From contig NBIV01000224.1 in the NCBI GenBank assembly GCA_003194525.1, forward strand, positions 1 to 64,000: a stretch of DNA of 64,000 nt, written 5' to 3'. Each line of letters opens with the position of its first letter. Position 1 is the first letter of the stretch. Below are positions 1-64,000 of the stretch, in pieces. The notes beneath the pieces were generated by a model that was not told where the DNA came from, searched no databases, and saw nothing but the letters and a program-made list of their open reading frames with translations. The stretch is from Gracilariopsis chorda. Lineage: Eukaryota > Rhodophyta > Florideophyceae > Gracilariales > Gracilariaceae. Position numbers and translations under genes: made by a program.

Positions 1-1241
1 GTACAGGGTTTGAGGTGACATTCACTACAAACCTTTCGAGCGCCAGAACCTTCACCTGGGCAACCAGAGGCATATCTACGAGAAATTGATGGCTCGGGCA
101 CAGTTCCACATGTACTAGAATTGGATGCTTGCACGCCAGACAAAAGTGACTCGGACTGGAACCAATCAATCCATTTGACTCGCGAAAATTGTTTCTGAAA
201 CTCTCGACACAATAATACGTCCGCATTGCTGATTACTCCGCCTTTGGTGAAAAAGAAGAAAAACAGGGAGAAAAGGCGCTTCAAAAAATCAAGTTAATTG
301 TATACGCGGCTTCAAAGATTATCACAGATGACGAGACTGCTGAAGATTTCGGTGCTGGTCAGAGAGAGTGCTTCTTGAGCGAAATTTCATGACCTCGTCC
401 CCACAATCAACCAATAATATTCGAGGATTCTCGTCACCCTCAATTTTTGAGACGGTATTTCCACAGAAATTTACCAACATCTTTCTGTCGTTGTTCACTG
501 CATGGAAGAGTATTATTGGCAACCACCGTAGCTCCTGTACTCTGTACGAGTCTCGCTTCGCAACTCAAAGTAGGTGTTGAGGCTCTCTTAGACGCCTTCA
601 TTGGACCGCCGTTTGACTGCATAATGGTACGAGAGTGGATGAGTTACGTCGAGAACAACACTTCACAACATGGAACCAACGAAAGTCACAGTGAACTATC
701 TTTTGCACCTTGCGACAATGCAAGAAACTGGCTGCATGGAGTGGAGCAGAACGCGATAGAACGCCACGGACTCGCAACAAGGCTGCTCTACAATTTTCCC
801 GAACGATGGACACAATCCGGACAACTTTGCGGCTGCGTTGCGTTTGGTAAGAAACTCTTCCGGGTTAGGGCCAGATCATGACGTACGTTTCTTTACAAGA
901 GAAAAGGCCCTTGTTCGTGCATTCTCCCACGAATGACATGAAGTATCATTATATGCATATCAAGTACATCCTGAGACACGAACTGGTACTCTTCGCTCAA
1001 AACTGCGTACCCAAGATTTTATTTCATATGCAGATAAGGATTCCATGGAATGGAAATTAACGAAGTGACTTGTAGGAGAATTTTATGGGCAAGTCTTTGG
1101 TGGCCCTATCAATGCTTCAAGTTTTTCTTTGAGCCCCTAAACCCTACTCTCTCACGGTTGCTAACAACTGTTTTCATTCCTTTCCCTCTGCGTTTGCTGC
1201 GTCCACCTCTCCCTGTACCACGTTTTGTCGACCAGTTGTCC
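1..1241. other. No recognisable gene; left flank of CACTA-like element
   Basis: Several overlapping ORFs of 60-145 codons occur on both strands, the longest at 447-881 plus, but none shows a domain or motif I recognise. The stretch lies downstream of the minus-strand partner ORF of the CACTA-like element and may be its left end. I looked for a terminal CACTA-type repeat matching the far side of the transposase (after 6366) and found none. Confidence 0.3.
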
Positions 1242-2459
1242 TTAACTCCTGTTCCTCTTCCTTCCTTCCGAAATGGACTGTTTCATGGATTTCGGATTGT
1301 GACGGACGACTTTGAAACTTGATCCTTCATTCAGGTGACTATCAAGAAGGGTAAGACGTAGATTGCGATACCCTCTACATGGGGCTGTAACAGTAGCACT
1401 TTGTTCTTCACTTTGTGCATGTTGTTCAGCAGAAGAGTAAGTTATTGGCAAATCTGCCGGCTGTGCGAGGCATTTGTGAGCTGCTGATGCTCTATGGCTC
1501 TTGATACGTAGCCGTAGAAGAACTGAGAAAAGTTGTACTGTCGCGTTCGGACCGGGTGTACGTGGGTTTGAATTAACATGGGAAAGTTTTGAAGCGGGAA
1601 CGATTGCGTTATGCGATGGAGCTACTTCTGCGTCACGATTATTCTCACCACAAACATGTCTTTCGTTCAATCCTGAATTGGTAATGTCAAGAACATTTGA
1701 AGTTACATCTTTGGGAGTCTTTCGTTGGGAACGGTTGTTCCTTGCCCATTCAATGTTGTCTGTTTTACCATGATGAATACCTGGAGATGTGCAGCTCAGA
1801 TGCGCAACACCTTCTGCATTTCTCGTTTTCACTGCTGAACGGGAATCATTTGGATTGCGATTCAGCCGGTCCTCGTCGAGGTTTCCATGTTGATGTCTAA
1901 GTGTGTTCTGTACCTCTCTTGTTAGTTCCCTCATCTTGGAGGGGCGTCTCTTTGACTTCATCTTCTGTTCTGCTAACCACCGAATACTCCAGAAGTTACT
2001 GCTCTGTCTGAAAACGACGAAATCCCTTGATCCAGCTGCAGTCTGTATCACAGCTTCGCATTCTGAAAAATGTGTTGTCTTCAAAGCCGTCGCCCAGGAA
2101 AGAGAGCCATAGTTCTCGCCCAGCTTGTCGATAATGATCATTTCCAAGGCATCTTTGGCGTCGGAGTTGAGCTTCTTGTCGGAAGCTCTAGCCAGAAACT
2201 GTATGTAGCTCTCTTTCCCCGGTGGTATGAGTGCATTGTGATACTCAATGGCCGCTCTCATCAATGATGAAACGTTAGCTTCCCTCACAAAATCCTTTCC
2301 GCGCATAGGACTTGGAATAGGCGGAAGTCTTGAGGTTGGCTCCAGAACTTCTAATCTTCGACTGAGCTTCGTAAGATCCTCTTTCCATGTGCGAACAATT
2401 TCTTCTTTTGTAACCTGTAGGAATCTCTCTAAAGGTGTACTCGGTATTGATGACCCCAT
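1242..2459 (-). CDS. Putative accessory protein of CACTA-like element
   Basis: An open frame of about 405 codons starting MGSSIPSTPLERFLQ. The frame stays open a further 32 codons upstream without an ATG, so I chose the ATG at 2457-2459. The first half looks alpha-helical and charged; a basic patch (KMKSKRRPSKMRELTREVQ) lies near the middle; the C-terminal half is rich in Ser, Asn and Arg and looks disordered. I recognise no enzyme domain. It is divergently transcribed from the Tnp2-like transposase beginning at 2881. CACTA elements often carry a second DNA-binding protein (TnpA-like), so a DNA-binding accessory role is possible, but that rests on position and basic character only. It is the longest unbroken frame in the element. 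Confidence 0.45.
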   Translation of the reverse strand: MGSSIPSTPLERFLQVTKEEIVRTWKEDLTKLSRRLEVLEPTSRLPPIPSPMRGKDFVREANVSSLMRAAIEYHNALIPPGKESYIQFLARASDKKLNSDAKDALEMIIIDKLGENYGSLSWATALKTTHFSECEAVIQTAAGSRDFVVFRQSSNFWSIRWLAEQKMKSKRRPSKMRELTREVQNTLRHQHGNLDEDRLNRNPNDSRSAVKTRNAEGVAHLSCTSPGIHHGKTDNIEWARNNRSQRKTPKDVTSNVLDITNSGLNERHVCGENNRDAEVAPSHNAIVPASKLSHVNSNPRTPGPNATVQLFSVLLRLRIKSHRASAAHKCLAQPADLPITYSSAEQHAQSEEQSATVTAPCRGYRNLRLTLLDSHLNEGSSFKVVRHNPKSMKQSISEGRKRNRS

Positions 2460-2880
2460 TGCTGTGTTCTTTGTGCTGCAGAGGAACAGGATATTTGATC
2501 GAGGAAAGACCAGATGTTCGGGCTCACAACGAAGTTCGGAAGCAGCGAAGGGCACATAGAAGCCTTATGAGAACCAGATACCCTCAGACTGCGTCATGCA
2601 TTTTATTTTCTTGTATTGTCTTTTACGTTGGCAATACAAGTATGATTCGAAATTGGAAAAGGTCCAGAAACAACAATTCAAACAGAACTGCCGAAACGAA
2701 AATGGCAAACCTTTTCTGAAAGCTCACTGTCTCAGTGATGAAGATAATGTACTCTCTATCTCTACACGACAGCGTACGGGACAGCTGATACAGCGGATAG
2801 GCACATTGTTCTCAAGTCTTTGGATATGCTGTTGAGCTTTTGCGTCATTCTCTTGCATTTGTGTGACGTTAACGTTTAGA
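2460..2880. promoter_or_regulatory. Divergent intergenic region of CACTA-like element
   Basis: About 420 bases separate the start codons of the minus-strand partner ORF and the plus-strand transposase, so any promoters must lie here and may be shared. I see no clear TATA box or repeated binding motif. The regulatory role is inferred from gene orientation. Confidence 0.3.
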
Positions 2881-5800
2881 ATGACATCTAAATATGTCTG
2901 TCTTCCTCAATACCACTGTCTCTGCTACCCAAAAGGAAAATCCGTGAGTCGAAATACTATGTTGAGACATAGAAGAGCTGCAAACGAAGATCATCTTCGT
3001 CGTGGATTGAGCGGAAATCCGCCTTGGGGTCCTCGTGAAATTGAAAGTATGTCAGTGAGAGCACATTATCAAGCATTACTGCATAACTCTTTAGCTGAAG
3101 GACTTGCTACTGAAACGCCGAGTGAAGAAAGTCAACAAAACGTCAACGAAATGTCTCAGTGCCTTCTTCAAGGTCAGGGAGGGTCACAAAGCAATGTCAT
3201 TACTAGATCTTCGCATCTAAGTTTTGGAGAACAAGTACTCGACCATGAACATCTTCAAGAGGCAGAGTCTCAAGCCCATGCTGTTACTAATGAAGAAGAT
3301 AATTACGAGGATGCGGAAAGCCAGCCTTCGGGTGAATGTAATGAATTGGCATCTGCTCGGCCGCCAATGGCAATTGATTCATTGCCATTTGGGGTATCAT
3401 CTGATGCAGATCAGTCTTTACGCGATAGCACTCTTCACTGTCCTCAAGGGGAAACTCCGAACAGAGTGGGTACCGTGAATTCGTCTCGTTGCCGTTCCGA
3501 TATTTCTGACACAAATACGTTGATGACATGAACAGTAGAGGACTCTACAGCTAGAAACTCTGAACTAGGAATTGATTCTGGTGGTCATCTTTGCGAATCG
3601 GTGAACAGCAAACAAGTGCATTTTGATGATATCGCACTGGATCACGAAGATGATCCAGAGAAAGAACTGGCAGAGGGTGGTTTGCGTCTAGAATGTGAGT
3701 TCAGTCACGATCATTTAATGCCCATAGAGAGTAGATCACCGTCAGTCGTCGCAATAGGACATGGAAACGATTCCGACGCAGACAGAAGTGCTTCTAGCAT
3801 CCTCGACCTAGTTGATGACCAAACGAATGTATCTGAACATGGTCGGTCTATCTTTGAGTCTTACGAACACTGTCACGGCACAGAAGATGAAAGAGAGACA
3901 GTGAGGACAATTTTTGCATCATGGGTAAAGGAAAATAGGGTATGGATTGACCTTTTCTACAAACATAATGTCACTCAAGTAGTAATGAACGACATTCTCC
4001 GAAACATCAACTCTCCATACAAGTGTTGGAAAACCGTTGTCTCCCGTATGTGTCGTGAGTCTGGAATTGAAGATGCAGTGGTCAACATTCCAATTTGCCT
4101 AGGCCATATGTGCTTCTACAAAAACGGCCTCACAAAATGTTCTGTTTGTGGTAGTATGCGGCCAAAAACTGATGATCGATTGGCCTCTGTTATATCTTGG
4201 TTTACTATTTGTGGACGTCTGAAATCAATCTTACGTGACAAAACGCTTTGCAAACGGATGTATGATTACTTTCACTCGACGCTTAACGAGGTCAATGGTG
4301 GGCTATGTGACGTTTTCTCTACAGATTCGTTCTGCAGAATAGCAAATAGGTATGGTGGAGTTGAAGCGGTGATGTATGACGTATTTATTACTGTCTCCAA
4401 CGACGGCTTTCAAGCCTTTGACAAACGAACGCACACTATTTGGCCCATTGCAGCCATTATATGCAACTTCCATCCCGCTGAACGATTTCATGTCCGAAAC
4501 GTCATGCCTCTTACTTTCGTACCGGGTCCGACGGAACCGTCGGATCTTCAGTCATTCCTTGGTCCTCTGATCGAGGAGCTGTAGGAATTGGAGAACGACG
4601 GGAGGGGCACAGAAATTCTGTTTTACGATGGGAAGAGAAGACGAGTAAGGGTGCATATGTTGTGCTTCACCGGAGATCTTCCGGCTGTGAAGAAAGTATC
4701 AGGTATCAAAGGTCACAATGCAAAGTTCCCCTGCAGGTATTGTGTTGTCTCTGGGGTGTGGTCAGCTTCACATCGTCATTACTACTTCCCAATCTATATC
4801 AGGACCTCGGAAGGTAATCGTCGTGTGTTTGATCCTTCAAATCTTCCGTTGCGCACAGAAAGTCAAAGCAGAGAAACTATTTATCAACTTTATCAGATGA
4901 GAGGGCAACCGAAAGCACAACTCCAAACTGAGACAGGAATCAACGAAGGACGTCTGTTGTTCGCCCTTCCAAACATCGTACCATACAGATCCTTTCCTAT
5001 TGACATAATGCATCTCTTCTACAACATTGGTAAGAACATCATCCGTGCATGGATCAGCAGCCGTGATGAACTTTACTCGATAAGCAAAATGTCCCTTCGT
5101 GCTATTGATTTAGAATTGGTACAGTACGGAAACGGTGTATCAAGTCAACTAGGTTGTTCTCCGAGACCACTTAGTCGTTTTGCGGAATGGAAGTCTGCTG
5201 AGGTGAAAGAGTTTATTCTTTCGTATAGTCTGGTTGTTCTGGATGGATATCTTCCTGATGCTTTACTCTCTGGATGGAGAAACTTTGTGGAGGTCGTTGA
5301 TATCTGCTGGCGTACAGTACTAACCGAGGCTGAGGTAGGGAAGCTTCATGTGTTATGTCTTCGGTTCTATGAACACTTTGAGCAGTATTATTTTAGAGGA
5401 GACGTTGGTCGTGTGAACATGTGCAAGTACACTCTTCACCTACTCCTGCATCTTGCAGAGTGTGTAGCAGAATGCGGTCCCCCCCTTTACTACTCGCAAT
5501 ATTGGATGGAGAGATACATTGGCTGGATCTTAAGCCGTATGAATGCCCGCAATCTCGCTTCCTCATCTTTGTTCAACAACGCAAAGTTCGTTGAAGCTTA
5601 CAAGCTTCTCATAAGAGACCCCCATGAAACAGATGAGAACCAAACTATGACTGGAGACTATGAGTTTCGTGGTCAATGCTACCCATACATTGTGGGGGAA
5701 GATCCGAACCTCGACGACATACTTTCAGCTTGCCTCAAAAGCTATCTAATCAGAAAGTACGATGGTTTAACATCCGCTCAGGCACTTCAGGTTCTGGAGT

Positions 5801-6366
5801 GTGTTCATGAAGTAGGGTTCAGATCACGTTTTTGCTTCTACAGTGAAAATAAGGTCCAGAATGCCACCACTAAACTAGATCCAGCCGCTTTGCACAATAT
5901 GACTCCTCGACGGCGCGAAAATTCGAATGTTGCTTGCGAAATGGAGAATGGAAGAGCTGTAGATGTATACTATGGACGTCTCTTGATGCTGTTTGACTTC
6001 AAGGTGGACTCCAACCTTTCAGAAAGATGGAAGCATTGGCAGCAATCATACAACGTTGCACTTCTTGATTGGGTCTCTGGTTTGGAAGCTGGCACTCAAG
6101 GACAAGTGTACAAGAGAGGCCGGTCAGTCGATGCATTTGGAATAAAGACGGTAGAAGATATTGCGATCATATCTCGATTGATTTCAGTTGTCGATCATGT
6201 AGTTCCTTCTGGAAGCTCGCAGTCACGGGGACGGCACCAATGCTACTTTATTGACGAAAGGAGACTGTCGGATAACTTGCTTCGAAATGATCAGGAATCA
6301 TTGAATGGCTCCCAGAAAGTTCTTCGAGGAATGAGGGGTGAGAACGTAACCTTCAGGCATACCTGA
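2881..6366 (+). pseudogene. Tnp2-like CACTA/EnSpm transposase with two in-frame stops
   Basis: One reading frame runs from ATG 2881 to the stop at 6364-6366, interrupted only by TGA at 3529-3531 and TAG at 4582-4584. The N-terminus has a Cys-rich segment followed by VSRNTMLRHRR, as in many Tnp2 proteins. A second zinc-like segment (C-x-C-VCG, near 4110-4155) precedes the core. Core motifs are NDGFQAF (first acidic residue), PIAAIICNFHP, FVPGPTEPSDLQSFLGPL, then GHNAKFPCRYC, PIDIMHLFYNIGKNI and YWMERYIGWILSRMNARN. These match the Tnp2 family, a DDE transposase of the CACTA superfamily that cuts and pastes DNA. Apart from the two stops the frame is intact over more than 1100 codons, so inactivation looks recent, or the stops are sequencing errors or recoded. 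No terminal repeats were found. Confidence 0.8.
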
Positions 6367-6811
6367 TATCCCTTCTGTTTACATAGTAGCTGAAACACCG
6401 CTCTTCTTTTGCGTGCGTACGAGATGGTGCATTTGTGATGCAGCGCGGAAACGCCCAAACCACTTTTATGTCACACCCAATGCGCGTGCAGGAGCAGGAC
6501 TGAGTACGAAGGTGACGTCAAACTGGTTCCAAGTATTGAAAGAGCATGGTGAAAGTAGGGGATGCAGAGCAGAATGAAGAAGGCTGTTCTGAGTGTTAAT
6601 GGATGCGAATGTGAATATGACTTTGGAAAGCGGCTAAAACGGCATGAGATCCTCAAAGATAGCAGAATCATACATGGTTACGTAAATGAACTTGGAGCTG
6701 TGAGGTGAGCTCTAACTGGAGCATCTTGGTTGTTAGAAATATGAACTAAGAGAAATTAATGGAGAATAACTTGAGCGGGCGTGGACAATCATGATGTTCA
6801 GAAGTCCGAAC
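6367..6811. other. Intergenic, no gene seen
   Basis: No supported coding frame. The sequence from about 6560 weakly resembles the 246-bp tandem unit that follows and may be a more diverged copy of it. Confidence 0.35.
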
Positions 6812-7560
6812 GATGCATCTGGATGTTTGCAGGATCAGACGCGAAGGAACACTAAGAAAGGTGCCTGAGAGAGCTTGGATGGACATGCTGCGCGACCGTA
6901 CAGAAGTGCTTGAGATTAGACGGTGGTGTCAAGAACCATGTGTAAGTCATGGCTTTCTGTAACTAGGAGTGTGGATGGACTACATTCTGCGAAGTGGTTT
7001 TATCGCTACGTCTTTAATGTATCTCAATGGTGCTCATTCCGAGCTTCTTTTCAAGGCGCGATGAGTGTATGTGGAGTGTGGACGAGAATCGAGAGAAAAA
7101 GGGGAACTTGAGTGTGCTTGGATGTCTCTGGCGCACGGCCAGACCGAGAAGTGCTCTGGATGGGAAGATGGTGTCAGCAACCATGTATATGTGATGAGTA
7201 TCGGTAAATGTGAGTGCCGATGGACTGCATTCAGCGAAACGGTTTTAGCGTTGCCCGTTTTCATGGGATTCAAGGGTGCTCATTTCGAGCTTGTTATGAG
7301 GGCGTGATGAGTGTGCGTGGAGTGTGGAAGAGCGAGATGAAAAAGCGTAGTATGAGTGCGGTTGGATGTATCTGGTGCACTTCCTTAAGGAAGTGCTCTG
7401 GACGAAACGGTGGTGCCCTAGACAATACGTATGTCATAGTGTTCTGCAAATATGAGTGTCCATGGATTGCATTCTGCGTAAAGTTTTTCAAAGTGCGCTT
7501 TGGAGGCATCCAAGGGTGCCCATTTGCAACATCCCCTGAACGCATGATTAGTGCGCGTGG
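6812..7560. repeat. Tandem repeat, about 246-bp unit, three copies
   Basis: Three diverged head-to-tail copies start near 6815, 7061 and 7307, with the third ending near 7547; spacings are about 246, 246 and 240. Recurring landmarks in each are ATGAGTGT..GTGGAGTGT, GAAGTGCTCTGGA, TGGACTGCATTCTGCG, and CAAGGGTGCTCATTTCGAGC. Divergence between copies is considerable. The short ORFs here change frame from copy to copy, so it does not look coding. It ends at the truncated gag of Copia-like copy A. Confidence 0.7.
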
Positions 7561-7671
7561 AGTGTCCCATAGTCCAATTGCACTCACATTGAACTCAGGT
7601 TTTTGAAATAATTCACCCCTACTTCCAAGCCAGATTTGTGGGTTGCCAATGTCCATAATGCACTCATTTTG

Positions 7672-8347
7672 CTATCCAAATTTTGCAAAATTTCTTTTAG
7701 GGGCATTGTACTCATCGATCGAAGTGGTTGCCACATAGTCCCAAATGAGTTCCGATATGTCCTTGGTACGTAGTGCAGCAGCCGTGGACTCCAACGAACT
7801 GTTCGGATCAATGAAGGCAAGTACCATAGGTGCCTTGTGAGACTCCGGTATAGCAGCATCCTTGCCCATACGGTCTAACTGAGCGAACAATGCAGTGCAT
7901 TGATCCACATAGCTGGACATGTTCTCACCACTGTACGACATTCGGAATAATCGTGTCTGCACTGCAATTATAGATACAGTCCTATTGGAGGCATAACGTC
8001 CATCCAAGAGTTACAACATACGTGCAGGATCATCATCCACGTCCATGACTACGCCTAATGGAGCATCACCAAGAGCACAGATGATGATATCACAAGCATT
8101 TTCTAGTTTTGCAATGATACTGGGAGTTACTATTTCAGTGCCACTACCGGCCGTAGTTGTGTCTTGGGTTGAACTATATGTGGTAGATTGAACCCCAGAG
8201 GGAATTCGCGACATTCCAGACACCATTAATACAGCATGCAGCACGGAGACGGTGACGCCACAGCATATAATCATCACCACGTTTACCATGGAAACAAGGA
8301 ATTTTCATTCCAGAGGTGGATTCTGTTTCAACTTTGGAGTCCGACAT
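7672..8347 (-). pseudogene. Copia-like gag remnant (copy A)
   Basis: Minus-strand coding remnant beginning MSDSKVETESTSG at ATG 8345-8347. After a frameshift near 8205 it continues as IPSGVQSTTYSSTQ, then ICALGDAPLGVVMDVDDDP, then ASNRTVS and a segment ending IDEY near 7690. The same protein occurs in copies C (15651 down) and E (21739 up). It is the capsid/nucleocapsid precursor of a Ty1/Copia-like element, which would coat the RNA intermediate. The zinc knuckle and everything downstream (protease, integrase, reverse transcriptase) are missing; the copy stops at the tandem repeat. The frameshift and truncation make it non-functional. Confidence 0.7.
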
Positions 8348-9118
8348 GGTTCCTACGGGACTAGAACCAAAGAAAAGCAACAAAAGCAACTATGTAGATG
8401 CCAAATTTAATGATATCCACACAATGTATTAGAGCCGAAGGAGGGATTTCAAGGCTTTTGTTACACAAAGAACCAGAAAAACTGGAGCGGAGAAGAATCC
8501 CAAACACTCAACAGCGCAAACGTCAGCGGAGCCGTGTAACCAAGTCTACTACGCTTGTCGAGACGCGTCTCGTACGCGATCACAGGCAGCGTTCGGGTAC
8601 TCAACGCCAGGAGTATACTCACAGGACGTACTGATACGAGGCTGGACACAAATAAAACTTCTTAAGACGGGCGCACTGGCAGGAGATACTATCCCCGCTA
8701 CCCGAAAGGTCCGAGTTCTCTGGTCCCTGGTAACTTTCTCCAGGTGAGATGCGGTTTCTGCGACCAATCCTGCTCTGCGCACTTCAGAGCGAGGGGCTTT
8801 ACAATCTGTACGAGACGTCCAAGGGAGGCTAGTAGCTGACGCGATAAGCTTTCACCAGTTAACCCCTTTTAGTCTCTTGCCAGAAAATAGCGCGGTCTTC
8901 TATGTGCGCTGAAGCAAAGAAGCAGGGATCGGAACAGGTGCAGGTCAATTTACCGGAGACAAGTCCCTGAACGATTTGCCTACTTTCACCAATGCCATTC
9001 GACTTCCACAAGATTCACTCGCTCGCAACGCAACGCGTACCTAGGCGAAAGAAAAACCAGTCTTCGTAGAACTGAAAGAGATATTAGTAGAGAGCGACGT
9101 CTGCAAAAAGTCAACGCT
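8348..9118 (-). other. Copia-like untranslated leader (copy A)
   Basis: Non-coding stretch between the primer-binding site and gag, read on the minus strand. It shares blocks with the leaders of copies C, D and E, including a region with GGTTAACTGGTGAAAGC and a small imperfect stem near 8769-8794 that is better preserved in the other copies. Confidence 0.55.
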
Positions 9119-9132
9119 CTGGGCCCATAACC
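9119..9132 (-). other. Retrotransposon primer-binding site (copy A)
   Basis: On the minus strand this reads GGTTATGGGCCCAG and directly follows the end of the LTR (..CGACA). The motif is complementary to CTGGGCCCATAACC, the anticodon stem-loop of eukaryotic initiator tRNA-Met. Drosophila copia is known to prime from a 5' half of this tRNA. Confidence 0.75.
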
Positions 9133-9856
9133 TGTCGGAACGCACGCGGGTTATGAAAATAGAAGGGAAGAAAGAAAGGGAGTAAGAAGAAACAAGAAAG
9201 TAGAACAAGGAAGGTTGTCAGCCTTAGTCGACCAGTTTACTCGACAGCAGGCAAAACCAATGTACATATACCCTACCGCACACACTTCACCGTCGTCGCA
9301 GCAAGCGACGGCGGTGGTTGCACCATTACACTACACGTTATTCGTGTGTGCAGGTGTACACGAAAAGCGGGCACAATCTAGAGGGTCACAATTTCAAATA
9401 ACTAAATCAATCGATGCAGCAAATCCATTGCCAGTCCCTTGATCTCGAACCAGCTCTAAAAAAACAATAATTTTCATTCTGGCACTCCAACCTCTCAGCG
9501 CAGGCCACAAACGCAGACTGTCCCAAATCTTCCAATAGAGCTCCCATTCGCATCTTCGGCATTGCAGCACAACCTTCTACTGCGCGCACACTCACCCGAA
9601 CCACATTGCTCCACTTGTGCATATCCGCAATCCGGTACCATACATTCCATAACACTTGTACGGTATACAATGCATATAGCATTTTGCAGTAGCCAATCAC
9701 ATTTCCGTCCCAGGTTGGGTTTGAGCAGAGGCGCATATGCGCTTTTGGAGCGTGGAGCTCCAAAAGTGCACATTGTCTCCTGAAGGTTTGGTTTTGGACC
9801 AGGCTGAGACCTTCTGGGGGGTTGGCCAAGCACTCGACCACTTCTAGACTTCAACA
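9133..9856 (-). repeat. Copia-like LTR (copy A), minus orientation
   Basis: About 724 bp. On the minus strand it starts TGTTGAAG and ends ..ACA just before the primer-binding site. Shared LTR landmarks are GGTCGAGTGC near the 5' end, GCATATGCG, and GGCTACTGCA. It abuts the pol fragment of copy B at 9857, so copy A appears to have inserted into, or recombined with, copy B. Confidence 0.65.
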
Positions 9857-12310
9857 CAGCTTGGAGGAGCGCAATGTGCTTGTTCAAAATTTGCACTCGG
9901 ACAATGCAGAGGAGCACATTGCGTTACAAGAAAATGATGCCAATGGTCTGCAGGGAACGTCGTTCTCACCTCCTTATACACCGGAACATAACGCAATTGC
10001 CGAGCGCATCAATCGCACCATGGAAGAAGCTTCTCGAGCTTTGCTGATTCAGGCCAACTTGCCAGAATGCCTATGGCACTATGCACTCAAATATGTTATT
10101 TGTATTCACAACAGAGTTCCACACTCTACCACCGCCTTAACTCCATACCTGTTGGTGACTGGTAATAAGCCAACATTGAAGCATGCTAGAGTGTTTGGAT
10201 GCGCAGCATATGTATTGAAAATGAACCTGGATACCAAGTTCGAGTCTCGTGTACTTGAGGAAGTGTACTTCTAGACTCCGGAGCATGGTGTTTACGAGTT
10301 TTTGGTCACTAGTGACTTTGAGATACCTCGAATTGTGAGGTCCCGGCATGTCACTTTTGATAAATCTACATTCCCTGGTGCCCCATACCTCGTAAACTAT
10401 ATGGATGACGAAAGTGCATCAGACTTGACTATAGTAGCGCTGGGTATGAGAGATCTAGTGACAGTTCGGATGAGTTTTCACTCGATGAACTCGGAGAACT
10501 TAGGTCAGACGCAGAAATCGATGCACAGGATGCACCAGACCAACCCACAGAAACTGTGAATGAGGTTCAAACTCCAACCATTGACAATGCTGCAAGCTAT
10601 ACCAATTCTGCGGAGGACGCTAACAAGGATTCTAGTGATATTGATGAGTCCAATGTTCATCCTGAACCAGAATCTCGATACCCTCCTCGCAGTCGGCGTG
10701 CACCACAGCGCTGGTGGAATATGGCTGTTGCCGCTACCTCTCAAGTCGAATTGACCACAAGTGACGACCCAACACTTCAGGAGGCATGATCTTCAACTCC
10801 ATCGGAAAGAGGACAATGGGAGAGCGCCATTGATGAAGAGCTCACATCACTAAATAACAAAGGTACCTGGGTTCCAGATGACTCACCGCAGTCACAGCCG
10901 TTACCTACACATGTCATTCTTAAAGTGAAACGCGATGCAGACGCCTCAGTGGACGGATCCCGAGTTCAAATCGTAGCAAGAGGGAACCACCAGACATATT
11001 TTCAGGATTACATGCAGACCTATGCACCCGTTGTATCTTTCAACTTGGTTCGCAAGTTCTTTTACTTTATGCTTTGCATGCAAATGTATGTCGCACAGGT
11101 TGACATCAAGACCGCGTTCCTCAATGGTGACCTAAAGGAAGACGTTTGGGTAATGTCTCCGCGTGGTATAACTGGGCTGAAGTCGCTTTGTTTTAAACTG
11201 CTAAAGGCCATATATGGACTGAAACAGGCTCACATTGCGTGGCACACCAAGTTCAGTACTGTTATTAAAGGCTTAGGATTTTAAGAACGGCCTAGTGCAC
11301 CATGCATGTTCCTGCGCAAGTTGAGCACGAATACCTATGCGTACATCCTGTTATACGTGGACAACCTTCTCATCTTCACCTCAGGTGCTGAAGAACGGTC
11401 CCGAATCTTGGAGGAGCTCAAGGCACTGTATGATCTGCGTGTTGAGGATAATGTCAGACTCTATCTAGGTGTTGAGTTTACCTGGAAGACGGACTCCAAT
11501 GGCCAGCTGTTGGGTGTAGAACTTGCACAACCCATGTATATCGAAGGGATACTGCGCAGGTTTGGACTGCAGAATTCGAAACCAGCGTCGAGCCCAATGG
11601 TGCAATCTTTATTTTCTTCACTTGATGTGGAGGAGCATAAATCACCATGTGATGTTCAATTGTATCAGCAGATGATCGGGTTTCTGCTGTACTTGGCATT
11701 GCGTATGCGTTTGGACATACTGGCTCCTGTTCTTATACTAGAGCGCTTCCAGAATGCTCCTACTGCATACTGTCATCGAGCAGCCAAACGTATAATACGA
11801 TATCTACGTGGCATTGGTGATCGTTGTTTACTGTACCGCCAAGGAAGTCTACAGTTAAATGCTTTTGTAGACTATGATTTTGCTGGCGATACCACAGATC
11901 GCAAGTCTTTGTCTGGGTATTTGATTAAACTTGTCTCCAGCTCATGTTTCTATGGTGCCCGTAAGCAGTCCTCAGTTGCACTGTCTACTGGTGAGGCCGA
12001 ATACTATGCATTGGTAATGGCTGCTCAGGAGATACTCTGGATATCACGTGTGCTCAGAGAGTGTGGAATAGCATTTGGTAAGAATGTTCCAATCCTCTCA
12101 GACAACCAATGTGCTATTGAGTGTGCTGTTGGTGAACGTTGCCCTTCTGGGCGTGCTAAGCATATAGACGTCAAGGTACACTTCATTAGACAACTACTCA
12201 AGGACACATTAATAACTGTTAATTATGTTCCGAGTGAAGACAATGACGCAGACATCCTCACCAAGCCACTTAGCCCTGCCGCTGCACGAGTGATATTGGA
12301 ACGAGCTTGA
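9857..12310 (+). pseudogene. Copia-like pol remnant: integrase, reverse transcriptase, RNase H (copy B)
   Basis: Starts inside the integrase: LHSDNAEEHIAL carries the second catalytic Asp, and PEHNAIAERINRTMEEA the Glu. The frame is broken by TAG at 10272-10274, a frameshift near 10440-10555, TGA at 10787-10789 and TAA at 11282-11284. Reverse transcriptase shows VDIKTAFLNGDL and KAIYGLKQ; the usual YVDD catalytic box reads YVDN, losing one Asp. RNase H shows SGYLIKL, ALSTGEAEYYAL, LSDNQCAIE and the C-terminal ADILTKPL typical of Copia. The 5' half (gag, protease, integrase N-terminus) is absent. A purine tract (GAGGAGGAG) and the 3' LTR follow directly. Clearly Ty1/Copia-type and dead. Confidence 0.85.
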
Positions 12311-12334
12311 ATTCATCAGGAACTCGAGGAGGAG

Positions 12335-13205
12335 TGTTGATGTTGGCACGTGGTGGAGTGCCTGGACGCCCTAGGACTTCATGGTAGACTACTTGGAAAC
12401 AAAGTTCCATATAACGATGGGCAGTTTTGAGCACCTCCTTTGCAAAAGCGCATATGCGTGTGTGCTCGAACCCAACGTGGGGCATATGACTGGCTACTGC
12501 ATTTGCCCTTATGCATTACATTTTTTACAAGTGGTATGCATTGTATGAGTCACAGGCACAGCATGGGCCACTTGGCATACTGCGAGTGGACCACCTACGT
12601 GCGATCTTATGACGCTACATGTGGTTTACAGGAACAGGAAGTTGTTGCAGAATTGCGATTGTGTATGCCAGCACGTGCAATGTAGGTAATGGACTTAGGG
12701 TATCGATTTGGATGCAGTGGCATGTGAGTTTGTGCTTTGTTGTAGTAATGCTGATGCACGTAAGGGATTAAACAGTGCTGTGACATGCTGGCACATTGTT
12801 GTAATGGTTTTTTCACTTACTGTGCTTCGTTGCCATGTGCTGGCATAATATTATACATGGTTGCAATGAGTTGTCATGGTTGTTTCACTTACCGTGGTTC
12901 GTTGGCATGTGCTGGAATAATGTTATGCATGGTTGTAGTGAACTGTCACCAGTTTGTGCAACACTTATTGTGTTATGTTTGAATATGATTGGTAGTACTT
13001 GGCTGTCCGCACTTAGTGGTTAGGGTTTTTCTTGTAGTTGTAGTGCACTCTAGTGGTGCTATATAAGTTGCAGATGTTGCACCTCCAAGTAAACCACCCC
13101 AAGGCTGACAACCTTCACTCTTGCTATTGTTTCATTCTTCTTCTTTGACTTCTGTCGAAGCACGACTTCAGTTATCATTATCATCAACATCAGTTTTCAT
13201 TCTCA
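12335..13205 (+). repeat. 3' LTR of Copia-like copy B
   Basis: 871 bp, starting TGTTGATG after the purine tract at 12320-12334 and ending ..TTCTCA. It is very similar along its whole length to the LTR at 20216-21085. A TATA box (TATATAAG) lies at 13060-13067. A roughly 75-bp segment (CATGGTTGTTTCACTTAC..) is duplicated in tandem around 12795-12955. The LTR end coincides exactly with the point where copy C is cut off. Confidence 0.8.
13060..13067 (+). promoter_or_regulatory. TATA box of copy B LTR
   Basis: TATATAAG preceded by GC. The same box occurs at 18557-18564 and 24395-24402 (plus) and 16426-16433 (minus), at the matching place of each LTR, so it is the likely U3/R promoter. The LTR at 20216 has the variant CATATAAG. 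Confidence 0.6.
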
Positions 13206-14779
13206 GACATGACGTCCTCAACATCGTCAACAGAGAACTCATCCGAGCTCATGGCATCCATATCATTCTCAGAACTATAAGTATAATAGGATGTACTGTC
13301 TTCATCCATATAGTTGCTAAGATATGGTGCACCAGGGTACCTATACCCATCAAAGGTGACATGACGTGGCCTTACTACTCGCGGAATATCGTCGTCATCA
13401 CTAACTAAAACCTCATAAACACCATGCTCAAGAGTCTGCAAGTACACTCCCTCAAGTGCACGAGACACGAACTTGGTGCCCGGGTTCATTATTAATACGT
13501 ATGCGGCACATAAGAATACTCTGACATACGTCCGCCTAGTTTCAGTCAGTAGGGCATACGGAGTCACGCCAGTCGTGGAGTGCGGCACTCTATTGCGAAC
13601 ATAAATCACATGTTTTAGTGCGTAAGACCACAAACATTCTGGAAGATTGGCTTGAATGAGCAAAGCTCGGGCAGCTTCAACCATTGTGCGATTGATGAGC
13701 TCTGGAATAGCATTATGTTCTGGGGAATACGATGGAGAAAAATATACCTCCTGGAGACCATTCTTGGGATTCATTTGCAGGGCAATGTACTCTTCTGCGT
13801 TGTCAGAGTGCAGTTTTCGAATAAGCACATGCTCTCCTCCAAGCTGTTTGAGCTTCTGCCTCACACCCAGGAACAGTTCACTGATCTCACACCTTTGCAT
13901 CATCAACCCAAGTACTGCGTATCGCGAGTGATCATCCACAAATCCAGACGCATAGCGGAATCGGTTTGGAAATGATGGCACTAACGGACCCATAATGTCT
14001 GAGTGCACAATGTCCCCAACGTGCTTGGCTCGTGTAAACGTGCCCACAAATGGCAGCTTATGTGCCTTGCCAAGGCGACATGACCGACATACCTCCTCCA
14101 TGCACTTAATCTTTGGGACTCCGACGACATGGTCGTGAACCTGTTGTAGGTCATGCTCATTCATAGGTGTAAGTCGGCTATGCCACAAGAAACTTGTGTG
14201 GTCGGGCGTTGCAGGAAGCATCTTGGATATGTCCGTATGGGCGATTGGGTTGGGCAAGGTGTGTAAACCAGAGCGATGATGACGACACCCATGTCCAACC
14301 CCAAACCCATCTTCATGTTGTAGGCGTACCTCTTTATCACAGAACAGTGATTGGATACCCTTGTCAGCCAAACAACCCACAGACACTCAGTTATATCCAA
14401 GATTCGGAACAAGCCGTACTTCAGACAACTTGAGGTTCACATCAAAGAAGGGTAGTATAACATCTCCTTGTTGGGTGGCAGTGACAGTGGTGTTGTCCGC
14501 TAGTTTAAGTGTCTTATCTGGTATGTCAATTAGTGTGTTTGGAACAAAAACAGATACAGAACAGAAGAAATGAGAGGTAGCACCACTCTCTGCAAATGTG
14601 TCGATGCAATCAATAACCGGCGGTACCACTGATGACTTCTCACTTGCAACTACAGCAATCTCAACCTTGGACGCCTTCCGTGATGACTTTCCGGAGCGCT
14701 TGGGCTTTGCAACTGAGTTAAGCTTCAGCTGATCCAAGATCGCTTGTGGCAAGTGGTTGTCAGGGTTATCTGGATTCAT
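13206..14779 (-). pseudogene. Copia-like protease and integrase (copy C)
   Basis: Minus-strand frame open over about 525 codons with one in-frame TGA at 14387-14389. The protease region has CIDTFAESGATSHFF; the family motif is DSGATSH, so the catalytic Asp position reads Glu. The integrase has an H-H-C-C zinc site (LWHSRL..H..CMEEVCRSCRLGKAH), then a D-D-E core: VHSDIMGP, LHSDNAEEY and PEHNAIPE. The copy is cut at 13206, where the oppositely oriented LTR of copy B begins, so reverse transcriptase and RNase H are missing. Gag lies just upstream. Confidence 0.8.
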
Positions 14780-15651
14780 GTGACAGCGTTCTAGAGTGTG
14801 TCCATCCCGCTCAAAGAAGGTGCAATGGTACCCATTTTTGCTTCCAGCAGCATATGCACGACCAGTGGGGTCATTAACTGTTGTTCAATCTGATGCATTA
14901 CCATCATTTTCGTTACCATTTGATGATTTGCTGTGTCCACTTATACGGGCATCACCCCTGTTCCTGTTCTCCTTTCAACTGTGACCTCTACCAGAACTGC
15001 CTGATTCCATTTTGCGGGCATTGTATTCATCAATCAGGGTGGTCGCCACGTAGTGCCATGTGAGTGCTGAAATCTCCTTGGTCCTAATTGTTGCTGCAGG
15101 TAACTCCAATGAGCAGCTGGGGTCAATAGGTGCCAGACGCATGGGTGCCTTGTGAAATTCTGGTATAGCAGCATCCTTGCCCATGCGGTCCAGCTGCGAG
15201 AACAGAGAGGCCAACTGGTCCACATACTCGGAATGTTTTGGCCGTTATACGACATTCTGAACAGCTGCGTTTGCACTGCTCTACGAGACACTGTCCTGTT
15301 TCATGCATATCGCGCATCAAGTAGCTGAAGCATGCGACCTGGGTCATCATCCACATCCATAACTACACGCAGTGGGGCATCGCCAAGTGCACAAATGATG
15401 GTTGCACATGCCTTTTCGCGCTTTGCAACTATACGGGAGGGGGTCTGGGTAGCACTAGAACCAGAAGCTTGTGTCATTATAGCACTGGATGACTCCTCCG
15501 GACTTGACATGAGAACATTCCAGACACCTTTAATTCGACAAGCGGCACGTACACAGTGTCGCCAGAGGGTGTAATCGTCGCCCCACTTACCGTGGAAGCG
15601 CGGGATCTTCACACCACAAGTGGATTCTGACTCAACTTCGAAGTCTGACAT
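14780..15651 (-). pseudogene. Copia-like gag (copy C)
   Basis: Begins MSDFEVESESTCG at ATG 15649-15651 and runs with frameshifts (one near 15300, another near 14975) into the zinc knuckle just before the protease frame. The knuckle reads CTFFERDGHTLERC; the second Cys of the expected CX2CX4HX4C is Phe. Conserved gag blocks include ICALGDAPLRVVMDVDDDP and LDRMGKDAAIPE. A structural protein of the particle, not functional here. Confidence 0.7.
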
Positions 15652-16297
15652 CGTTCCAGAAGGAGTTCAGTAACCCAAATAGGAACAACTCATGCACGGA
15701 AATGAAGCAGAGTGAGGGACTCGATGCTTAGAATCGCTATCGGAATAGACAAAAGAGCTGTTCGAGAGGTGCAGATTTGGCCTGATAGCGGATGTCACAC
15801 TATGAGGGTGATACTGGAGTGGAGTATTCTCAACACTCAACAGCGAGGGTACCAGCGGACACTCTGTAACCAAGTCTCAACGCTCGTCCAGACGCGTCTG
15901 GTACGCGAGTCACAGGCGGAGTTCGGGTCCTCGAGCCTGGAGTATACTCACAAGTGGCTCTGAAGCATACTCGGAAAAGAAAATAAAAGATGAAAGTTCG
16001 TAAAAGTGGGCGCACTGACAGGAGAAGCTACCTCCGCTACCCTAACGGTTGAACCCCTGAACCCTGGATGCTCTCTACAGGTGCAAGGTGCGATTTTCTT
16101 CGACCTGCCTTACTCTGCGCACTTCACGAGTAGGGTGCTCAATTCGTACGAAACGCCCCAGGGAGGTTACTAGCAAGCGCGATATGCTTTCACCAGTTAA
16201 CCCCTGCTGGTCTCTTGCGGGATATCAGCTCAATCTTACGCGCGCACGCAAAAATAAAAGAAGTTGAAACGGAGCGATGTCTGCAAGTATCGACGCT
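15652..16297 (-). other. Copia-like untranslated leader (copy C)
   Basis: Non-coding leader on the minus strand, homologous to those of copies E and the tail at 24548. The conserved stem is at 16108-16115 with 16128-16135 and carries one mismatch in this copy. Confidence 0.6.
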
Positions 16298-16311
16298 ATA
16301 GGCCCATAACC
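16298..16311 (-). other. Primer-binding site (copy C)
   Basis: On the minus strand it reads GGTTATGGGCCTAT: eleven contiguous matches to the initiator tRNA-Met anticodon-arm complement, then two mismatches in the last three positions. It lies directly inside the LTR end. Confidence 0.65.
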
Positions 16312-17117
16312 TGTTTATTTGAAATGATGTTCGGCTTCGACGGAAATGAAAAGGAAAGAAAGAAAATAAAGAGTGAACGTTGCCAGGCTTGGGGGCGAGT
16401 TTACTTGGTACTGCGACTTCAGAGTCTTATATAGCATATCTACTTCGCACTACCACTACAAGGAAACCCTACACCTAAGTGGGGACACCCAATACTACCA
16501 ATCATAATCAAACATAACACACAAAGGGTTGCAAACACTGATTACAGCTTAGTACAACCATGCATAACAACATTACAACACATTACAACAACAAACACCA
16601 AGTGAACCAAGCAGCCAAGAATGCGCAACAAGTGAATCAGACATACCAACAATGTGCCAGCATGTGACAGAACTGTGTAAACACTTACTTGCATCATCAT
16701 GACTATGACAAAGCACAAATTCACATGTCACCGCATCCATGTACATAACCTAGGTGTGTTGCGTGCATGGCACGTGCTTACTTGCACAATTGCACATATG
16801 CAACACCTGCATTTACCTGTAAACCCTATGTAGCTACGCATATTCCTAAGTACCATGCCCATTCATCTTTTGCCAAGTGGCCGGTTCCGTGCCCATGACC
16901 AATAGGATGCACAACACTTGTAACCAATGCATTGCATATGAGTATATGCAGTAGCCAATCATTTGCCCGTTTCACGTTGGGTTTGAGAACACGTGCATAT
17001 GCGCTTTTGCAAAGCGGCTCTCAAAAACAGCCCGCTGTTATTTGAAACTTTGTTTCCAAGTGCTGCACTATGATGTCCCAGGACTACCAGGCACTCGACC
17101 ATGTGCTAACATCAACA
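16312..17117 (-). repeat. Copia-like LTR shared between copies F and C
   Basis: 806 bp on the minus strand, starting TGTTGATG and ending ..AAACA. Upstream of it (on the minus strand) is a purine tract and the end of pol copy F; downstream are the primer-binding site and internal region of copy C. It therefore acts as 3' LTR of one copy and 5' LTR of the next, as expected from unequal recombination between LTRs. TATA box at 16426-16433. Confidence 0.75.
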
Positions 17118-17906
17118 CTCCTCCTCGGGTTCCTGGTTCAGACCAACTCGATCCAAGACCAATTGCGTCATAGCAGGACTAAGTGGCTTAGTGAGTATGT
17201 CAGCATCATTGTCGTCACTTGGCACATACTTCACACTCATCACCTTGCTTTTGACCAAGTCCCGGATAAAGTGTATCTTCACGTCAATGTGTTTGGCACG
17301 TCCAGAGGGGCAACGCTCACCAATGGCCCACTCAATCGCACATTGGTTGTCTGAGCGTAGTGGAGTACTATCATTAACCAATAATCCACATTCTCCAAGT
17401 ACTCTAGATATCCACATTAGCTCTTGACTTGCCATCACTAATGCGTACTACTCAGACTCGCCTGTAGACAATGCCACCGACGCCTGCTTACGGGCACCGT
17501 AGAAACAAACACATGACCCAAGTTTGATCATAAAGCCAGACAAGGAATTCGATCAGTGGTATCACCTGCGTAATCAGAGTCTACCTAACCATTCAGTAGG
17601 AGGTTCCCAGAGTGATACACAAGTTCATGGTGAGCAGTGCCACGTAAATACCTCAGAACGCGCTTCACCGCTCGATGACAATATCGAGTTGGTGCTTTCT
17701 GGAAGTGTGCTAAGATAAGTACAGGTGCCAATATGTCCAAACGGGTGCGTAATGCCAGGTAAAGCAGAGAACAGGTCATCTGCTGATACAACTGGAATTC
17801 ATGCGGTGACTTATCATCCTCCACATCAAGTGAAGAAAAAAAGGATTCCACCATTGGGCTCCGTGAAGGCTTGCTATACTCAAGTCCAAACTGTTGGAAA
17901 AGTACC
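17118..17906 (-). pseudogene. Copia-like reverse transcriptase end and RNase H (copy F)
   Basis: Minus-strand remnant starting in the reverse-transcriptase thumb (FGLEYSKPSRSPMVES) and continuing to RNase H: LSTGE, LMWISRVLGECG, RSDNQCAIEWA, KHIDVKIHFIRDL, ADILTKPLSP. It is homologous to the end of copy B. It contains stops between 17439 and 17585. It is cut at its 5' side by the LTR at 17907. Confidence 0.75.
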
Positions 17907-18662
17907 TGTTCTGTCACTGAAAACCAAATGTTCCAGGAAGCATGGGCTGTTTTGGAGGGTACCGCTGCAAAAGCGCATATGCGTTGCTGTGCAAACTGAA
18001 GGTGATTATTGCTTGTGGTTGGCTACTGCAAATACACATATGCACCGTAGTGCGTACAAGAGGTAGTGCACAAGTGGGTTACATTGGCACACCCACTTGC
18101 CCAGCTAGTACAGTGTGCACAGTGTACAGGGCACGTACCTATGATAGTTGGACACAACATACATGTGGTACAGCAGTGGTACCTTGGTGATGAGTATGGG
18201 TACTGTCATCTGGTTTACAGGTATACCAAGTGGTTAATGACGTGTGAGTTGATGCACTTACACGTACACGTGATGTGGTGAGTTACTGTGACGTGAATGG
18301 ATGAATTTGGATGAGTTGGCATGCGTTGGCATGTGATTCTGTGTTGTGAATTTTTGCTTTGTCATGGTTGTGTGCAGGCACGTAACTTATGGTGCCGTGT
18401 TGGCGCGTTATTGTGTTGGGTTGATATAAGGTATCATGAGTTAGTGCTAGCGTGGCTATGTTATGTTACATGATGATTGGTAGTATTGAGTGTCCCCAGC
18501 TACTGGTTTAGGTTTCAGTTGAAGTCGAAGTTGCGAGTAAGATGAAGTTAGAGTTCTATATAAGTTGTGATTGTAGAACCTCCAAGTAAATCGGAGCCAG
18601 AGCTGATGAACTTCCTTTGCATCCCTCTACCTTTCCTTTTCCTTCCGCTTCAACTTCTATCA
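17907..18662 (+). repeat. 5' LTR of Copia-like copy D
   Basis: About 756 bp, starting TGTTCTGTCACTG and ending ..TCTATCA before the primer-binding site. It shares landmarks with the other LTRs (GCAAAAGCGCATATGCG, GGCTACTGCA, TATATAAG at 18557-18564) but is clearly more diverged. The exact 5' end is less certain than for the other LTRs. Confidence 0.6.
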
Positions 18663-18676
18663 GGTTATGGGCCCAG
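18663..18676 (+). other. Primer-binding site (copy D)
   Basis: GGTTATGGGCCCAG, a perfect complement of the initiator tRNA-Met anticodon arm, immediately after the LTR end. Confidence 0.75.
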
Positions 18677-19836
18677 ACCCGCTGACCTCTGCCGTCATTC
18701 TTTCTTTTTCGTCTATTGCCGCTCTCCCTCATCGCCGTTCATCCGTTTCGCTCTTTCAGTTGCCTTCTACCGTTGCGTCGGGTGTGTTGATTTGGGTGTG
18801 GTGTTGATCTTTCCTTTTGGTTTGCGTTCCTCCCTGAGGGCGTTGTGGTGGTAGTGGTTCGACGTCGACTCTCTATCGTGATTGTGTTTGGGCCGCCGTT
18901 TTTGCCAATTTTATCGATCGCTATCGCCTGTTTGTATCTACCTCTTTTCTGGTTTTGTGTGGATCCCCGCGTCGTGTTGGTGGGTTCTGATCGGAAGAGG
19001 TTGAGGACCATTCTAGTTGAAGTCTGTGCCCTTGTGTGTTGTGCTCAGCAGTTTGTGAAGTCTGGGTTTTGTGGTGCCCAGCGTTATTTTGGGGTATATT
19101 CGGTGTCTAATGCAACGAGCCGTTGATCCGAGTAATCGGAGACGTTAGCCTGGTGGCTTGAACCAAAGCAGGTTTTCTGTCGAGCGGCTTCCCACCGGTC
19201 TTCTTGGGCGTATAATGGTGTTGGTCGTAAAGACCTGGTAAGTTCAGCGGGTGCATTCGTGGACGGGGTACCGCGGCGTACTGCACTGGTGCGAGTATTT
19301 ATCTTTTCGTGTTGATCGTGACTGTGTGTCGGGAGAATTGGGCTGTAGTGATGGTATTCCATGACGAGCTTTTGATCTGTGCATCTGACTTTCGGGCGTT
19401 TGTACGGGGGGCGAGGTGGCGTAGGCTGACCTCCTTTTCAGGATCAGGCCGCGTGTGACCTATTTTGGTTGCACGTCAGTAGCGTACTTTCGATACCATA
19501 GTAACTGCAGTCTCGAGGTTGCACAAGTTCTTGCAAGAGACCAGAGACGGTGTATTGGTGAAGGCATATCTTTGGTCGTTAACCATCCTCTGGACGTCTC
19601 GTAGACAGCATCGCTCCTTCTCCTCAAACGCAGGAGAAGGTAGACAGAAGGAGTCGTTTCCTATCCGGAGGGTCTCCGGGGGCCAGGGGTCCGACTCCCT
19701 TGGGTAACGGGAATAGTATTCCCTGCCAGTCCGCCTGAAATTGCAGTTTTTATATGTTTTGTTTGTTTTCTTTTTTTCTTACTATTTGTGACTGTCTGTT
19801 GTCGTAATTGCACCTTGTTGTTCATTTTCACCTACA
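18677..19836 (+). other. Long untranslated leader of copy D with stem-loop
   Basis: About 1.16 kb of non-coding sequence between primer-binding site and gag. Its last 300 bases align with the leaders of copies C and E although the rest does not. A perfect 9-bp stem (CCTTCTCCT at 19616-19624, AGGAGAAGG at 19632-19640) sits where copy E has a different but also perfect stem. Confidence 0.6.
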
Positions 19837-20215
19837 ATGGACTCGTTCTGTGGCATCAAGATCGAGAAGTTGGGAGAGGATAACTTTCAGGTATGGAAGC
19901 AAAAAGTTGAGTTGCTTCTGGCGCTCAAACACCTCGATGACCATCTCGGAACAACCAAACCCACGGACGATGACGAGTTGTCAAAGTGGAAAAAGACAGA
20001 TGCCAAGGCACGAGCTGTAATTGGTCTGACCATCAGTGATGAGCATTTGGATCATGTTAGAGACACCAAAAATGCTGCAGAAATGTGGAAATCCATGTGC
20101 GATGTGTTTCAGCGCAAGGCGCTGCTCAACCAAAACAATGCACGACGTTCCTTCTATACAGACAAGATGCGGGATGACGAGACAATGTTAGAGTTCATAA
20201 ATCGCGTACGACATC
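19837..20215 (+). pseudogene. Copia-like gag, N-terminal part (copy D)
   Basis: Open frame starting MDSFCGIKIEKLGEDNF at ATG 19837. Its order of motifs (LGEDNFQVWKQKVELLL, then DDDELSKWKKTDAKARAVI, then NAAEMWKSMCDVFQRK) is the usual Copia gag of the UBN2/DUF4219 type and differs from the gag of copies A, C and E, so D is another lineage. The frame is intact but is cut after about 126 codons by the LTR starting at 20216. Confidence 0.8.
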
Positions 20216-21085
20216 TGTTGATGTTGGCACATGGTCGAGTGCCTGATAGCCCTAGGACATCATGGTAGACTACTTGGAAACAAAGTTCCATATAACGATG
20301 GGCAGTTTTGAGCACCTCCTTTGCAAAAGCGCATATGCGTGTGTGCTCGAACCCAACGTGGGGCATATGACTGTCTACTGCATTTGCCCTTATGCATTAC
20401 ATTTTTTACAAGTGGTATGCATTGTATGAGTCACAGGCACAGCATGGGACACTTGGCATACTGTGAGTGGACCACCTACGTGCGATCTTATTACGCTACA
20501 TGTGGTTTACAGGAACAGGAAGTTGTTGCAGACGTGCGATTGTGTGTGCCAGCATGTGCAATGTAGGTAATGGACTTAGGGTATCGATTTGGATGCAGTG
20601 GCATGTGAATTTGTGCTTTTTTGTAGTAATGCTGATGCACGTAAGGGATTAAACAGTGCCGTGACATGCTGGCACATTGTTGTAATGGTTTTTTCACTTA
20701 CTGTGCTTCGTTGCCATGTGCTGGCATAATAATATACATGGTTGCAGTGAGTTCTCATGGTTGTTTCACTTACCGTGGTTCGTTGGCATGTGCTGGAATA
20801 ATGTTATGCATGGTTGTAGTGAACTGTCACCAGTTTGTGCAACACTTATTGTGTTATGTTTGAATATGATTGGTAGTACTGGCTGTCCGCACTTAGTGGT
20901 TAGGGTTTTTCTTGTAGTTGTAGTGCACTCTAGTGGTGCCATATAAGTTGCAGATGTTGCACCTCCAAGTAAACCACCCCAAGGCTGACAACCTTCACTG
21001 TTGTTATTGTTTCATTGTTCTTCTTTGACTTCTGTCGAAGCCCAACTTCAGTTATCATTATCATCAACGTCAGTTATCATTATCA
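20216..21085 (+). repeat. 5' LTR of Copia-like copy E
   Basis: 870 bp, TGTTGATG..TTATCA, inserted inside the gag of copy D. It is nearly identical to the copy B LTR (12335-13205), with the same tandem 75-bp duplication, which implies recent spread of this LTR type. The TATA box is altered to CATATAAG at about 20939-20946. Confidence 0.8.
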
Positions 21086-21099
21086 GGTTATGGGCCCAG
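21086..21099 (+). other. Primer-binding site (copy E)
   Basis: GGTTATGGGCCCAG, perfect match to the initiator tRNA-Met anticodon-arm complement, directly after the LTR. Confidence 0.75.
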
Positions 21100-21738
21100 G
21101 CCGTCGAGATATTGCAGACGTCGCTCTTATCTAACTTTCATTTTCTTTTGCGTGCGCCCGTAAGATCGAGCTGATATCCCGCAAGAGACCAGCAGGGGTT
21201 AACTGGTGAAAGCATATCGCGCTTGTTAGTAACCTCCCTGGGACGTTTCGTACGTATCGAGCACCCTACTCGTAAAGTGCGCGGAGTAGGGCAGGTCGAA
21301 GAAAATCGCATCTCGCACATGGAGAGAGCATCCAAGGCCCAGGGGTTCAACCTTTTGGGTAGCGGAGGTAGGTTCTCCTGTCAGTGCGCCCGCAATTACG
21401 AAGTTTCATCTTTTATTTTCTTTTCCGAGTGCGCTTCAGAGCCAGTTGTGAGTATACCCCGGGCATCGAGGACCCGGACTCCACCTGTGATTTGCGTACC
21501 AGACGCGTTTGGACGAGCGTTGAGACTTGTTTACACGGTCTCCACTGGCATCCGAGCTGTTGAGTGTCGACAAATCTCCACTCCAGTATCTCTTTCTTAG
21601 TGTGACATCAGCTACAATTCAGCGGCTGTACCGCGATCATTCTCTTTAGTCCTAGCTGATCGTCGATTCAAGGCATCGATTCCCTCACTCTCCTACATTT
21701 TTATGATTTAATTTGGTATTTGAACTCCTTCTGGAGCA
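21100..21738 (+). other. Untranslated leader of copy E with stem-loop
   Basis: Non-coding leader of about 640 bases. A perfect 8-bp stem is formed by CCCTACTC (21264-21271) and GAGTAGGG (21284-21291) with a 12-base loop. The same block occurs in copy C, copy D and at 24710-24737. Confidence 0.6.
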
Positions 21739-22829
21739 ATCTCTGACTCCGAAGTTGAGTCCGAAACCACCTCTGGTGTGAAGATCCCTCGCTTCCATGG
21801 TAAACGTGGTGAGGATTATACGTTATGGTGACATCGTCTTTGAGCTGCATTTCGCATCAAAGGAGTCTGGAATGTCGTAATGTCAGGCTCGGAGTGGTCA
21901 TACAGTGCTACCACGACGCAGGCGTCGGGCTCAACCGCTCCGCAGACCACTCCCCGTGTACTTGCCAAACGAGAAAAGGCATGCGCAATCATATTAGGCG
22001 CACTTGGAGATGCCCCTCTGCGTGTGGGTATAGACGTCGATGATGACCCTGGGCGCATGCCCCAACTTCTTGATGCGAGGTATGCGTCTAATAGGACAGT
22101 GTCACGTAGTGCTGTACAGACCCAGCTATTCCGAATGTCGTATAATGGTCAGAATGTGTCGGACTATGTCGACCAGTTTGCGTCCCTTTTCTCTCAGCTA
22201 GACCGAATGGGGAAGGATGCTGTCATTCCCGAATGCCACAAGGCGCCAATGCTGTTAGCCTCTACTGATCCCAACTGCTCACTGGAGTCGACGGCTGCGG
22301 CACTTCGGACAAAGGACATCTCGGAATTGACATCGGACTACGTTGCCACTACCCTCATAGACGAATACAATGCTCTCCAAATTGATTCAGCCGGTTCTGC
22401 TCATAGTCGCAAACGCATGAAGAACAGAAGTAACGGCAGTAGCCTTTCAAGTGGACACATCACATCGTCGAATGTTTACGACATTGATGCAAGTACATCA
22501 GATCCCAACTCATACAATGACTACAATGGGCGCGCTTATGTTATGGCAGGCAAAAATAGTTATCACTGCAGCTTCTGTGACAGAGCTGGTCACACTCAGG
22601 ACCGATGTCACATGTATCCTAACAATGCAGACAATCACCTGCCTAAAGTTATCTTGGAGAAACTCAAAACTAGTTCCAGTGAGAAACTCAAGCACTGCGG
22701 AAGGTCATCAAAAAAGGAATCTAAGATTGAGATCGCTGCAATGTCTGCTGAAACGTCTGCAGTGGTGCCCCCCTGCGTCTGGTTTCATAGATACCTACGC
22801 AAAAAGTGGTGCCACATCCCACTTCTTTA
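21739..22829 (+). pseudogene. Copia-like gag (copy E)
   Basis: Homologous to gag of copies A and C, but the start ATG has become ATC (21739-21741) and two stops fall in the first 35 codons (near 21828 and 21843). The remainder is open: ILGALGDAPLRV, QLFRMSYNGQNVSDYVDQF, LDRMGKDAVIPE, then an intact CX2CX4HX4C zinc knuckle (CSFCDRAGHTQDRC) near 22568-22609. The frame ends out of phase because of an extra C in a C-run near 22770, which separates gag from the protease. Confidence 0.75.
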
Positions 22830-23700
22830 GTTGTGCTTCTGCGTTCGTCCCGAACACATTGGTTGATATACAGCAAAGGACGATTAAGGTCGCTGACAAC
22901 ACTAAAGTCTCTGCTACACAAAAAGGGGAGGTAATACTGCCTTTTTCGGAGGCTAACCTCAGGTTGACAGATGTACTTCTAGTCCCGAATTTGGGATAAA
23001 ACTTGGTTTCTGTAGGTCGTATGGCCGATAGAGGCATTCAGTCACTTTTCTGTGCGAATGAGGTTTGCGTTATACACGAAGATGGGTTAGAGATTGGATG
23101 TTTGCAACGTGACATGTCCTCTCGTTTGTACACGCTGCCAAATCCAATTGAGCAAAACCACTTCGTTTCGCATAGCTATGGTATTAGTGCAGTGTTTCCA
23201 GATGTTGGGCAAAATCACCCGCAGGTTGGAGGAGCGCGAGTGTTTCATCAGAATGTTTGAAAAGCGCATGTGCATATTCAGAATTTGCATGCAAACAATG
23301 CCGAAGAGTACATTGCTCTCCAAGACACAACCACGAATGGTCTGCAGGGAATTATATTCTCACCTCTCTACACCCCAGACCATAATGTCATTGCCGAGCG
23401 CATCAATCGCACAATGGAAGAAGCTCTTCGAGCTTTGCTGATTCAGGCAAACTGGCAAGAATGCCCATGGCCGCATGCATTGAAATATGAGATTTGTATA
23501 TGCCATAGATCTCTCCACTCTACCACAGGCCTGAATCTATAAATTTTGGTAGGTGGTGGTAAGCCGTCGTTGAAGTATGCTAAAGCGTTTGGATGCGCAG
23601 CATATATATTGAAAATGAACCCAGACACCAAGTTCGAGTCTCGTGCACTTGAGGGAGTGTACATGCAGACTATGGAGCACGGTGCTTCCCAGGAACTTGA
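22770..23700 (+). pseudogene. Copia-like protease and partial integrase (copy E)
   Basis: Reading frame +2 of this region gives FIDTYAKSGATSHFF, again without the Asp of the DSGA protease motif (Lys here). TAA interrupts at 22997-22999. Then ISAVFPDVGQNHPQ runs directly into the integrase core, so the integrase N-terminus is deleted. The core reads LHANNAEEY, replacing the second catalytic Asp with Asn. Near 23690 the integrase joins straight to the last codons of pol (QELEEEC), so reverse transcriptase and RNase H are deleted. Confidence 0.75.
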
Positions 23701-23707
23701 GGAGGAG

Positions 23708-24530
23708 TGTCGATGTTAGTACACGGTCGAGTGCCTGGTAGTTCTGGGACATCCCTGTGCAGCACTTGGGAACAAATCTATATATATCGGAGGGCTGTTT
23801 TTGAGAGATGCTTTGCAAAAGCCCATATAAGTGTGTTCTAAAACCCAACGTGAAACGGGCATATGATTGGCTACTGCATACACTCATATGCAATGCATTG
23901 GTTATAAGTGTTGTGAATCCTATGGGTCATGGGCACGGAACTGGCCACTTGCCATAAGGTGAATGGGCATGGTACTTAAGAATATGCGTGGCTACAACTG
24001 GTTTACAGGTACATGCAGGTGTTGAAAAGGTGCAGCTTTGCAAGGAAGCACGTGCCATGCACGCAACACACCTAGGGTATGTACATGGAGGCGGTGACAT
24101 GTGAATTTGTGCTTTGTCATAATCAGGATAATGCAAGTAAGTGTTTACACAGTGCTGTCACATGCTGGCACATTTTTGGCATGTCTAGTTCACTTGTTGT
24201 GCATTGCTGGTTGCTTGTTTCACTTGGTGTGCGTTGCTGTAATGTGTTGTAATGTTGTTAGGCATGATTGTACTAAGCTGTAATAAGTGTGTGCAAGCCT
24301 TATTGTGTTATGTTTGATTATGATTGGTAGTACTGCGTGTCCCCAATTAGTGGTGTAGGGTTTTTCTTGTAGTGGTAGTGCGAAATAGATGTGCTATATA
24401 AGACTCTGAAGTCGCAGTACCAAGTAAACTTGCCCCGAAGACTGGCTACCTTCACTCTTTACTTACTTTCTTTCCTTTCCTTTCATTTCCGTCGAAGCCC
24501 AAAATCATCCATTAACATCATTTCATATCA
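23708..24530 (+). repeat. Copia-like LTR downstream of copy E
   Basis: About 823 bp, starting TGTCGATGTTAG after a GAGGAGGAG purine tract and ending near ..ATATCA. It belongs to the same subfamily as the LTR at 16312-17117, not to the LTR at 20216, so the two ends of copy E differ. TATA box at 24395-24402. A second primer-binding site follows, showing that another internal region once started here. Confidence 0.75.
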
Positions 24531-24533
24531 AAA

Positions 24534-24547
24534 GGTTACGGGCCCAG
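24534..24547 (+). other. Primer-binding site (tail copy)
   Basis: GGTTACGGGCCCAG, one mismatch from the motif of copies A, D and E. Confidence 0.65.
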
Positions 24548-25015
24548 AGCGTCGATACTTGCAGACGTCGCTCCATTTCAACTTCTCTTATTTTTCCGTG
24601 CGCCCGTAAGAACGAGCTGATATCCTGCAAGCGACCAGGAGGGGTTAACTGGTGAAAGCATATCGTGCTTGTTAGTAACCTCCCTGGGACGTTTCGTACG
24701 GATTGAGCACCCTACTCGTGAAGTGGGCGGAGTGGGGCAGGTCGACGAACATCGCACTTCGCACCTGGCGACAGCCACCAGGGTCCAGGGGCTCAAACAT
24801 TTGGGTAGTGGAGGTAGTTTCTCCTGTCAGTGCGCCGGCTTTTACGAAGTTTTATTTCTTACTTTCTTTTCCAAGTGTCCTTTACAGCCACTTGTGAGTA
24901 TACTCCGGGCGTCGAGGACCCAAACTCCGCCTGTGATTAGCGTACCAGACGCGTTTGGACGAGCGTTGAGATTTTCTTACACGGTCCTCGCTGGCTCCCT
25001 CGCTGTTGAGTGTTA
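24548..25015 (+). other. Untranslated leader without coding region
   Basis: Homologous to the leader of copy E, including the stem (24710-24717 with 24730-24737, one changed base). It is cut by the next LTR at 25016 before any gag. LTR, leader and LTR together form a small derivative with no genes. Confidence 0.6.
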
Positions 25016-25794
25016 TGTTGATGTTAGCACACGGTCGAGTGCCTGTTAGTTCTGGGACATCCTGGTGCAGCACTTGGAAACAAATCTATATATATCGGAG
25101 GGCTGTTTTTGAGAGATGCTTTGGAGAAGCCCATATACGTGTGTTCTAAAACCCAACGTGAAACGGGCATATAATTGGCTACTGCATACACTCATATGCA
25201 ATGCATTGGTTACAAGTGTTGTGCATCCTATGGGTCATGGGCACGGAACTGGCCACTTGCCATAAGGTGAATGGGCATGGTACTTAGGAATATGCGTGGC
25301 TACAACTGGTTTACAGGTACGTGCAGGTGTTGCAAAGGTGCAGCTGTTGAAGTAAGCACGTGCCATGCACGCAACACACCTAGGGTATGTACATGGATGC
25401 GGTGGCATGTGAGTTTGTGCTTTTTCATAGTCAGGATGACGCAAGTAAGTGTTTACACAGTGCTGTCACATGCTGGCACATTGTTGGCATGTCTGGTCCA
25501 CTTGTTGCGCATTGTTGGCTGCTTGGTTCACTTGGTGTGCGTTGTTGTAATGTGTTGTAATATTGTTATGCATGATTGTACTAAGCTGTAATCAGTGTGT
25601 GCAACCCTTATTGTGTTATGTTTGATTATGATTGGTAGTATTGCGTGCCCTCACTTAGTGGTGTAGGGTTTTTCTTGTAGTGGTAGGGCGAAAAAGAGGT
25701 TCTGTATAAGACTCTGAAGTCGCAGTACTAAGTAAACTCGCCCCCAAGACTGGCATCCTTCACTTCTTTCTTTTCTTTTTTTCTTCGTTCAACA
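25016..25794 (+). repeat. Copia-like LTR, last of the cluster
   Basis: About 779 bp, TGTTGATG..TTCAACA, same subfamily as 23708-24530. It abuts the Ty3-like gag on the other strand at 25795. I found no five-base direct repeat matching the sequence before 20216, so it is not obviously the partner LTR of copy E. Confidence 0.7.
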
Positions 25795-26424
25795 GATCTG
25801 CGTTAGCTTAATACTCGATATAGCCAATACGCTCTTTTTAATAAAGCTTTTCAGTCCTGTTTTGTATCTGTCTACATGTTCTTCGATACTGATATTGGAA
25901 ATATCCAGTATCATGTTCAGATAATCCTCATTGTACTGCTGGACGTCTTTCATTTGTTTCCACTTGCTCAGTGTATTACGAGCAAGTTTTTCCTTGTTCA
26001 CTGTTCTAAAGGGGGTCTCCAGACCGTCAAAAAGCACATCGAGTGTGGTTATGTCTGTTCCATTTTTTACTTGGGCGAGGCACCACTCGTGAGCTGCTCC
26101 AACAATATAGCTGAGCGCTATGGGAAGTGCTTTGTCGTTTGAGGTTCCTTCTAGATAGTTCCGGACATGTGTGATCCAACTATCAATGTTCTGCTTCCCA
26201 GTAAACACAGGGGGTTTATTGATCTTTGGAGGGGAAGAAGATTCGCCTCTAGAACTCAGAAGGAGGGTGAGAGCGGACTTGAGCGATGAGATCTTCTGTT
26301 CGGCTTCTCTTTCCAGTTTTTCAATTCTACCACGTGTATCTTCCAGCGCTCGTCGCAGATTTTGGATAATCTGGTTTTCGTGGAACTGTATTGAGGGCGC
26401 AGTACTGCTCAGAGTGCTCTACAT
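25795..26424 (-). pseudogene. Ty3/gypsy-like gag fragment
   Basis: Minus-strand frame whose ATG (26422-26424) is followed immediately by a TAG codon. It then runs open: a coiled-coil stretch (LRRALEDTRGRIEKLEREAE), then PVFTGKQNIDSW, and the gag core with LDVLFDGLETPFRTV, KWKQMKDVQQYNEDY and MILDISNISIEEHVDRY. Order and spacing fit the Retrotrans_gag family. The C-terminus is lost at the junction with the Copia LTR at 25794. It would be the capsid protein of a Ty3-like element; no pol is seen nearby. Confidence 0.7.
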
Positions 26425-26812
26425 TGCGAGAAATCCAGTGAAACAAGAAACCTTGCCAATGGATCAGAATTTTGGGCCAATAATTTGGATCTCGTTAATT
26501 TTATTGCGGATTTTTTTCGGAATTCTCCCAGACTAAAACCGTACGATGTGATAAAGCGGTTTCAGGCATTTATTCGGGAGTTCGAGGTCTCGAGTGCGAA
26601 TCACTTCGCTGTAAGAATAAGGACGCGTGTCGGAGTGGAGTTCTTTCAGCTGAGGACACCAGGGGTCAAGAGATTGGGAAGATAGTAAGACCTGTAAGGC
26701 TACTTCTGCCTTGACAAAGCTTGGTAATTTTGGCGCAGTCGGAGCTTAAAAATAGCCACAAACGGTAGTTTAAAGGGTAGAACGACCAATTTTTATTTTT
26801 GGCTGAACTGTG
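26425..26812. other. Intergenic, no gene seen
   Basis: May contain the 5' region (leader or LTR edge) of the Ty3-like element, but I could not place an LTR boundary or primer-binding site. Confidence 0.3.
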
Positions 26813-27625
26813 TTAACCGGGATTAAAACGGCCGTCGAAGTGATTCTGTTGACGCCTTTGTTTCTCTTCTTTAGCCAGACGATGCTTGTTACCTCTGTGG
26901 TGGTCGTCGTAGTGCTTACAGTTGATGAACGACGGTATACGGCAAATAAAAGAACCAGGTGGTGACGTCTTTGACAAAACCTTATTTTTGTGTTTGGTTC
27001 CATGGAGGTGCTCTTCAAGTTGTACGCGGCTGTTCAAGCGTAAATTGCAGTGGTCACACATAGGTGTATGAAGCCGAAGACGAAGTGTACGCTTTCTCTG
27101 GCGACGGATACGATCGTTTGCCACACGATAGAGGTTGACGTTTCCGGCGTCACTGATCAGCAGAACACGTCGGCGGTTCTGATTGGCGGAGTCGTACGCT
27201 TGACGAATACGTTCCCAGACTGTTTGGAATCCTGTAGGCTTGTCCACAATACAAGTTGGGTGATGTTCGTCTGAGGCTTCTGGGGCTATATCCACTGGCT
27301 CGGGGGATCATGTTTGACTACGGGGCGTCCGGGGTTCAAGCGAAACGAGGTTGTCGACTGGTTCGGGTGAAGGCATACGGGGTTCAAAGGAGAAGCTGCA
27401 GTCAGCTACGGGGTTTCAAGCGTCGGCGAGGGTCAAGGGTGGCAACGGCAGCGGTGTTGACGGTGGTTCGGAGGATATGTCGGTGTTGATGTACACTGAC
27501 TGCGAGGACGGTGGTAACCTGGACCGGAGTACTGGGGTCACTGAAGACACACAATTGGTCAGAAATCGACCATTATGATCTGGATCTCTGTGGCCCATCC
27601 AAACTTGGGGAATTTTGTGTAGCAA
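26813..27625 (-). pseudogene. C2H2 zinc-finger protein, broken
   Basis: One minus-strand frame with two in-frame stops (near 27416-27418 and 27310). The upstream part is Pro/Ser-rich with repeated SPEPVD and EPR blocks on both sides of the stops, which supports a single former protein. The C-terminal 140 residues carry a U1-type finger (CDHCNLRLNSRVQLEEHLHG followed by TKH) and a second finger-like stretch (CRIPSFINCKHYDDHHRGNK), ending in a basic tail. Nucleic-acid binding is likely; the specific function is unknown. No transposase motif is seen, so host or element origin is open. Confidence 0.5.
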
Positions 27626-28334
27626 AATCTAACAAGGCTGGATGGTCACCAGTTTCAGGTAAGCGCAATACTTACTTGCGATGCTACCAAGGTTAGGAAC
27701 AGAGGTGCAGTGGTTGAATTGGTTGGAAGTTGATGGTGATGATCCGAGTTAGAAGGTCAGAACATCCATCGGGGTTTATATAGATTTTCTAGTCTAGTTC
27801 CATCACTGCCACAAGTCGATGAAAATTCGTCCAAGTTACATGGTATGATGCTTGGTGTTCGTGCTGGCCTCCGTAAGCGACTGGTTTACCGGGTTCAGTG
27901 CCAGACCTAGTCGTTTGATGACTTGGCAGATTCCATCAATGCTGATGGCTTGTCATCAGACAAGGTCCTTGAGGATCTGCCATGGACCCAGAGTGCCAGT
28001 GATGACTTGGCACGACTGCCTCGGGAATCGTCCATGACTATTCGATCCCTGCTGTACCGCGTGAAGTGTCTGTCAACGATTTGAGTAGTAGAAAACGTGT
28101 AATTTAGAGCTAATATGTCCAAGTGGTCAACCAAGACTTCTCTGACATGAACGTATTGTCATGTCATATTGACGGGGTGTCACGCCGATTTCAACTCGGC
28201 TTTGAGGCCAGTTTTTGCATGGCAAATGGGTAACCGATCTCTTCAGGAGATCGAGTAAAATAATACTAACTGGTTTGTGCATGTTAGAACTGATGCTAAA
28301 GCCAACTATATTCAAAGAAAGGTAAATAATAACT
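27626..28334. other. Intergenic, no gene seen
   Basis: Short ORFs only, on both strands, without recognisable domains. It leads into the foldback array. Confidence 0.35.
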
Positions 28335-28440
28335 AATTCTAACCAGTGCCAGCGAATTGCAATCAAGTGCACTTAGATCAACAGTTGTCATTCAACCATA
28401 AATCAAATTTACAATTGTGCTTCTGCTACCTCTTTTCACC

Positions 28441-28460
28441 CATCCACCAACGTTTGGATG
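28441..28460. repeat. TCCA/TGGA hairpin, copy 1
   Basis: CATCCA (28441-28446) pairs perfectly with TGGATG (28455-28460). The flanking TGGCAGCATTGCA and AGCCAAAGATGGATCCGAA are shared with copies 2 and 3. Confidence 0.7.
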
Positions 28461-28580
28461 TGTGGCAGCATTGCAGGACTCTTTTTGATGCGCCAAGCCA
28501 AAGATGGATCCGAACGCATAATCGTATCTCTCCTCTCTGAGGTATTTACATGCGTATAAGGGGGCTGTTGTTTTCTAAAT

Positions 28581-28656
28581 GGGGCGTTGCGCCACAAAAG
28601 CGCTTTGCAATCCTCCGAACGCTCATGCAAAACGCTTTTTCGGCACAACGCCTCCC
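28581..28656. repeat. Long foldback module, copy 1
   Basis: Left arm 28581-28609 (GGGGCGTTGCGCC.. to TTTGCA) pairs with right arm 28626-28656 (TGCAAA.. to CAACGCCTCCC) with about four mismatches over roughly 29 positions and a 16-base loop. Confidence 0.75.
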
Positions 28657-28995
28657 TGATACTTAAAAACATCAGCAGCACCAGCATCAACAAAGCTGGC
28701 TGCTTAGTGGCTAGCACTTTCATGATAACTGCAATGCCAGCCAGCTACAGAAGGCAACGTGTCATGATTCACCTTCATTGGCCGTCATTGCAGTGAATTT
28801 AGGAACCTACACACAAACCTTTACAACTCTAACTACTCTATGCGCCGTGGCATCCGAGGTTCTATGAGCGCTATTGCAAGCGTAAAGGAGCAAAGTGCTC
28901 GAAGACCCTCCAAACGCTACTAAATCAACAAAGCTACAAAAATAATACGAAAAGCAGCACCGCCCGCTGCTGAAGGCCGCTTGTACTGGTCTAAG

Positions 28996-29038
28996 CACCC
29001 CCCGTACTATAATGATTTGCTGAACAATGAAGGGGGTG
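28996..29038. repeat. C-rich/G-rich stem preceding long foldback
   Basis: CACCCCC (28996-29002) pairs with GGGGGTG (29032-29038). The related copy at 29474-29520 pairs AACACCC with GGGTGTT. The loop contains the conserved GTACTATAATGATTTGCT-like sequence. Each lies directly before a long foldback module. Confidence 0.65.
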
Positions 29039-29050
29039 TTGTTGATTGAC

Positions 29051-29127
29051 GGGAGGCGTTGCGCCAAAACATCTCTTTGCGCACCCACTTCAGTGCATGC
29101 AATGTCTACTTTGGCGCAACAACTCCC
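29051..29127. repeat. Long foldback module, copy 2
   Basis: Outer arms 29051-29068 (GGGAGGCGTTGCGCCAAA) and 29110-29127 pair at 16 of 18 positions. The same module recurs at about 30005-30083 and 30541-30617 with lower pairing. Confidence 0.75.
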
Positions 29128-29218
29128 CGCCAATTAAATGATTCAGCAGCAGCAGCACCAAAGATCGAAAAGTATTAGCTGCCAGGCTGCTGCTGCATGT
29201 TGACTGCTGCTGCTGCTC

Positions 29219-29259
29219 ATTGGCTGGCACTACAGTAAATGACTGCAGTGCCAGCCAAT
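29219..29259. repeat. Palindromic GGCTGGCACT module
   Basis: Thirteen perfect base pairs: ATTGGCTGGCACT (29219-29231) with 29247-29259. The 15-base spacer itself pairs CAGT with ACTG. Related copies lie at 28709-28743, 29662-29682 (8-bp stem, 5-base loop), 30195-30233 and 30718-30797. CAG/CTG-rich tracts flank it at 29144-29157 and 29187-29217. Confidence 0.75.
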
Positions 29260-29337
29260 TGAAATCAAGTGCACTTAGATAGTCATGTGATTGTCAAAAG
29301 CAAAACAAATATAAGGTGAGGCCTCTAGTACGTCTTC

Positions 29338-29363
29338 GGATCCAAATACCAATGTTTGGATCC
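29338..29363. repeat. TCCA/TGGA hairpin, copy 2
   Basis: GGATCCAAA (29338-29346) pairs perfectly over nine bases with TTTGGATCC (29355-29363). The stem differs from copies 1 and 3 on both arms. Confidence 0.7.
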
Positions 29364-29842
29364 GGCGCAGCATGCAAAACCTTCATTGCCGCGCAAAGCC
29401 AAACATGGATCCGAAGCCATATCTCAACCCCCCCGTACAATAATGATTTACTTCTCAACGAGAAGGGTATCTGAACACCCCCTGTACTATATTGATTTGC
29501 TTCTGGACAAGGAGGGTGTTGTTGATTGAAAAGACGCGTGGCTAAAAAACTGCCATTGCACTCCCCCTTGAGCGTATGAAAAAAATTCAGGAGCACCAGC
29601 AGCACATGCAGCAAAGCTCATTAGTTGCTGCTTTATATTGAATGCCGGTGCTGCTCAGTGGCTGGCACTACAGCAGTGCCAGTGACTCCGCTGAACAGTG
29701 GGTGGCACTGCTGTCATTTTGACAGTGCGAGCCAGTTACATTCCAGTATACTCTACACAGATTACTGCCATGCGGGCCAGCTGCGCACTCAATGTCAACT
29801 TTATTCCATATTTACTCTCGGCGCTGAGGATCTTATTGGTTT

Positions 29843-29882
29843 GCAGGCCGTTTGCGGGCAATAGCGAGCACAAACGGGCTGC
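29843..29882. repeat. GCAGGCC hairpin, copy 1
   Basis: GCAGGCCGTTTG (29843-29854) pairs at 11 of 12 positions with 29871-29882. Copy 2 at 30378-30421 pairs TTGCAGGCC with GGCCTGCAA perfectly. The surrounding 150 bases (about 29815-29965 and 30350-30500) are homologous at a 535-base spacing. Confidence 0.65.
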
Positions 29883-30874
29883 AGATCACCCGAAGTCACC
29901 CTCATACAGCGGTGCACAGCCCCTTTCGTGGCCGATGGCCGCTTTCTCTTCTCTCTCCCATCTTTAGCATTTCTTTGCCTACAACGGAGGTGATGTGGAC
30001 TGATGGGAGGTGTTGCCCCAAAACCTCGCTTTGAACGCTCCCGTATTTGCATGCAAAATGGCATATTGGCTCAATGTCTCCCTGCTACTTCAAAAAATCA
30101 GCAGCAGCAAGAGCAGTAGCAAAGCGTACAGTGCATTGGCTGCTGCTGCATGTTGATTGGCTGCTGCTGCATGTTGACTGGCTGCTTCTTTCTTAGTGGG
30201 TGGCACTATATTAAGGTCTGCCGTGCTAGCCACTCTGCAGCAAGCAGGTGTAGCCAAGTGGCATAAGTAATTAGCTGCCCTTTATTGCCGCTCCACCTTG
30301 CACTAGATATCTCAAAAAAGAGCCGTTTATAGCTTCCCAGTTTCAAATTCATTCTCGGCGCCGCATTGCTTATTGGATTGCAGGCCGTTCGTGAGCGTTA
30401 GTGATCAAAAGTGGCCTGCAAATCCCCCAAATTCAGCCCCATTCAGCGCTGGGCAGCGCCACTCCCATTCGAAGGCCACTTATTCTCGCCTTCCGCCCTT
30501 ATAGATTTGTAGAGGGATGAGGGGTTATATGTTGGCTGAGTGGAGGCGTTGCTTCAATGAACACTTGCAAATGCCTCCGTACGAGCATGCAAAAACCTCT
30601 CTTGGCGCAAGGCCTCCGTTTCATTCACAAAAGTCAGCAGGAACAGCAGCAAAAGCAGCAACAGCAAAGCTCAAAGCCCGTTGGCTGGTGCTGTATATTG
30701 ACTGCCGTTGATGCGCAGTGGCTAACAGTACAGCAGGGCCAGCCAAACCACTTAACAGTGGTTCGCACTACAGCAAATGACTGCAGTGCCAGCCAATAGC
30801 GATAGAGGGCATTTAGAACGCCACGTGTCGGTGAAAAGTAAGTCAAATTCACAGGTTTGCCTCTATTACCTCTT

Positions 30875-30902
30875 CATGTCCATCAACCAAAGTTTGGACA
30901 TG
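30875..30902. repeat. TCCA/TGGA hairpin, copy 3
   Basis: CATGTCCA (30875-30882) pairs perfectly over eight bases with TGGACATG (30895-30902). Confidence 0.7.
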
Positions 30903-30965
30903 CCGCAGCATGCAGAAATCTCTTCGCTGCGCAGCTAAGCCAAAGATGGAGCCGAAGGCATATTT

Positions 30966-31681
30966 TTGTTTTCATGTAAATCAATATACTGAGCAGAGTG
31001 TTGGGATAAAGGGAGAAAATACGCCACTGCAGTTTCGTAGAACAGCAGAGCCTATGGAGAGTTTTTGCCGAGCCCCTTGCGTTACTTCTCGACGTCTCGT
31101 TCGACATGTGTATTCTTCTGACGGCTAAGCCCCCGTTTGGCCCTTCTATATTGTCTATTCGACCAAGATGTTGGCCTCATATGAGGTCAGCAGGTCTGAG
31201 ACAAAAACGATTTGACTTCCGGCTCAGAAAAAAATTGTTGTCGAACTGGGGATTCAAATCCAAAGAGTCTAAGCACAAACAAGCAATTTTAAACGGCTTA
31301 TTTATGCTTATATGCTTCAAAATCTGTAGCAATAGGTAGTTGTAACAACTTAGTTGACTCCAAACAATTGAGAAGCTGTAGTAAACCCGAGTTCAAACCT
31401 CGCTGGGTTTCTTCAAACTCTAAAAATCCTTCAGGATCTCGACCGATTCTTGTAATAATTATTTCTAAGAACGCATACGCACCCACTTGAGCAACAGAAA
31501 AAATACGGTGAAATCTGTTAAAGGGGTTGTTTTGCCATAGAAGTAATTAAATATTGCAAGGTTCATAACGCAGATTGAATCAGTAGGGGGCATAAGGTAA
31601 TTGAACTTTTGCGTTTGTCAACAGCATAAAAAAGCGTTGATTTTAGTTCCATAAACGAGGTTGCGGCATGTGTTTGCAGTA
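30966..31681. other. Intergenic between foldback array and inverted arms
   Basis: No supported gene. A 16-base motif TTGGCCTCATATGAGG, partly palindromic, lies at 31171-31186 and recurs at 37654-37669 on the far side of the inverted arms. From about 31250 the sequence is AT-rich. Confidence 0.4.
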
Positions 31682-33240
31682 CAACCAATCGGGCATCAAC
31701 TACCAGAGGGGTAGTTCATTTGGAAAATCTTTGTCGGGAGTGCAACAAGGGCTCGACCTGAACGGTGGAAGATGAGTAACGGAATGGGTTTGGCAGCAAA
31801 AAACCGCAAGGCGCGCAAGATAACAAGGCAGGCTTACCGTAACCAGTTTGTAATGTTCGTAGTACGGCGCACCCGGGTTAGCAAAGCCTGAATAGTCGTA
31901 GCTAAACCAAGAGGTTGACTGTAGAAACCAGTTAGTATCACACTTAGCCAAGAGGTGCTTGCCTTTACCATCCTTGGTGAGGGAGCACTGCACCCACCTT
32001 AAGGGTGAGTGATGATCAACCTTAGGTGCACTCGGTTACGTGGCATACGTTGGGGCCCGCCTTAGTGGCATGGCCCCACAACATAGTAGCGTGGTGTCAT
32101 TACCTATCTGAAATAATTAAATAAACTAGTAAACTAATTAGTTAGACACTCTAACCCACGTGGCACAATCACCAATTGGTCCAGCGCGCGTTGCACTGCC
32201 AATGTGGTCAGATCTCACTGTATCACAGACCACCCTCCTACCGAAAGGCATGCCCTCGTGGCTGTACACCGGTGCGCAGCGGCCAGTGTCGGCGAACCAG
32301 TTTTGGCAAAAACTTCGGCGCGTGGCGCAGCGTGCGTAACCATTTGGTAATCGGCTGGACGGTCGGCCGTGCATTCCCTTGCGGTAGATACAGTCCCGAG
32401 GGTTCCCAATTGTCCTCAATAACACGTCAAATACCCGTTGGTCACTTGCCTCTTCGGAATAGCGCGACACTCCCCTTCGGGGTTGGTGCTTTTCGTTTTT
32501 TTTCCGTTGACTTCTTCCCGTGGGCGCGTGCGCAACAGCCGTGCTTTCGCCACTTGGTTGCCTGACAACTTGAATTTGCGCTGCACTTTCGCGGTTTCGG
32601 GTCCCTGAATTAGACCCCTCTACCTTCGGTCGGTATTACCCCTTCGGTGTATTGTAGGTGAGACGTACGCGCACCACGTGAATGCCCGTTGGTCTTCCTC
32701 CCAATTGGTTAGTCCTGATCCGACACGTTATGCTTCTCCCCCTCGAAGAAGGGGTAAAACTTTTGGACTTGGAAGAGCGAGAGGCCTCGCCAGCACATCC
32801 ACCGAATGGTTCTGGCAAGGCGCCCCCGCGGAGTCATGCTCCTCTCACGTCTACACAGGACATCGATTCCAAGTGGGATGGGCCAGATACCCATTCAGGT
32901 CACTCCCAGCGGAGGGAACCGTCTTCCACCCTTCGGCGTTTTAACCGTGCCTCGAGGCCGTTCACCGATGGGTCGTCGCCAACAGGCGATGAGGCTCCTC
33001 CAGCGGTCATGGAACGAGGTCCTGACCACTATTTTAGCACTCGGAACGTCTCGCCTGGTCGGTTTCTTTCCTCTTCGCCAGCCGGATTTCACACATTCCC
33101 AATTGATTTGGCGTCTGCAATGACTCTCCACCCTCGGATGGGTCCCTACGGGGGCATTTCCAAACGTGTTACTCGCTCTTAATCCCGGGAAGATTCGCTG
33201 ACTCCAAGTAGTGCTCGGGACGGCAGTCGCAGACACCCAA
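31682..33240. repeat. Left arm of large inverted repeat
   Basis: Inverted copy of 35536-37094. Between 31772 and 33180 the arms differ by only a few substitutions and rare one-base length changes. From 31682 to 31771 they still align without gaps but at roughly 70 percent identity, and after 33180 identity again drops. ORFs in the arms occur in several overlapping frames. The most protein-like, at 32682-33182 plus, reads MPVGLPPNWLVL and later FTDGSSPTGDEAPPAV, and has an equivalent at 35666-36094 minus that ends earlier. I do not recognise the product. Confidence 0.85.
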
Positions 33241-34327
33241 TAAGTTCGTCAGAAGGTTTTGGCGCAAACGATATAAAATCCTACCAATTGGATCCCTCAA
33301 TGACCATGCCGTGCACGGTCTCTAAGAAGGGTGGAGGGGAGATGCTTTTGAAGCAATACCATGTGTTGAATAACTAAAAAGAAACTAACAACAACTCAGC
33401 TAACAACAGAACACATTTACGCATGTTGGCACCCACAATATTGTGCAAAAGCGACGAAAAAACCGCCTCTTAAGGAACATAACCAGGCGGAAATCAAGTA
33501 CCATAGCCGCCCCGCTCAGTTCCGCGACCGAAAGGTAACAAAGGCCCTGGCGGATTCGAACCCCGGTCACGTCTGTGCCCGTCCAACCCATCGGCACTGG
33601 AGCCACCACTAGGAGTAGCACCTGCAATGTGAGATGGACCAGTTGAGGGACCGGCTTGACCAGCTGGTAAAACCTGTGTAACCGGAATTGGTGGAGGACA
33701 ATTGGGATAAATCGGATGGTTCTGCGTCGGTTGAGTCAGAAGGGGCGCAGTACCGAAAGGAGGAATGGAAGGAATACATGGATGGGGATTGAAGCCGGTG
33801 GAAGTTGGTAGTTGAAAACCGGTTGGTGTAGTTGCAGCTGGAACACCCAATGGTTGAGTCAGCCCCACGCCAGCCTGTTGGTTATAAGAATTACCAGCCG
33901 AGGGCGTATCGTCAATTATCTGGGAAATAGCTCCACTTGGTAGGTCACCGCCTGGTAAAGCGTGCTGGAATTGGTCCTGGAAGCGGCGGAGGCCATCGTT
34001 TTGGGCCTCCCGCCCTTCCAAGACCGGAATGTAACTGGTCAGGGCATCAATAGACACGATGGAATTTGGAGGATCCGGTCGGTTGAAGTACCGTAGACAA
34101 CCATGATGGAGTCGGTGCAAAGCACTTTCGGTAACGTCGAAGTGCCCTCCATCGCATGGAACCAAAGAATCGACGACTGGAACGGGTCGGAGTGGACCAG
34201 CAATACCCTGACCAACTGTAGTGGATAGAGTTCCGCGACCAGTAGGAGTCGCGACCGTAGTAGGTGGAGTAGCCACTACGGGGACGCTTGCCGGCACCAC
34301 AAGGGACTCTATTACCAAATGGGGCAT
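33241..34327 (-). pseudogene. Pro-rich ORF in core between inverted arms
   Basis: Open minus-strand frame from 34327 to 33494, about 277 codons, rich in Pro, Gly and Thr, with a hydrophilic C-terminus (DGHRRDRGSNPPGPLL). An overlapping frame at 34424-34047 probably carries the upstream part, which implies a frameshift near 34330. Composition resembles gag-like or structural proteins, but I see no zinc knuckle or enzyme motif. The 33241-33493 end of the interval is non-coding. Confidence 0.35.
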
Positions 34328-34499
34328 AGCAACTTTCTCGTGGTCCCCATTGTCCTGATCGACAAGATGACCTGGGAGGCTGTGCTCCTACGTCGTAGCT
34401 ACGTGGAATTACTCGTGGTTCCATGCCATTCAGGGCTGGCCTGCTCTCAAGCGGTGGTTTTCAGCTGCATCCAAAATGGCGGTGAGCTCCTCGACCGAG

Positions 34500-35583
34500 T
34501 ACAGTGTATCTCCTACCATTGTTCTACGCCAAGCTCGTCACGTATGATATCCACCAGGTCCTTCGACATACGAAAGATATGGCCAACAGGATACAGAGCG
34601 TGAGCCGGAAAGTTAGAATCATTAGACTTAGTAAGCCAAGTCATGCTCTTTCGAGCCGTCTGAACAGATATAAAAGCCGTCATGGTCGCAAACTCTGCAA
34701 GGGCAATGGTCCAGACGGTACCTGCAAAAGAGGAGCTATCTATAATAGCACTGCTAAAGCAGGCTAAAACTGGAGGGGTTGGGACGTCTAAAAACTGGCA
34801 TACTTCGTAGTGCTCTCATCAACTAGGTCGTGGCACATACATCTTACGGCGCATCGCATCGTCTTGCCAGAAGAATTGTACTAGGTTGTAAGTGTGCATA
34901 ATCTGCACGTTAGCCCGACGGTGTCGAAGGCGAAACTCGTGAGCCGAGTCCCCAGCCCACCGTTCACGGTCCATAAACCAGGTGGTATGCAACGGTTTGT
35001 CGAAGCAATCCAAGTCACCGTGATACCGCATGGCCGAAGAATGGGGACCCATATCGTATAAGGACCAAACCACTGGGCGGAAATAATTTACCTCTTCGGG
35101 ACCGCGGACGAAGAGAAGGTCCGACGGAACCATTGGAAGTACAACATACAAGAAGTCTGTATGAGGCCGCTTGGAATCAAACACCACCAAGCGGTTGAGC
35201 TGCCCGTTTCGGCTACCAGGTGCTGGAGGAGCCCTATAGGTGGGAATTTGCGCGAGGCACTCGCAATCCAATCAGCTTTAAGTAACATAGGTATCCACGG
35301 AGGGTCGACGGTATTAGTTCGGAGCCTGCACCGAGTTGGTATTGATAGGCCAGTAATTGGAATTGAAGATGCCGTCAATGTCCTCCCGAGCGGTTCCATA
35401 ACCACCTTGGCGGTGAAACATTTCACCAACGGGAAGAGGACACGAACTCGGTTGACCCATAAGCGAAACAGCTGCCAGAGCGGTGTGAGAAGTCCCAGGG
35501 GCTGGAACCGGGTCCGAATAGTTGCTCTGAGACGCCAAAGGGTGTCCACCACCACGGCCTTGACCCCTACTCGGAGTCTGCAA
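34500..35583 (-). pseudogene. Broken ORF set in core between inverted arms
   Basis: Read on the minus strand, three successive frames look like one former protein. They are 35583-35314 (starts in a GQGRGGGHP stretch), 35271-34819 (VFDSKRPHTDFLYVVLPMV.. to MRRKMYVPRPS), and about 34805-34507 (EHYEVCQFLDVPTPPVL.. to KDLVDIIRDELGVEQW). Stops or frameshifts separate them. They continue in the direction of the ORF in the right arm (35666-36094 minus), so right arm plus core may be one element and the left arm a partial inverted copy. Function unknown; gag-like is a guess. Confidence 0.35.
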
Positions 35584-37094
35584 AACCCCAGGATTGGGAG
35601 CCGGTTACCGGTTTGGGAATGCCCTCGTAGGGACCCATCAGAGGCTGACGGTTCATTGCAGACGCCTAATCAATTGGGACTGTGCGAAATCCAGCTGGCG
35701 ACCAGGAAAGAGACCGACCAGGCGAGACGTTCCGAGTGGTAAAATAGTGGTCAGGACCTCGTTCCATGACCGCTGGAGGAGCCTCATCGCCTGTTGGCGA
35801 CGACCCATCGGTGAACGGCCTCGAGGCACGGTTAAAACGCCGAAGGGTGGAAGACGGTTCCCTCCGCTGGGAGTGACCTGAATGGGTATCTGGCCCATCC
35901 CACTTGGAATCGATGTCCTGTGTAGGCGTGAGAGGAGCATGACTCTGCGGGGGCGCCTCGCCAGAACCAATCGGTGGATGTGCTGGCGAGGCCTCTCGCT
36001 CTTCCAAGTCCAAAAGTTTTACCCCTTCTTCGAGGGGGAGAAGCATAACGTGTCGGATCAGGACTAACCAATTGGGAGGAAGACCAACGGGCATTCACGT
36101 GGTGCGCGTACGTCTCACCTACAATACACCGAAGGGGTAGTACCGACCGAAGGTAGAGGGGTCTAATGCAGGGACCCGAAACCGCGAAAGTGCAGCGCAA
36201 ACTCAAGTTGTCAGGCAACCAAGTGGCGAAAGCACGGCTGTTGCGCACGCGCCCACGGGAAGAAGTCAACGGAAAAAAACGAAAAGCACCAACCCTGAAG
36301 GGGAGTGTCGCGCTATTCCGAAGAGGCAAGTGACCAACGGGTATTTGACGTGTTATTGAGGACAATTGGGAACCCTCGGGACTGTATCTACCGCAAGGGA
36401 ATGCACGGCCGACCGTCCAGCCGATTACCAAATGGTTACGCACGCTGCGCCACGCGCCGAAGTTTTTGCCAAAACTGGTTCGCCGACACTGGCCGCTGCG
36501 CACCGGTGTACAGCCACGAGGGAATGCCTTTCGGTAGGAGGGTGGTCTGTGATACAGTGAGATCTGACCACATTGGCAGTGCAACGCGCGCTGGACCAAT
36601 TGGTGATTGTGCCACGTGGGTTAGAGTGTCTAACTAATTAGTTTACTAGTTTATTTAATTATTTCAGATAGGTAATGACACCACGGTACTATGTTGTGGG
36701 GCCATGTCACTAAGGCGGGCCCCAACGTATGCCACGTAACCGAGTGCACCTAAGGTTGAGCATCACTCACCCTTAAGGTGGGTGCAGTGCTCCCTCACCA
36801 AGGATGGTAAAGGCAAGCACCTCTTTGCTAAGTGTGGTACTAACTGGTTTCTACAGTCAACCTCTTGGTTTAGCTACGACTATTCAGGCTTTGCTAACCC
36901 GGGTGCACCGTACTACGAACATTACAAACTGGTTACGGTAAGCCTGCCTTGTTATCTTGCGCGCCTTGCGGTTTTTTGCTCCCAAACCCATTCCGTTACT
37001 CATCTTACACCCTTCAAGTCAAGATCTTGTCGCGCTTCCACCAAATGTTTTCCAAACGGACCACCCCGCTGGTGTATGACACCTGATTGGTTGT
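35536..37094. repeat. Right arm of large inverted repeat
   Basis: Partner of 31682-33240. Matching positions sum to about 68776 along the whole length, so the arms are co-linear and nearly gap-free. The high-identity tract is 35596-37004; outside it identity falls abruptly on both sides. Confidence 0.85.
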
Positions 37095-39094
37095 ATCACA
37101 GCGTAAATCAGCTTTAAGTTTTATCAAGATCGAATTGAAATCGCTTGGGTCGTCGGAAGTGGTTTCTCCATTACAGACTTCTCCGCTGCCTCCCATAAAT
37201 TCATTTTGTGTTTTTGTGTCTTCAAAAAAATTGCCTTCTTTGATATTGCAGGGATAAAAAGGAACAATGCTTTGTTTAGCCCAGTTACTCAAACAATCAA
37301 GTAATCATTGAACGATTTCAGTTGTTTAAGTTGACGCTTTTCACATTTGAGACAATATAATTGACTATAGTGGCCTTACAAAGAAATCAAAAACAACATT
37401 TGCAGGTATAAACTGAGATTACAAGTTTAGCATGTTTGTAGGAATGAATGAAGAATTCAAGACATATATCAAATACAGCTGTCATTCTGATGGTTTTTTG
37501 GGAGTTGAGATGTTTTAATGGTTAAGTAAAAACGTGATGAGAGTATGGAGTATCATTTGAGCTCTGCCGGAGTAAACAAGAATTCAAACTATGTAGCGGA
37601 ATAAAAATCTTTACAAAATAACCTTGGTTACAAAATTTGTGATGCAATCAATTTTGGCCTCATATGAGGCCATTGGTCAAGTAGACACTAGCTCTGTGTA
37701 TTTTCTCTTCTTGTCATTTTCGTGCCATGTAGCGCAATGTACTTTCCAATTTGCGATTTGATTCTTTGCAAGGGCGATGATCCTGAAGACTTCAATACTG
37801 TAAATAAGAACAGTCTTCACTTGGTCACGGGCCGTGATTTCATTAATGTCCGATTTTTCATGTATTTTCTCCAAAAATGACCGCAATAATGATGATTCAT
37901 GAAGAAATCGGCGATTTGCCCTTCGATATTTACATCATGAAAAAACATGAGTTTTCACAGTTTATGCATTAGTAATCATGCAAAAAGAAGAAATGCATAA
38001 ACTTCACGAAATCGTCTTTCTGCGCGCATCCCCAGCCGTGACTCACGGCTGGGGATGCGCGCAGAAAGACGGTTATTTGGGCTTACAGTATAGCATGTGA
38101 CGTTGCTACTTTTCGGCTTTTTCGCTTTCCTTTGGGTGCTAGGGTTAACCAAGGGTTAAGTCTTCATCTACCATCGGTAACTAACCAACCAACCACATCA
38201 TTGTTCGGTGTTTCGTTGGTGGCTTTCCGTTGCTTAGAAGATTTTTGTTGATCTCTTTGCTCCCAGGAGTTTTTCTTAGATATGTTTATGACCTGAGCGA
38301 TTGAAGTATACAAGAACGACAAGGACTGGGGGTTTTCGAAATCATCAGAAAGTGGCCTGAACGAATGCTGGATTTCCTAGCGAGAGAACGCTACTTTCAA
38401 TTGAAGCGTTCTGCATTAAGTAGGAATTAAACTAGTGTACTCGTACAAGAGAGAGAGAGAAAAAGCAATGATATTTGGGGCTGCCGAAGAACACTCTTGT
38501 TGATTACGAAGGGTGAAGCGTGGAGGGTTGGAAGCTAGTCCTTAACCACTTTACCGCACGTCAAGGGGTATTTCCACAGCCCTCTACCCATGGAAAATAT
38601 AGACTGATACATTATCCTCTTCGACCCGGAGGGACAAAATAGAGGGGCCAAGATCTTCAGCCGAGTGAGCTGTAGAGCCAGGAAATGCCCAGGGACGGAC
38701 GAGGATACTCACAAAAGGAAAACATATTCGCAAGCATAGCTGGTGGGGTGACGCAGCAGAATGGCTGAGGCATCCGAACCCGCTAACGCTCGGTACAAAC
38801 GTTCCTTTGCACCTTCCAGACGTTGAGAGGGACGTTTCTTTGCTGGAAGAGTTACCTCAATTGTCCCTCTAGGTCGGTAGTTGTTGGCTTGATGAGGGGT
38901 TGGTAGGCCCTTTGAGTTTAAGAAAGCAACGTTCCATTAGCATGCTATGTTCATAGCGCTAGCCTACCACTCTAAATGAGGTCGTGAAAGTCGAGATCGG
39001 CCTCGAGGAATGCGCACTACCAACGCCGGACCTTTATTGCTGTGGCTACTACCTGAGTTTTCTCCTTCAACAAAACACAAAGCAATGGGAGTGA
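37095..39094. other. Intergenic, 3' side of ATP1
   Basis: Contains the second copy of TTGGCCTCATATGAGG (37654-37669), a perfect hairpin at 38013-38071, and a short GA-repeat near 38445-38460. Small ORFs at 37014-37292 and 37677-37886 (minus) show nothing recognisable. ATP1 transcript 3' end should lie in the last few hundred bases. Confidence 0.4.
38013..38071. repeat. Perfect 28-bp hairpin with 3-base loop
   Basis: 38013-38040 is the exact reverse complement of 38044-38071; the loop is ACT. The arms begin CGTCTTTCTGCGCGC and end CCCAGCCGTG. It is GC-rich in an AT-rich neighbourhood, about 1 kb past the ATP1 stop. It could be a transcript structure, a small foldback element, or an artefact of library folding. 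Confidence 0.85.
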
Positions 39095-40750
39095 CTAGGC
39101 GTCAAATGTGGCCAAAAACGTGGTTAGTGCGTCCTTAAGTGCCCCATCTGTTGCATCAGACACGCTACCTTCCTTTCTAATAGTGGCCAGTAGTCCGGCA
39201 TGACTATTGCGCATGTACTTCAAGTAGGCTGATTCGAATTCCTTGATCTTACTGACGGGCATCTTATCGAGGAACCCACGCACTCCAGCGTACAAGGTGA
39301 CGACTTGTTCCTCTGGCGGCATCGGCACAAACTGATCCTGTTTCAGTAATTCGTTAAGACGGTCACCACGGTTAAGCATCTGCTGAGTGGATGCATCCAG
39401 ATCAGAACCGAACTGCGCGAAAGCGGCAACTTCTCTGTGCTGCGCAAGCTCGAGTTTCATTGAACCTGCAACCTGCTTCATGGCCTTCATTTGGGCTGCA
39501 GAACCCACTCTAGACACAGATAAACCGACATTAATAGCTGGTCGTTGGCCCTTGTAGAAGAGTTCAGTTTCTAAGAACACCTGACCATCAGTGATGGAGA
39601 TGACATTGGTCGGCACGTAGGCCGACACATCACCAGCTTGGGTTTCAATGATGGGCAGTGCAGTGAGCGATCCACCACCAACGTCCTTGTTCATCTTGGC
39701 GGCACGTTCCAAAAGGCGGGAGTGGAGGTAGAAGATATCACCAGGGTAGGCTTCACGTCCTGGAGGACGGCGGAGTAGAAGAGACATTTGTCGATAGGCA
39801 ACAGCTTGCTTGGACAAATCGTCGTAGATAATGAGGGCGTGCTTGCCGTTATCGCGGAAGTACTCGCCAATAGCGCATCCAGAATACGGTGCAAGGAACT
39901 GCAACGGCGCAGCATCGGACGCGGTGGCAGCGACAATGATAGAGTACTGAAGTGCACCCGCTTCCTCAAGGGTCTTTGCGAGCTGCGCGACGGTGGATCG
40001 CTTCTGACCGATAGCAACGTAGACACAGTACAACTGCTTCTCAACTTCGCCGCTGTCGAAGTTTCCCTTCTGATTAAGAATGGTATCCAAGGCGACGGCA
40101 GTCTTTCCGGTTTGGCGATCTCCAATGATAAGCTCACGCTGACCGCGGCCAATGGGTACAAGAGCGTCAACTGCCTTCAGACCGGTTTGCATCGGCTCGT
40201 GGACACCCATGCGCGGCATGATACCGGGGGCCTTGACTTCGACACGTTGACGGGTTACATTGGTGATGGGACCTTTGCCGTCAATGGGGTTTCCAAGGGC
40301 ATCGACGACACGGCCGAGCATGCCCTCACCAACGGGAACGTCGACAATGGCACCGGTACGACGGCAAGTTTGGCCTTCAGAGATTTCGCGATCGTTACCG
40401 AAGACGACAATACCACAATTTCCGACTTCAAGGTTGAGCGCCATGCCCTTAAGGCCGGACTCGAACTCAACCATTTCTCCGGCTTTGCAATTGTTGAGGC
40501 CGTAAACACGCGCAATACCATCACCGATGGAAAGCACCCGACCGACCTCATCGAGCTCGATCTTCTGCTGATAATTGAGGATGCGATCCTCAATAATGGA
40601 AGAAACCTCCGCGGGATCCATGGCGGCGTGGGCGGGGGCGGAGGTTCTCAAGGCGGCGATCGGGACGGAACGGATTCCATTGGGCGCGGTGGCGATGCGG
40701 GGGGCGGCGCGCACACCGGCAAGAACGCTACGCAAGAGAGCCGGGGACAT
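39095..40750 (-). CDS. ATP1: Mitochondrial F1-ATP synthase subunit alpha
   Basis: Intact intronless frame of 551 codons with ATG at 40748-40750. The first 43 or so residues are rich in Arg, Ala and Ser and lack acidic residues, as in a mitochondrial transit peptide. The mature part begins around the conserved region [10 protein letters not shown]. Walker A is GDRQTGKT at residues 210-217. [17 protein letters not shown] (about 305-321), [11 protein letters not shown] (328-338), and the ATP synthase alpha/beta signature [10 protein letters not shown] (404-413) followed by Arg 414 (arginine finger) are all present. The protein sits in the matrix-facing F1 hexamer as the non-catalytic nucleotide-binding partner of beta, making ATP from the proton gradient. 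Length is normal for the family. It is the only intact housekeeping gene here; hairpins lie on both sides. Confidence 0.98.
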
Positions 40751-40997
40751 TGTGCGAAGCGGGGATGGAGTGCGGAAAGAGTTGGAAGAAGAAAGCGGAG
40801 GAGCGGAGGTGGAGGAGATGGGAGGAGGATGGGGGCGCTCGCGGAAGGGGGTTGGTCACGAAGACGATCGCGGGACGGGTTGAGGGGGGGTGGGGGCGGG
40901 CTGGTGGCTGCGGCCACACACACAGGGCGCACAGTGCAGTCGCACGCAGGCGATGGCGCCAGCCCGCAGATCAGCGATGAGCAGCGATTGCGCCATT

Positions 40998-41049
40998 GGC
41001 GGAAAAACGCGATGCAGAGGCCACCCCCTCTGCATCGCGTTTTTCCGCC
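40998..41049. repeat. Perfect 23-bp hairpin upstream of ATP1
   Basis: 40998-41020 (GGCGGAAAAACGCG.. to GCAGAGG) is the exact reverse complement of 41027-41049, with a 6-base loop. It lies 248 bases upstream of the ATP1 start codon, in the probable promoter or 5' untranslated region. Confidence 0.85.
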
Positions 41050-41240
41050 ACCCATCTTACACCATCTTCCTGTTTACAGCACACCGTGGCCACCGTGCCA
41101 CGTGTGTCGAAACGGTTCGCACATGAAAACATCAGTTCTGACCTCCCAGAGCATTCTTCCTCGTTCCTTGAATGAACCTTGCCGCACAAGGGATGGGAAG
41201 CGTATCCAAAGGGTTAGCAATTTAGCCCTCTGTACTGTTG

Positions 41241-41264
41241 AGGGTTATCCCTGGGGATAACCCT
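41241..41264. repeat. Perfect 11-bp hairpin
   Basis: AGGGTTATCCC (41241-41251) pairs with GGGATAACCCT (41254-41264) around a two-base gap. A near-complete palindrome about 500 bases upstream of ATP1. Confidence 0.7.
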
Positions 41265-41804
41265 TATCGCCACTCCGCCCTATCGGCTCCTAATCGCGAG
41301 TCTTTCTCAATCAGCCTGGACGTCTTCCTCTCTCGCCAGCTGCAAATCGGACTTCTAGAAACGCTCCATCGCTGCTGCTAACCGCGGCTCGCCGTCTGCA
41401 CAGTATTCAACTCACGCGCTTTGTCACCACGTCGAACTGCTCATGTAGAGCCCGTTTCCGCAAGGCGCAAAGCTCCCAGCTTGCAGCATCGTCTGAACGC
41501 ATTCTAGTTCCGGGACGGCGGCCTGGAACCTACGACTGTCTGCTTTAGCCTTCCCGGAGCCTATACCATCCCACACCGTCCAACACCACCGCCTCCATCC
41601 AACTCATCCCTGTCTCCGTATCGATCTGCGATCCCGAGTCTCCCAAAACTCACCGCCTGACGATGTTCGTTTACCTTCGGTACCGCATTGGTGACCGGAG
41701 CATTGCAACCAGCGAGAATCGGTTCGTTGAAGGGGATGGACGGGGTGAAAACGTGGGTCGCCTCTTATTATCCTCAGAATGCCGTGCGTGGACTTGGTAA
41801 TTTA

Positions 41805-43355
41805 CAGTGCGCGAAATCTCTATACGACACCCCCCCGATTTAAAAGCAACGGCTTTATGTAATGTCTCACGAGGTGTAAACTTTTACTAATCTATTCGTT
41901 ACATAGAACAGTACTGAACGAGATAGAAAAACAATAAAACAAACTGTTACACAACCTTTCATTTCAAAACGGCTACCAAAAGCCGCGCAACCCCTATACG
42001 ACATAATAAAGAATATATATCTTGCAGTAGTGCTACTAGTAGCGTAGTCTTTCTACACATTCCATTGCTTTCTACACACTTCCTTCTTTCTATCCATCCA
42101 CATTTTCTTTAAAAAAAACATGCCACGCGGCACTTATTTGTCGGAGAAGGAAAAAGGCCAAATTGAAGCATTCAGGAAGACAGGATGGTCAATTTCCGCC
42201 ATATCACGTGAAGTGAAGCGTAGCCGAGATGTCGTCAAGCGGTACTTAGACAATACCAAAGGATATGGGACTAAAAAACCCACCAACAAGAAGGGAAAAA
42301 TAACCCCAGCAGCTCGACGACTGCTGGTTCGTGAAGCATCGAAGGGCGAACAAACTGCGTCCCAGCTAAAAGTCGCACTCCAATTGCCTATATCAAAAAG
42401 TAGAGTCCAACAGATACTCTCTGCAGAGGAACACCGTAAATATAAAAAGGTGAAACAGGCTCCTTCTCTAACCGACATTCACAAAACAAACCCTTTGAAT
42501 TGGGCTCGGAAAAGGCATGCGTGGTCACTTGGAAAATGGGGCCGTGTTGTGTTTTCCGATGAAAAAAATTCAACTTGGATGGTCCTGATGGTTTTGCTTA
42601 CTACTGGCATGATATGAGGAAGGAAGAAAGGGTGATGTCGAAGAGACAGAAAGGTGGTGGTGGAGTGATGGTTTGGGGAGCTTTTTCTGAAAAAGGTGTC
42701 AGCAAACTAGCTGTGTTAGTTGGCAATCAGGACTCTAAGAAGTATGTTGAAACCTTGAAAAACTATTTGCTACCTTATTCGCAAACTGTTTGCGGGACAG
42801 GATGGATTTTTCAGCAAGACAATGCAGCAATTCATACTTCTAAGTTTACTAAGGACTGGTTTGAGACTAACAATTTGGATGTTATGGAGTGGCCAGCACG
42901 TAGTCCTGATCTCAATCCAATTGAGAATCTTTGGGGAATTCTGGCTAGGCGAGTTTATGCTAATGCAAAACAGTTTGATACTGTTGTTGAGCTTACAGAA
43001 TGCATTTTGTCAGAATGGGACAAAATTTATCGCGTCACGTGCTACAATCTTGTCAAAAGCATGACAAAGCGTTGTGCTACTGTCTTAGAGAGACAGGGAA
43101 TGAAAACAGACTACTAGATTTGTTCCTTGATGTTCGAAACGTTGCTACGTGCACACCTGTCGTATAGGGATTGCGCTGTCTCAGGTAGCCTTTTTAAAGT
43201 AAAGTAAGTTTGTGTTTGCCTGTTTTATTTGAAAGTGTGTCCATTTATTTGATTCCAGATGTAGAGGAACTGGACAAAGTTTCAAGCTTGTAATGTTTAC
43301 AGAAAGCTCTTTGTTGTCATTTTAGGGGGGTGTCGTATAGAGATTTCGCGCACTG
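41805..43355 (+). mobile_element. Tc1-like transposon, near complete, IR/DR type
   Basis: 1551 bp flanked by TA on both sides (41803-41804 and 43356-43357), the expected Tc1/mariner target duplication. The terminal inverted repeats match perfectly over 31 bases and begin CAGTGCGCGAAATCTC. A second, related repeat with core CTATACGACA lies inside each end, at 41994-42003 on the left and inverted at 43159-43168 on the right. These are about 174 and 172 bases from the outer cores, an arrangement known as IR/DR in elements such as Sleeping Beauty. The perfect ends imply a young copy. Confidence 0.92.
42120..43117 (+). pseudogene. Tc1-like DD34E transposase with one frameshift
   Basis: ATG at 42120. 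The N-terminus is a paired helix-turn-helix DNA-binding region (LSEKEKGQIEAFRKTGWSIS, then ISREVKRSRDVVKRYL) followed by a second helix set (TAARRLLVREASKG-like). The frame shifts by one base in an A-run at about 42560-42567 (seven A where eight would keep frame), inside the DDE domain. After the shift it continues with LDGPDGFAYYWHD, KGGGGVMVWGAFSEKG, the second Asp in WIFQQDNAAIH and the Glu in SPDLNPIENLWG. Thirty-four residues separate that Asp and Glu, so the type is DD34E. All catalytic residues are present. The shift could be real or a homopolymer sequencing error. Confidence 0.92.
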
Positions 43356-43357
43356 TA

Positions 43358-44930
43358 TTGCTGCACAACTTGCCCTATCCTTCTGAAAGTCTTGAGGGCT
43401 AATGGCTACTACTGCTACTCATGAGTATGGGCAAGTGCCCAATCGACACGACGTCGCCGAAGTAAAACTGGCTACCAATCAGAAGCGTAGGCTCAGACAT
43501 TCATACCCGCCACGATGACCCCCTCAGGGCCGATCTTCTCTCTACCATTAGTTCCCTCGTATTCGGCCTCTCGCCCTATCGCACTAGTACGCTCACACAC
43601 TAAAGCCTTCTCACCCAATAGCCCCCGTCCATGTCATCCCTTGTGTCGGATGGGGCTACAAGAGTGTTCGGTTACGTCACGACAATTGCCGTCAACACGT
43701 GACCTTGGTGAAGGTGATGGTAGTGCACTATGATAACCATCATCAATGCGACCCACAACGTTTGCCATAATTCTACTCTCAACATCTTTGACTATCTTTT
43801 CTTCCTCTCACTTTGTAAGTTCTTTTTTCCCAGCTCTACTGCAAACGCTTTTGGCTATCCCTTTTTCGTCCTTTTTTGCAATTAATTTCATGGATGCCGT
43901 TTTAGATAAGCTCTTCATTCTTAGTTCATTTACTTTGATCTCAATTAAGCATACTAGTCAAAAACGTTTTTTCAATTATTTTCTTTCGTCTACAGAATCT
44001 AAATATAATTTCTTTGATCATTTTCTCAGATAAGATGCAGAAAAGCAAAGTTTTAGTATATTCCGAGCATTACGAAACGATTTTAAACGATTTACAACGA
44101 CAAAGGTGATGCGTGACATAAAATAATTTAACATGGTTCAAATTCATGTGTAAAACATCTTGAAAGCTTAATGGCGTGGAATCACACCATTATCATTTGT
44201 ACAAAGTTCAAGACCGGAACTCTACCTTGGTCCGGATCTCATAACTGTAGTTGAGCCAATGGTGAGCCCAACTTCCGTAAACCAGAACTTTTGGATTTGG
44301 CCTAACAGATGGTTTACAATAGGTGGTTGTCTCTCTAATGTAAAACCAGCAACCGGGCGAATCCTGAAAAATGATGACCAAGCACCAAGCGGAAAGCCGG
44401 TTCACCGGGCGAAGAATAATCCTACAGGCGCTGCTATGGGATGCGCTGAGTATCGGCTGCTTAGAAACCACACCTGTAGAATAAAGAAATAGTGTACCTG
44501 AAGGTGAATATCACTGGATTGAAGCAGACGAACTAAAAAAAGCCTCGAGGGTGCTCGGTTTACTTCCTCGGAGGTGGAGCTCCGGCATCGCACCATATAC
44601 AGTGCAACGAGCTGAATTAGACGAAAACTATTTACTGTGCCCTCTAAAAATCTAAGTTACGTTATTGTACCTAACCGAATTACAGTCCACTGGAACGATT
44701 TCTCTGGAGTGGCGTGCTACGTGGCACCATTTAGAAAATACAGATACTCCGTTAGGAATCTTTCATAACAGCCCATCCTTAGGAGAATATATAGTACCCA
44801 CCGTACTACAATAACGGAGGGAGTAATGGACATGGCACCTCTCTCTGGCGTCTGTGTCTGTAGTTTTGATGTGGAAGAGACTTTATTCACGTATGCAAAG
44901 TGCGTGAAAGCCGAGCCACAGCAGCGCCGA
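43358..44930. other. Intergenic, no gene seen
   Basis: Small ORFs only; AT-rich from 43740 to 44180. Nothing recognisable on either strand. Confidence 0.35.
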
Positions 44931-44931
44931 T

Positions 44932-45917
44932 CGTTCTAGAACAACCTTAAAAAGGTTTTCACAGTGAACATCACGGATGATGCAAAACCAACTGACACCG
45001 TTTTTGTTCCCATTAATCTAGACAGCATTCAATGAGGAATTCTTATTGCAAAGCGGTTCTTTGGCAAACGATGTGCGTTAAGAGAAGAGCCAACCATTTA
45101 TTTTGGGGATAGTTATAGGGAGAAATGTCCAGAATATGTCATTAACTTCTTCAAAGAGGCATTCGAATATAATGTTCTCTTTACAAATGCTGTACCTATA
45201 TTTTTAAAACGAAACTATATTTCAGACGATTTGGCATACGGAAAGCAATCTGACGGGTATAGTTGCGACTGTTATGGTAAAGCAAGCGCTACAGATATGG
45301 CTGTGGATTAAGGTTCTGCCCCAAAGACGACATATAAAACTGGTTTAAGCTACCATCTGTCGGAAATATACAGATAGATGGCAATCAGAGCCCGTATTCT
45401 ACAAATCATGTTGGCTTCACAATTATTCAAAACCTATAACGTTCATAAAACGATGGTATCTAATTACCGGGTGAACCATCGTGAAGACTATTTGAGATGC
45501 CGTGAAGAAGTTTGAACGCGTTTCAAAAATATGCGTAGTCTGGTACTGAATAGTAGTGAAATGAGGAGTAAGAGCCTCAACCAAACTCTTGACGCTTTGA
45601 AACAAGCGAAACATACCATTTCCTTGGAATCGATGGCATCAAATCATAGTTTGCGGAGTAGTAGAATTACAATAGAGCATAATGTAACGATTTCAAGGTT
45701 GAATGGGAGGGTATCGCTAAAGAAGTTGGAAGGTAATGTTAGAAGTGTGGTCCAGATGGCGGATTTGAGTGCTCCTTCTTTGAATGATTTCTGTGCTGTC
45801 TATGAAGACAATGAGATCCACGAATCTGACGGACAGAAGCAGACAATTCAGGAACACTTGTCGCATAGACCAGCAAATATGAAGGATCTGAACGCTAACC
45901 TTTCCCCGTTTACTTGA
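44932..45917 (+). pseudogene. Ulp1-like (C48) cysteine protease, broken
   Basis: Reading from the stop before 44932, the frame gives NNLKKVFTVNITDD, then DTVFVPINLDSIQ, a TGA (about 45033), and then ILIAKRFF. It continues through EPTIYFGDSYREKCPEYVI to KQSDGYSCDCYGKASA before TAA near 45308. VFVPINL, the YFGDS stretch and Q-SDGYSC match the order of the Ulp1/SENP domain: strand before the catalytic His, the Asp region, then Gln and the catalytic Cys. The His position falls at the stop. Coding traces continue to 45917 as a Lys/Ser-rich tail (45531-45917). Ulp1-like proteases remove SUMO-type modifiers and are carried by some plant Mutator-like and CACTA elements, which fits the MULE-type remnant that follows. 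Confidence 0.6.
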
Positions 45918-47389
45918 CGTATATCAGACAGAAAGGTTCGGTTCTGCGACAGAATATTGGTCCGACTATATGATATCACAGAAGCGAATCTCATGGTCTC
46001 ATCTATTGTTAATGATATCATCGAAGTGACTGTGACGAATCATCACAAATGTTGTCCAGGACAGGATGGGAATGGAGTCACAGTAGCTAGTGGGAGCCAT
46101 GATTTGACCTAAGCAAGTCTTAGTATCGATGGCAGTAAGCATGCTGCGTCGTGGATTTTAGACGGCGTCATCGAAGCAGCTATCACGCTGCATTACTCTA
46201 ATGTGGCGTATCGCCTCGAACGTGGTGATAGAGCAATGAAGGAAAGAAGTGCTGTAGGAATTTTGAAAGAAGAGTCATGTTCAGGTGCGAATGTTCTATG
46301 TGGGAAGGGTCCTTACAATCTGGTTCTCTGGATTCAATTGCGCGCTCGCGGGGGCACTTGTACTCTCTTCATCACTTCACGTATGTTCAGTTCCCGAAGA
46401 AAGGATCCCACAGGCTTCTTAATGCACGCTTGAGTTACGGCACAGGAGGCACGCCAATTCCTTCCCTTCCTACATGATCAAGTATTTTAAGAACATTACA
46501 TCGAATTGGACAGTATCTTTGAACAGAAACCACTCGCATGACTTCGTTCTTCCCATCGAGGAGGATGTCTGAAAAAGACGTGAAGCGATAAAAGAGGCAA
46601 TGCGAAAAAGGTTCTTTGAATGGAAGAAGAAAGATCGTCAAAAATCGGAAAGCGTTTGGTATTCTCTATACCAAATGTGTTTTTCTGGGGACTACGAAAG
46701 TATCAAGAGTAGAACGGATATGTGAGGGAATGTTTAAGGAGCATGTTGGCGTTGTAATGCATACTGGCATTTGGCCGGGGTTCTCCACAACTGCTTCCGT
46801 CATGCAACCCACCTATTCTGAACATAATGTACATATCCAAGCTTCAACAGCAGAAATGGCACCAAACTCGAACACACCATCTGTAGTTCACCCGTTACTT
46901 AAGTCCAATATAACGGGCTTCATGCGCAGGCAGTACCAAACAAACATCCCTTGCTCTGAAGATACGGACAGGTCAGATAATGGCTTACGAGGTCACGTCA
47001 GTGAAATGAAAAGCATGAAAGGGATGGAAATCACCGACGTCTGTAGTACCTCAATTAACATGTTGTCCAATATTGACTCGGCTCTTTTCGGCAATCACGA
47101 TATTTTGGACTCGAAGCCTGACTACCAGGTCAGCTCTATAGAAATGCAGACTGGTAATTGCGCTCTTTCCAACAACTACAAGGAAGAGGGTGCTATGGAG
47201 GGACTTCTTGACGGGGAGCTTGGTTGAGATGGCAATTTTGGCGAGACTACGAAACTAATTGATCAGTTTTTGTTCCTTGATGATTATGAAAAAATACCCA
47301 TTGCTCTCGTCTGTATGCTCACGGACTAGGAAAGCATTGGAAGTCATTCCTCTGGAAGTATAGAAGGTAAGAACGGCAATGAAAGCAGT
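45918..47389 (+). pseudogene. Decayed coding region, unknown product
   Basis: The longest open piece is 46616-47227 plus (about 203 codons), hydrophilic and Ser/Asn-rich with no recognised domain. Pieces at 46203-46433 and between are in other frames. Its place between the Ulp1-like and MULE-like regions, on the same strand, suggests it belongs to the same element. Confidence 0.35.
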
Positions 47390-48901
47390 GTGGACGACGA
47401 CAAAGGTAATGACACCATCGAAGCAAAGGGCAGTAATGAAGAGAATTCCGTGGATGATAACTTCAAAGCAACTGTCATCGCTCACTTTTGGAGCCTACTA
47501 GTGAGTGCACCAGGTCAGGAAGTGATAAGGGAAGTGAGATTTATTTGTGAATCAATGGGGTACAGCCTGAAGTGCCAGACGTCCATATTTCTAAGGCAAA
47601 AGGAAGTGGGACGGAACAGTGAGACGGTTGAAGAGAAGCGGGTTCTCAAAACGTGTATACTTCAGTGCAGAAAGAAAGGAGAAAAAGGTACATGTGGGGT
47701 TTCATTGAAAATCAAGACCCTGACGCTCGAGGACATAGACGAAGGGAAATCATATGTTGGAGATTTTTGGGAGGCTACAAACCATCATCCTCCATCGCGA
47801 TCTGATGCTGGAACTAGACATCTGCATCCGAAAAGGCGGAGGGAAGCTCTATACGTGACAAATAAGCTGCAGTTTAGTCTCCCAGATAATGAATCCAAGG
47901 TCTATTTGAAAGATGCTTGGGTACAACCGTGGAATAAGCAATCCAAAAGATTTGGGATTTACCAAGCTTTTTAAAGAGCTGGTGGCGTTGCACGAAGAAG
48001 AAGTCGAGAACAGGTACTTTATTTCTCATGATGAAGAGGAAAGAATGGTACCAGCTGGTTGATCTCTTGCTGAATGGATTAGCGACTACAAAATCTACGG
48101 AAATGTGCCTGGTGTGTCGGTCGATTGTAAAGCAGTTGCAAATTGCTACGATCTACCGCCAATATCCATTAATGGCAGAGATAATGACGGTTTTGTCCTC
48201 ACGTTCTTTATGTGATTTATTGGCGGCAAGTCTGAAACAGACTTTGTACATGTACTATCTCAGTTTAAGGATAGGATTCCGAACTCGCCAGCTATGATAT
48301 GCATGGAACAGAGTGCAGCCTGTATAGCCGCAGCCGAAAAAGTATTTGACAGGTCTTTTACAGTGCTCGATGAGCGGCATCTTTATAACAATCAGTTTAA
48401 GAACGTAACTGCGTGGTTGTCCTATATTGGGCGGGGCAGCTGGTGCGACAACATGTCTGCAGATCTCTTTGATATTTGCAGAGCAAAGACGTTTGCAATA
48501 TTCACGGACCGTCGGCACCATTTCACGGAGACGTAGTACAAGCCTTTCACCGATAAACGGCCGGTGTGGTTTACTTATTTGAATGTGCACAGACTGCAGT
48601 TACTCGTTGCATGCTTCCAAAACATTGCCACCGCTAGGCTATATCTAATTCAAGGTACAGGATACGTGGAGTCTTCTAATGCGAGATAGCGCGCTTAGGT
48701 ATAATCCTAGAAAACCGCTTGAGCGACATTCCAAAACAAATGCGAGTGATGACTCGTAAAGGAGCGGAAGATCACAGGGAGGCCCAACTACGGTCAATGA
48801 CTCCTCACAGTTCCAAATTCAGTTCTGATAGGAACTGTAGGTTGCCTGTTCTTCCAGACATTTTGATGCCCTTGTATCAGAACATACAAGTTATTCACTG
48901 A
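47390..48901 (+). pseudogene. FAR1/MULE-type (Mutator-like) transposase, broken
   Basis: The N-terminal part (47390-47974) has a Cys/His pattern ending WEATNHHPP, like the zinc-binding FAR1/FLYWCH region of these proteins. A frameshift before about 48050 leads to the core: SLAEWISDYKIYGNVPGVSVDC would hold the first Asp, NCYDLPPISINGRDNDGFV follows, then TGA at 48213-48215. Next come DFVHVLSQFKDRIPNSPAM, CMEQSAACIAAAEKVFDRS and the expected C/H-W-H region as LDERHLYNNQFKNV. The family motif TDQ reads MEQ, so the second catalytic Asp is lost. Coding traces with ESSNA continue to 48901. A Mutator-superfamily relic. Confidence 0.65.
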
Positions 48902-49210
48902 CCAAGCTCATGAAGATTTGTGATGAGCGGTCATAGAACTATGATCTTAGGCGTCCATATGTGACCTGTCTTGAAGAGGCTCACTGGCAAGAGCTAGATT
49001 TGTAGGATGGGGAAAGTATCGGCGATATCGCGTGGTTTGAGCTCACATGGAGCTTCCATTTTGTCCGAGAGTTTGAAGCTTCTAAGAAAGCCGATTCGCC
49101 AGCAGTCCCAGCGGCAGTCCCACCACGAGAAAATCCGAAGGTTCTTTTCGCTCGCAAAGAAATAGAAAGCGACGACGGCAGAGAGAGCGAGCTAATGGCA
49201 CGGTGAGATT

Positions 49211-50031
49211 GTGACAAGACTGAGTCCATGCGATTTCATTGTCGGCATATTGTCAATTGTATATTTGCATATAACGACTACGTCCTCCACCAGCCCATTT
49301 TTGAAAGAGATATTGGATGACCATATTGAAATGGAATCATTCTTCGACAGATATTGGAGTGTCACTCCTCACGTGCATTCTTTCGAAGATGTTTGTATTG
49401 CTTACAAAATGTGTGGCGTCATTGACATGGTTTCAGAGAGCATAAAAATAGAATCAATTTTCAAAAGCGCAGGAAAAACTGTTTTGGATATAGACCTTGT
49501 TCTTCCCAAGACCACAGAAAACGAAGTAAAAAAGCACGTCAAATGGTCGGATAAGCACGCTATATTAAATCAGGTGCATAATTTTTTACATGGTATAGGT
49601 CCTGTGGGAGTTGAGAGCTTTTCAGAGTTCTTGAAAAGGTTGCGACGCTGGTTGAGGAGAGTAACAATGGTCCCGAAGAACATGTTAAATGAGTTTGACA
49701 CTTTCCTGGAGCAGTATTCCAGAGAAAAGGAGAGATTCACCATTACAGATACAGAAGTGCAGACTGCGATGGCTTCTTTGCTCCCTCCAAACCGTGCAAA
49801 CTGGGAACTTACAAAAACAAAAAGAAGAGATTAGCCAAACGATTGCATGCAGAGAATAACAAACTAGTTGAAAAGCATGATCATGAAGAAGGCTGTGGTG
49901 AGAGGATTACGGAAGTGCCAAAGTCTCCGGAAGAGTCCAATACAAGTTTTAATTGTAAGCCGACAAAAGAACAAGTCGAAAAATCTATTACAAAGGCTGT
50001 CAACATCATTGAAAGCGTTCGTAGTCAGTAA
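49211..50031 (+). pseudogene. Unknown ORF downstream of MULE-like transposase
   Basis: A 207-codon frame (49211-49834) with an N-terminal hydrophobic stretch and then a helical, charged region. It continues after a frameshift as a Glu/Lys-rich tail (49843-50031) ending SITKAVNIIESVRSQ. No domain recognised. Same strand and direction as the preceding MULE-like remnant; may be part of the same element or an independent gene. Confidence 0.35.
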
Positions 50032-50529
50032 AATTTTTGTTATATCAAAGCATCAAATGGATGTAATTAACTTACAATAGGAGAGTATAAAGGCGTCAAA
50101 CAAAAGAAAATAGCTGACACATGTCTCGAGTGTGCAATCAAGAAGATACTAGGGCGGACAAGAAACAATTAAGCGCAGCGATGAAAATGGGTGCAATTTA
50201 TCTCTTCTTTTGGCCGGTGACGATCATGATATCGCCAAGATATGTCACGCTCACACTGAAATGGTGAATGTGTTTCGGTTTGCATTTCGCGCCATTGTCG
50301 TCACTTTAAAGCGTTTTGAAGGGTGAATATCACATTAAAAGCGATACTCAGGTACTCCCATTAGTTTTGGAGAAATCTATAAAACCTCTTACAGAGTTAT
50401 TCAAACGTATAAGACCGCGAAACTGCTAGCTTGATTTGCGCCAAAGTTCAACAAATGCAAACAATACAATAGCCCAGAAGGGTTCCTACCAACGTTGTGC
50501 TTACCTTGAGTTGCACAACAAAGCTCAAT
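50032..50529. other. Intergenic, no gene seen
   Basis: Non-coding, AT-rich, no repeat noticed. Confidence 0.3.
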
Positions 50530-50766
50530 TCTAATTCCAACATTCCCCGTGAAACATCAATGACCCAGCAAGAAAACGGCCTCATTATTGTTCTTCATGG
50601 TCAGAAGAAGAAGGACAGAGAAATAGCCGACATTATAATGAGGTCTAAAACCGTCGTTATCAACTTCTTGAAAGCACTGAATGCATACGAAAAGAAGGGA
50701 GGTTCAGAACGTCCACAAAAACCTAGTGCAAATACAAAACGAAGGCTTTACGGAGAGGCTGAATAG
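50530..50766 (+). pseudogene. Tc1-like transposase, N-terminal helix-turn-helix fragment
   Basis: The segment MTQQENGLIIVLHGQKKK, then REIADIIMRSKTVVINFLK and a basic tail (SERPQKPSANTKRRL), matches the first helix-turn-helix and hinge of Tc1 transposases. It ends at a stop (50764-50766) with no DDE domain attached. Confidence 0.6.
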
Positions 50767-51880
50767 ACAGGAGAGAGCACCATTGCACGGTTGAAACATA
50801 TTTAATAGAGTGCATCAACCTCTACTATTCGATGCTCATTGTAGAGCAATAAGTGAGCGTATACCCTCTAGGCGTGGCGGATACTGAATGATTCAATGAC
50901 GATGTGGCATCAGTTCAACTCAGGTATGAGAGGACCCTCGGAATTACTAGGTGCAATTCGATATGAATTTTAATTGGAGTTATTGGAACCTTCGTGCATA
51001 GTTTCTGTGGAACCTGGAACAGATGAACGCGTGGCAAGCGTACGGATATTTTTCATGGTTGGCATGATTCACACGTGTCGTGTTGTGCCGTGGCCGTCAG
51101 TGCCACCAAGTCACTCAAGTGTGTGGACAACAATTGTGGCGCACTACAATAGTAGTGATCTTAGTTTATTGTGACCCAATAGTACTTAAAGTAGAACGGC
51201 CTTGCTGTTTCACCCTGAAGTATGTAGAAAATGTCACTCGGTTCTGAATTTATCGCCTGCGGGAAGTCACGAGCTCCTGCTGGGGCTTCACCCTGCTCAG
51301 TTTTGTTATACTCAACCGCCCAGTATCACCAAGGACCTCTGATCTGTCCAACCCCGTGGGTTCACCCAGAATTCACTGTTTTTACCGTTTTGGTTGCTTT
51401 CTATTGTAGGAACAGATAGCTGTTCGACTCAGTATTGAGTTTTGCCGTGCTGGCTGAACCAGCAATACCCCCCCACCGCCGGGTCTCTTTTGGCTTTTCG
51501 TACGACCCACTGGGTTGTACCTTCCCTTTTGGTTTCTCCCTTTTGTCCCGTTTCCCTTTCGGGATTCTCCGTGGACTGGAACACCACTCAAATGGACCTG
51601 TGCAATACGTTGACCAGCTGGTAACCGAATTTTCGGTATCACCTCCGTCGGTGTAGCCGAATGCCAGCTCGGTTTTACACCCGAACACCGTGTGGTACGG
51701 AGGGCCCTGTAACTGCGCCTACCTCACAAGAGAGCAATCCTACGAACTTCTTGGGAGGCTTCCCAGCCCAGGAATATTGCTCCACACTCTCTAAACGAAA
51801 AAACCAGTATGGTGGCAAGAACATGAACAAAACTTTCTTCTTAACCGCGTAACATAAAACTTCATGTTGAGTAATCCACT
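50767..51880. other. Intergenic with pyrimidine-rich tract
   Basis: Includes 51435-51656, a stretch with several open frames and runs of CCCTTTT. Its composition recalls the inverted arms at 31.7-37.1 kb, but I could not show homology. No gene assigned. Confidence 0.3.
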
Positions 51881-51889
51881 AAACATATT

Positions 51890-52460
51890 TCTTGAATCAA
51901 TACGCAATGGCGCATTGTCACTTTCCAAGTTGCCGTGAAGTTTACAATAAATTGATCGGATAGATGTGCTTCGTGCTGGCATGACATTGGTGGTGAAGAA
52001 CGTTTGTTTTCAAAACGTCAAAAGGGAGTCGGTGGTATTAGAGTATGGGGATATTTTTCTTAATTTGTAAATGGTCCATTGTTTATAATGCATTGAAATA
52101 AAGACACTTAGTAGTACACAAACGTATTTGACGGCATTGGATTGGGCTGCTATAACATACGTAAAGCTGTGGAAGTTTTAGCAAGAGGCTTTTTCTATTC
52201 ATGTTTCTAATTGCTCTTAAGACTGGTTTACTGCAAAGAATATCACTTTAATGAACTAAACAAATAGGACACCAGATATGAATCCAATTGAAAACCTTTG
52301 GGCGGCTTTAGCGCGGCGAGTTTACCACAATGCACGCCAATTTGGTTCGCTTGTTGACTTGAGAGAGGGCACTTTTGAAGAGCGGGAGAAGGTGGGAGAT
52401 GAGGTGCTTCATATCCATTTTAACAGCATGCAGCGTCGCTGCTTTGCTCTTTTGGCTTAG
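51890..52460 (+). pseudogene. Tc1-like transposase, heavily decayed
   Basis: Scattered in-frame pieces match the DDE region in order: WRIVTFQVAVKFT, CWHDIGGEERLFSKRQKGVGG followed by IRVWG, FVNGPLFIM, DWFTAKNITLMN and finally an open piece MNPIENLWAALARRVYHN at 52278. The last carries the catalytic Glu. Stops and frameshifts separate the pieces. Confidence 0.65.
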
Positions 52461-52947
52461 CATGGTGCGAAAACCACATACTGAGTGTTTTACTCAACTT
52501 GGAGCAAGCAAATATTAAAGCGGTCATATACTTTTGATTGGTTAGAATGAGTGCTTTATATATATCTCAGTCATCAAAGCGCTTTATTAAAGAATGCACC
52601 GTTAAATTTTGCTTTTAATCTCGTTTCAGGTAGTGTGCCCTTTGCAGTGGCAATAAAACTTGTGTCTCCTACGCGGCTGGTCTTATAATATTGACGCCCA
52701 CTGTATCACTAAACAAATCCACAGAAATACAGAAGGGCAAATAGTCGCCGTTTACTTGTCAACCTCCCCCTCTACAGTGCGCGTAACGATAATAAATAAA
52801 CCCTACTCTGCTTTTTTTCTTACCACATATAATACCATTCTCGCACTCCCAACCAGAAACCGAGGTTGTGAATAGGTAGATATAAAAACCCCCAATGGGC
52901 TGTCAAAAACGTACACCTGATGTGTACTTATAGCTACGAAACAGTTA
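52461..52947. other. Intergenic, no gene seen
   Basis: AT-rich; includes CAGTGCGCG near 52776-52784, which resembles the outermost bases of the Tc1-like element at 41805 and may be a fragment of a terminal repeat. Confidence 0.3.
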
Positions 52948-52949
52948 TA

Positions 52950-54157
52950 AATACACGAAACAACAGTAAATACACTTTACTTTACGTGTATCTACGCATA
53001 GCTCAGTACTTAGTAGCATCGCTCTTCTTATCCGTAACAGCAGGGAGCGTTCTTGGTATAGAATGGTACAGCTGTTGAAGTTAATCTCCCGTTATATCGT
53101 CACATGCAGCAATGATAGCGTCCTTCAGCTCAGTTAAATTATTGTACTGCTTTCCACGTTCATAAACACGCCTAGCCATAGGTCCCCATACATTTTCACT
53201 AATATTTAAAGCTAGGGAATTTGCAGACGACGGTAGGACACATATATCTTTCTAACGCAGTCAGTTCCTTGTGTACCTAGAGGTATGTATGGATGCATTA
53301 TCCTGTTGAAAGTGTCAAGTCCGTTCTTCGCCGAAGACACCACCTACCCATGGTAATAAATTAGACTCTAGTGCCTTACAGTACCTTGTAGAATTCTGAT
53401 GTCCAGTAATAAACACCAAAGTACAGACTCCATAGAAAGATATTGCTCCCCATATCATAACCAAATCTCCTCCATTTTGACTCTTAGAAAACCGTCGAGG
53501 TTCCTTCCGAAGATCATGTCAATAGTATGCGAAGCAATCTGGAACACCGAGATTAAACTTGTTCTTATCGCTGAAAATTACATTGCACCAGAAATAGTCT
53601 TCATGAGATTTAATACGACTTGCGTATTCTATACGTGCAGTTTTATGCTTCTGAGTCATTAATGGACCGGTTTCCATTTTGCGATATTGAAGGTGTTCAA
53701 ATTGGGATAGTGATTGCTGATTTCTTCGCACCCCAAAGGGTAAATCGAGCGACGAGTTTACTTGAGAAGCTGATTGAATTTTTTTCGAGGCCTTCCTTAC
53801 TACTGCTCTCTTCTGTTCCACTGACATCATGGACTTTTGCTTAATGTTTTCATGCGGTTTAGATGTCATTTTGCGTCTCAGTGCTGATTGTACTGCTCCT
53901 AGAGAGCGGGTGATAGTGTCAACAATTTGTCGAGGAGACATTCCTTCATGTCTCAGGCCATGAATCTGGGCGTGTTCGAACTTAGAAAGACGAGGGCCTT
54001 TAGCCATGTTTGATTAGCCAAAATGCTGGGCGGAAGTCTTCAATATGTGCCCAACAAGTGTGTATTTGATGGTGGTAAAGATAGGGAACGTTTAAGCTGG
54101 TTTGAATATGGCGCGGTTTTTGTGGTAATGTATTTATTTATTGTTGTTTCGTGTATT
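52950..54157 (-). mobile_element. Tc1-like transposon, 1.2 kb
   Basis: 1208 bp flanked by TA (52948-52949 and 54158-54159). The ends match as inverted repeats over nearly 30 bases starting AATACACGAAACAACA, with one substitution and a small length difference. The transposase is on the minus strand inside. The right end lies directly against the readable part of the Harbinger nuclease at 54160. Confidence 0.8.
53060..54007 (-). pseudogene. Tc1-like transposase, broken
   Basis: Minus-strand ATG at 54005-54007. The N-terminus (LSKFEHAQIHGLRHEGMSPR, IVDTITRSLGAVQSALR) is a helix-turn-helix. The first catalytic Asp lies in FSDKNKFNLGVPDCFAYY near 53530. Beyond a stop at about 53519, the pieces HDLRKEPRRFSK, VMIWGAISFYG and a QDNASIH-like match (second Asp) can be followed. 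NISENVWGPMARRVYERGK (catalytic Glu) follows, with several frameshifts to about 53090. Confidence 0.75.
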
Positions 54158-54159
54158 TA

Positions 54160-54986
54160 GTATACCAAAGAAGTCAGATCTTCGTGCTTACAAACGGCGC
54201 GTCCTGAAGTTTGCTCTGTCAAGAAAACATTTTAGTATCTTGCCCGGGTGTGTCGGAGCACTTGACGGTACTCTTATTTTACTACAAAAACTGCTAAAAG
54301 ATCTTAATAGTCAGGAGTTCTACACTTGTAAGGGGGGTTTTCGAGTGCCTGTGCAGGCAATTTTTGACGATAAATACCGATTTGTGGTGTCATCGGCTAC
54401 TTGTGTGGGATCTACTGTGGATAGTGGTGCACTTTTGCCTTCGAACATTGGTAGGTTTCTACAAGAAGAAAGACTACCCAAAGGGTTTTGGATCGCTGCT
54501 GATGAAGCATATCGCTGCACTTACTTTGTGGTAACTCCAGCTGGGCGTTCGATGGCCAAGAGGTACCAGTACGGTTTTAATGTTTGCTTGTCATCTCATC
54601 GAGTTCACGTTGAGCAAGCGTTTGGACGGGTGAAGGGAGGATGGGGAGTTCTTTCGAGGCTTTTACAGTTTAACCTGCAGACTTCCTTAATTATTATCAA
54701 CATTACTATGAGATTGTAAAACCTCTGCCTCAATTGTGGAGATGCAAAGGAATTGAATGCGGCCTCTGGTTCGGTTCTTGAAACAGAGACACCAGAGTGG
54801 TTGGGACGATGGCAGACGTCATGCAAGAATGGGTTTGAATGCTTTTTGCATTTGCAAGGTGATGGTATGCTGTCTGATGTGAACGATTGTTCTATGTGCT
54901 CTTGGGGTTTTACATACAACTATCCTTTTACTCGCGTTCGACTCCGAATGATTAGAGAAGCGTATTATTTAGTTCGTCCTGCGTAG
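54160..54986 (+). pseudogene. PIF/Harbinger-type nuclease (HARBI1-like), broken
   Basis: The frame reads IPKKSDLRAYKRRVLKFAL, then GCVGALDGTLI (first Asp), AADEAYRCTYF (second Asp region) and VHVEQAFGRVKGGWGVL (Glu). This order is that of the DDE_Tnp_4 family used by Harbinger transposons. TAA at 54717-54719 replaces the His of the usual RLHN motif; the same frame then continues NLCLNCGDAKELN.. to 54986, so the stop is a mutation rather than the end. The 5' part is missing at the Tc1 insertion; whether coding sequence continues left of 52948 could not be shown. Confidence 0.8.
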
Positions 54987-55474
54987 AGGTTTACGATCTC
55001 AGATACTGAGGAGAAAATATGTGAGGGACGCTTAAGAACTCTGGCTTTAGCTTCAAGTTGATCATAAAAGCGGTTCGATACCACGTCCCCGCATGACACA
55101 CGATATTCTCTATACACGACACCGGAATCCTTGACACTCATGTCGAATCCAAGTCTGTCCAGCGCAGTCATTTTGCACACCTTTGGGTTGTGATCTCCCG
55201 AAAACACTTTGCACAAGCGTCTCACGTCTCCTGTCTTGTTTTCGTTGAGATTCTTGACAAAGACCGGTGCATCATGCGCCAAAGGGTCATCCTCTGCCTC
55301 AAAAAACCCGTTGACGTTGAACGATTGGGGTTGCGCTCCATAATTTGGGACAAAAACGATATCACGAAGAATCATTCTATGGAACTTGAAAAGGTCTGGG
55401 TACCGCAAAGCATTCGCGGCATGCAACTCGCCACCGAAAAGACCTGTGGTTGCATGACCATCCTGCTCTGTCAC
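54965..55474 (-). CDS. Hypothetical protein, 169 codons or more
   Basis: Open minus-strand frame containing LHAANALRYPDLFKFHRM, NVNGFFEAEDDP, PVFVKNLNENKTGDVRRL and VVYREYRVSCGDV. It stays open upstream toward 55540 without a clear ATG, so the start is unknown. I recognise no family. It overlaps the end of the Harbinger remnant on the other strand by about 20 bases. Confidence 0.3.
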   Translation of the reverse strand: MTEQDGHATTGLFGGELHAANALRYPDLFKFHRMILRDIVFVPNYGAQPQSFNVNGFFEAEDDPLAHDAPVFVKNLNENKTGDVRRLCKVFSGDHNPKVCKMTALDRLGFDMSVKDSGVVYREYRVSCGDVVSNRFYDQLEAKARVLKRPSHIFSSVSEIVNLYAGRTK

Positions 55475-55539
55475 ACACTGTGCATGAATGTCATGGTTGC
55501 TCTCTCTCTCTCTGTTTACGAACGAGTAACATCAATTCT

Positions 55540-56070
55540 ATGTTAGCCCGGGGGTTTGCTAAGGACCCCTACAACCTATAACGCGTTCTTCGTACGATAG
55601 CTATTAGCTACAACCCGGAGTCGTGCTACACACACTGGGTTACTACTATACTAAGAATGCATTAGGTGTCTAGGCGTGTTCAACCGCAGAATCGTTTCGT
55701 TTCCGAGGACTGTTGCCTTCTTCATTCCACCATTTCATTCAACCTCTAGAGGTCCTCGGGTAAGGGGCACACCACGACAAGGCGATTCGCATGTACCACG
55801 TTGGCCGCCAAGAAACCATTGACGACATCCTTTCCGCCCAATCCTCATTTCAGCGGCAAGATCGGGGGTAAGAACCGGCGCGTAACCTGCTGCGGCGTCT
55901 GATCCAAGTGTAGATCCTCCGAGAAAACCCTGGAAAAAACCCCGGTCCAGAGGCTCCTTTGGAGCTCTTCCTTCGAGGGAAAAATTCAGGGAAACAGCGG
56001 CTGGATCTTCTTCCGGTAGCGGGCCCGTGACCGACTGCGTACGTGCAGTTACGCGGGTGACTTTTCAAGA
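55540..56070. other. Intergenic, no gene seen
   Basis: Overlapping short ORFs in all frames; no motif recognised. A CT-repeat lies at about 55500-55512 just before it. Confidence 0.3.
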
Positions 56071-56964
56071 CTACTCACCCAGGTCCGCGAGGGCAACTGG
56101 CAAGCTGACCGGTTGCTTGGGCGAGTTTAACGACCTTCCGGGTCCCATGGTTGCTTCATCACGCCGTTGTTCATCTTTGATCTGCCTTGCTATAGCAAGA
56201 CAAGCTTTGGTTTCTAAAAAACAGGACGTCATTGAATTAATTTCCTTGTCTAGTCCGTCACCAACCTGAGAGAGTTGAGCGTGGCTCAAATCTGCTAGTC
56301 GCACATCAGCACCCAGAGAGGGTTTTGCATCGTTTAGCACGTCAATTTATAGCCTTCATGGTCCTCTGTCAAAAAGAAGGATCGCTTACAGACACCCGTC
56401 TGGAGCATTTTGTGGATAAAGGGCTCGAAAGTTTGGGCGTGTCTTTCTGTTCTCTCCTTTCAAACTATCTTTACCACGTATCAGATCTTCTGTTCCCCAT
56501 TCAATGTATTCCAGATTCATACGTCGTCTTTCGCTAAGCCATGCAATGTTTCTGTGTGATAAGGCAGCCACTTCAGCCTTCAGACCACCTGCCGTCTGCC
56601 GTCTTTCCCGCCTATGGATCCTGGTCAAACTCCATCCTTGAAAGACATTAGCCTCTCTGTCCGCTCCCAAGTTACATGGTGATGCCTTGTTTCGACCTGG
56701 ATAACGAGAGGCATTGTCAAAAATTTCTCTAATCATGTAAGATGCCAAAAATTGGGCGCGTGAACGATCTGTTGCTGAACTCCTTGGTTCCGACTTATCA
56801 TGCCGAATATCACCTTGGTTTCGGTTGAGTCTGTCAGCCCCCGACGTGTTCATGCAGAACTGCTGAAAGCATCCAAAACTTGTCAGGCCTCCACCTATTT
56901 CGAACTTGTTTGGAGAATTTTTGTACGATATGCAACTGCACAAGCGCATGAGCTGTTTCTTCAC
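56071..56964 (-). pseudogene. Decayed ORF pair, unknown product
   Basis: Two minus-strand pieces, 56964-56386 (about 192 codons, with SRAQFLASYMIREIFDNASRY) and 56340-56071 (with LSQVGDGLDKEINSMTSCFL), look like parts of one helical, charged protein. A stop and a short gap separate them. No domain recognised. Confidence 0.3.
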
Positions 56965-57043
56965 GGTGGTATAGCCGGCGTAAGAAGCCCATTCTGTGTC
57001 CTAGTTTTCTTTCGTTTTCAAGTTTCTGGAGATTAACATGAGA

Positions 57044-58602
57044 TCAGTAATTGCTTGCGTTGGCAATTGTGAGGTGACGACATCCCATAGCACACCAAAT
57101 GAGAAGCGATTGTGTTTGGTAGTGGCGGTGTGTGAAAAGGGCGCAAATAAAGTGTAACCAAGTCGGATAAATCAAAGCCAGGGGGTTTGCAGCAAGGCTC
57201 TCATGAGCATTGGGGGGAGAGTGAAAGTTGGGATGCTCGGCAATGAGAGAGAGAAGAAAGCGTTTCCACGCACGCTTCCTTCCCTGCGGCGGCGCAGTGG
57301 TGATACTGAGAATGTTTTCGAGTCGGCTCACCCTCAACAGAGATTTTGACAAGTCTTGGTCAGTATCAGCGAGAAGTATGAAGGGTACGTCTTAAGCTTG
57401 AGCAACAATGGCCTTCAAGGCTGGCTCCACTTCAGACTTGTCGCACGGCTTGTCAAATTCATCCAGGCAGATGGGCTTTGACAGAGGCAGTTTTAAGAGC
57501 GCTGTTATATGAATAACGCACATGAGGACCTGTCAATTTCGGGAAGAACCTTGTAAATAAGACAGCTCCGCGTTTGGTAACTGCTGATGAAAAGGATTCC
57601 CGTGGGGTGTGTGTTGAGCAGCTTTTGGAATTCCTTTTCGCGCGAGGAACGCAGTTGTACGGCTCATCCATCTTGAGCTTTCTAGGAGCCGTCCATTGGG
57701 GCATAGCGATGCGATCTATGCACCTCATTTCGTCTACGAAAAATTTGGACTTTGCGTACGGAGTGACCCCGTCTTTGGTCGGTTGGACAGCCGCGTTGAT
57801 GCAACCTGCCGACGGGCTTGCGTTGCTCAACACCCACTTTCTTTGCAGCTTATGCATATGAATATATTCGTTTCGGAGTGCCGGGCAGCGCGCCGCCATG
57901 ATACCTGCGTCTGAGAGGCCCGTTGTAGATTGCGGCCATAGGTGGGTGTGGCGTGAGTAACCTGGAGATGAAACGAAAGCTTCCAGAAGCCCAATCTCTG
58001 CAACCACTGATGCAAAATGGCGATGAAGTTGAGGTGAAGTGCCAGTGAAACGGGTGAGATATTGGTTCTAGGTGGGATGCTGTAGGCTAGCCCATACAGC
58101 TTCTAAAGTTTTAATAAAGCATGCAGATGGGCAACAGGAACGACAGAGAGGATGAGGCGATGACTTTTCTTTAAGCGCTTGGGCCTTCGATTTGAAGGGG
58201 ATGAAAAGGGTGGTGGCAAAGCGCTGGAATGGAAATCAAGGTCATGAATGATGTTCGTGGCGTCGTTGGTGTCGTGCAGTTGACAAGGAGATTGGCAAAT
58301 GATTCTCCAGCCTTGGCCGCTAACACATCGGTGAAGTTCTCACTAACATAGGCAACTTTGAGCTTATGTCCGGTTTGCAAGTCGTCCTAAACGACCGTTT
58401 GGTAGTTTTTATAGTCTCCAGGGTGCTTGAAGTCGATTATGACTCCATCTAAGATGGGTCTGCCGTGTTCTCTTGTTTGGGTCTGTCGTGTTCCCTTGTT
58501 TTCTTCTGCAGAATAATTCAAGGGTACTTGTCGAGAGATACGCTTTCCAGCGTGTCGTTGGCGCTGTACACGATAATGTGGCACTTTGAATCTGCCGCGC
58601 AA
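57044..58602 (-). pseudogene. Decayed coding region, unknown product
   Basis: Successive minus-strand pieces appear in one direction. 58602-58387 ends ILDGVIIDFKHPGDYKNYQ; 58386-58171 contains LKVAYVSENFTDVLAAKAGE; 58007-57459 contains KFFVDEMRCIDRIAMPQW; about 57480-57370 reads KPICLDEFDKPCDKSEVEPA; and 57352-57044 contains LLRVSRLENIL. Segments like CLDEFDKPCDKSEVE recall P-loop ATPase regions, but no Walker A motif was found, so I make no assignment. Confidence 0.3.
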
Positions 58603-58761
58603 TCAGACGGAATATGGACAGAAACACATCAATGACTCAAGTTTACGAATGGAACAAATGAGGGAAATGAATCTCTACCCATTTTCAGGATTCATTCTCA
58701 TCGGCGTCACAAAGGCGCGTTGTATCCTCTCAATCTGTTTCTCCCAACCCTTTTTATGCGT

Positions 58762-59495
58762 TCAATCTTTCAACCTAGCTTCCACAAAAGCAAATTCGTC
58801 CAGCAGCTTCGTCCTGTTCCCGATATGAGTCACAGCAGACGCCGATTGCTCAGCAGCAACCCTTGAGCTTTCCATATCTCCTTCCACCCCGTCTGCCTGT
58901 TCCTCAAGCTTAAAATAGCTACTGGTTGACTCAAATAAATTCATACTCGCGTCTTGAAATTCCGCAGAGGAACGCTTCTTAGATTGCGACTTTGATCAAG
59001 ATACACCACCTGCAGCGCCATAGGCAACACTATCGTACTCTCCAGCTCCTCTTTCATGACTAAAGCTACCCCAATAATCAACAAATCGTTCCGGGTATCG
59101 TAGAAGATCTTCGTCCTCCCTGGAAGTCCCCAAACCAAACATTACCACTCCAATAGTAACGCAATTTTTATCTCGCTTGCTTAGCTTATAAAATCTTCTT
59201 CTAACCTCCGTATCCATAATTTACTTGACATTGGGATTGTTTTGGCCATTCTTCTTATATTTTGCAATCGAAAGTGACGATAAAGCACGAGATTCATTCC
59301 ATACGGCTCTAAGGTACGCACCATGGCGTAATAAATTGGGGGGGACTTGGAAGAAATCGATTCGTCCAAAAGGTGCACAAGAGCTTCTGTTGGACGAATT
59401 GTGTCATCATTGTAACGCTTTTCAATGACATTGACCCATGAGTCCGTTGGTTTCACTTTCATATCCAAATTGGCTCTTTTATTGAGAGTTTGCAA
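58762..59495 (-). pseudogene. Decayed coding region, unknown product
   Basis: Minus-strand pieces 59495-59181 (DSWVNVIEKRYNDDTIRPTE) and 59217-58996 (KNCVTIGVVMFGLGTSRE) are followed by 58944-58762 (SSYFKLEEQADGVEGDMESS). They form a charged, helical series separated by stops. The last piece runs on past a stop into KGWEKQIERIQ. It lies upstream of, and in the same direction as, the preceding decayed region and may be its 5' part. Confidence 0.3.
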
Positions 59496-59763
59496 CGTTG
59501 GAAAACGCAGAGCAACACTCTACATCATCCCAAATCAGCACCACTAACCGCACAAACTTTAGTACTGTGAAATGTTTTTGTTTAACATTCTTCGCGACCT
59601 GCTTGTACTTACGTCCTTCATCGGCTTCAAGGCTAATTTCCGTAGACCTCGACGTTCTGCGTTTATTAAACAGAGTTAAAGAACATTTTCAAGGACTAGT
59701 AACCTTTCGTTTGAAGGGTTGGCTTGTGGGTTTTTCTAAGGCGTAAATAATTCTCCAAAGCGC

Positions 59764-60351
59764 TTGATTCTTTTCGTGGCATCTGCGGATGGCATCATAG
59801 CGATATTGCTCAACGCAAACATGCAAAAAATTGAAAGAGATGACGATATAACTACCTATCGCTTCAAGAACTGGGTATACTCCAACTGTTTTCCTTTCAT
59901 TACTTTAATTACGGTCGATAATTGTTGGGTCTCACATTTCTCGTACATGAAGCACATTATTTGTGCAATAAGAAAGGGTTTGCCAAATGAACTGGTTAGA
60001 AAGTGGTCACCGACATTCCAGAACTTCAAAATATTACGTAGCGTTTCGGCAGATTGGATGCAGAGAAAAACGTACTTTTTGTACATTTTAGAATCTCTGA
60101 TCGGCTTAGAACTTGAGGAAGGAGCGCTCGCCATGAGGGTTTTGCTAAAATCGCCTCAAAAACTCAGGATATCTTCAAAAATGCGCAACGTTGCGCAAAA
60201 GAGGAAACACTTACGAAAAGTTGTAGATGGCGCGCCAGTGACGGGAGGACAGGGAGCGAAGAACAACAAGTGTGCGAACGTAGCGTCACGTCAACGAAAG
60301 TATACTACACCCGCTACTGCTACCGGAAAAGACTGCATTTTGCGTGTCATA
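59764..60351 (+). CDS. Hypothetical ORF cut by Tc1-like element
   Basis: Open frame of about 200 codons that runs into the left end of the Tc1-like element at 60352. It contains two hydrophobic stretches and a basic C-terminus. There is no homology I recognise; it could be a chance ORF. Confidence 0.2.
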
Positions 60352-62220
60352 AACTCCACGAAATTCAAATAAGTCCAGTTGATCGCCGGCCTAGCTCGCG
60401 AAGAGCAAGGCAGGTCAAAGTCGAAGAAGTAGCTCATAGAAAGTGGAGTAGAGTAGAATTCAAAGTGATAATACCAAATAACAAAGTAAAACTCAAACAA
60501 AAACAACTTTAGGATTTATTATATGAAATTTACCATAAATACACGAAAAGAAATAAGTCCAAAAAGGACTTCTTAGCCAAAACAACACATTCAGTAGCCT
60601 GATGGCCCACCAATTGCCTCCAGCACACACTGTGATAAGTTGTGCATGTGTCTAATTGACAGAAGACGTTGTAATTGAACATGAGCGCAGATCCGAATTG
60701 ATCATAGCACGACGCGATAGCTGACAACGTGAAAGGTCAGACAGAAGACGCTTATGCGATGAAAGAAAGGGCGCGTGCATATGATATAAGAGGAGCAGAG
60801 ATGCGCGACGTAAAGAAAGGAGAGGGCCAAGAGAGAACGAGGGCGGACTCCGAGCATTTGTGCTTTGTACAGTGTCCTTAGATTAAATATTCTCCCGAGC
60901 AATTGAAACGACGACTTTACAAACCACACACACAGTAGACGGTTATTGAAAGAACGGTAAAGATTCCTTATAAAAGCTTCTTCGTTATTATTCCAAACTG
61001 ATTCAATCTTTGCACCAAGCTCTTCTATGGTTTCAAACTGCTTGAAACCCTGGCACACATCTCGAACCATAGTACCCCAGACATTTTTGATTAAATTTAG
61101 GTCCGGAATATGAGCAGGCCACTGTAGAAAATCCACCTCCTTGCTTGCTATCCACTCTTTTGTGACCTTAGAACGATGAATAGAAGCCCCATCATGAACC
61201 AAAGTCCAATTTTCTCCCAGTGTTTCCGCAGCAAACGGTAAAAGGTTCTCGTCAAGTAGTTTCACATAGTCATTAGAGTTCTGATTACCATTTAGTTCCA
61301 CTACCTGCAAAGCACCATAGTAAGAAATGGCTCCGCAAACCATTACAGATCCTCCTCCCATGTTTCGTTTAGAAAACCACCTCGGTTCAGTTGGTAGATC
61401 ATGCCAATACATGCAATTGCCATCGGGTCCATCCAATGTAAACTTTTCTTCATCCGTGATAATAACATTCTTCCACTCAATAGCTTCTGATTGAAGGTAC
61501 TTTCTGGAAAATTCCATTCTTTGAAGGTTTTGTGAAGCCTTCATGTATGGATCCTTCATTATTTTCTTGTACTTCAGGTGAGAGAAATTTTGAAGTATTT
61601 GCTAAACACGACGGGTTGTGACCGGTAGTTGCATGTCACGACGTATGCCATTGACACTAAACTCACCAGTCAGGGCCTTTCGAATGATTCGACGCTCCGT
61701 TTTTTTCGTAAGCTTACGGTTGTTAGCTCTTTAATATTTGCGTGTGAATTTGTTGAAGTTGTTCAGAACTTTTTAACAGCATTCCTGGATCGACCGACAG
61801 CATCAGCAATTTTTTGTTCGCTGAGTTGTTCATGTCGTAAGGCTAGAATGATGCATTTTTTTCTGTCAGTTAGCGCTTCACCGCGAGGCATTATTTGTAA
61901 CGCGGTTTTTAAAGTTCTTGTTCAAGAACTGTTTAGCATGGCTTTGTTGTTGTGGTAGCCGTTTTTTTGTTCAGATACGACAACAAAAGGCGCCAAAACA
62001 CATTAAAGAACTTTTTGGATTTATTGAATTTCGTGGATTTATTTTATATTTCACGTACAAAAGTGTGTACAAGTGTGTTGTATAGTTTAGGGTGCATGCT
62101 TTAGCTGTTCTGCTAAGTAAAATACACCAGTCGCTATATGTTACCGCACTTATTCCTCCTCCACAGGCCTTGCTCAGCAAGGCAGGCGTTTTGGTGGATT
62201 TATTTGAATTTCGGTGAGTG
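60352..62220 (-). mobile_element. Tc1-like transposon, 1.87 kb, IR/DR type
   Basis: Flanked by TA (60350-60351 and 62221-62222). The ends are inverted repeats sharing GAAATTCAAATAA and further pairing inward. A related inner repeat lies at about 60536-60567 and, inverted, at 62011-62042, roughly 180 bases from each end, giving an IR/DR arrangement. The transposase is on the minus strand. Repeats are more diverged than in the element at 41805, so this copy is older. Confidence 0.8.
60900..61891 (-). pseudogene. Tc1-like transposase, broken, catalytic Glu lost
   Basis: ATG at 61889-61891 starts MPRGEALTDRKKCIILALRH, a helix-turn-helix. After a frameshift near 61760, RANNRKLTKKTERRIIRKAL continues to a stop near 61601, and from about 61559 the DDE domain is open. 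It shows TDEEKFTLDGPDG (first Asp), GGGSVMVCGAISYYG and LVHDGASIHRSK (second Asp). The motif DLNPIENVWG reads DLNLIKNVWG, so the catalytic Glu is Lys. Inactive by three independent defects. The open frame runs on to 60702 past the family's usual end. Confidence 0.85.
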
Positions 62221-62222
62221 TA

Positions 62223-63269
62223 AGACGCAATGTGACGACAAGGTAGATTCAATCCCTGTGATTGAATCTAGCATGATTTGGTTTCTATTCAACATTCAAA
62301 AACTTTTTCAAAACGTTTTCTATCGCTTGAATAGTAGAGTAGGACGCACCCCCTTCTACATTGTGCAAAAAGCTTCGGATGCTCGTAGACTGCCCTTTAG
62401 AGGGTTCGTTTAGGATTAAATAGCTCTACATTGACCAAGGCTACATGGCCTCAAACGGAGAGAAAGACGCAGTCTTTAAGAGTGCTGCGTGTATTTAATG
62501 TTGTTTCGCGGACTGTACCCATTCTGATTCGAGAACCAGGTTCGGTTTACCGATTCCGTGTTGCTCCGAGATGCAGAACAAGCAATCGTAACTATGAGTG
62601 TGCGAAGCACCTTCACGTGTTGCGATCAGCAGCTACGTGTACCGCAACAGAAAGAACACGCGAAGATGGCGCCAGCGATCGTGAACCTCGAAAGTTGGAA
62701 AGAGCGCTCTGAGACAGGAAACTAGGTGACAATCGATAAGGTTGCGCACTGTTTGTGGAGATGCAGCGTTGTCTCGAAACAATGGGTTGATGAGAGGATG
62801 TTACTCTCGTTCTACATCACAAAACCGTTCTCTCACGATTGCTTGGCGCAGAATTTTTGATGGGCCTTGCTGGATCTGCCATGATTGAGCTGAAGCTGGA
62901 AGCGATGCATTTAGGAGAGCTTGTGTACACGGCATAGTCATTCGTGAATACCGTGAATGTTGTATCGGCAAGTTGCGAATAGCAAGACAGCTTCTCAGCA
63001 ACTCACCGTAGCGACAAGACGCAGGGTGGTTGATGAGTTGTTGAATGGGGATATTCCACACCCGCTAATAAGCGGCGACACGGCACGGTAGCTACCCGAT
63101 GCAGACGTTTTAACGGATGAGCAAAGAAAAGAGAGAGGATAGGCGTTTCCATGGCACGATGGGGGGGCCTGACAAACGGCAGATCAATCAAAAGAACAAA
63201 GGTTGCAAAGTCACGGGGAGGAGGAGGTGGGTGGGTGATTGGGGAAAGACTGATACAGAGGGCAACGAG
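62223..63269. other. Intergenic, 3' side of the kinase gene
   Basis: No supported gene. A perfect 11-bp hairpin, TAGATTCAATC (62244-62254) with 62260-62270, lies just outside the Tc1-like element. Small ORFs at 62431-62712 and 62801-63061 are unassigned. Confidence 0.35.
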
Positions 63270-64000
63270 TCATGTAATATGTTGACTGGCGCCACTGCTA
63301 GACGAGATGATGCTACCCAACATGGAAGCTCTCTTTCGGTCGTCAACGCCCCACTTGCCAAGAATCTTAGCGGTATGCTTTTCATCGGTGTCAATGACCC
63401 ACAACTTGGCGGCCCATTGAACGCCCTGTACTTCGACAATGATACAATCCGGGGTGGTATGTTTCACTTCATTAGCCTTACACAGCGCAATCATAATGGA
63501 GCAGTCCTTCGCGGCGGCGGCCTGCAAGAAACCGGAGAGCAAATGCACGGCTGTAGTGACGGGTAAGGTTCGGGCGGCTTTTACGGCCGAATTGTACTGC
63601 GCGTCGTCGTGCAGTTGGGCGGCTTGCTGCGAGCTCTTGTAGGTGATTTCGTCGAGATGCGGAATTGCATGGTAGGTGTACAGCGATTTGCGGAGTAGTT
63701 TCGTGGCTTGTTGTTCTCCGACGCGACGGATTAGGTGACGCATGATGATTTCGGCGCCCATGTTGTCGATGAGATCGGCGGATTGAATGGCGACGATTCC
63801 CTGGGCGCAGGCGTTGTCGATGACGATTGCGTGGGCGGCGGCTCGAAGTTCAGAGAGATGGTGTTCGGGATTGCAGGGCTCCCCTGCACGGAAGACACGG
63901 AGACCGCGCGAGTTGTCGGTGAGGAGACTGGAGATGGCACTTGAGACGGTTGGAATGTCGTCGCAGAGGAGGTGAGAAGGGATGTACGGGCGGTGAGGCA
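63270..64000 (-). CDS. IPK1: Inositol-pentakisphosphate 2-kinase-like, C-terminal part
   Basis: Minus-strand frame open from the right window edge to TGA at 63270-63272, about 242 codons, with no stop; the 5' part lies outside the window. Visible features are LRVFRAGEP, then GIVAIQSADLIDNMGAEIIMRHL, then AAAAKDCSIMIALC and QWAAKLWVIDTDEKHTAKILGKW. AKDCSIMI and the later V-I-D-x-D-x-K block with a hydrophobic-Lys-W end match the C-terminal half of the Ipk1 family, in which these residues help bind substrate and nucleotide. The enzyme phosphorylates inositol pentakisphosphate at position 2 to give phytate (InsP6), important for mRNA export and phosphate storage. No intron is evident. Assignment rests on short motifs. 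Confidence 0.7.
   Translation of the reverse strand, partial: PHRPYIPSHLLCDDIPTVSSAISSLLTDNSRGLRVFRAGEPCNPEHHLSELRAAAHAIVIDNACAQGIVAIQSADLIDNMGAEIIMRHLIRRVGEQQATKLLRKSLYTYHAIPHLDEITYKSSQQAAQLHDDAQYNSAVKAARTLPVTTAVHLLSGFLQAAAAKDCSIMIALCKANEVKHTTPDCIIVEVQGVQWAAKLWVIDTDEKHTAKILGKWGVDDRKRASMLGSIISSSSGASQHIT

Follow-up and report, generated by a model that had tools for sequence, protein, structure and literature searches.

The 64-kb window, by which we mean the whole stretch of DNA analysed here, corresponds to contig C224 of a Gracilariopsis assembly (91.3 Mb, 1081 contigs). Between 28344 and 30968 it holds a 2.6-kb array made of five non-coding units (432–537 bases), one truncated unit and a fragment of 48 bases, all head to tail and all on the forward strand. 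Repeat finding across 27.5–31.8 kb yields ten direct-repeat families of 22–178 nt, which bears out an earlier note on this DNA in which several kinds of module were said to recur in a similar order. The starts of the five units lie 463, 480, 482 and 537 nt apart; the period of 460–540 nt given in that note is thus the unit length. The note had held that no open reading frame is conserved between copies, and that a missing period or homology to a protein-coding gene would speak against its proposal; we find a shared period, no frame of 180 aa or more in the array, and an array that is itself non-coding. The borders it proposed, 28335 and 30965, shift slightly, since the first nine bases are part of a different dispersed repeat and the last unit ends at 30968. 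The end part of that dispersed repeat occupies 28150–28343, and its other copies are 87–90% identical (at least 39 matches, from the best 40 of 310 candidates). An artificial joining of the flanks could have faked its end, which was therefore re-tested with natural sequence; the repeat stops exactly at the position of 28343 in 33 of the 39 other copies and within 6 nt of it in the remaining six.

The array opens with P0 (28344–28526), the 3′ part of a unit of a second type, "type-2," whose left side was removed by the dispersed repeat; U2 and U5 have 3′ parts homologous to P0, and the end of P0 directly precedes U1. Unit U1 (28527–28989) begins TCTCTCC, ends CTGG, a decayed CTTG, and is 76–78% identical across most of its length to units of other arrays. 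The type-2 unit U2 (28990–29421) begins TCTAAGC, and its 3′ end is truncated to ...GAAGCCATA: the last six bases are absent, and the next element begins immediately at that point. That next piece, P2 (29422–29469), is a 48-nt fragment that matches unit 5′ ends and forms a tandem pair with the beginning of U3, which Tandem Repeats Finder reports as a period of 49 at 29420–29517. U3 (29470–29951) runs from A|TCTGAAC to a decayed CTTC and is 70–71% identical, over nearly its full length, to units of 521–527 nt in other arrays. U4 (29952–30488) runs from TCTCTCC to a decayed CTCG and finds only partial matches among other units (131–143 nt, 76–77%). U5 (30489–30968), again type-2, begins CCTTCC and ends ...GGCATATTTTTG, a decayed CTTG, followed by T; its right border was set by comparison with complete relatives. 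A 5′ TC is accordingly present in U1, U2, U3 and U4, and has decayed to CC in U5. Complete relatives with the 3′ part common to P0, U2 and U5 end in GGCATATTCTTG|T or nearly so. CATA was considered as the type-2 3′ end and rejected, since of five short external copies three show CATATTCTTG|T and one shows CATATTGTTG|T, the remaining copy, at locus L067, giving no usable match. The window units are 48–67% identical to one another and 60–77% identical to their best relatives elsewhere (60–64%, a strong divergence, for U4 and U5), and we therefore regard the array as old.

Other repeats crowd the same window. Related repeats, nested and in both orientations, form blocks at 7.7–10.3, 11.6–17.9 and 20.2–25.8 kb, and Copia-like integrase and reverse-transcriptase pieces are found at 13190–14386 and 11306–12310 (RVT_2 and rve, below cut-offs). 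Transposase pieces occur at 3601–4584, 42575–43117, 54141–54719 and 60702–61559 (Transposase_21, below its cut-off; DDE_3 twice; DDE_Tnp_4). An inverted repeat of about 1.5 kb (31680–33211 and 35567–37095, 95% identical, with a 2.4-kb centre) may be a transposon whose termini are long inverted repeats. The gene for the ATP synthase alpha subunit, at 39095–40750, is uninterrupted.

The earlier note had placed the longest foldback of each repeat at 28581, 29051, 29528, 30005 and 30541. We folded these sites as single-stranded DNA and scored them as z values against dinucleotide shuffles. The sites are homologous, and their present folding is uneven: the foldbacks of U1 (28581–28658, z −4.81) and U2 (29051–29130, z −5.53) are strong, that of U5 (30541–30622, z −1.96) is weak, and those of U3 (29528, z −0.03) and U4 (30005, z −0.56) no longer fold. 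Two further foldbacks lie in U2, at 29216–29262 (z −7.52) and 29337–29420 (z −3.67); the stretch at 30878–30962 gives z −2.41, and that at 29001–29042 does not fold (z +1.03). Taken whole, the pieces score −9.59 (U2), −2.92 (U1), −2.34 (U3), −1.92 (U5), −0.26 (P0) and −0.21 (U4), as compared with a mean of −0.60 for 27 random control segments elsewhere in the window. One of those segments scored −14.1, and its source is presumably a near-perfect palindrome of 65 nt at 38010–38074. Because unit spacing is regular and two of the five foldbacks do not fold, the shared period is real, yet the foldback at each period has been partly lost.

Palindromes are nonetheless present in each unit, and a young unit from another array (L026, below) folds with z −6.31 when taken whole. 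In most of 38 aligned units the palindrome GGCCGAAGGCC stands about 10 nt before the 3′ end. Both sides have changed in nine of 50 predicted pairs, in 5 or 7 rows for five of these and in a single row for the other four, and no pair of the seven-pair long stem has changed on both sides; we do not count covariation as support, and compensatory changes do not show that selection keeps the palindromes. The earlier note had raised the idea of a satellite or a hairpin RNA locus with a function for the host. Tandem units with hairpins are what such a locus would offer, and satellite-like arrays carried by Helentrons have been described for the Pacific oyster (PMC7492417); set against this are the loss of two of five long foldbacks in the window, the small number of pairs changed on both sides, and the absence from the window of any Rfam family that reaches its gathering score. 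Nothing points to an RNA or structural role, and we consider this explanation very improbable.

The array is one of many. Genome searches were scored for the best candidates, and their counts are lower bounds. With the array as query there are at least 116 matches (best 40 of 883 candidates), two in the window and the rest on 33 other contigs; a 472-nt unit gives at least 204 matches, with 17 further contigs among the matches listed (best 40 of 806 candidates). The record for a Gracilariopsis genome gives 88.98 Mb and 1.71% Helitrons (PMC5970526). A regular array, L026 on contig C7, consists of head-to-tail units of about 470 nt that start with TCTC and finish with palindromes and CTTG, and it sits just downstream of a PIF1-like helicase gene. 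Young units begin 5′-TC and end in palindromes and CTTG-3′, and most units across loci begin with TC. The Helitron domain PF14214 has at least 151 matches in the genome (best 150 of 710 candidates), many of them on contigs that carry arrays. Matches to RepHel occur in 18 of the 20 array loci fetched, those in L024 reaching no more than 38–39% identity, and are absent from L011, which holds an autonomous 5′ region, and from L014. A unit lies directly before the 5′ end of an autonomous element in all ten further loci (1 nt apart in L054); these loci, like the 20, were chosen among the best matches rather than at random. The 64-kb window itself contains no RepHel remnant (best tblastn E 0.63).

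A complete autonomous element, 6669 nt (6.7 kb) long, lies at L017:813–7481. Its open frame (2214–7331) encodes 1706 aa and matches PF14214 (E 2.7e-26) and PF05970 (E 6.8e-38) in Pfam, the signature of a Rep/PIF1 helicase; its best solved relative, over residues 506–1663, is Helraiser (7lcc, E 3.8e-75). The frame contains HxH, YxxxY and Walker A motifs, which we take to mark a Rep (HUH, two tyrosines) and a helicase. The autonomous partner thus encodes the two activities, Rep and a PIF1-type helicase, that are expected of a Helitron. Because a unit and this element match over nt 1–177 at 90% and over their last 48 nt at 83% and differ in the middle, we regard the unit as the non-autonomous counterpart of the autonomous Helitron. 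The idea that units are simple deletion products of the L017 copy was dropped, since only those two terminal segments match at length.

A second Helitron group is present in the genome. On contig C389 (G000:C389:4223–66104) Rep matches follow one another on a single strand at intervals of about 6.1 kb, at least ten of them on that contig, and form long tandem arrays of autonomous Helitrons; the group also occurs on C793, C838, C887, C921 and C86. Its PF14214 matches are stronger, intact ones reaching about 175–197 bits, and five of its 3.55-kb stretches (four from C389, one from C103) are 98.7–99.5% identical.

The surroundings of the element ends follow a simple rule. Among 96 starts in 30 loci, 71 follow the end of another element, two more proved to be tandem on inspection, and 22 of the other 23 come after A, a figure that covers more than independent host sites (two of the 22 form a head-to-head pair, one is a type-2 joint and two lie inside units). 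At the other end, 87 of 92 hits of the end pattern precede T, the pattern giving a few false hits, some of them in coding sequence. Tandem joints between units read CTTG|TC. The earlier note had expected a transposon to show many dispersed copies with short target duplications; dispersal is evident, and at L014, an array read on both flanks, host A stands before and host T after with no target duplication. When the two flanks of L014, and likewise those of the window array, were joined to look for empty sites, none was found: no match spanned the joint except for one hit to the window flank that ran 13 nt past it.

Because young relatives of the units have termini in common with an element that encodes a Rep/PIF1 helicase, and because their ends obey the A|T target rule, we are confident that old, non-autonomous Helitrons without coding capacity, chained head to tail and since decayed, make up the window array. 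The possibility raised earlier that it consists of nested foldback elements or transposons was right as to dispersed recurrence and transposon origin; anatomically the units are Helitrons. The palindromes in each unit would fit a foldback (FB/Galileo-like) or MITE family, and arrays L027, L028, L019, L020 and L011 do have halves in opposite orientation. The two ends of a unit differ, however, L014 lacks a target duplication, and the opposed halves are Helitrons lying in opposite orientation, for which reason we dropped them as foldback elements; a foldback or MITE origin seems to us extremely unlikely. Nor is the array, as the earlier note supposed, of an apparently undescribed kind, since Helitrons with hairpins near their ends and in tandem copies are already known (PMC4778049; PMC5148889; PMC5876387).

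Several features are those of canonical Helitrons (RepHel; Helraiser/Helibat): Rep and PIF1 helicase in one frame, a 5′ TC, a palindrome close to the 3′ end, an A|T target that is not duplicated on insertion, and non-autonomous copies with the same termini. The 3′ end differs, young units having CTTG where canonical Helitrons have CTRR, a deviation of one base. A single 3′ palindrome is described for Helraiser, where it acts as a terminator (PMC4778049), whereas each short copy here has more palindromes; by analogy, the last palindrome of these units may serve as their terminator. Members of the Helitron2/Helentron group such as FoHeli of Fusarium likewise occur in tandem and in some cases have hairpins at both termini (PMC5148889). 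The one autonomous copy examined here has neither the endonuclease nor the asymmetric terminal inverted repeat of that group: no endonuclease domain is among the Pfam matches of its 1706-aa frame up to E 0.1, and the inverted 5′ end finds at best 6 of 12 positions in the last 150 nt, against a shuffled mean of 6.3. Other termini are known among Helitrons in the wide sense (PMC5148889), and since protein, TC, palindrome and target all fit, the safe course is to file these elements as Helitrons in that sense, with a non-consensus 3′ end.

Tandem Helitron arrays have been cited for plants and bats (PMC5876387), and for two adjacent maize Helitrons it was proposed that serial insertion took place at an AT formed by the host A and the 5′ T of the resident copy (PMC2267711). 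The maize neighbours resemble ours in their direct G|T joints; what differs here is that chains are numerous, mix subfamilies, and have autonomous copies alternating with non-autonomous ones. From what is known of the family, the Rep/PIF1 helicase protein would nick at the 5′ TC and peel off one strand, transfer would stop at the palindrome that precedes the 3′ CTTG, and the copy would be inserted between A and T without target duplication. A resident copy would then offer a fresh target, its own 5′ T forming AT with the host A, and repeated insertion at that AT would stack copies 5′-ward with direct CTTG|TC joints. The window array would afterwards have decayed, losing two of its five long foldbacks and being cut on the left by the other repeat. 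On balance, we lean toward the view that chains grew mainly by serial insertion, each new copy entering at the A|TC border of one already in place.

The same elements could also have been laid down at once as rolling-circle concatemers, or multiplied by unequal crossing-over. Consistent with this, among 43 units of multi-unit loci (the false unit L009:4498 left out), 14 are closest to another unit of their own locus, where label shuffles predict 1.8; units within L025 (99.3%) and L017 (98.7–100%) are nearly identical, blocks of about 6.9 kb are repeated on C510, and head-to-tail joints have been reported on Helraiser circles (PMC4778049). On the other hand, the nearest relatives of 29 of the 43 units lie in other loci, and subfamilies are mixed within arrays. 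L028 also contains an exact head-to-head joint, GA|TC, between different elements, a single case in the 30 loci. Because insertion at AT in either orientation can produce such a joint and concatemers would not be expected to, L028 fits serial insertion better. We think it possible, if rather less probable, that concatemers or crossing-over account for the chains. Because nearest relatives lie both within and beyond the locus, local multiplication, including that of whole blocks, and separate arrival both occur. A weak sign in the direction predicted by serial 5′ insertion is that, in 10 of 13 arrays, copies elsewhere resemble the 5′-most unit more closely than the 3′-most one.

The joint at which U2 is fused to the next element, CATA|TCTC, is reached by matches at eight of 23 places outside the window, and we read it letter by letter at five of them (C75, C212, C282, C47 and C330). 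Because the same joint recurs outside the window, we take it as a sign that the fused pair of U2 and its neighbour moved as one. There is about an even chance, we suggest, that stepwise 5′ growth through a rebuilt target queues mixed subfamilies into chains, and that loss of an internal 3′ terminator then fuses neighbours into a mobile composite.

The window array is of a known kind, and its value lies in the Helitron family that it names, one with long open autonomous partners. Many chains, mixed subfamilies, a head-to-head joint and recurrent fused joints make this family good material for weighing serial insertion against concatemers.
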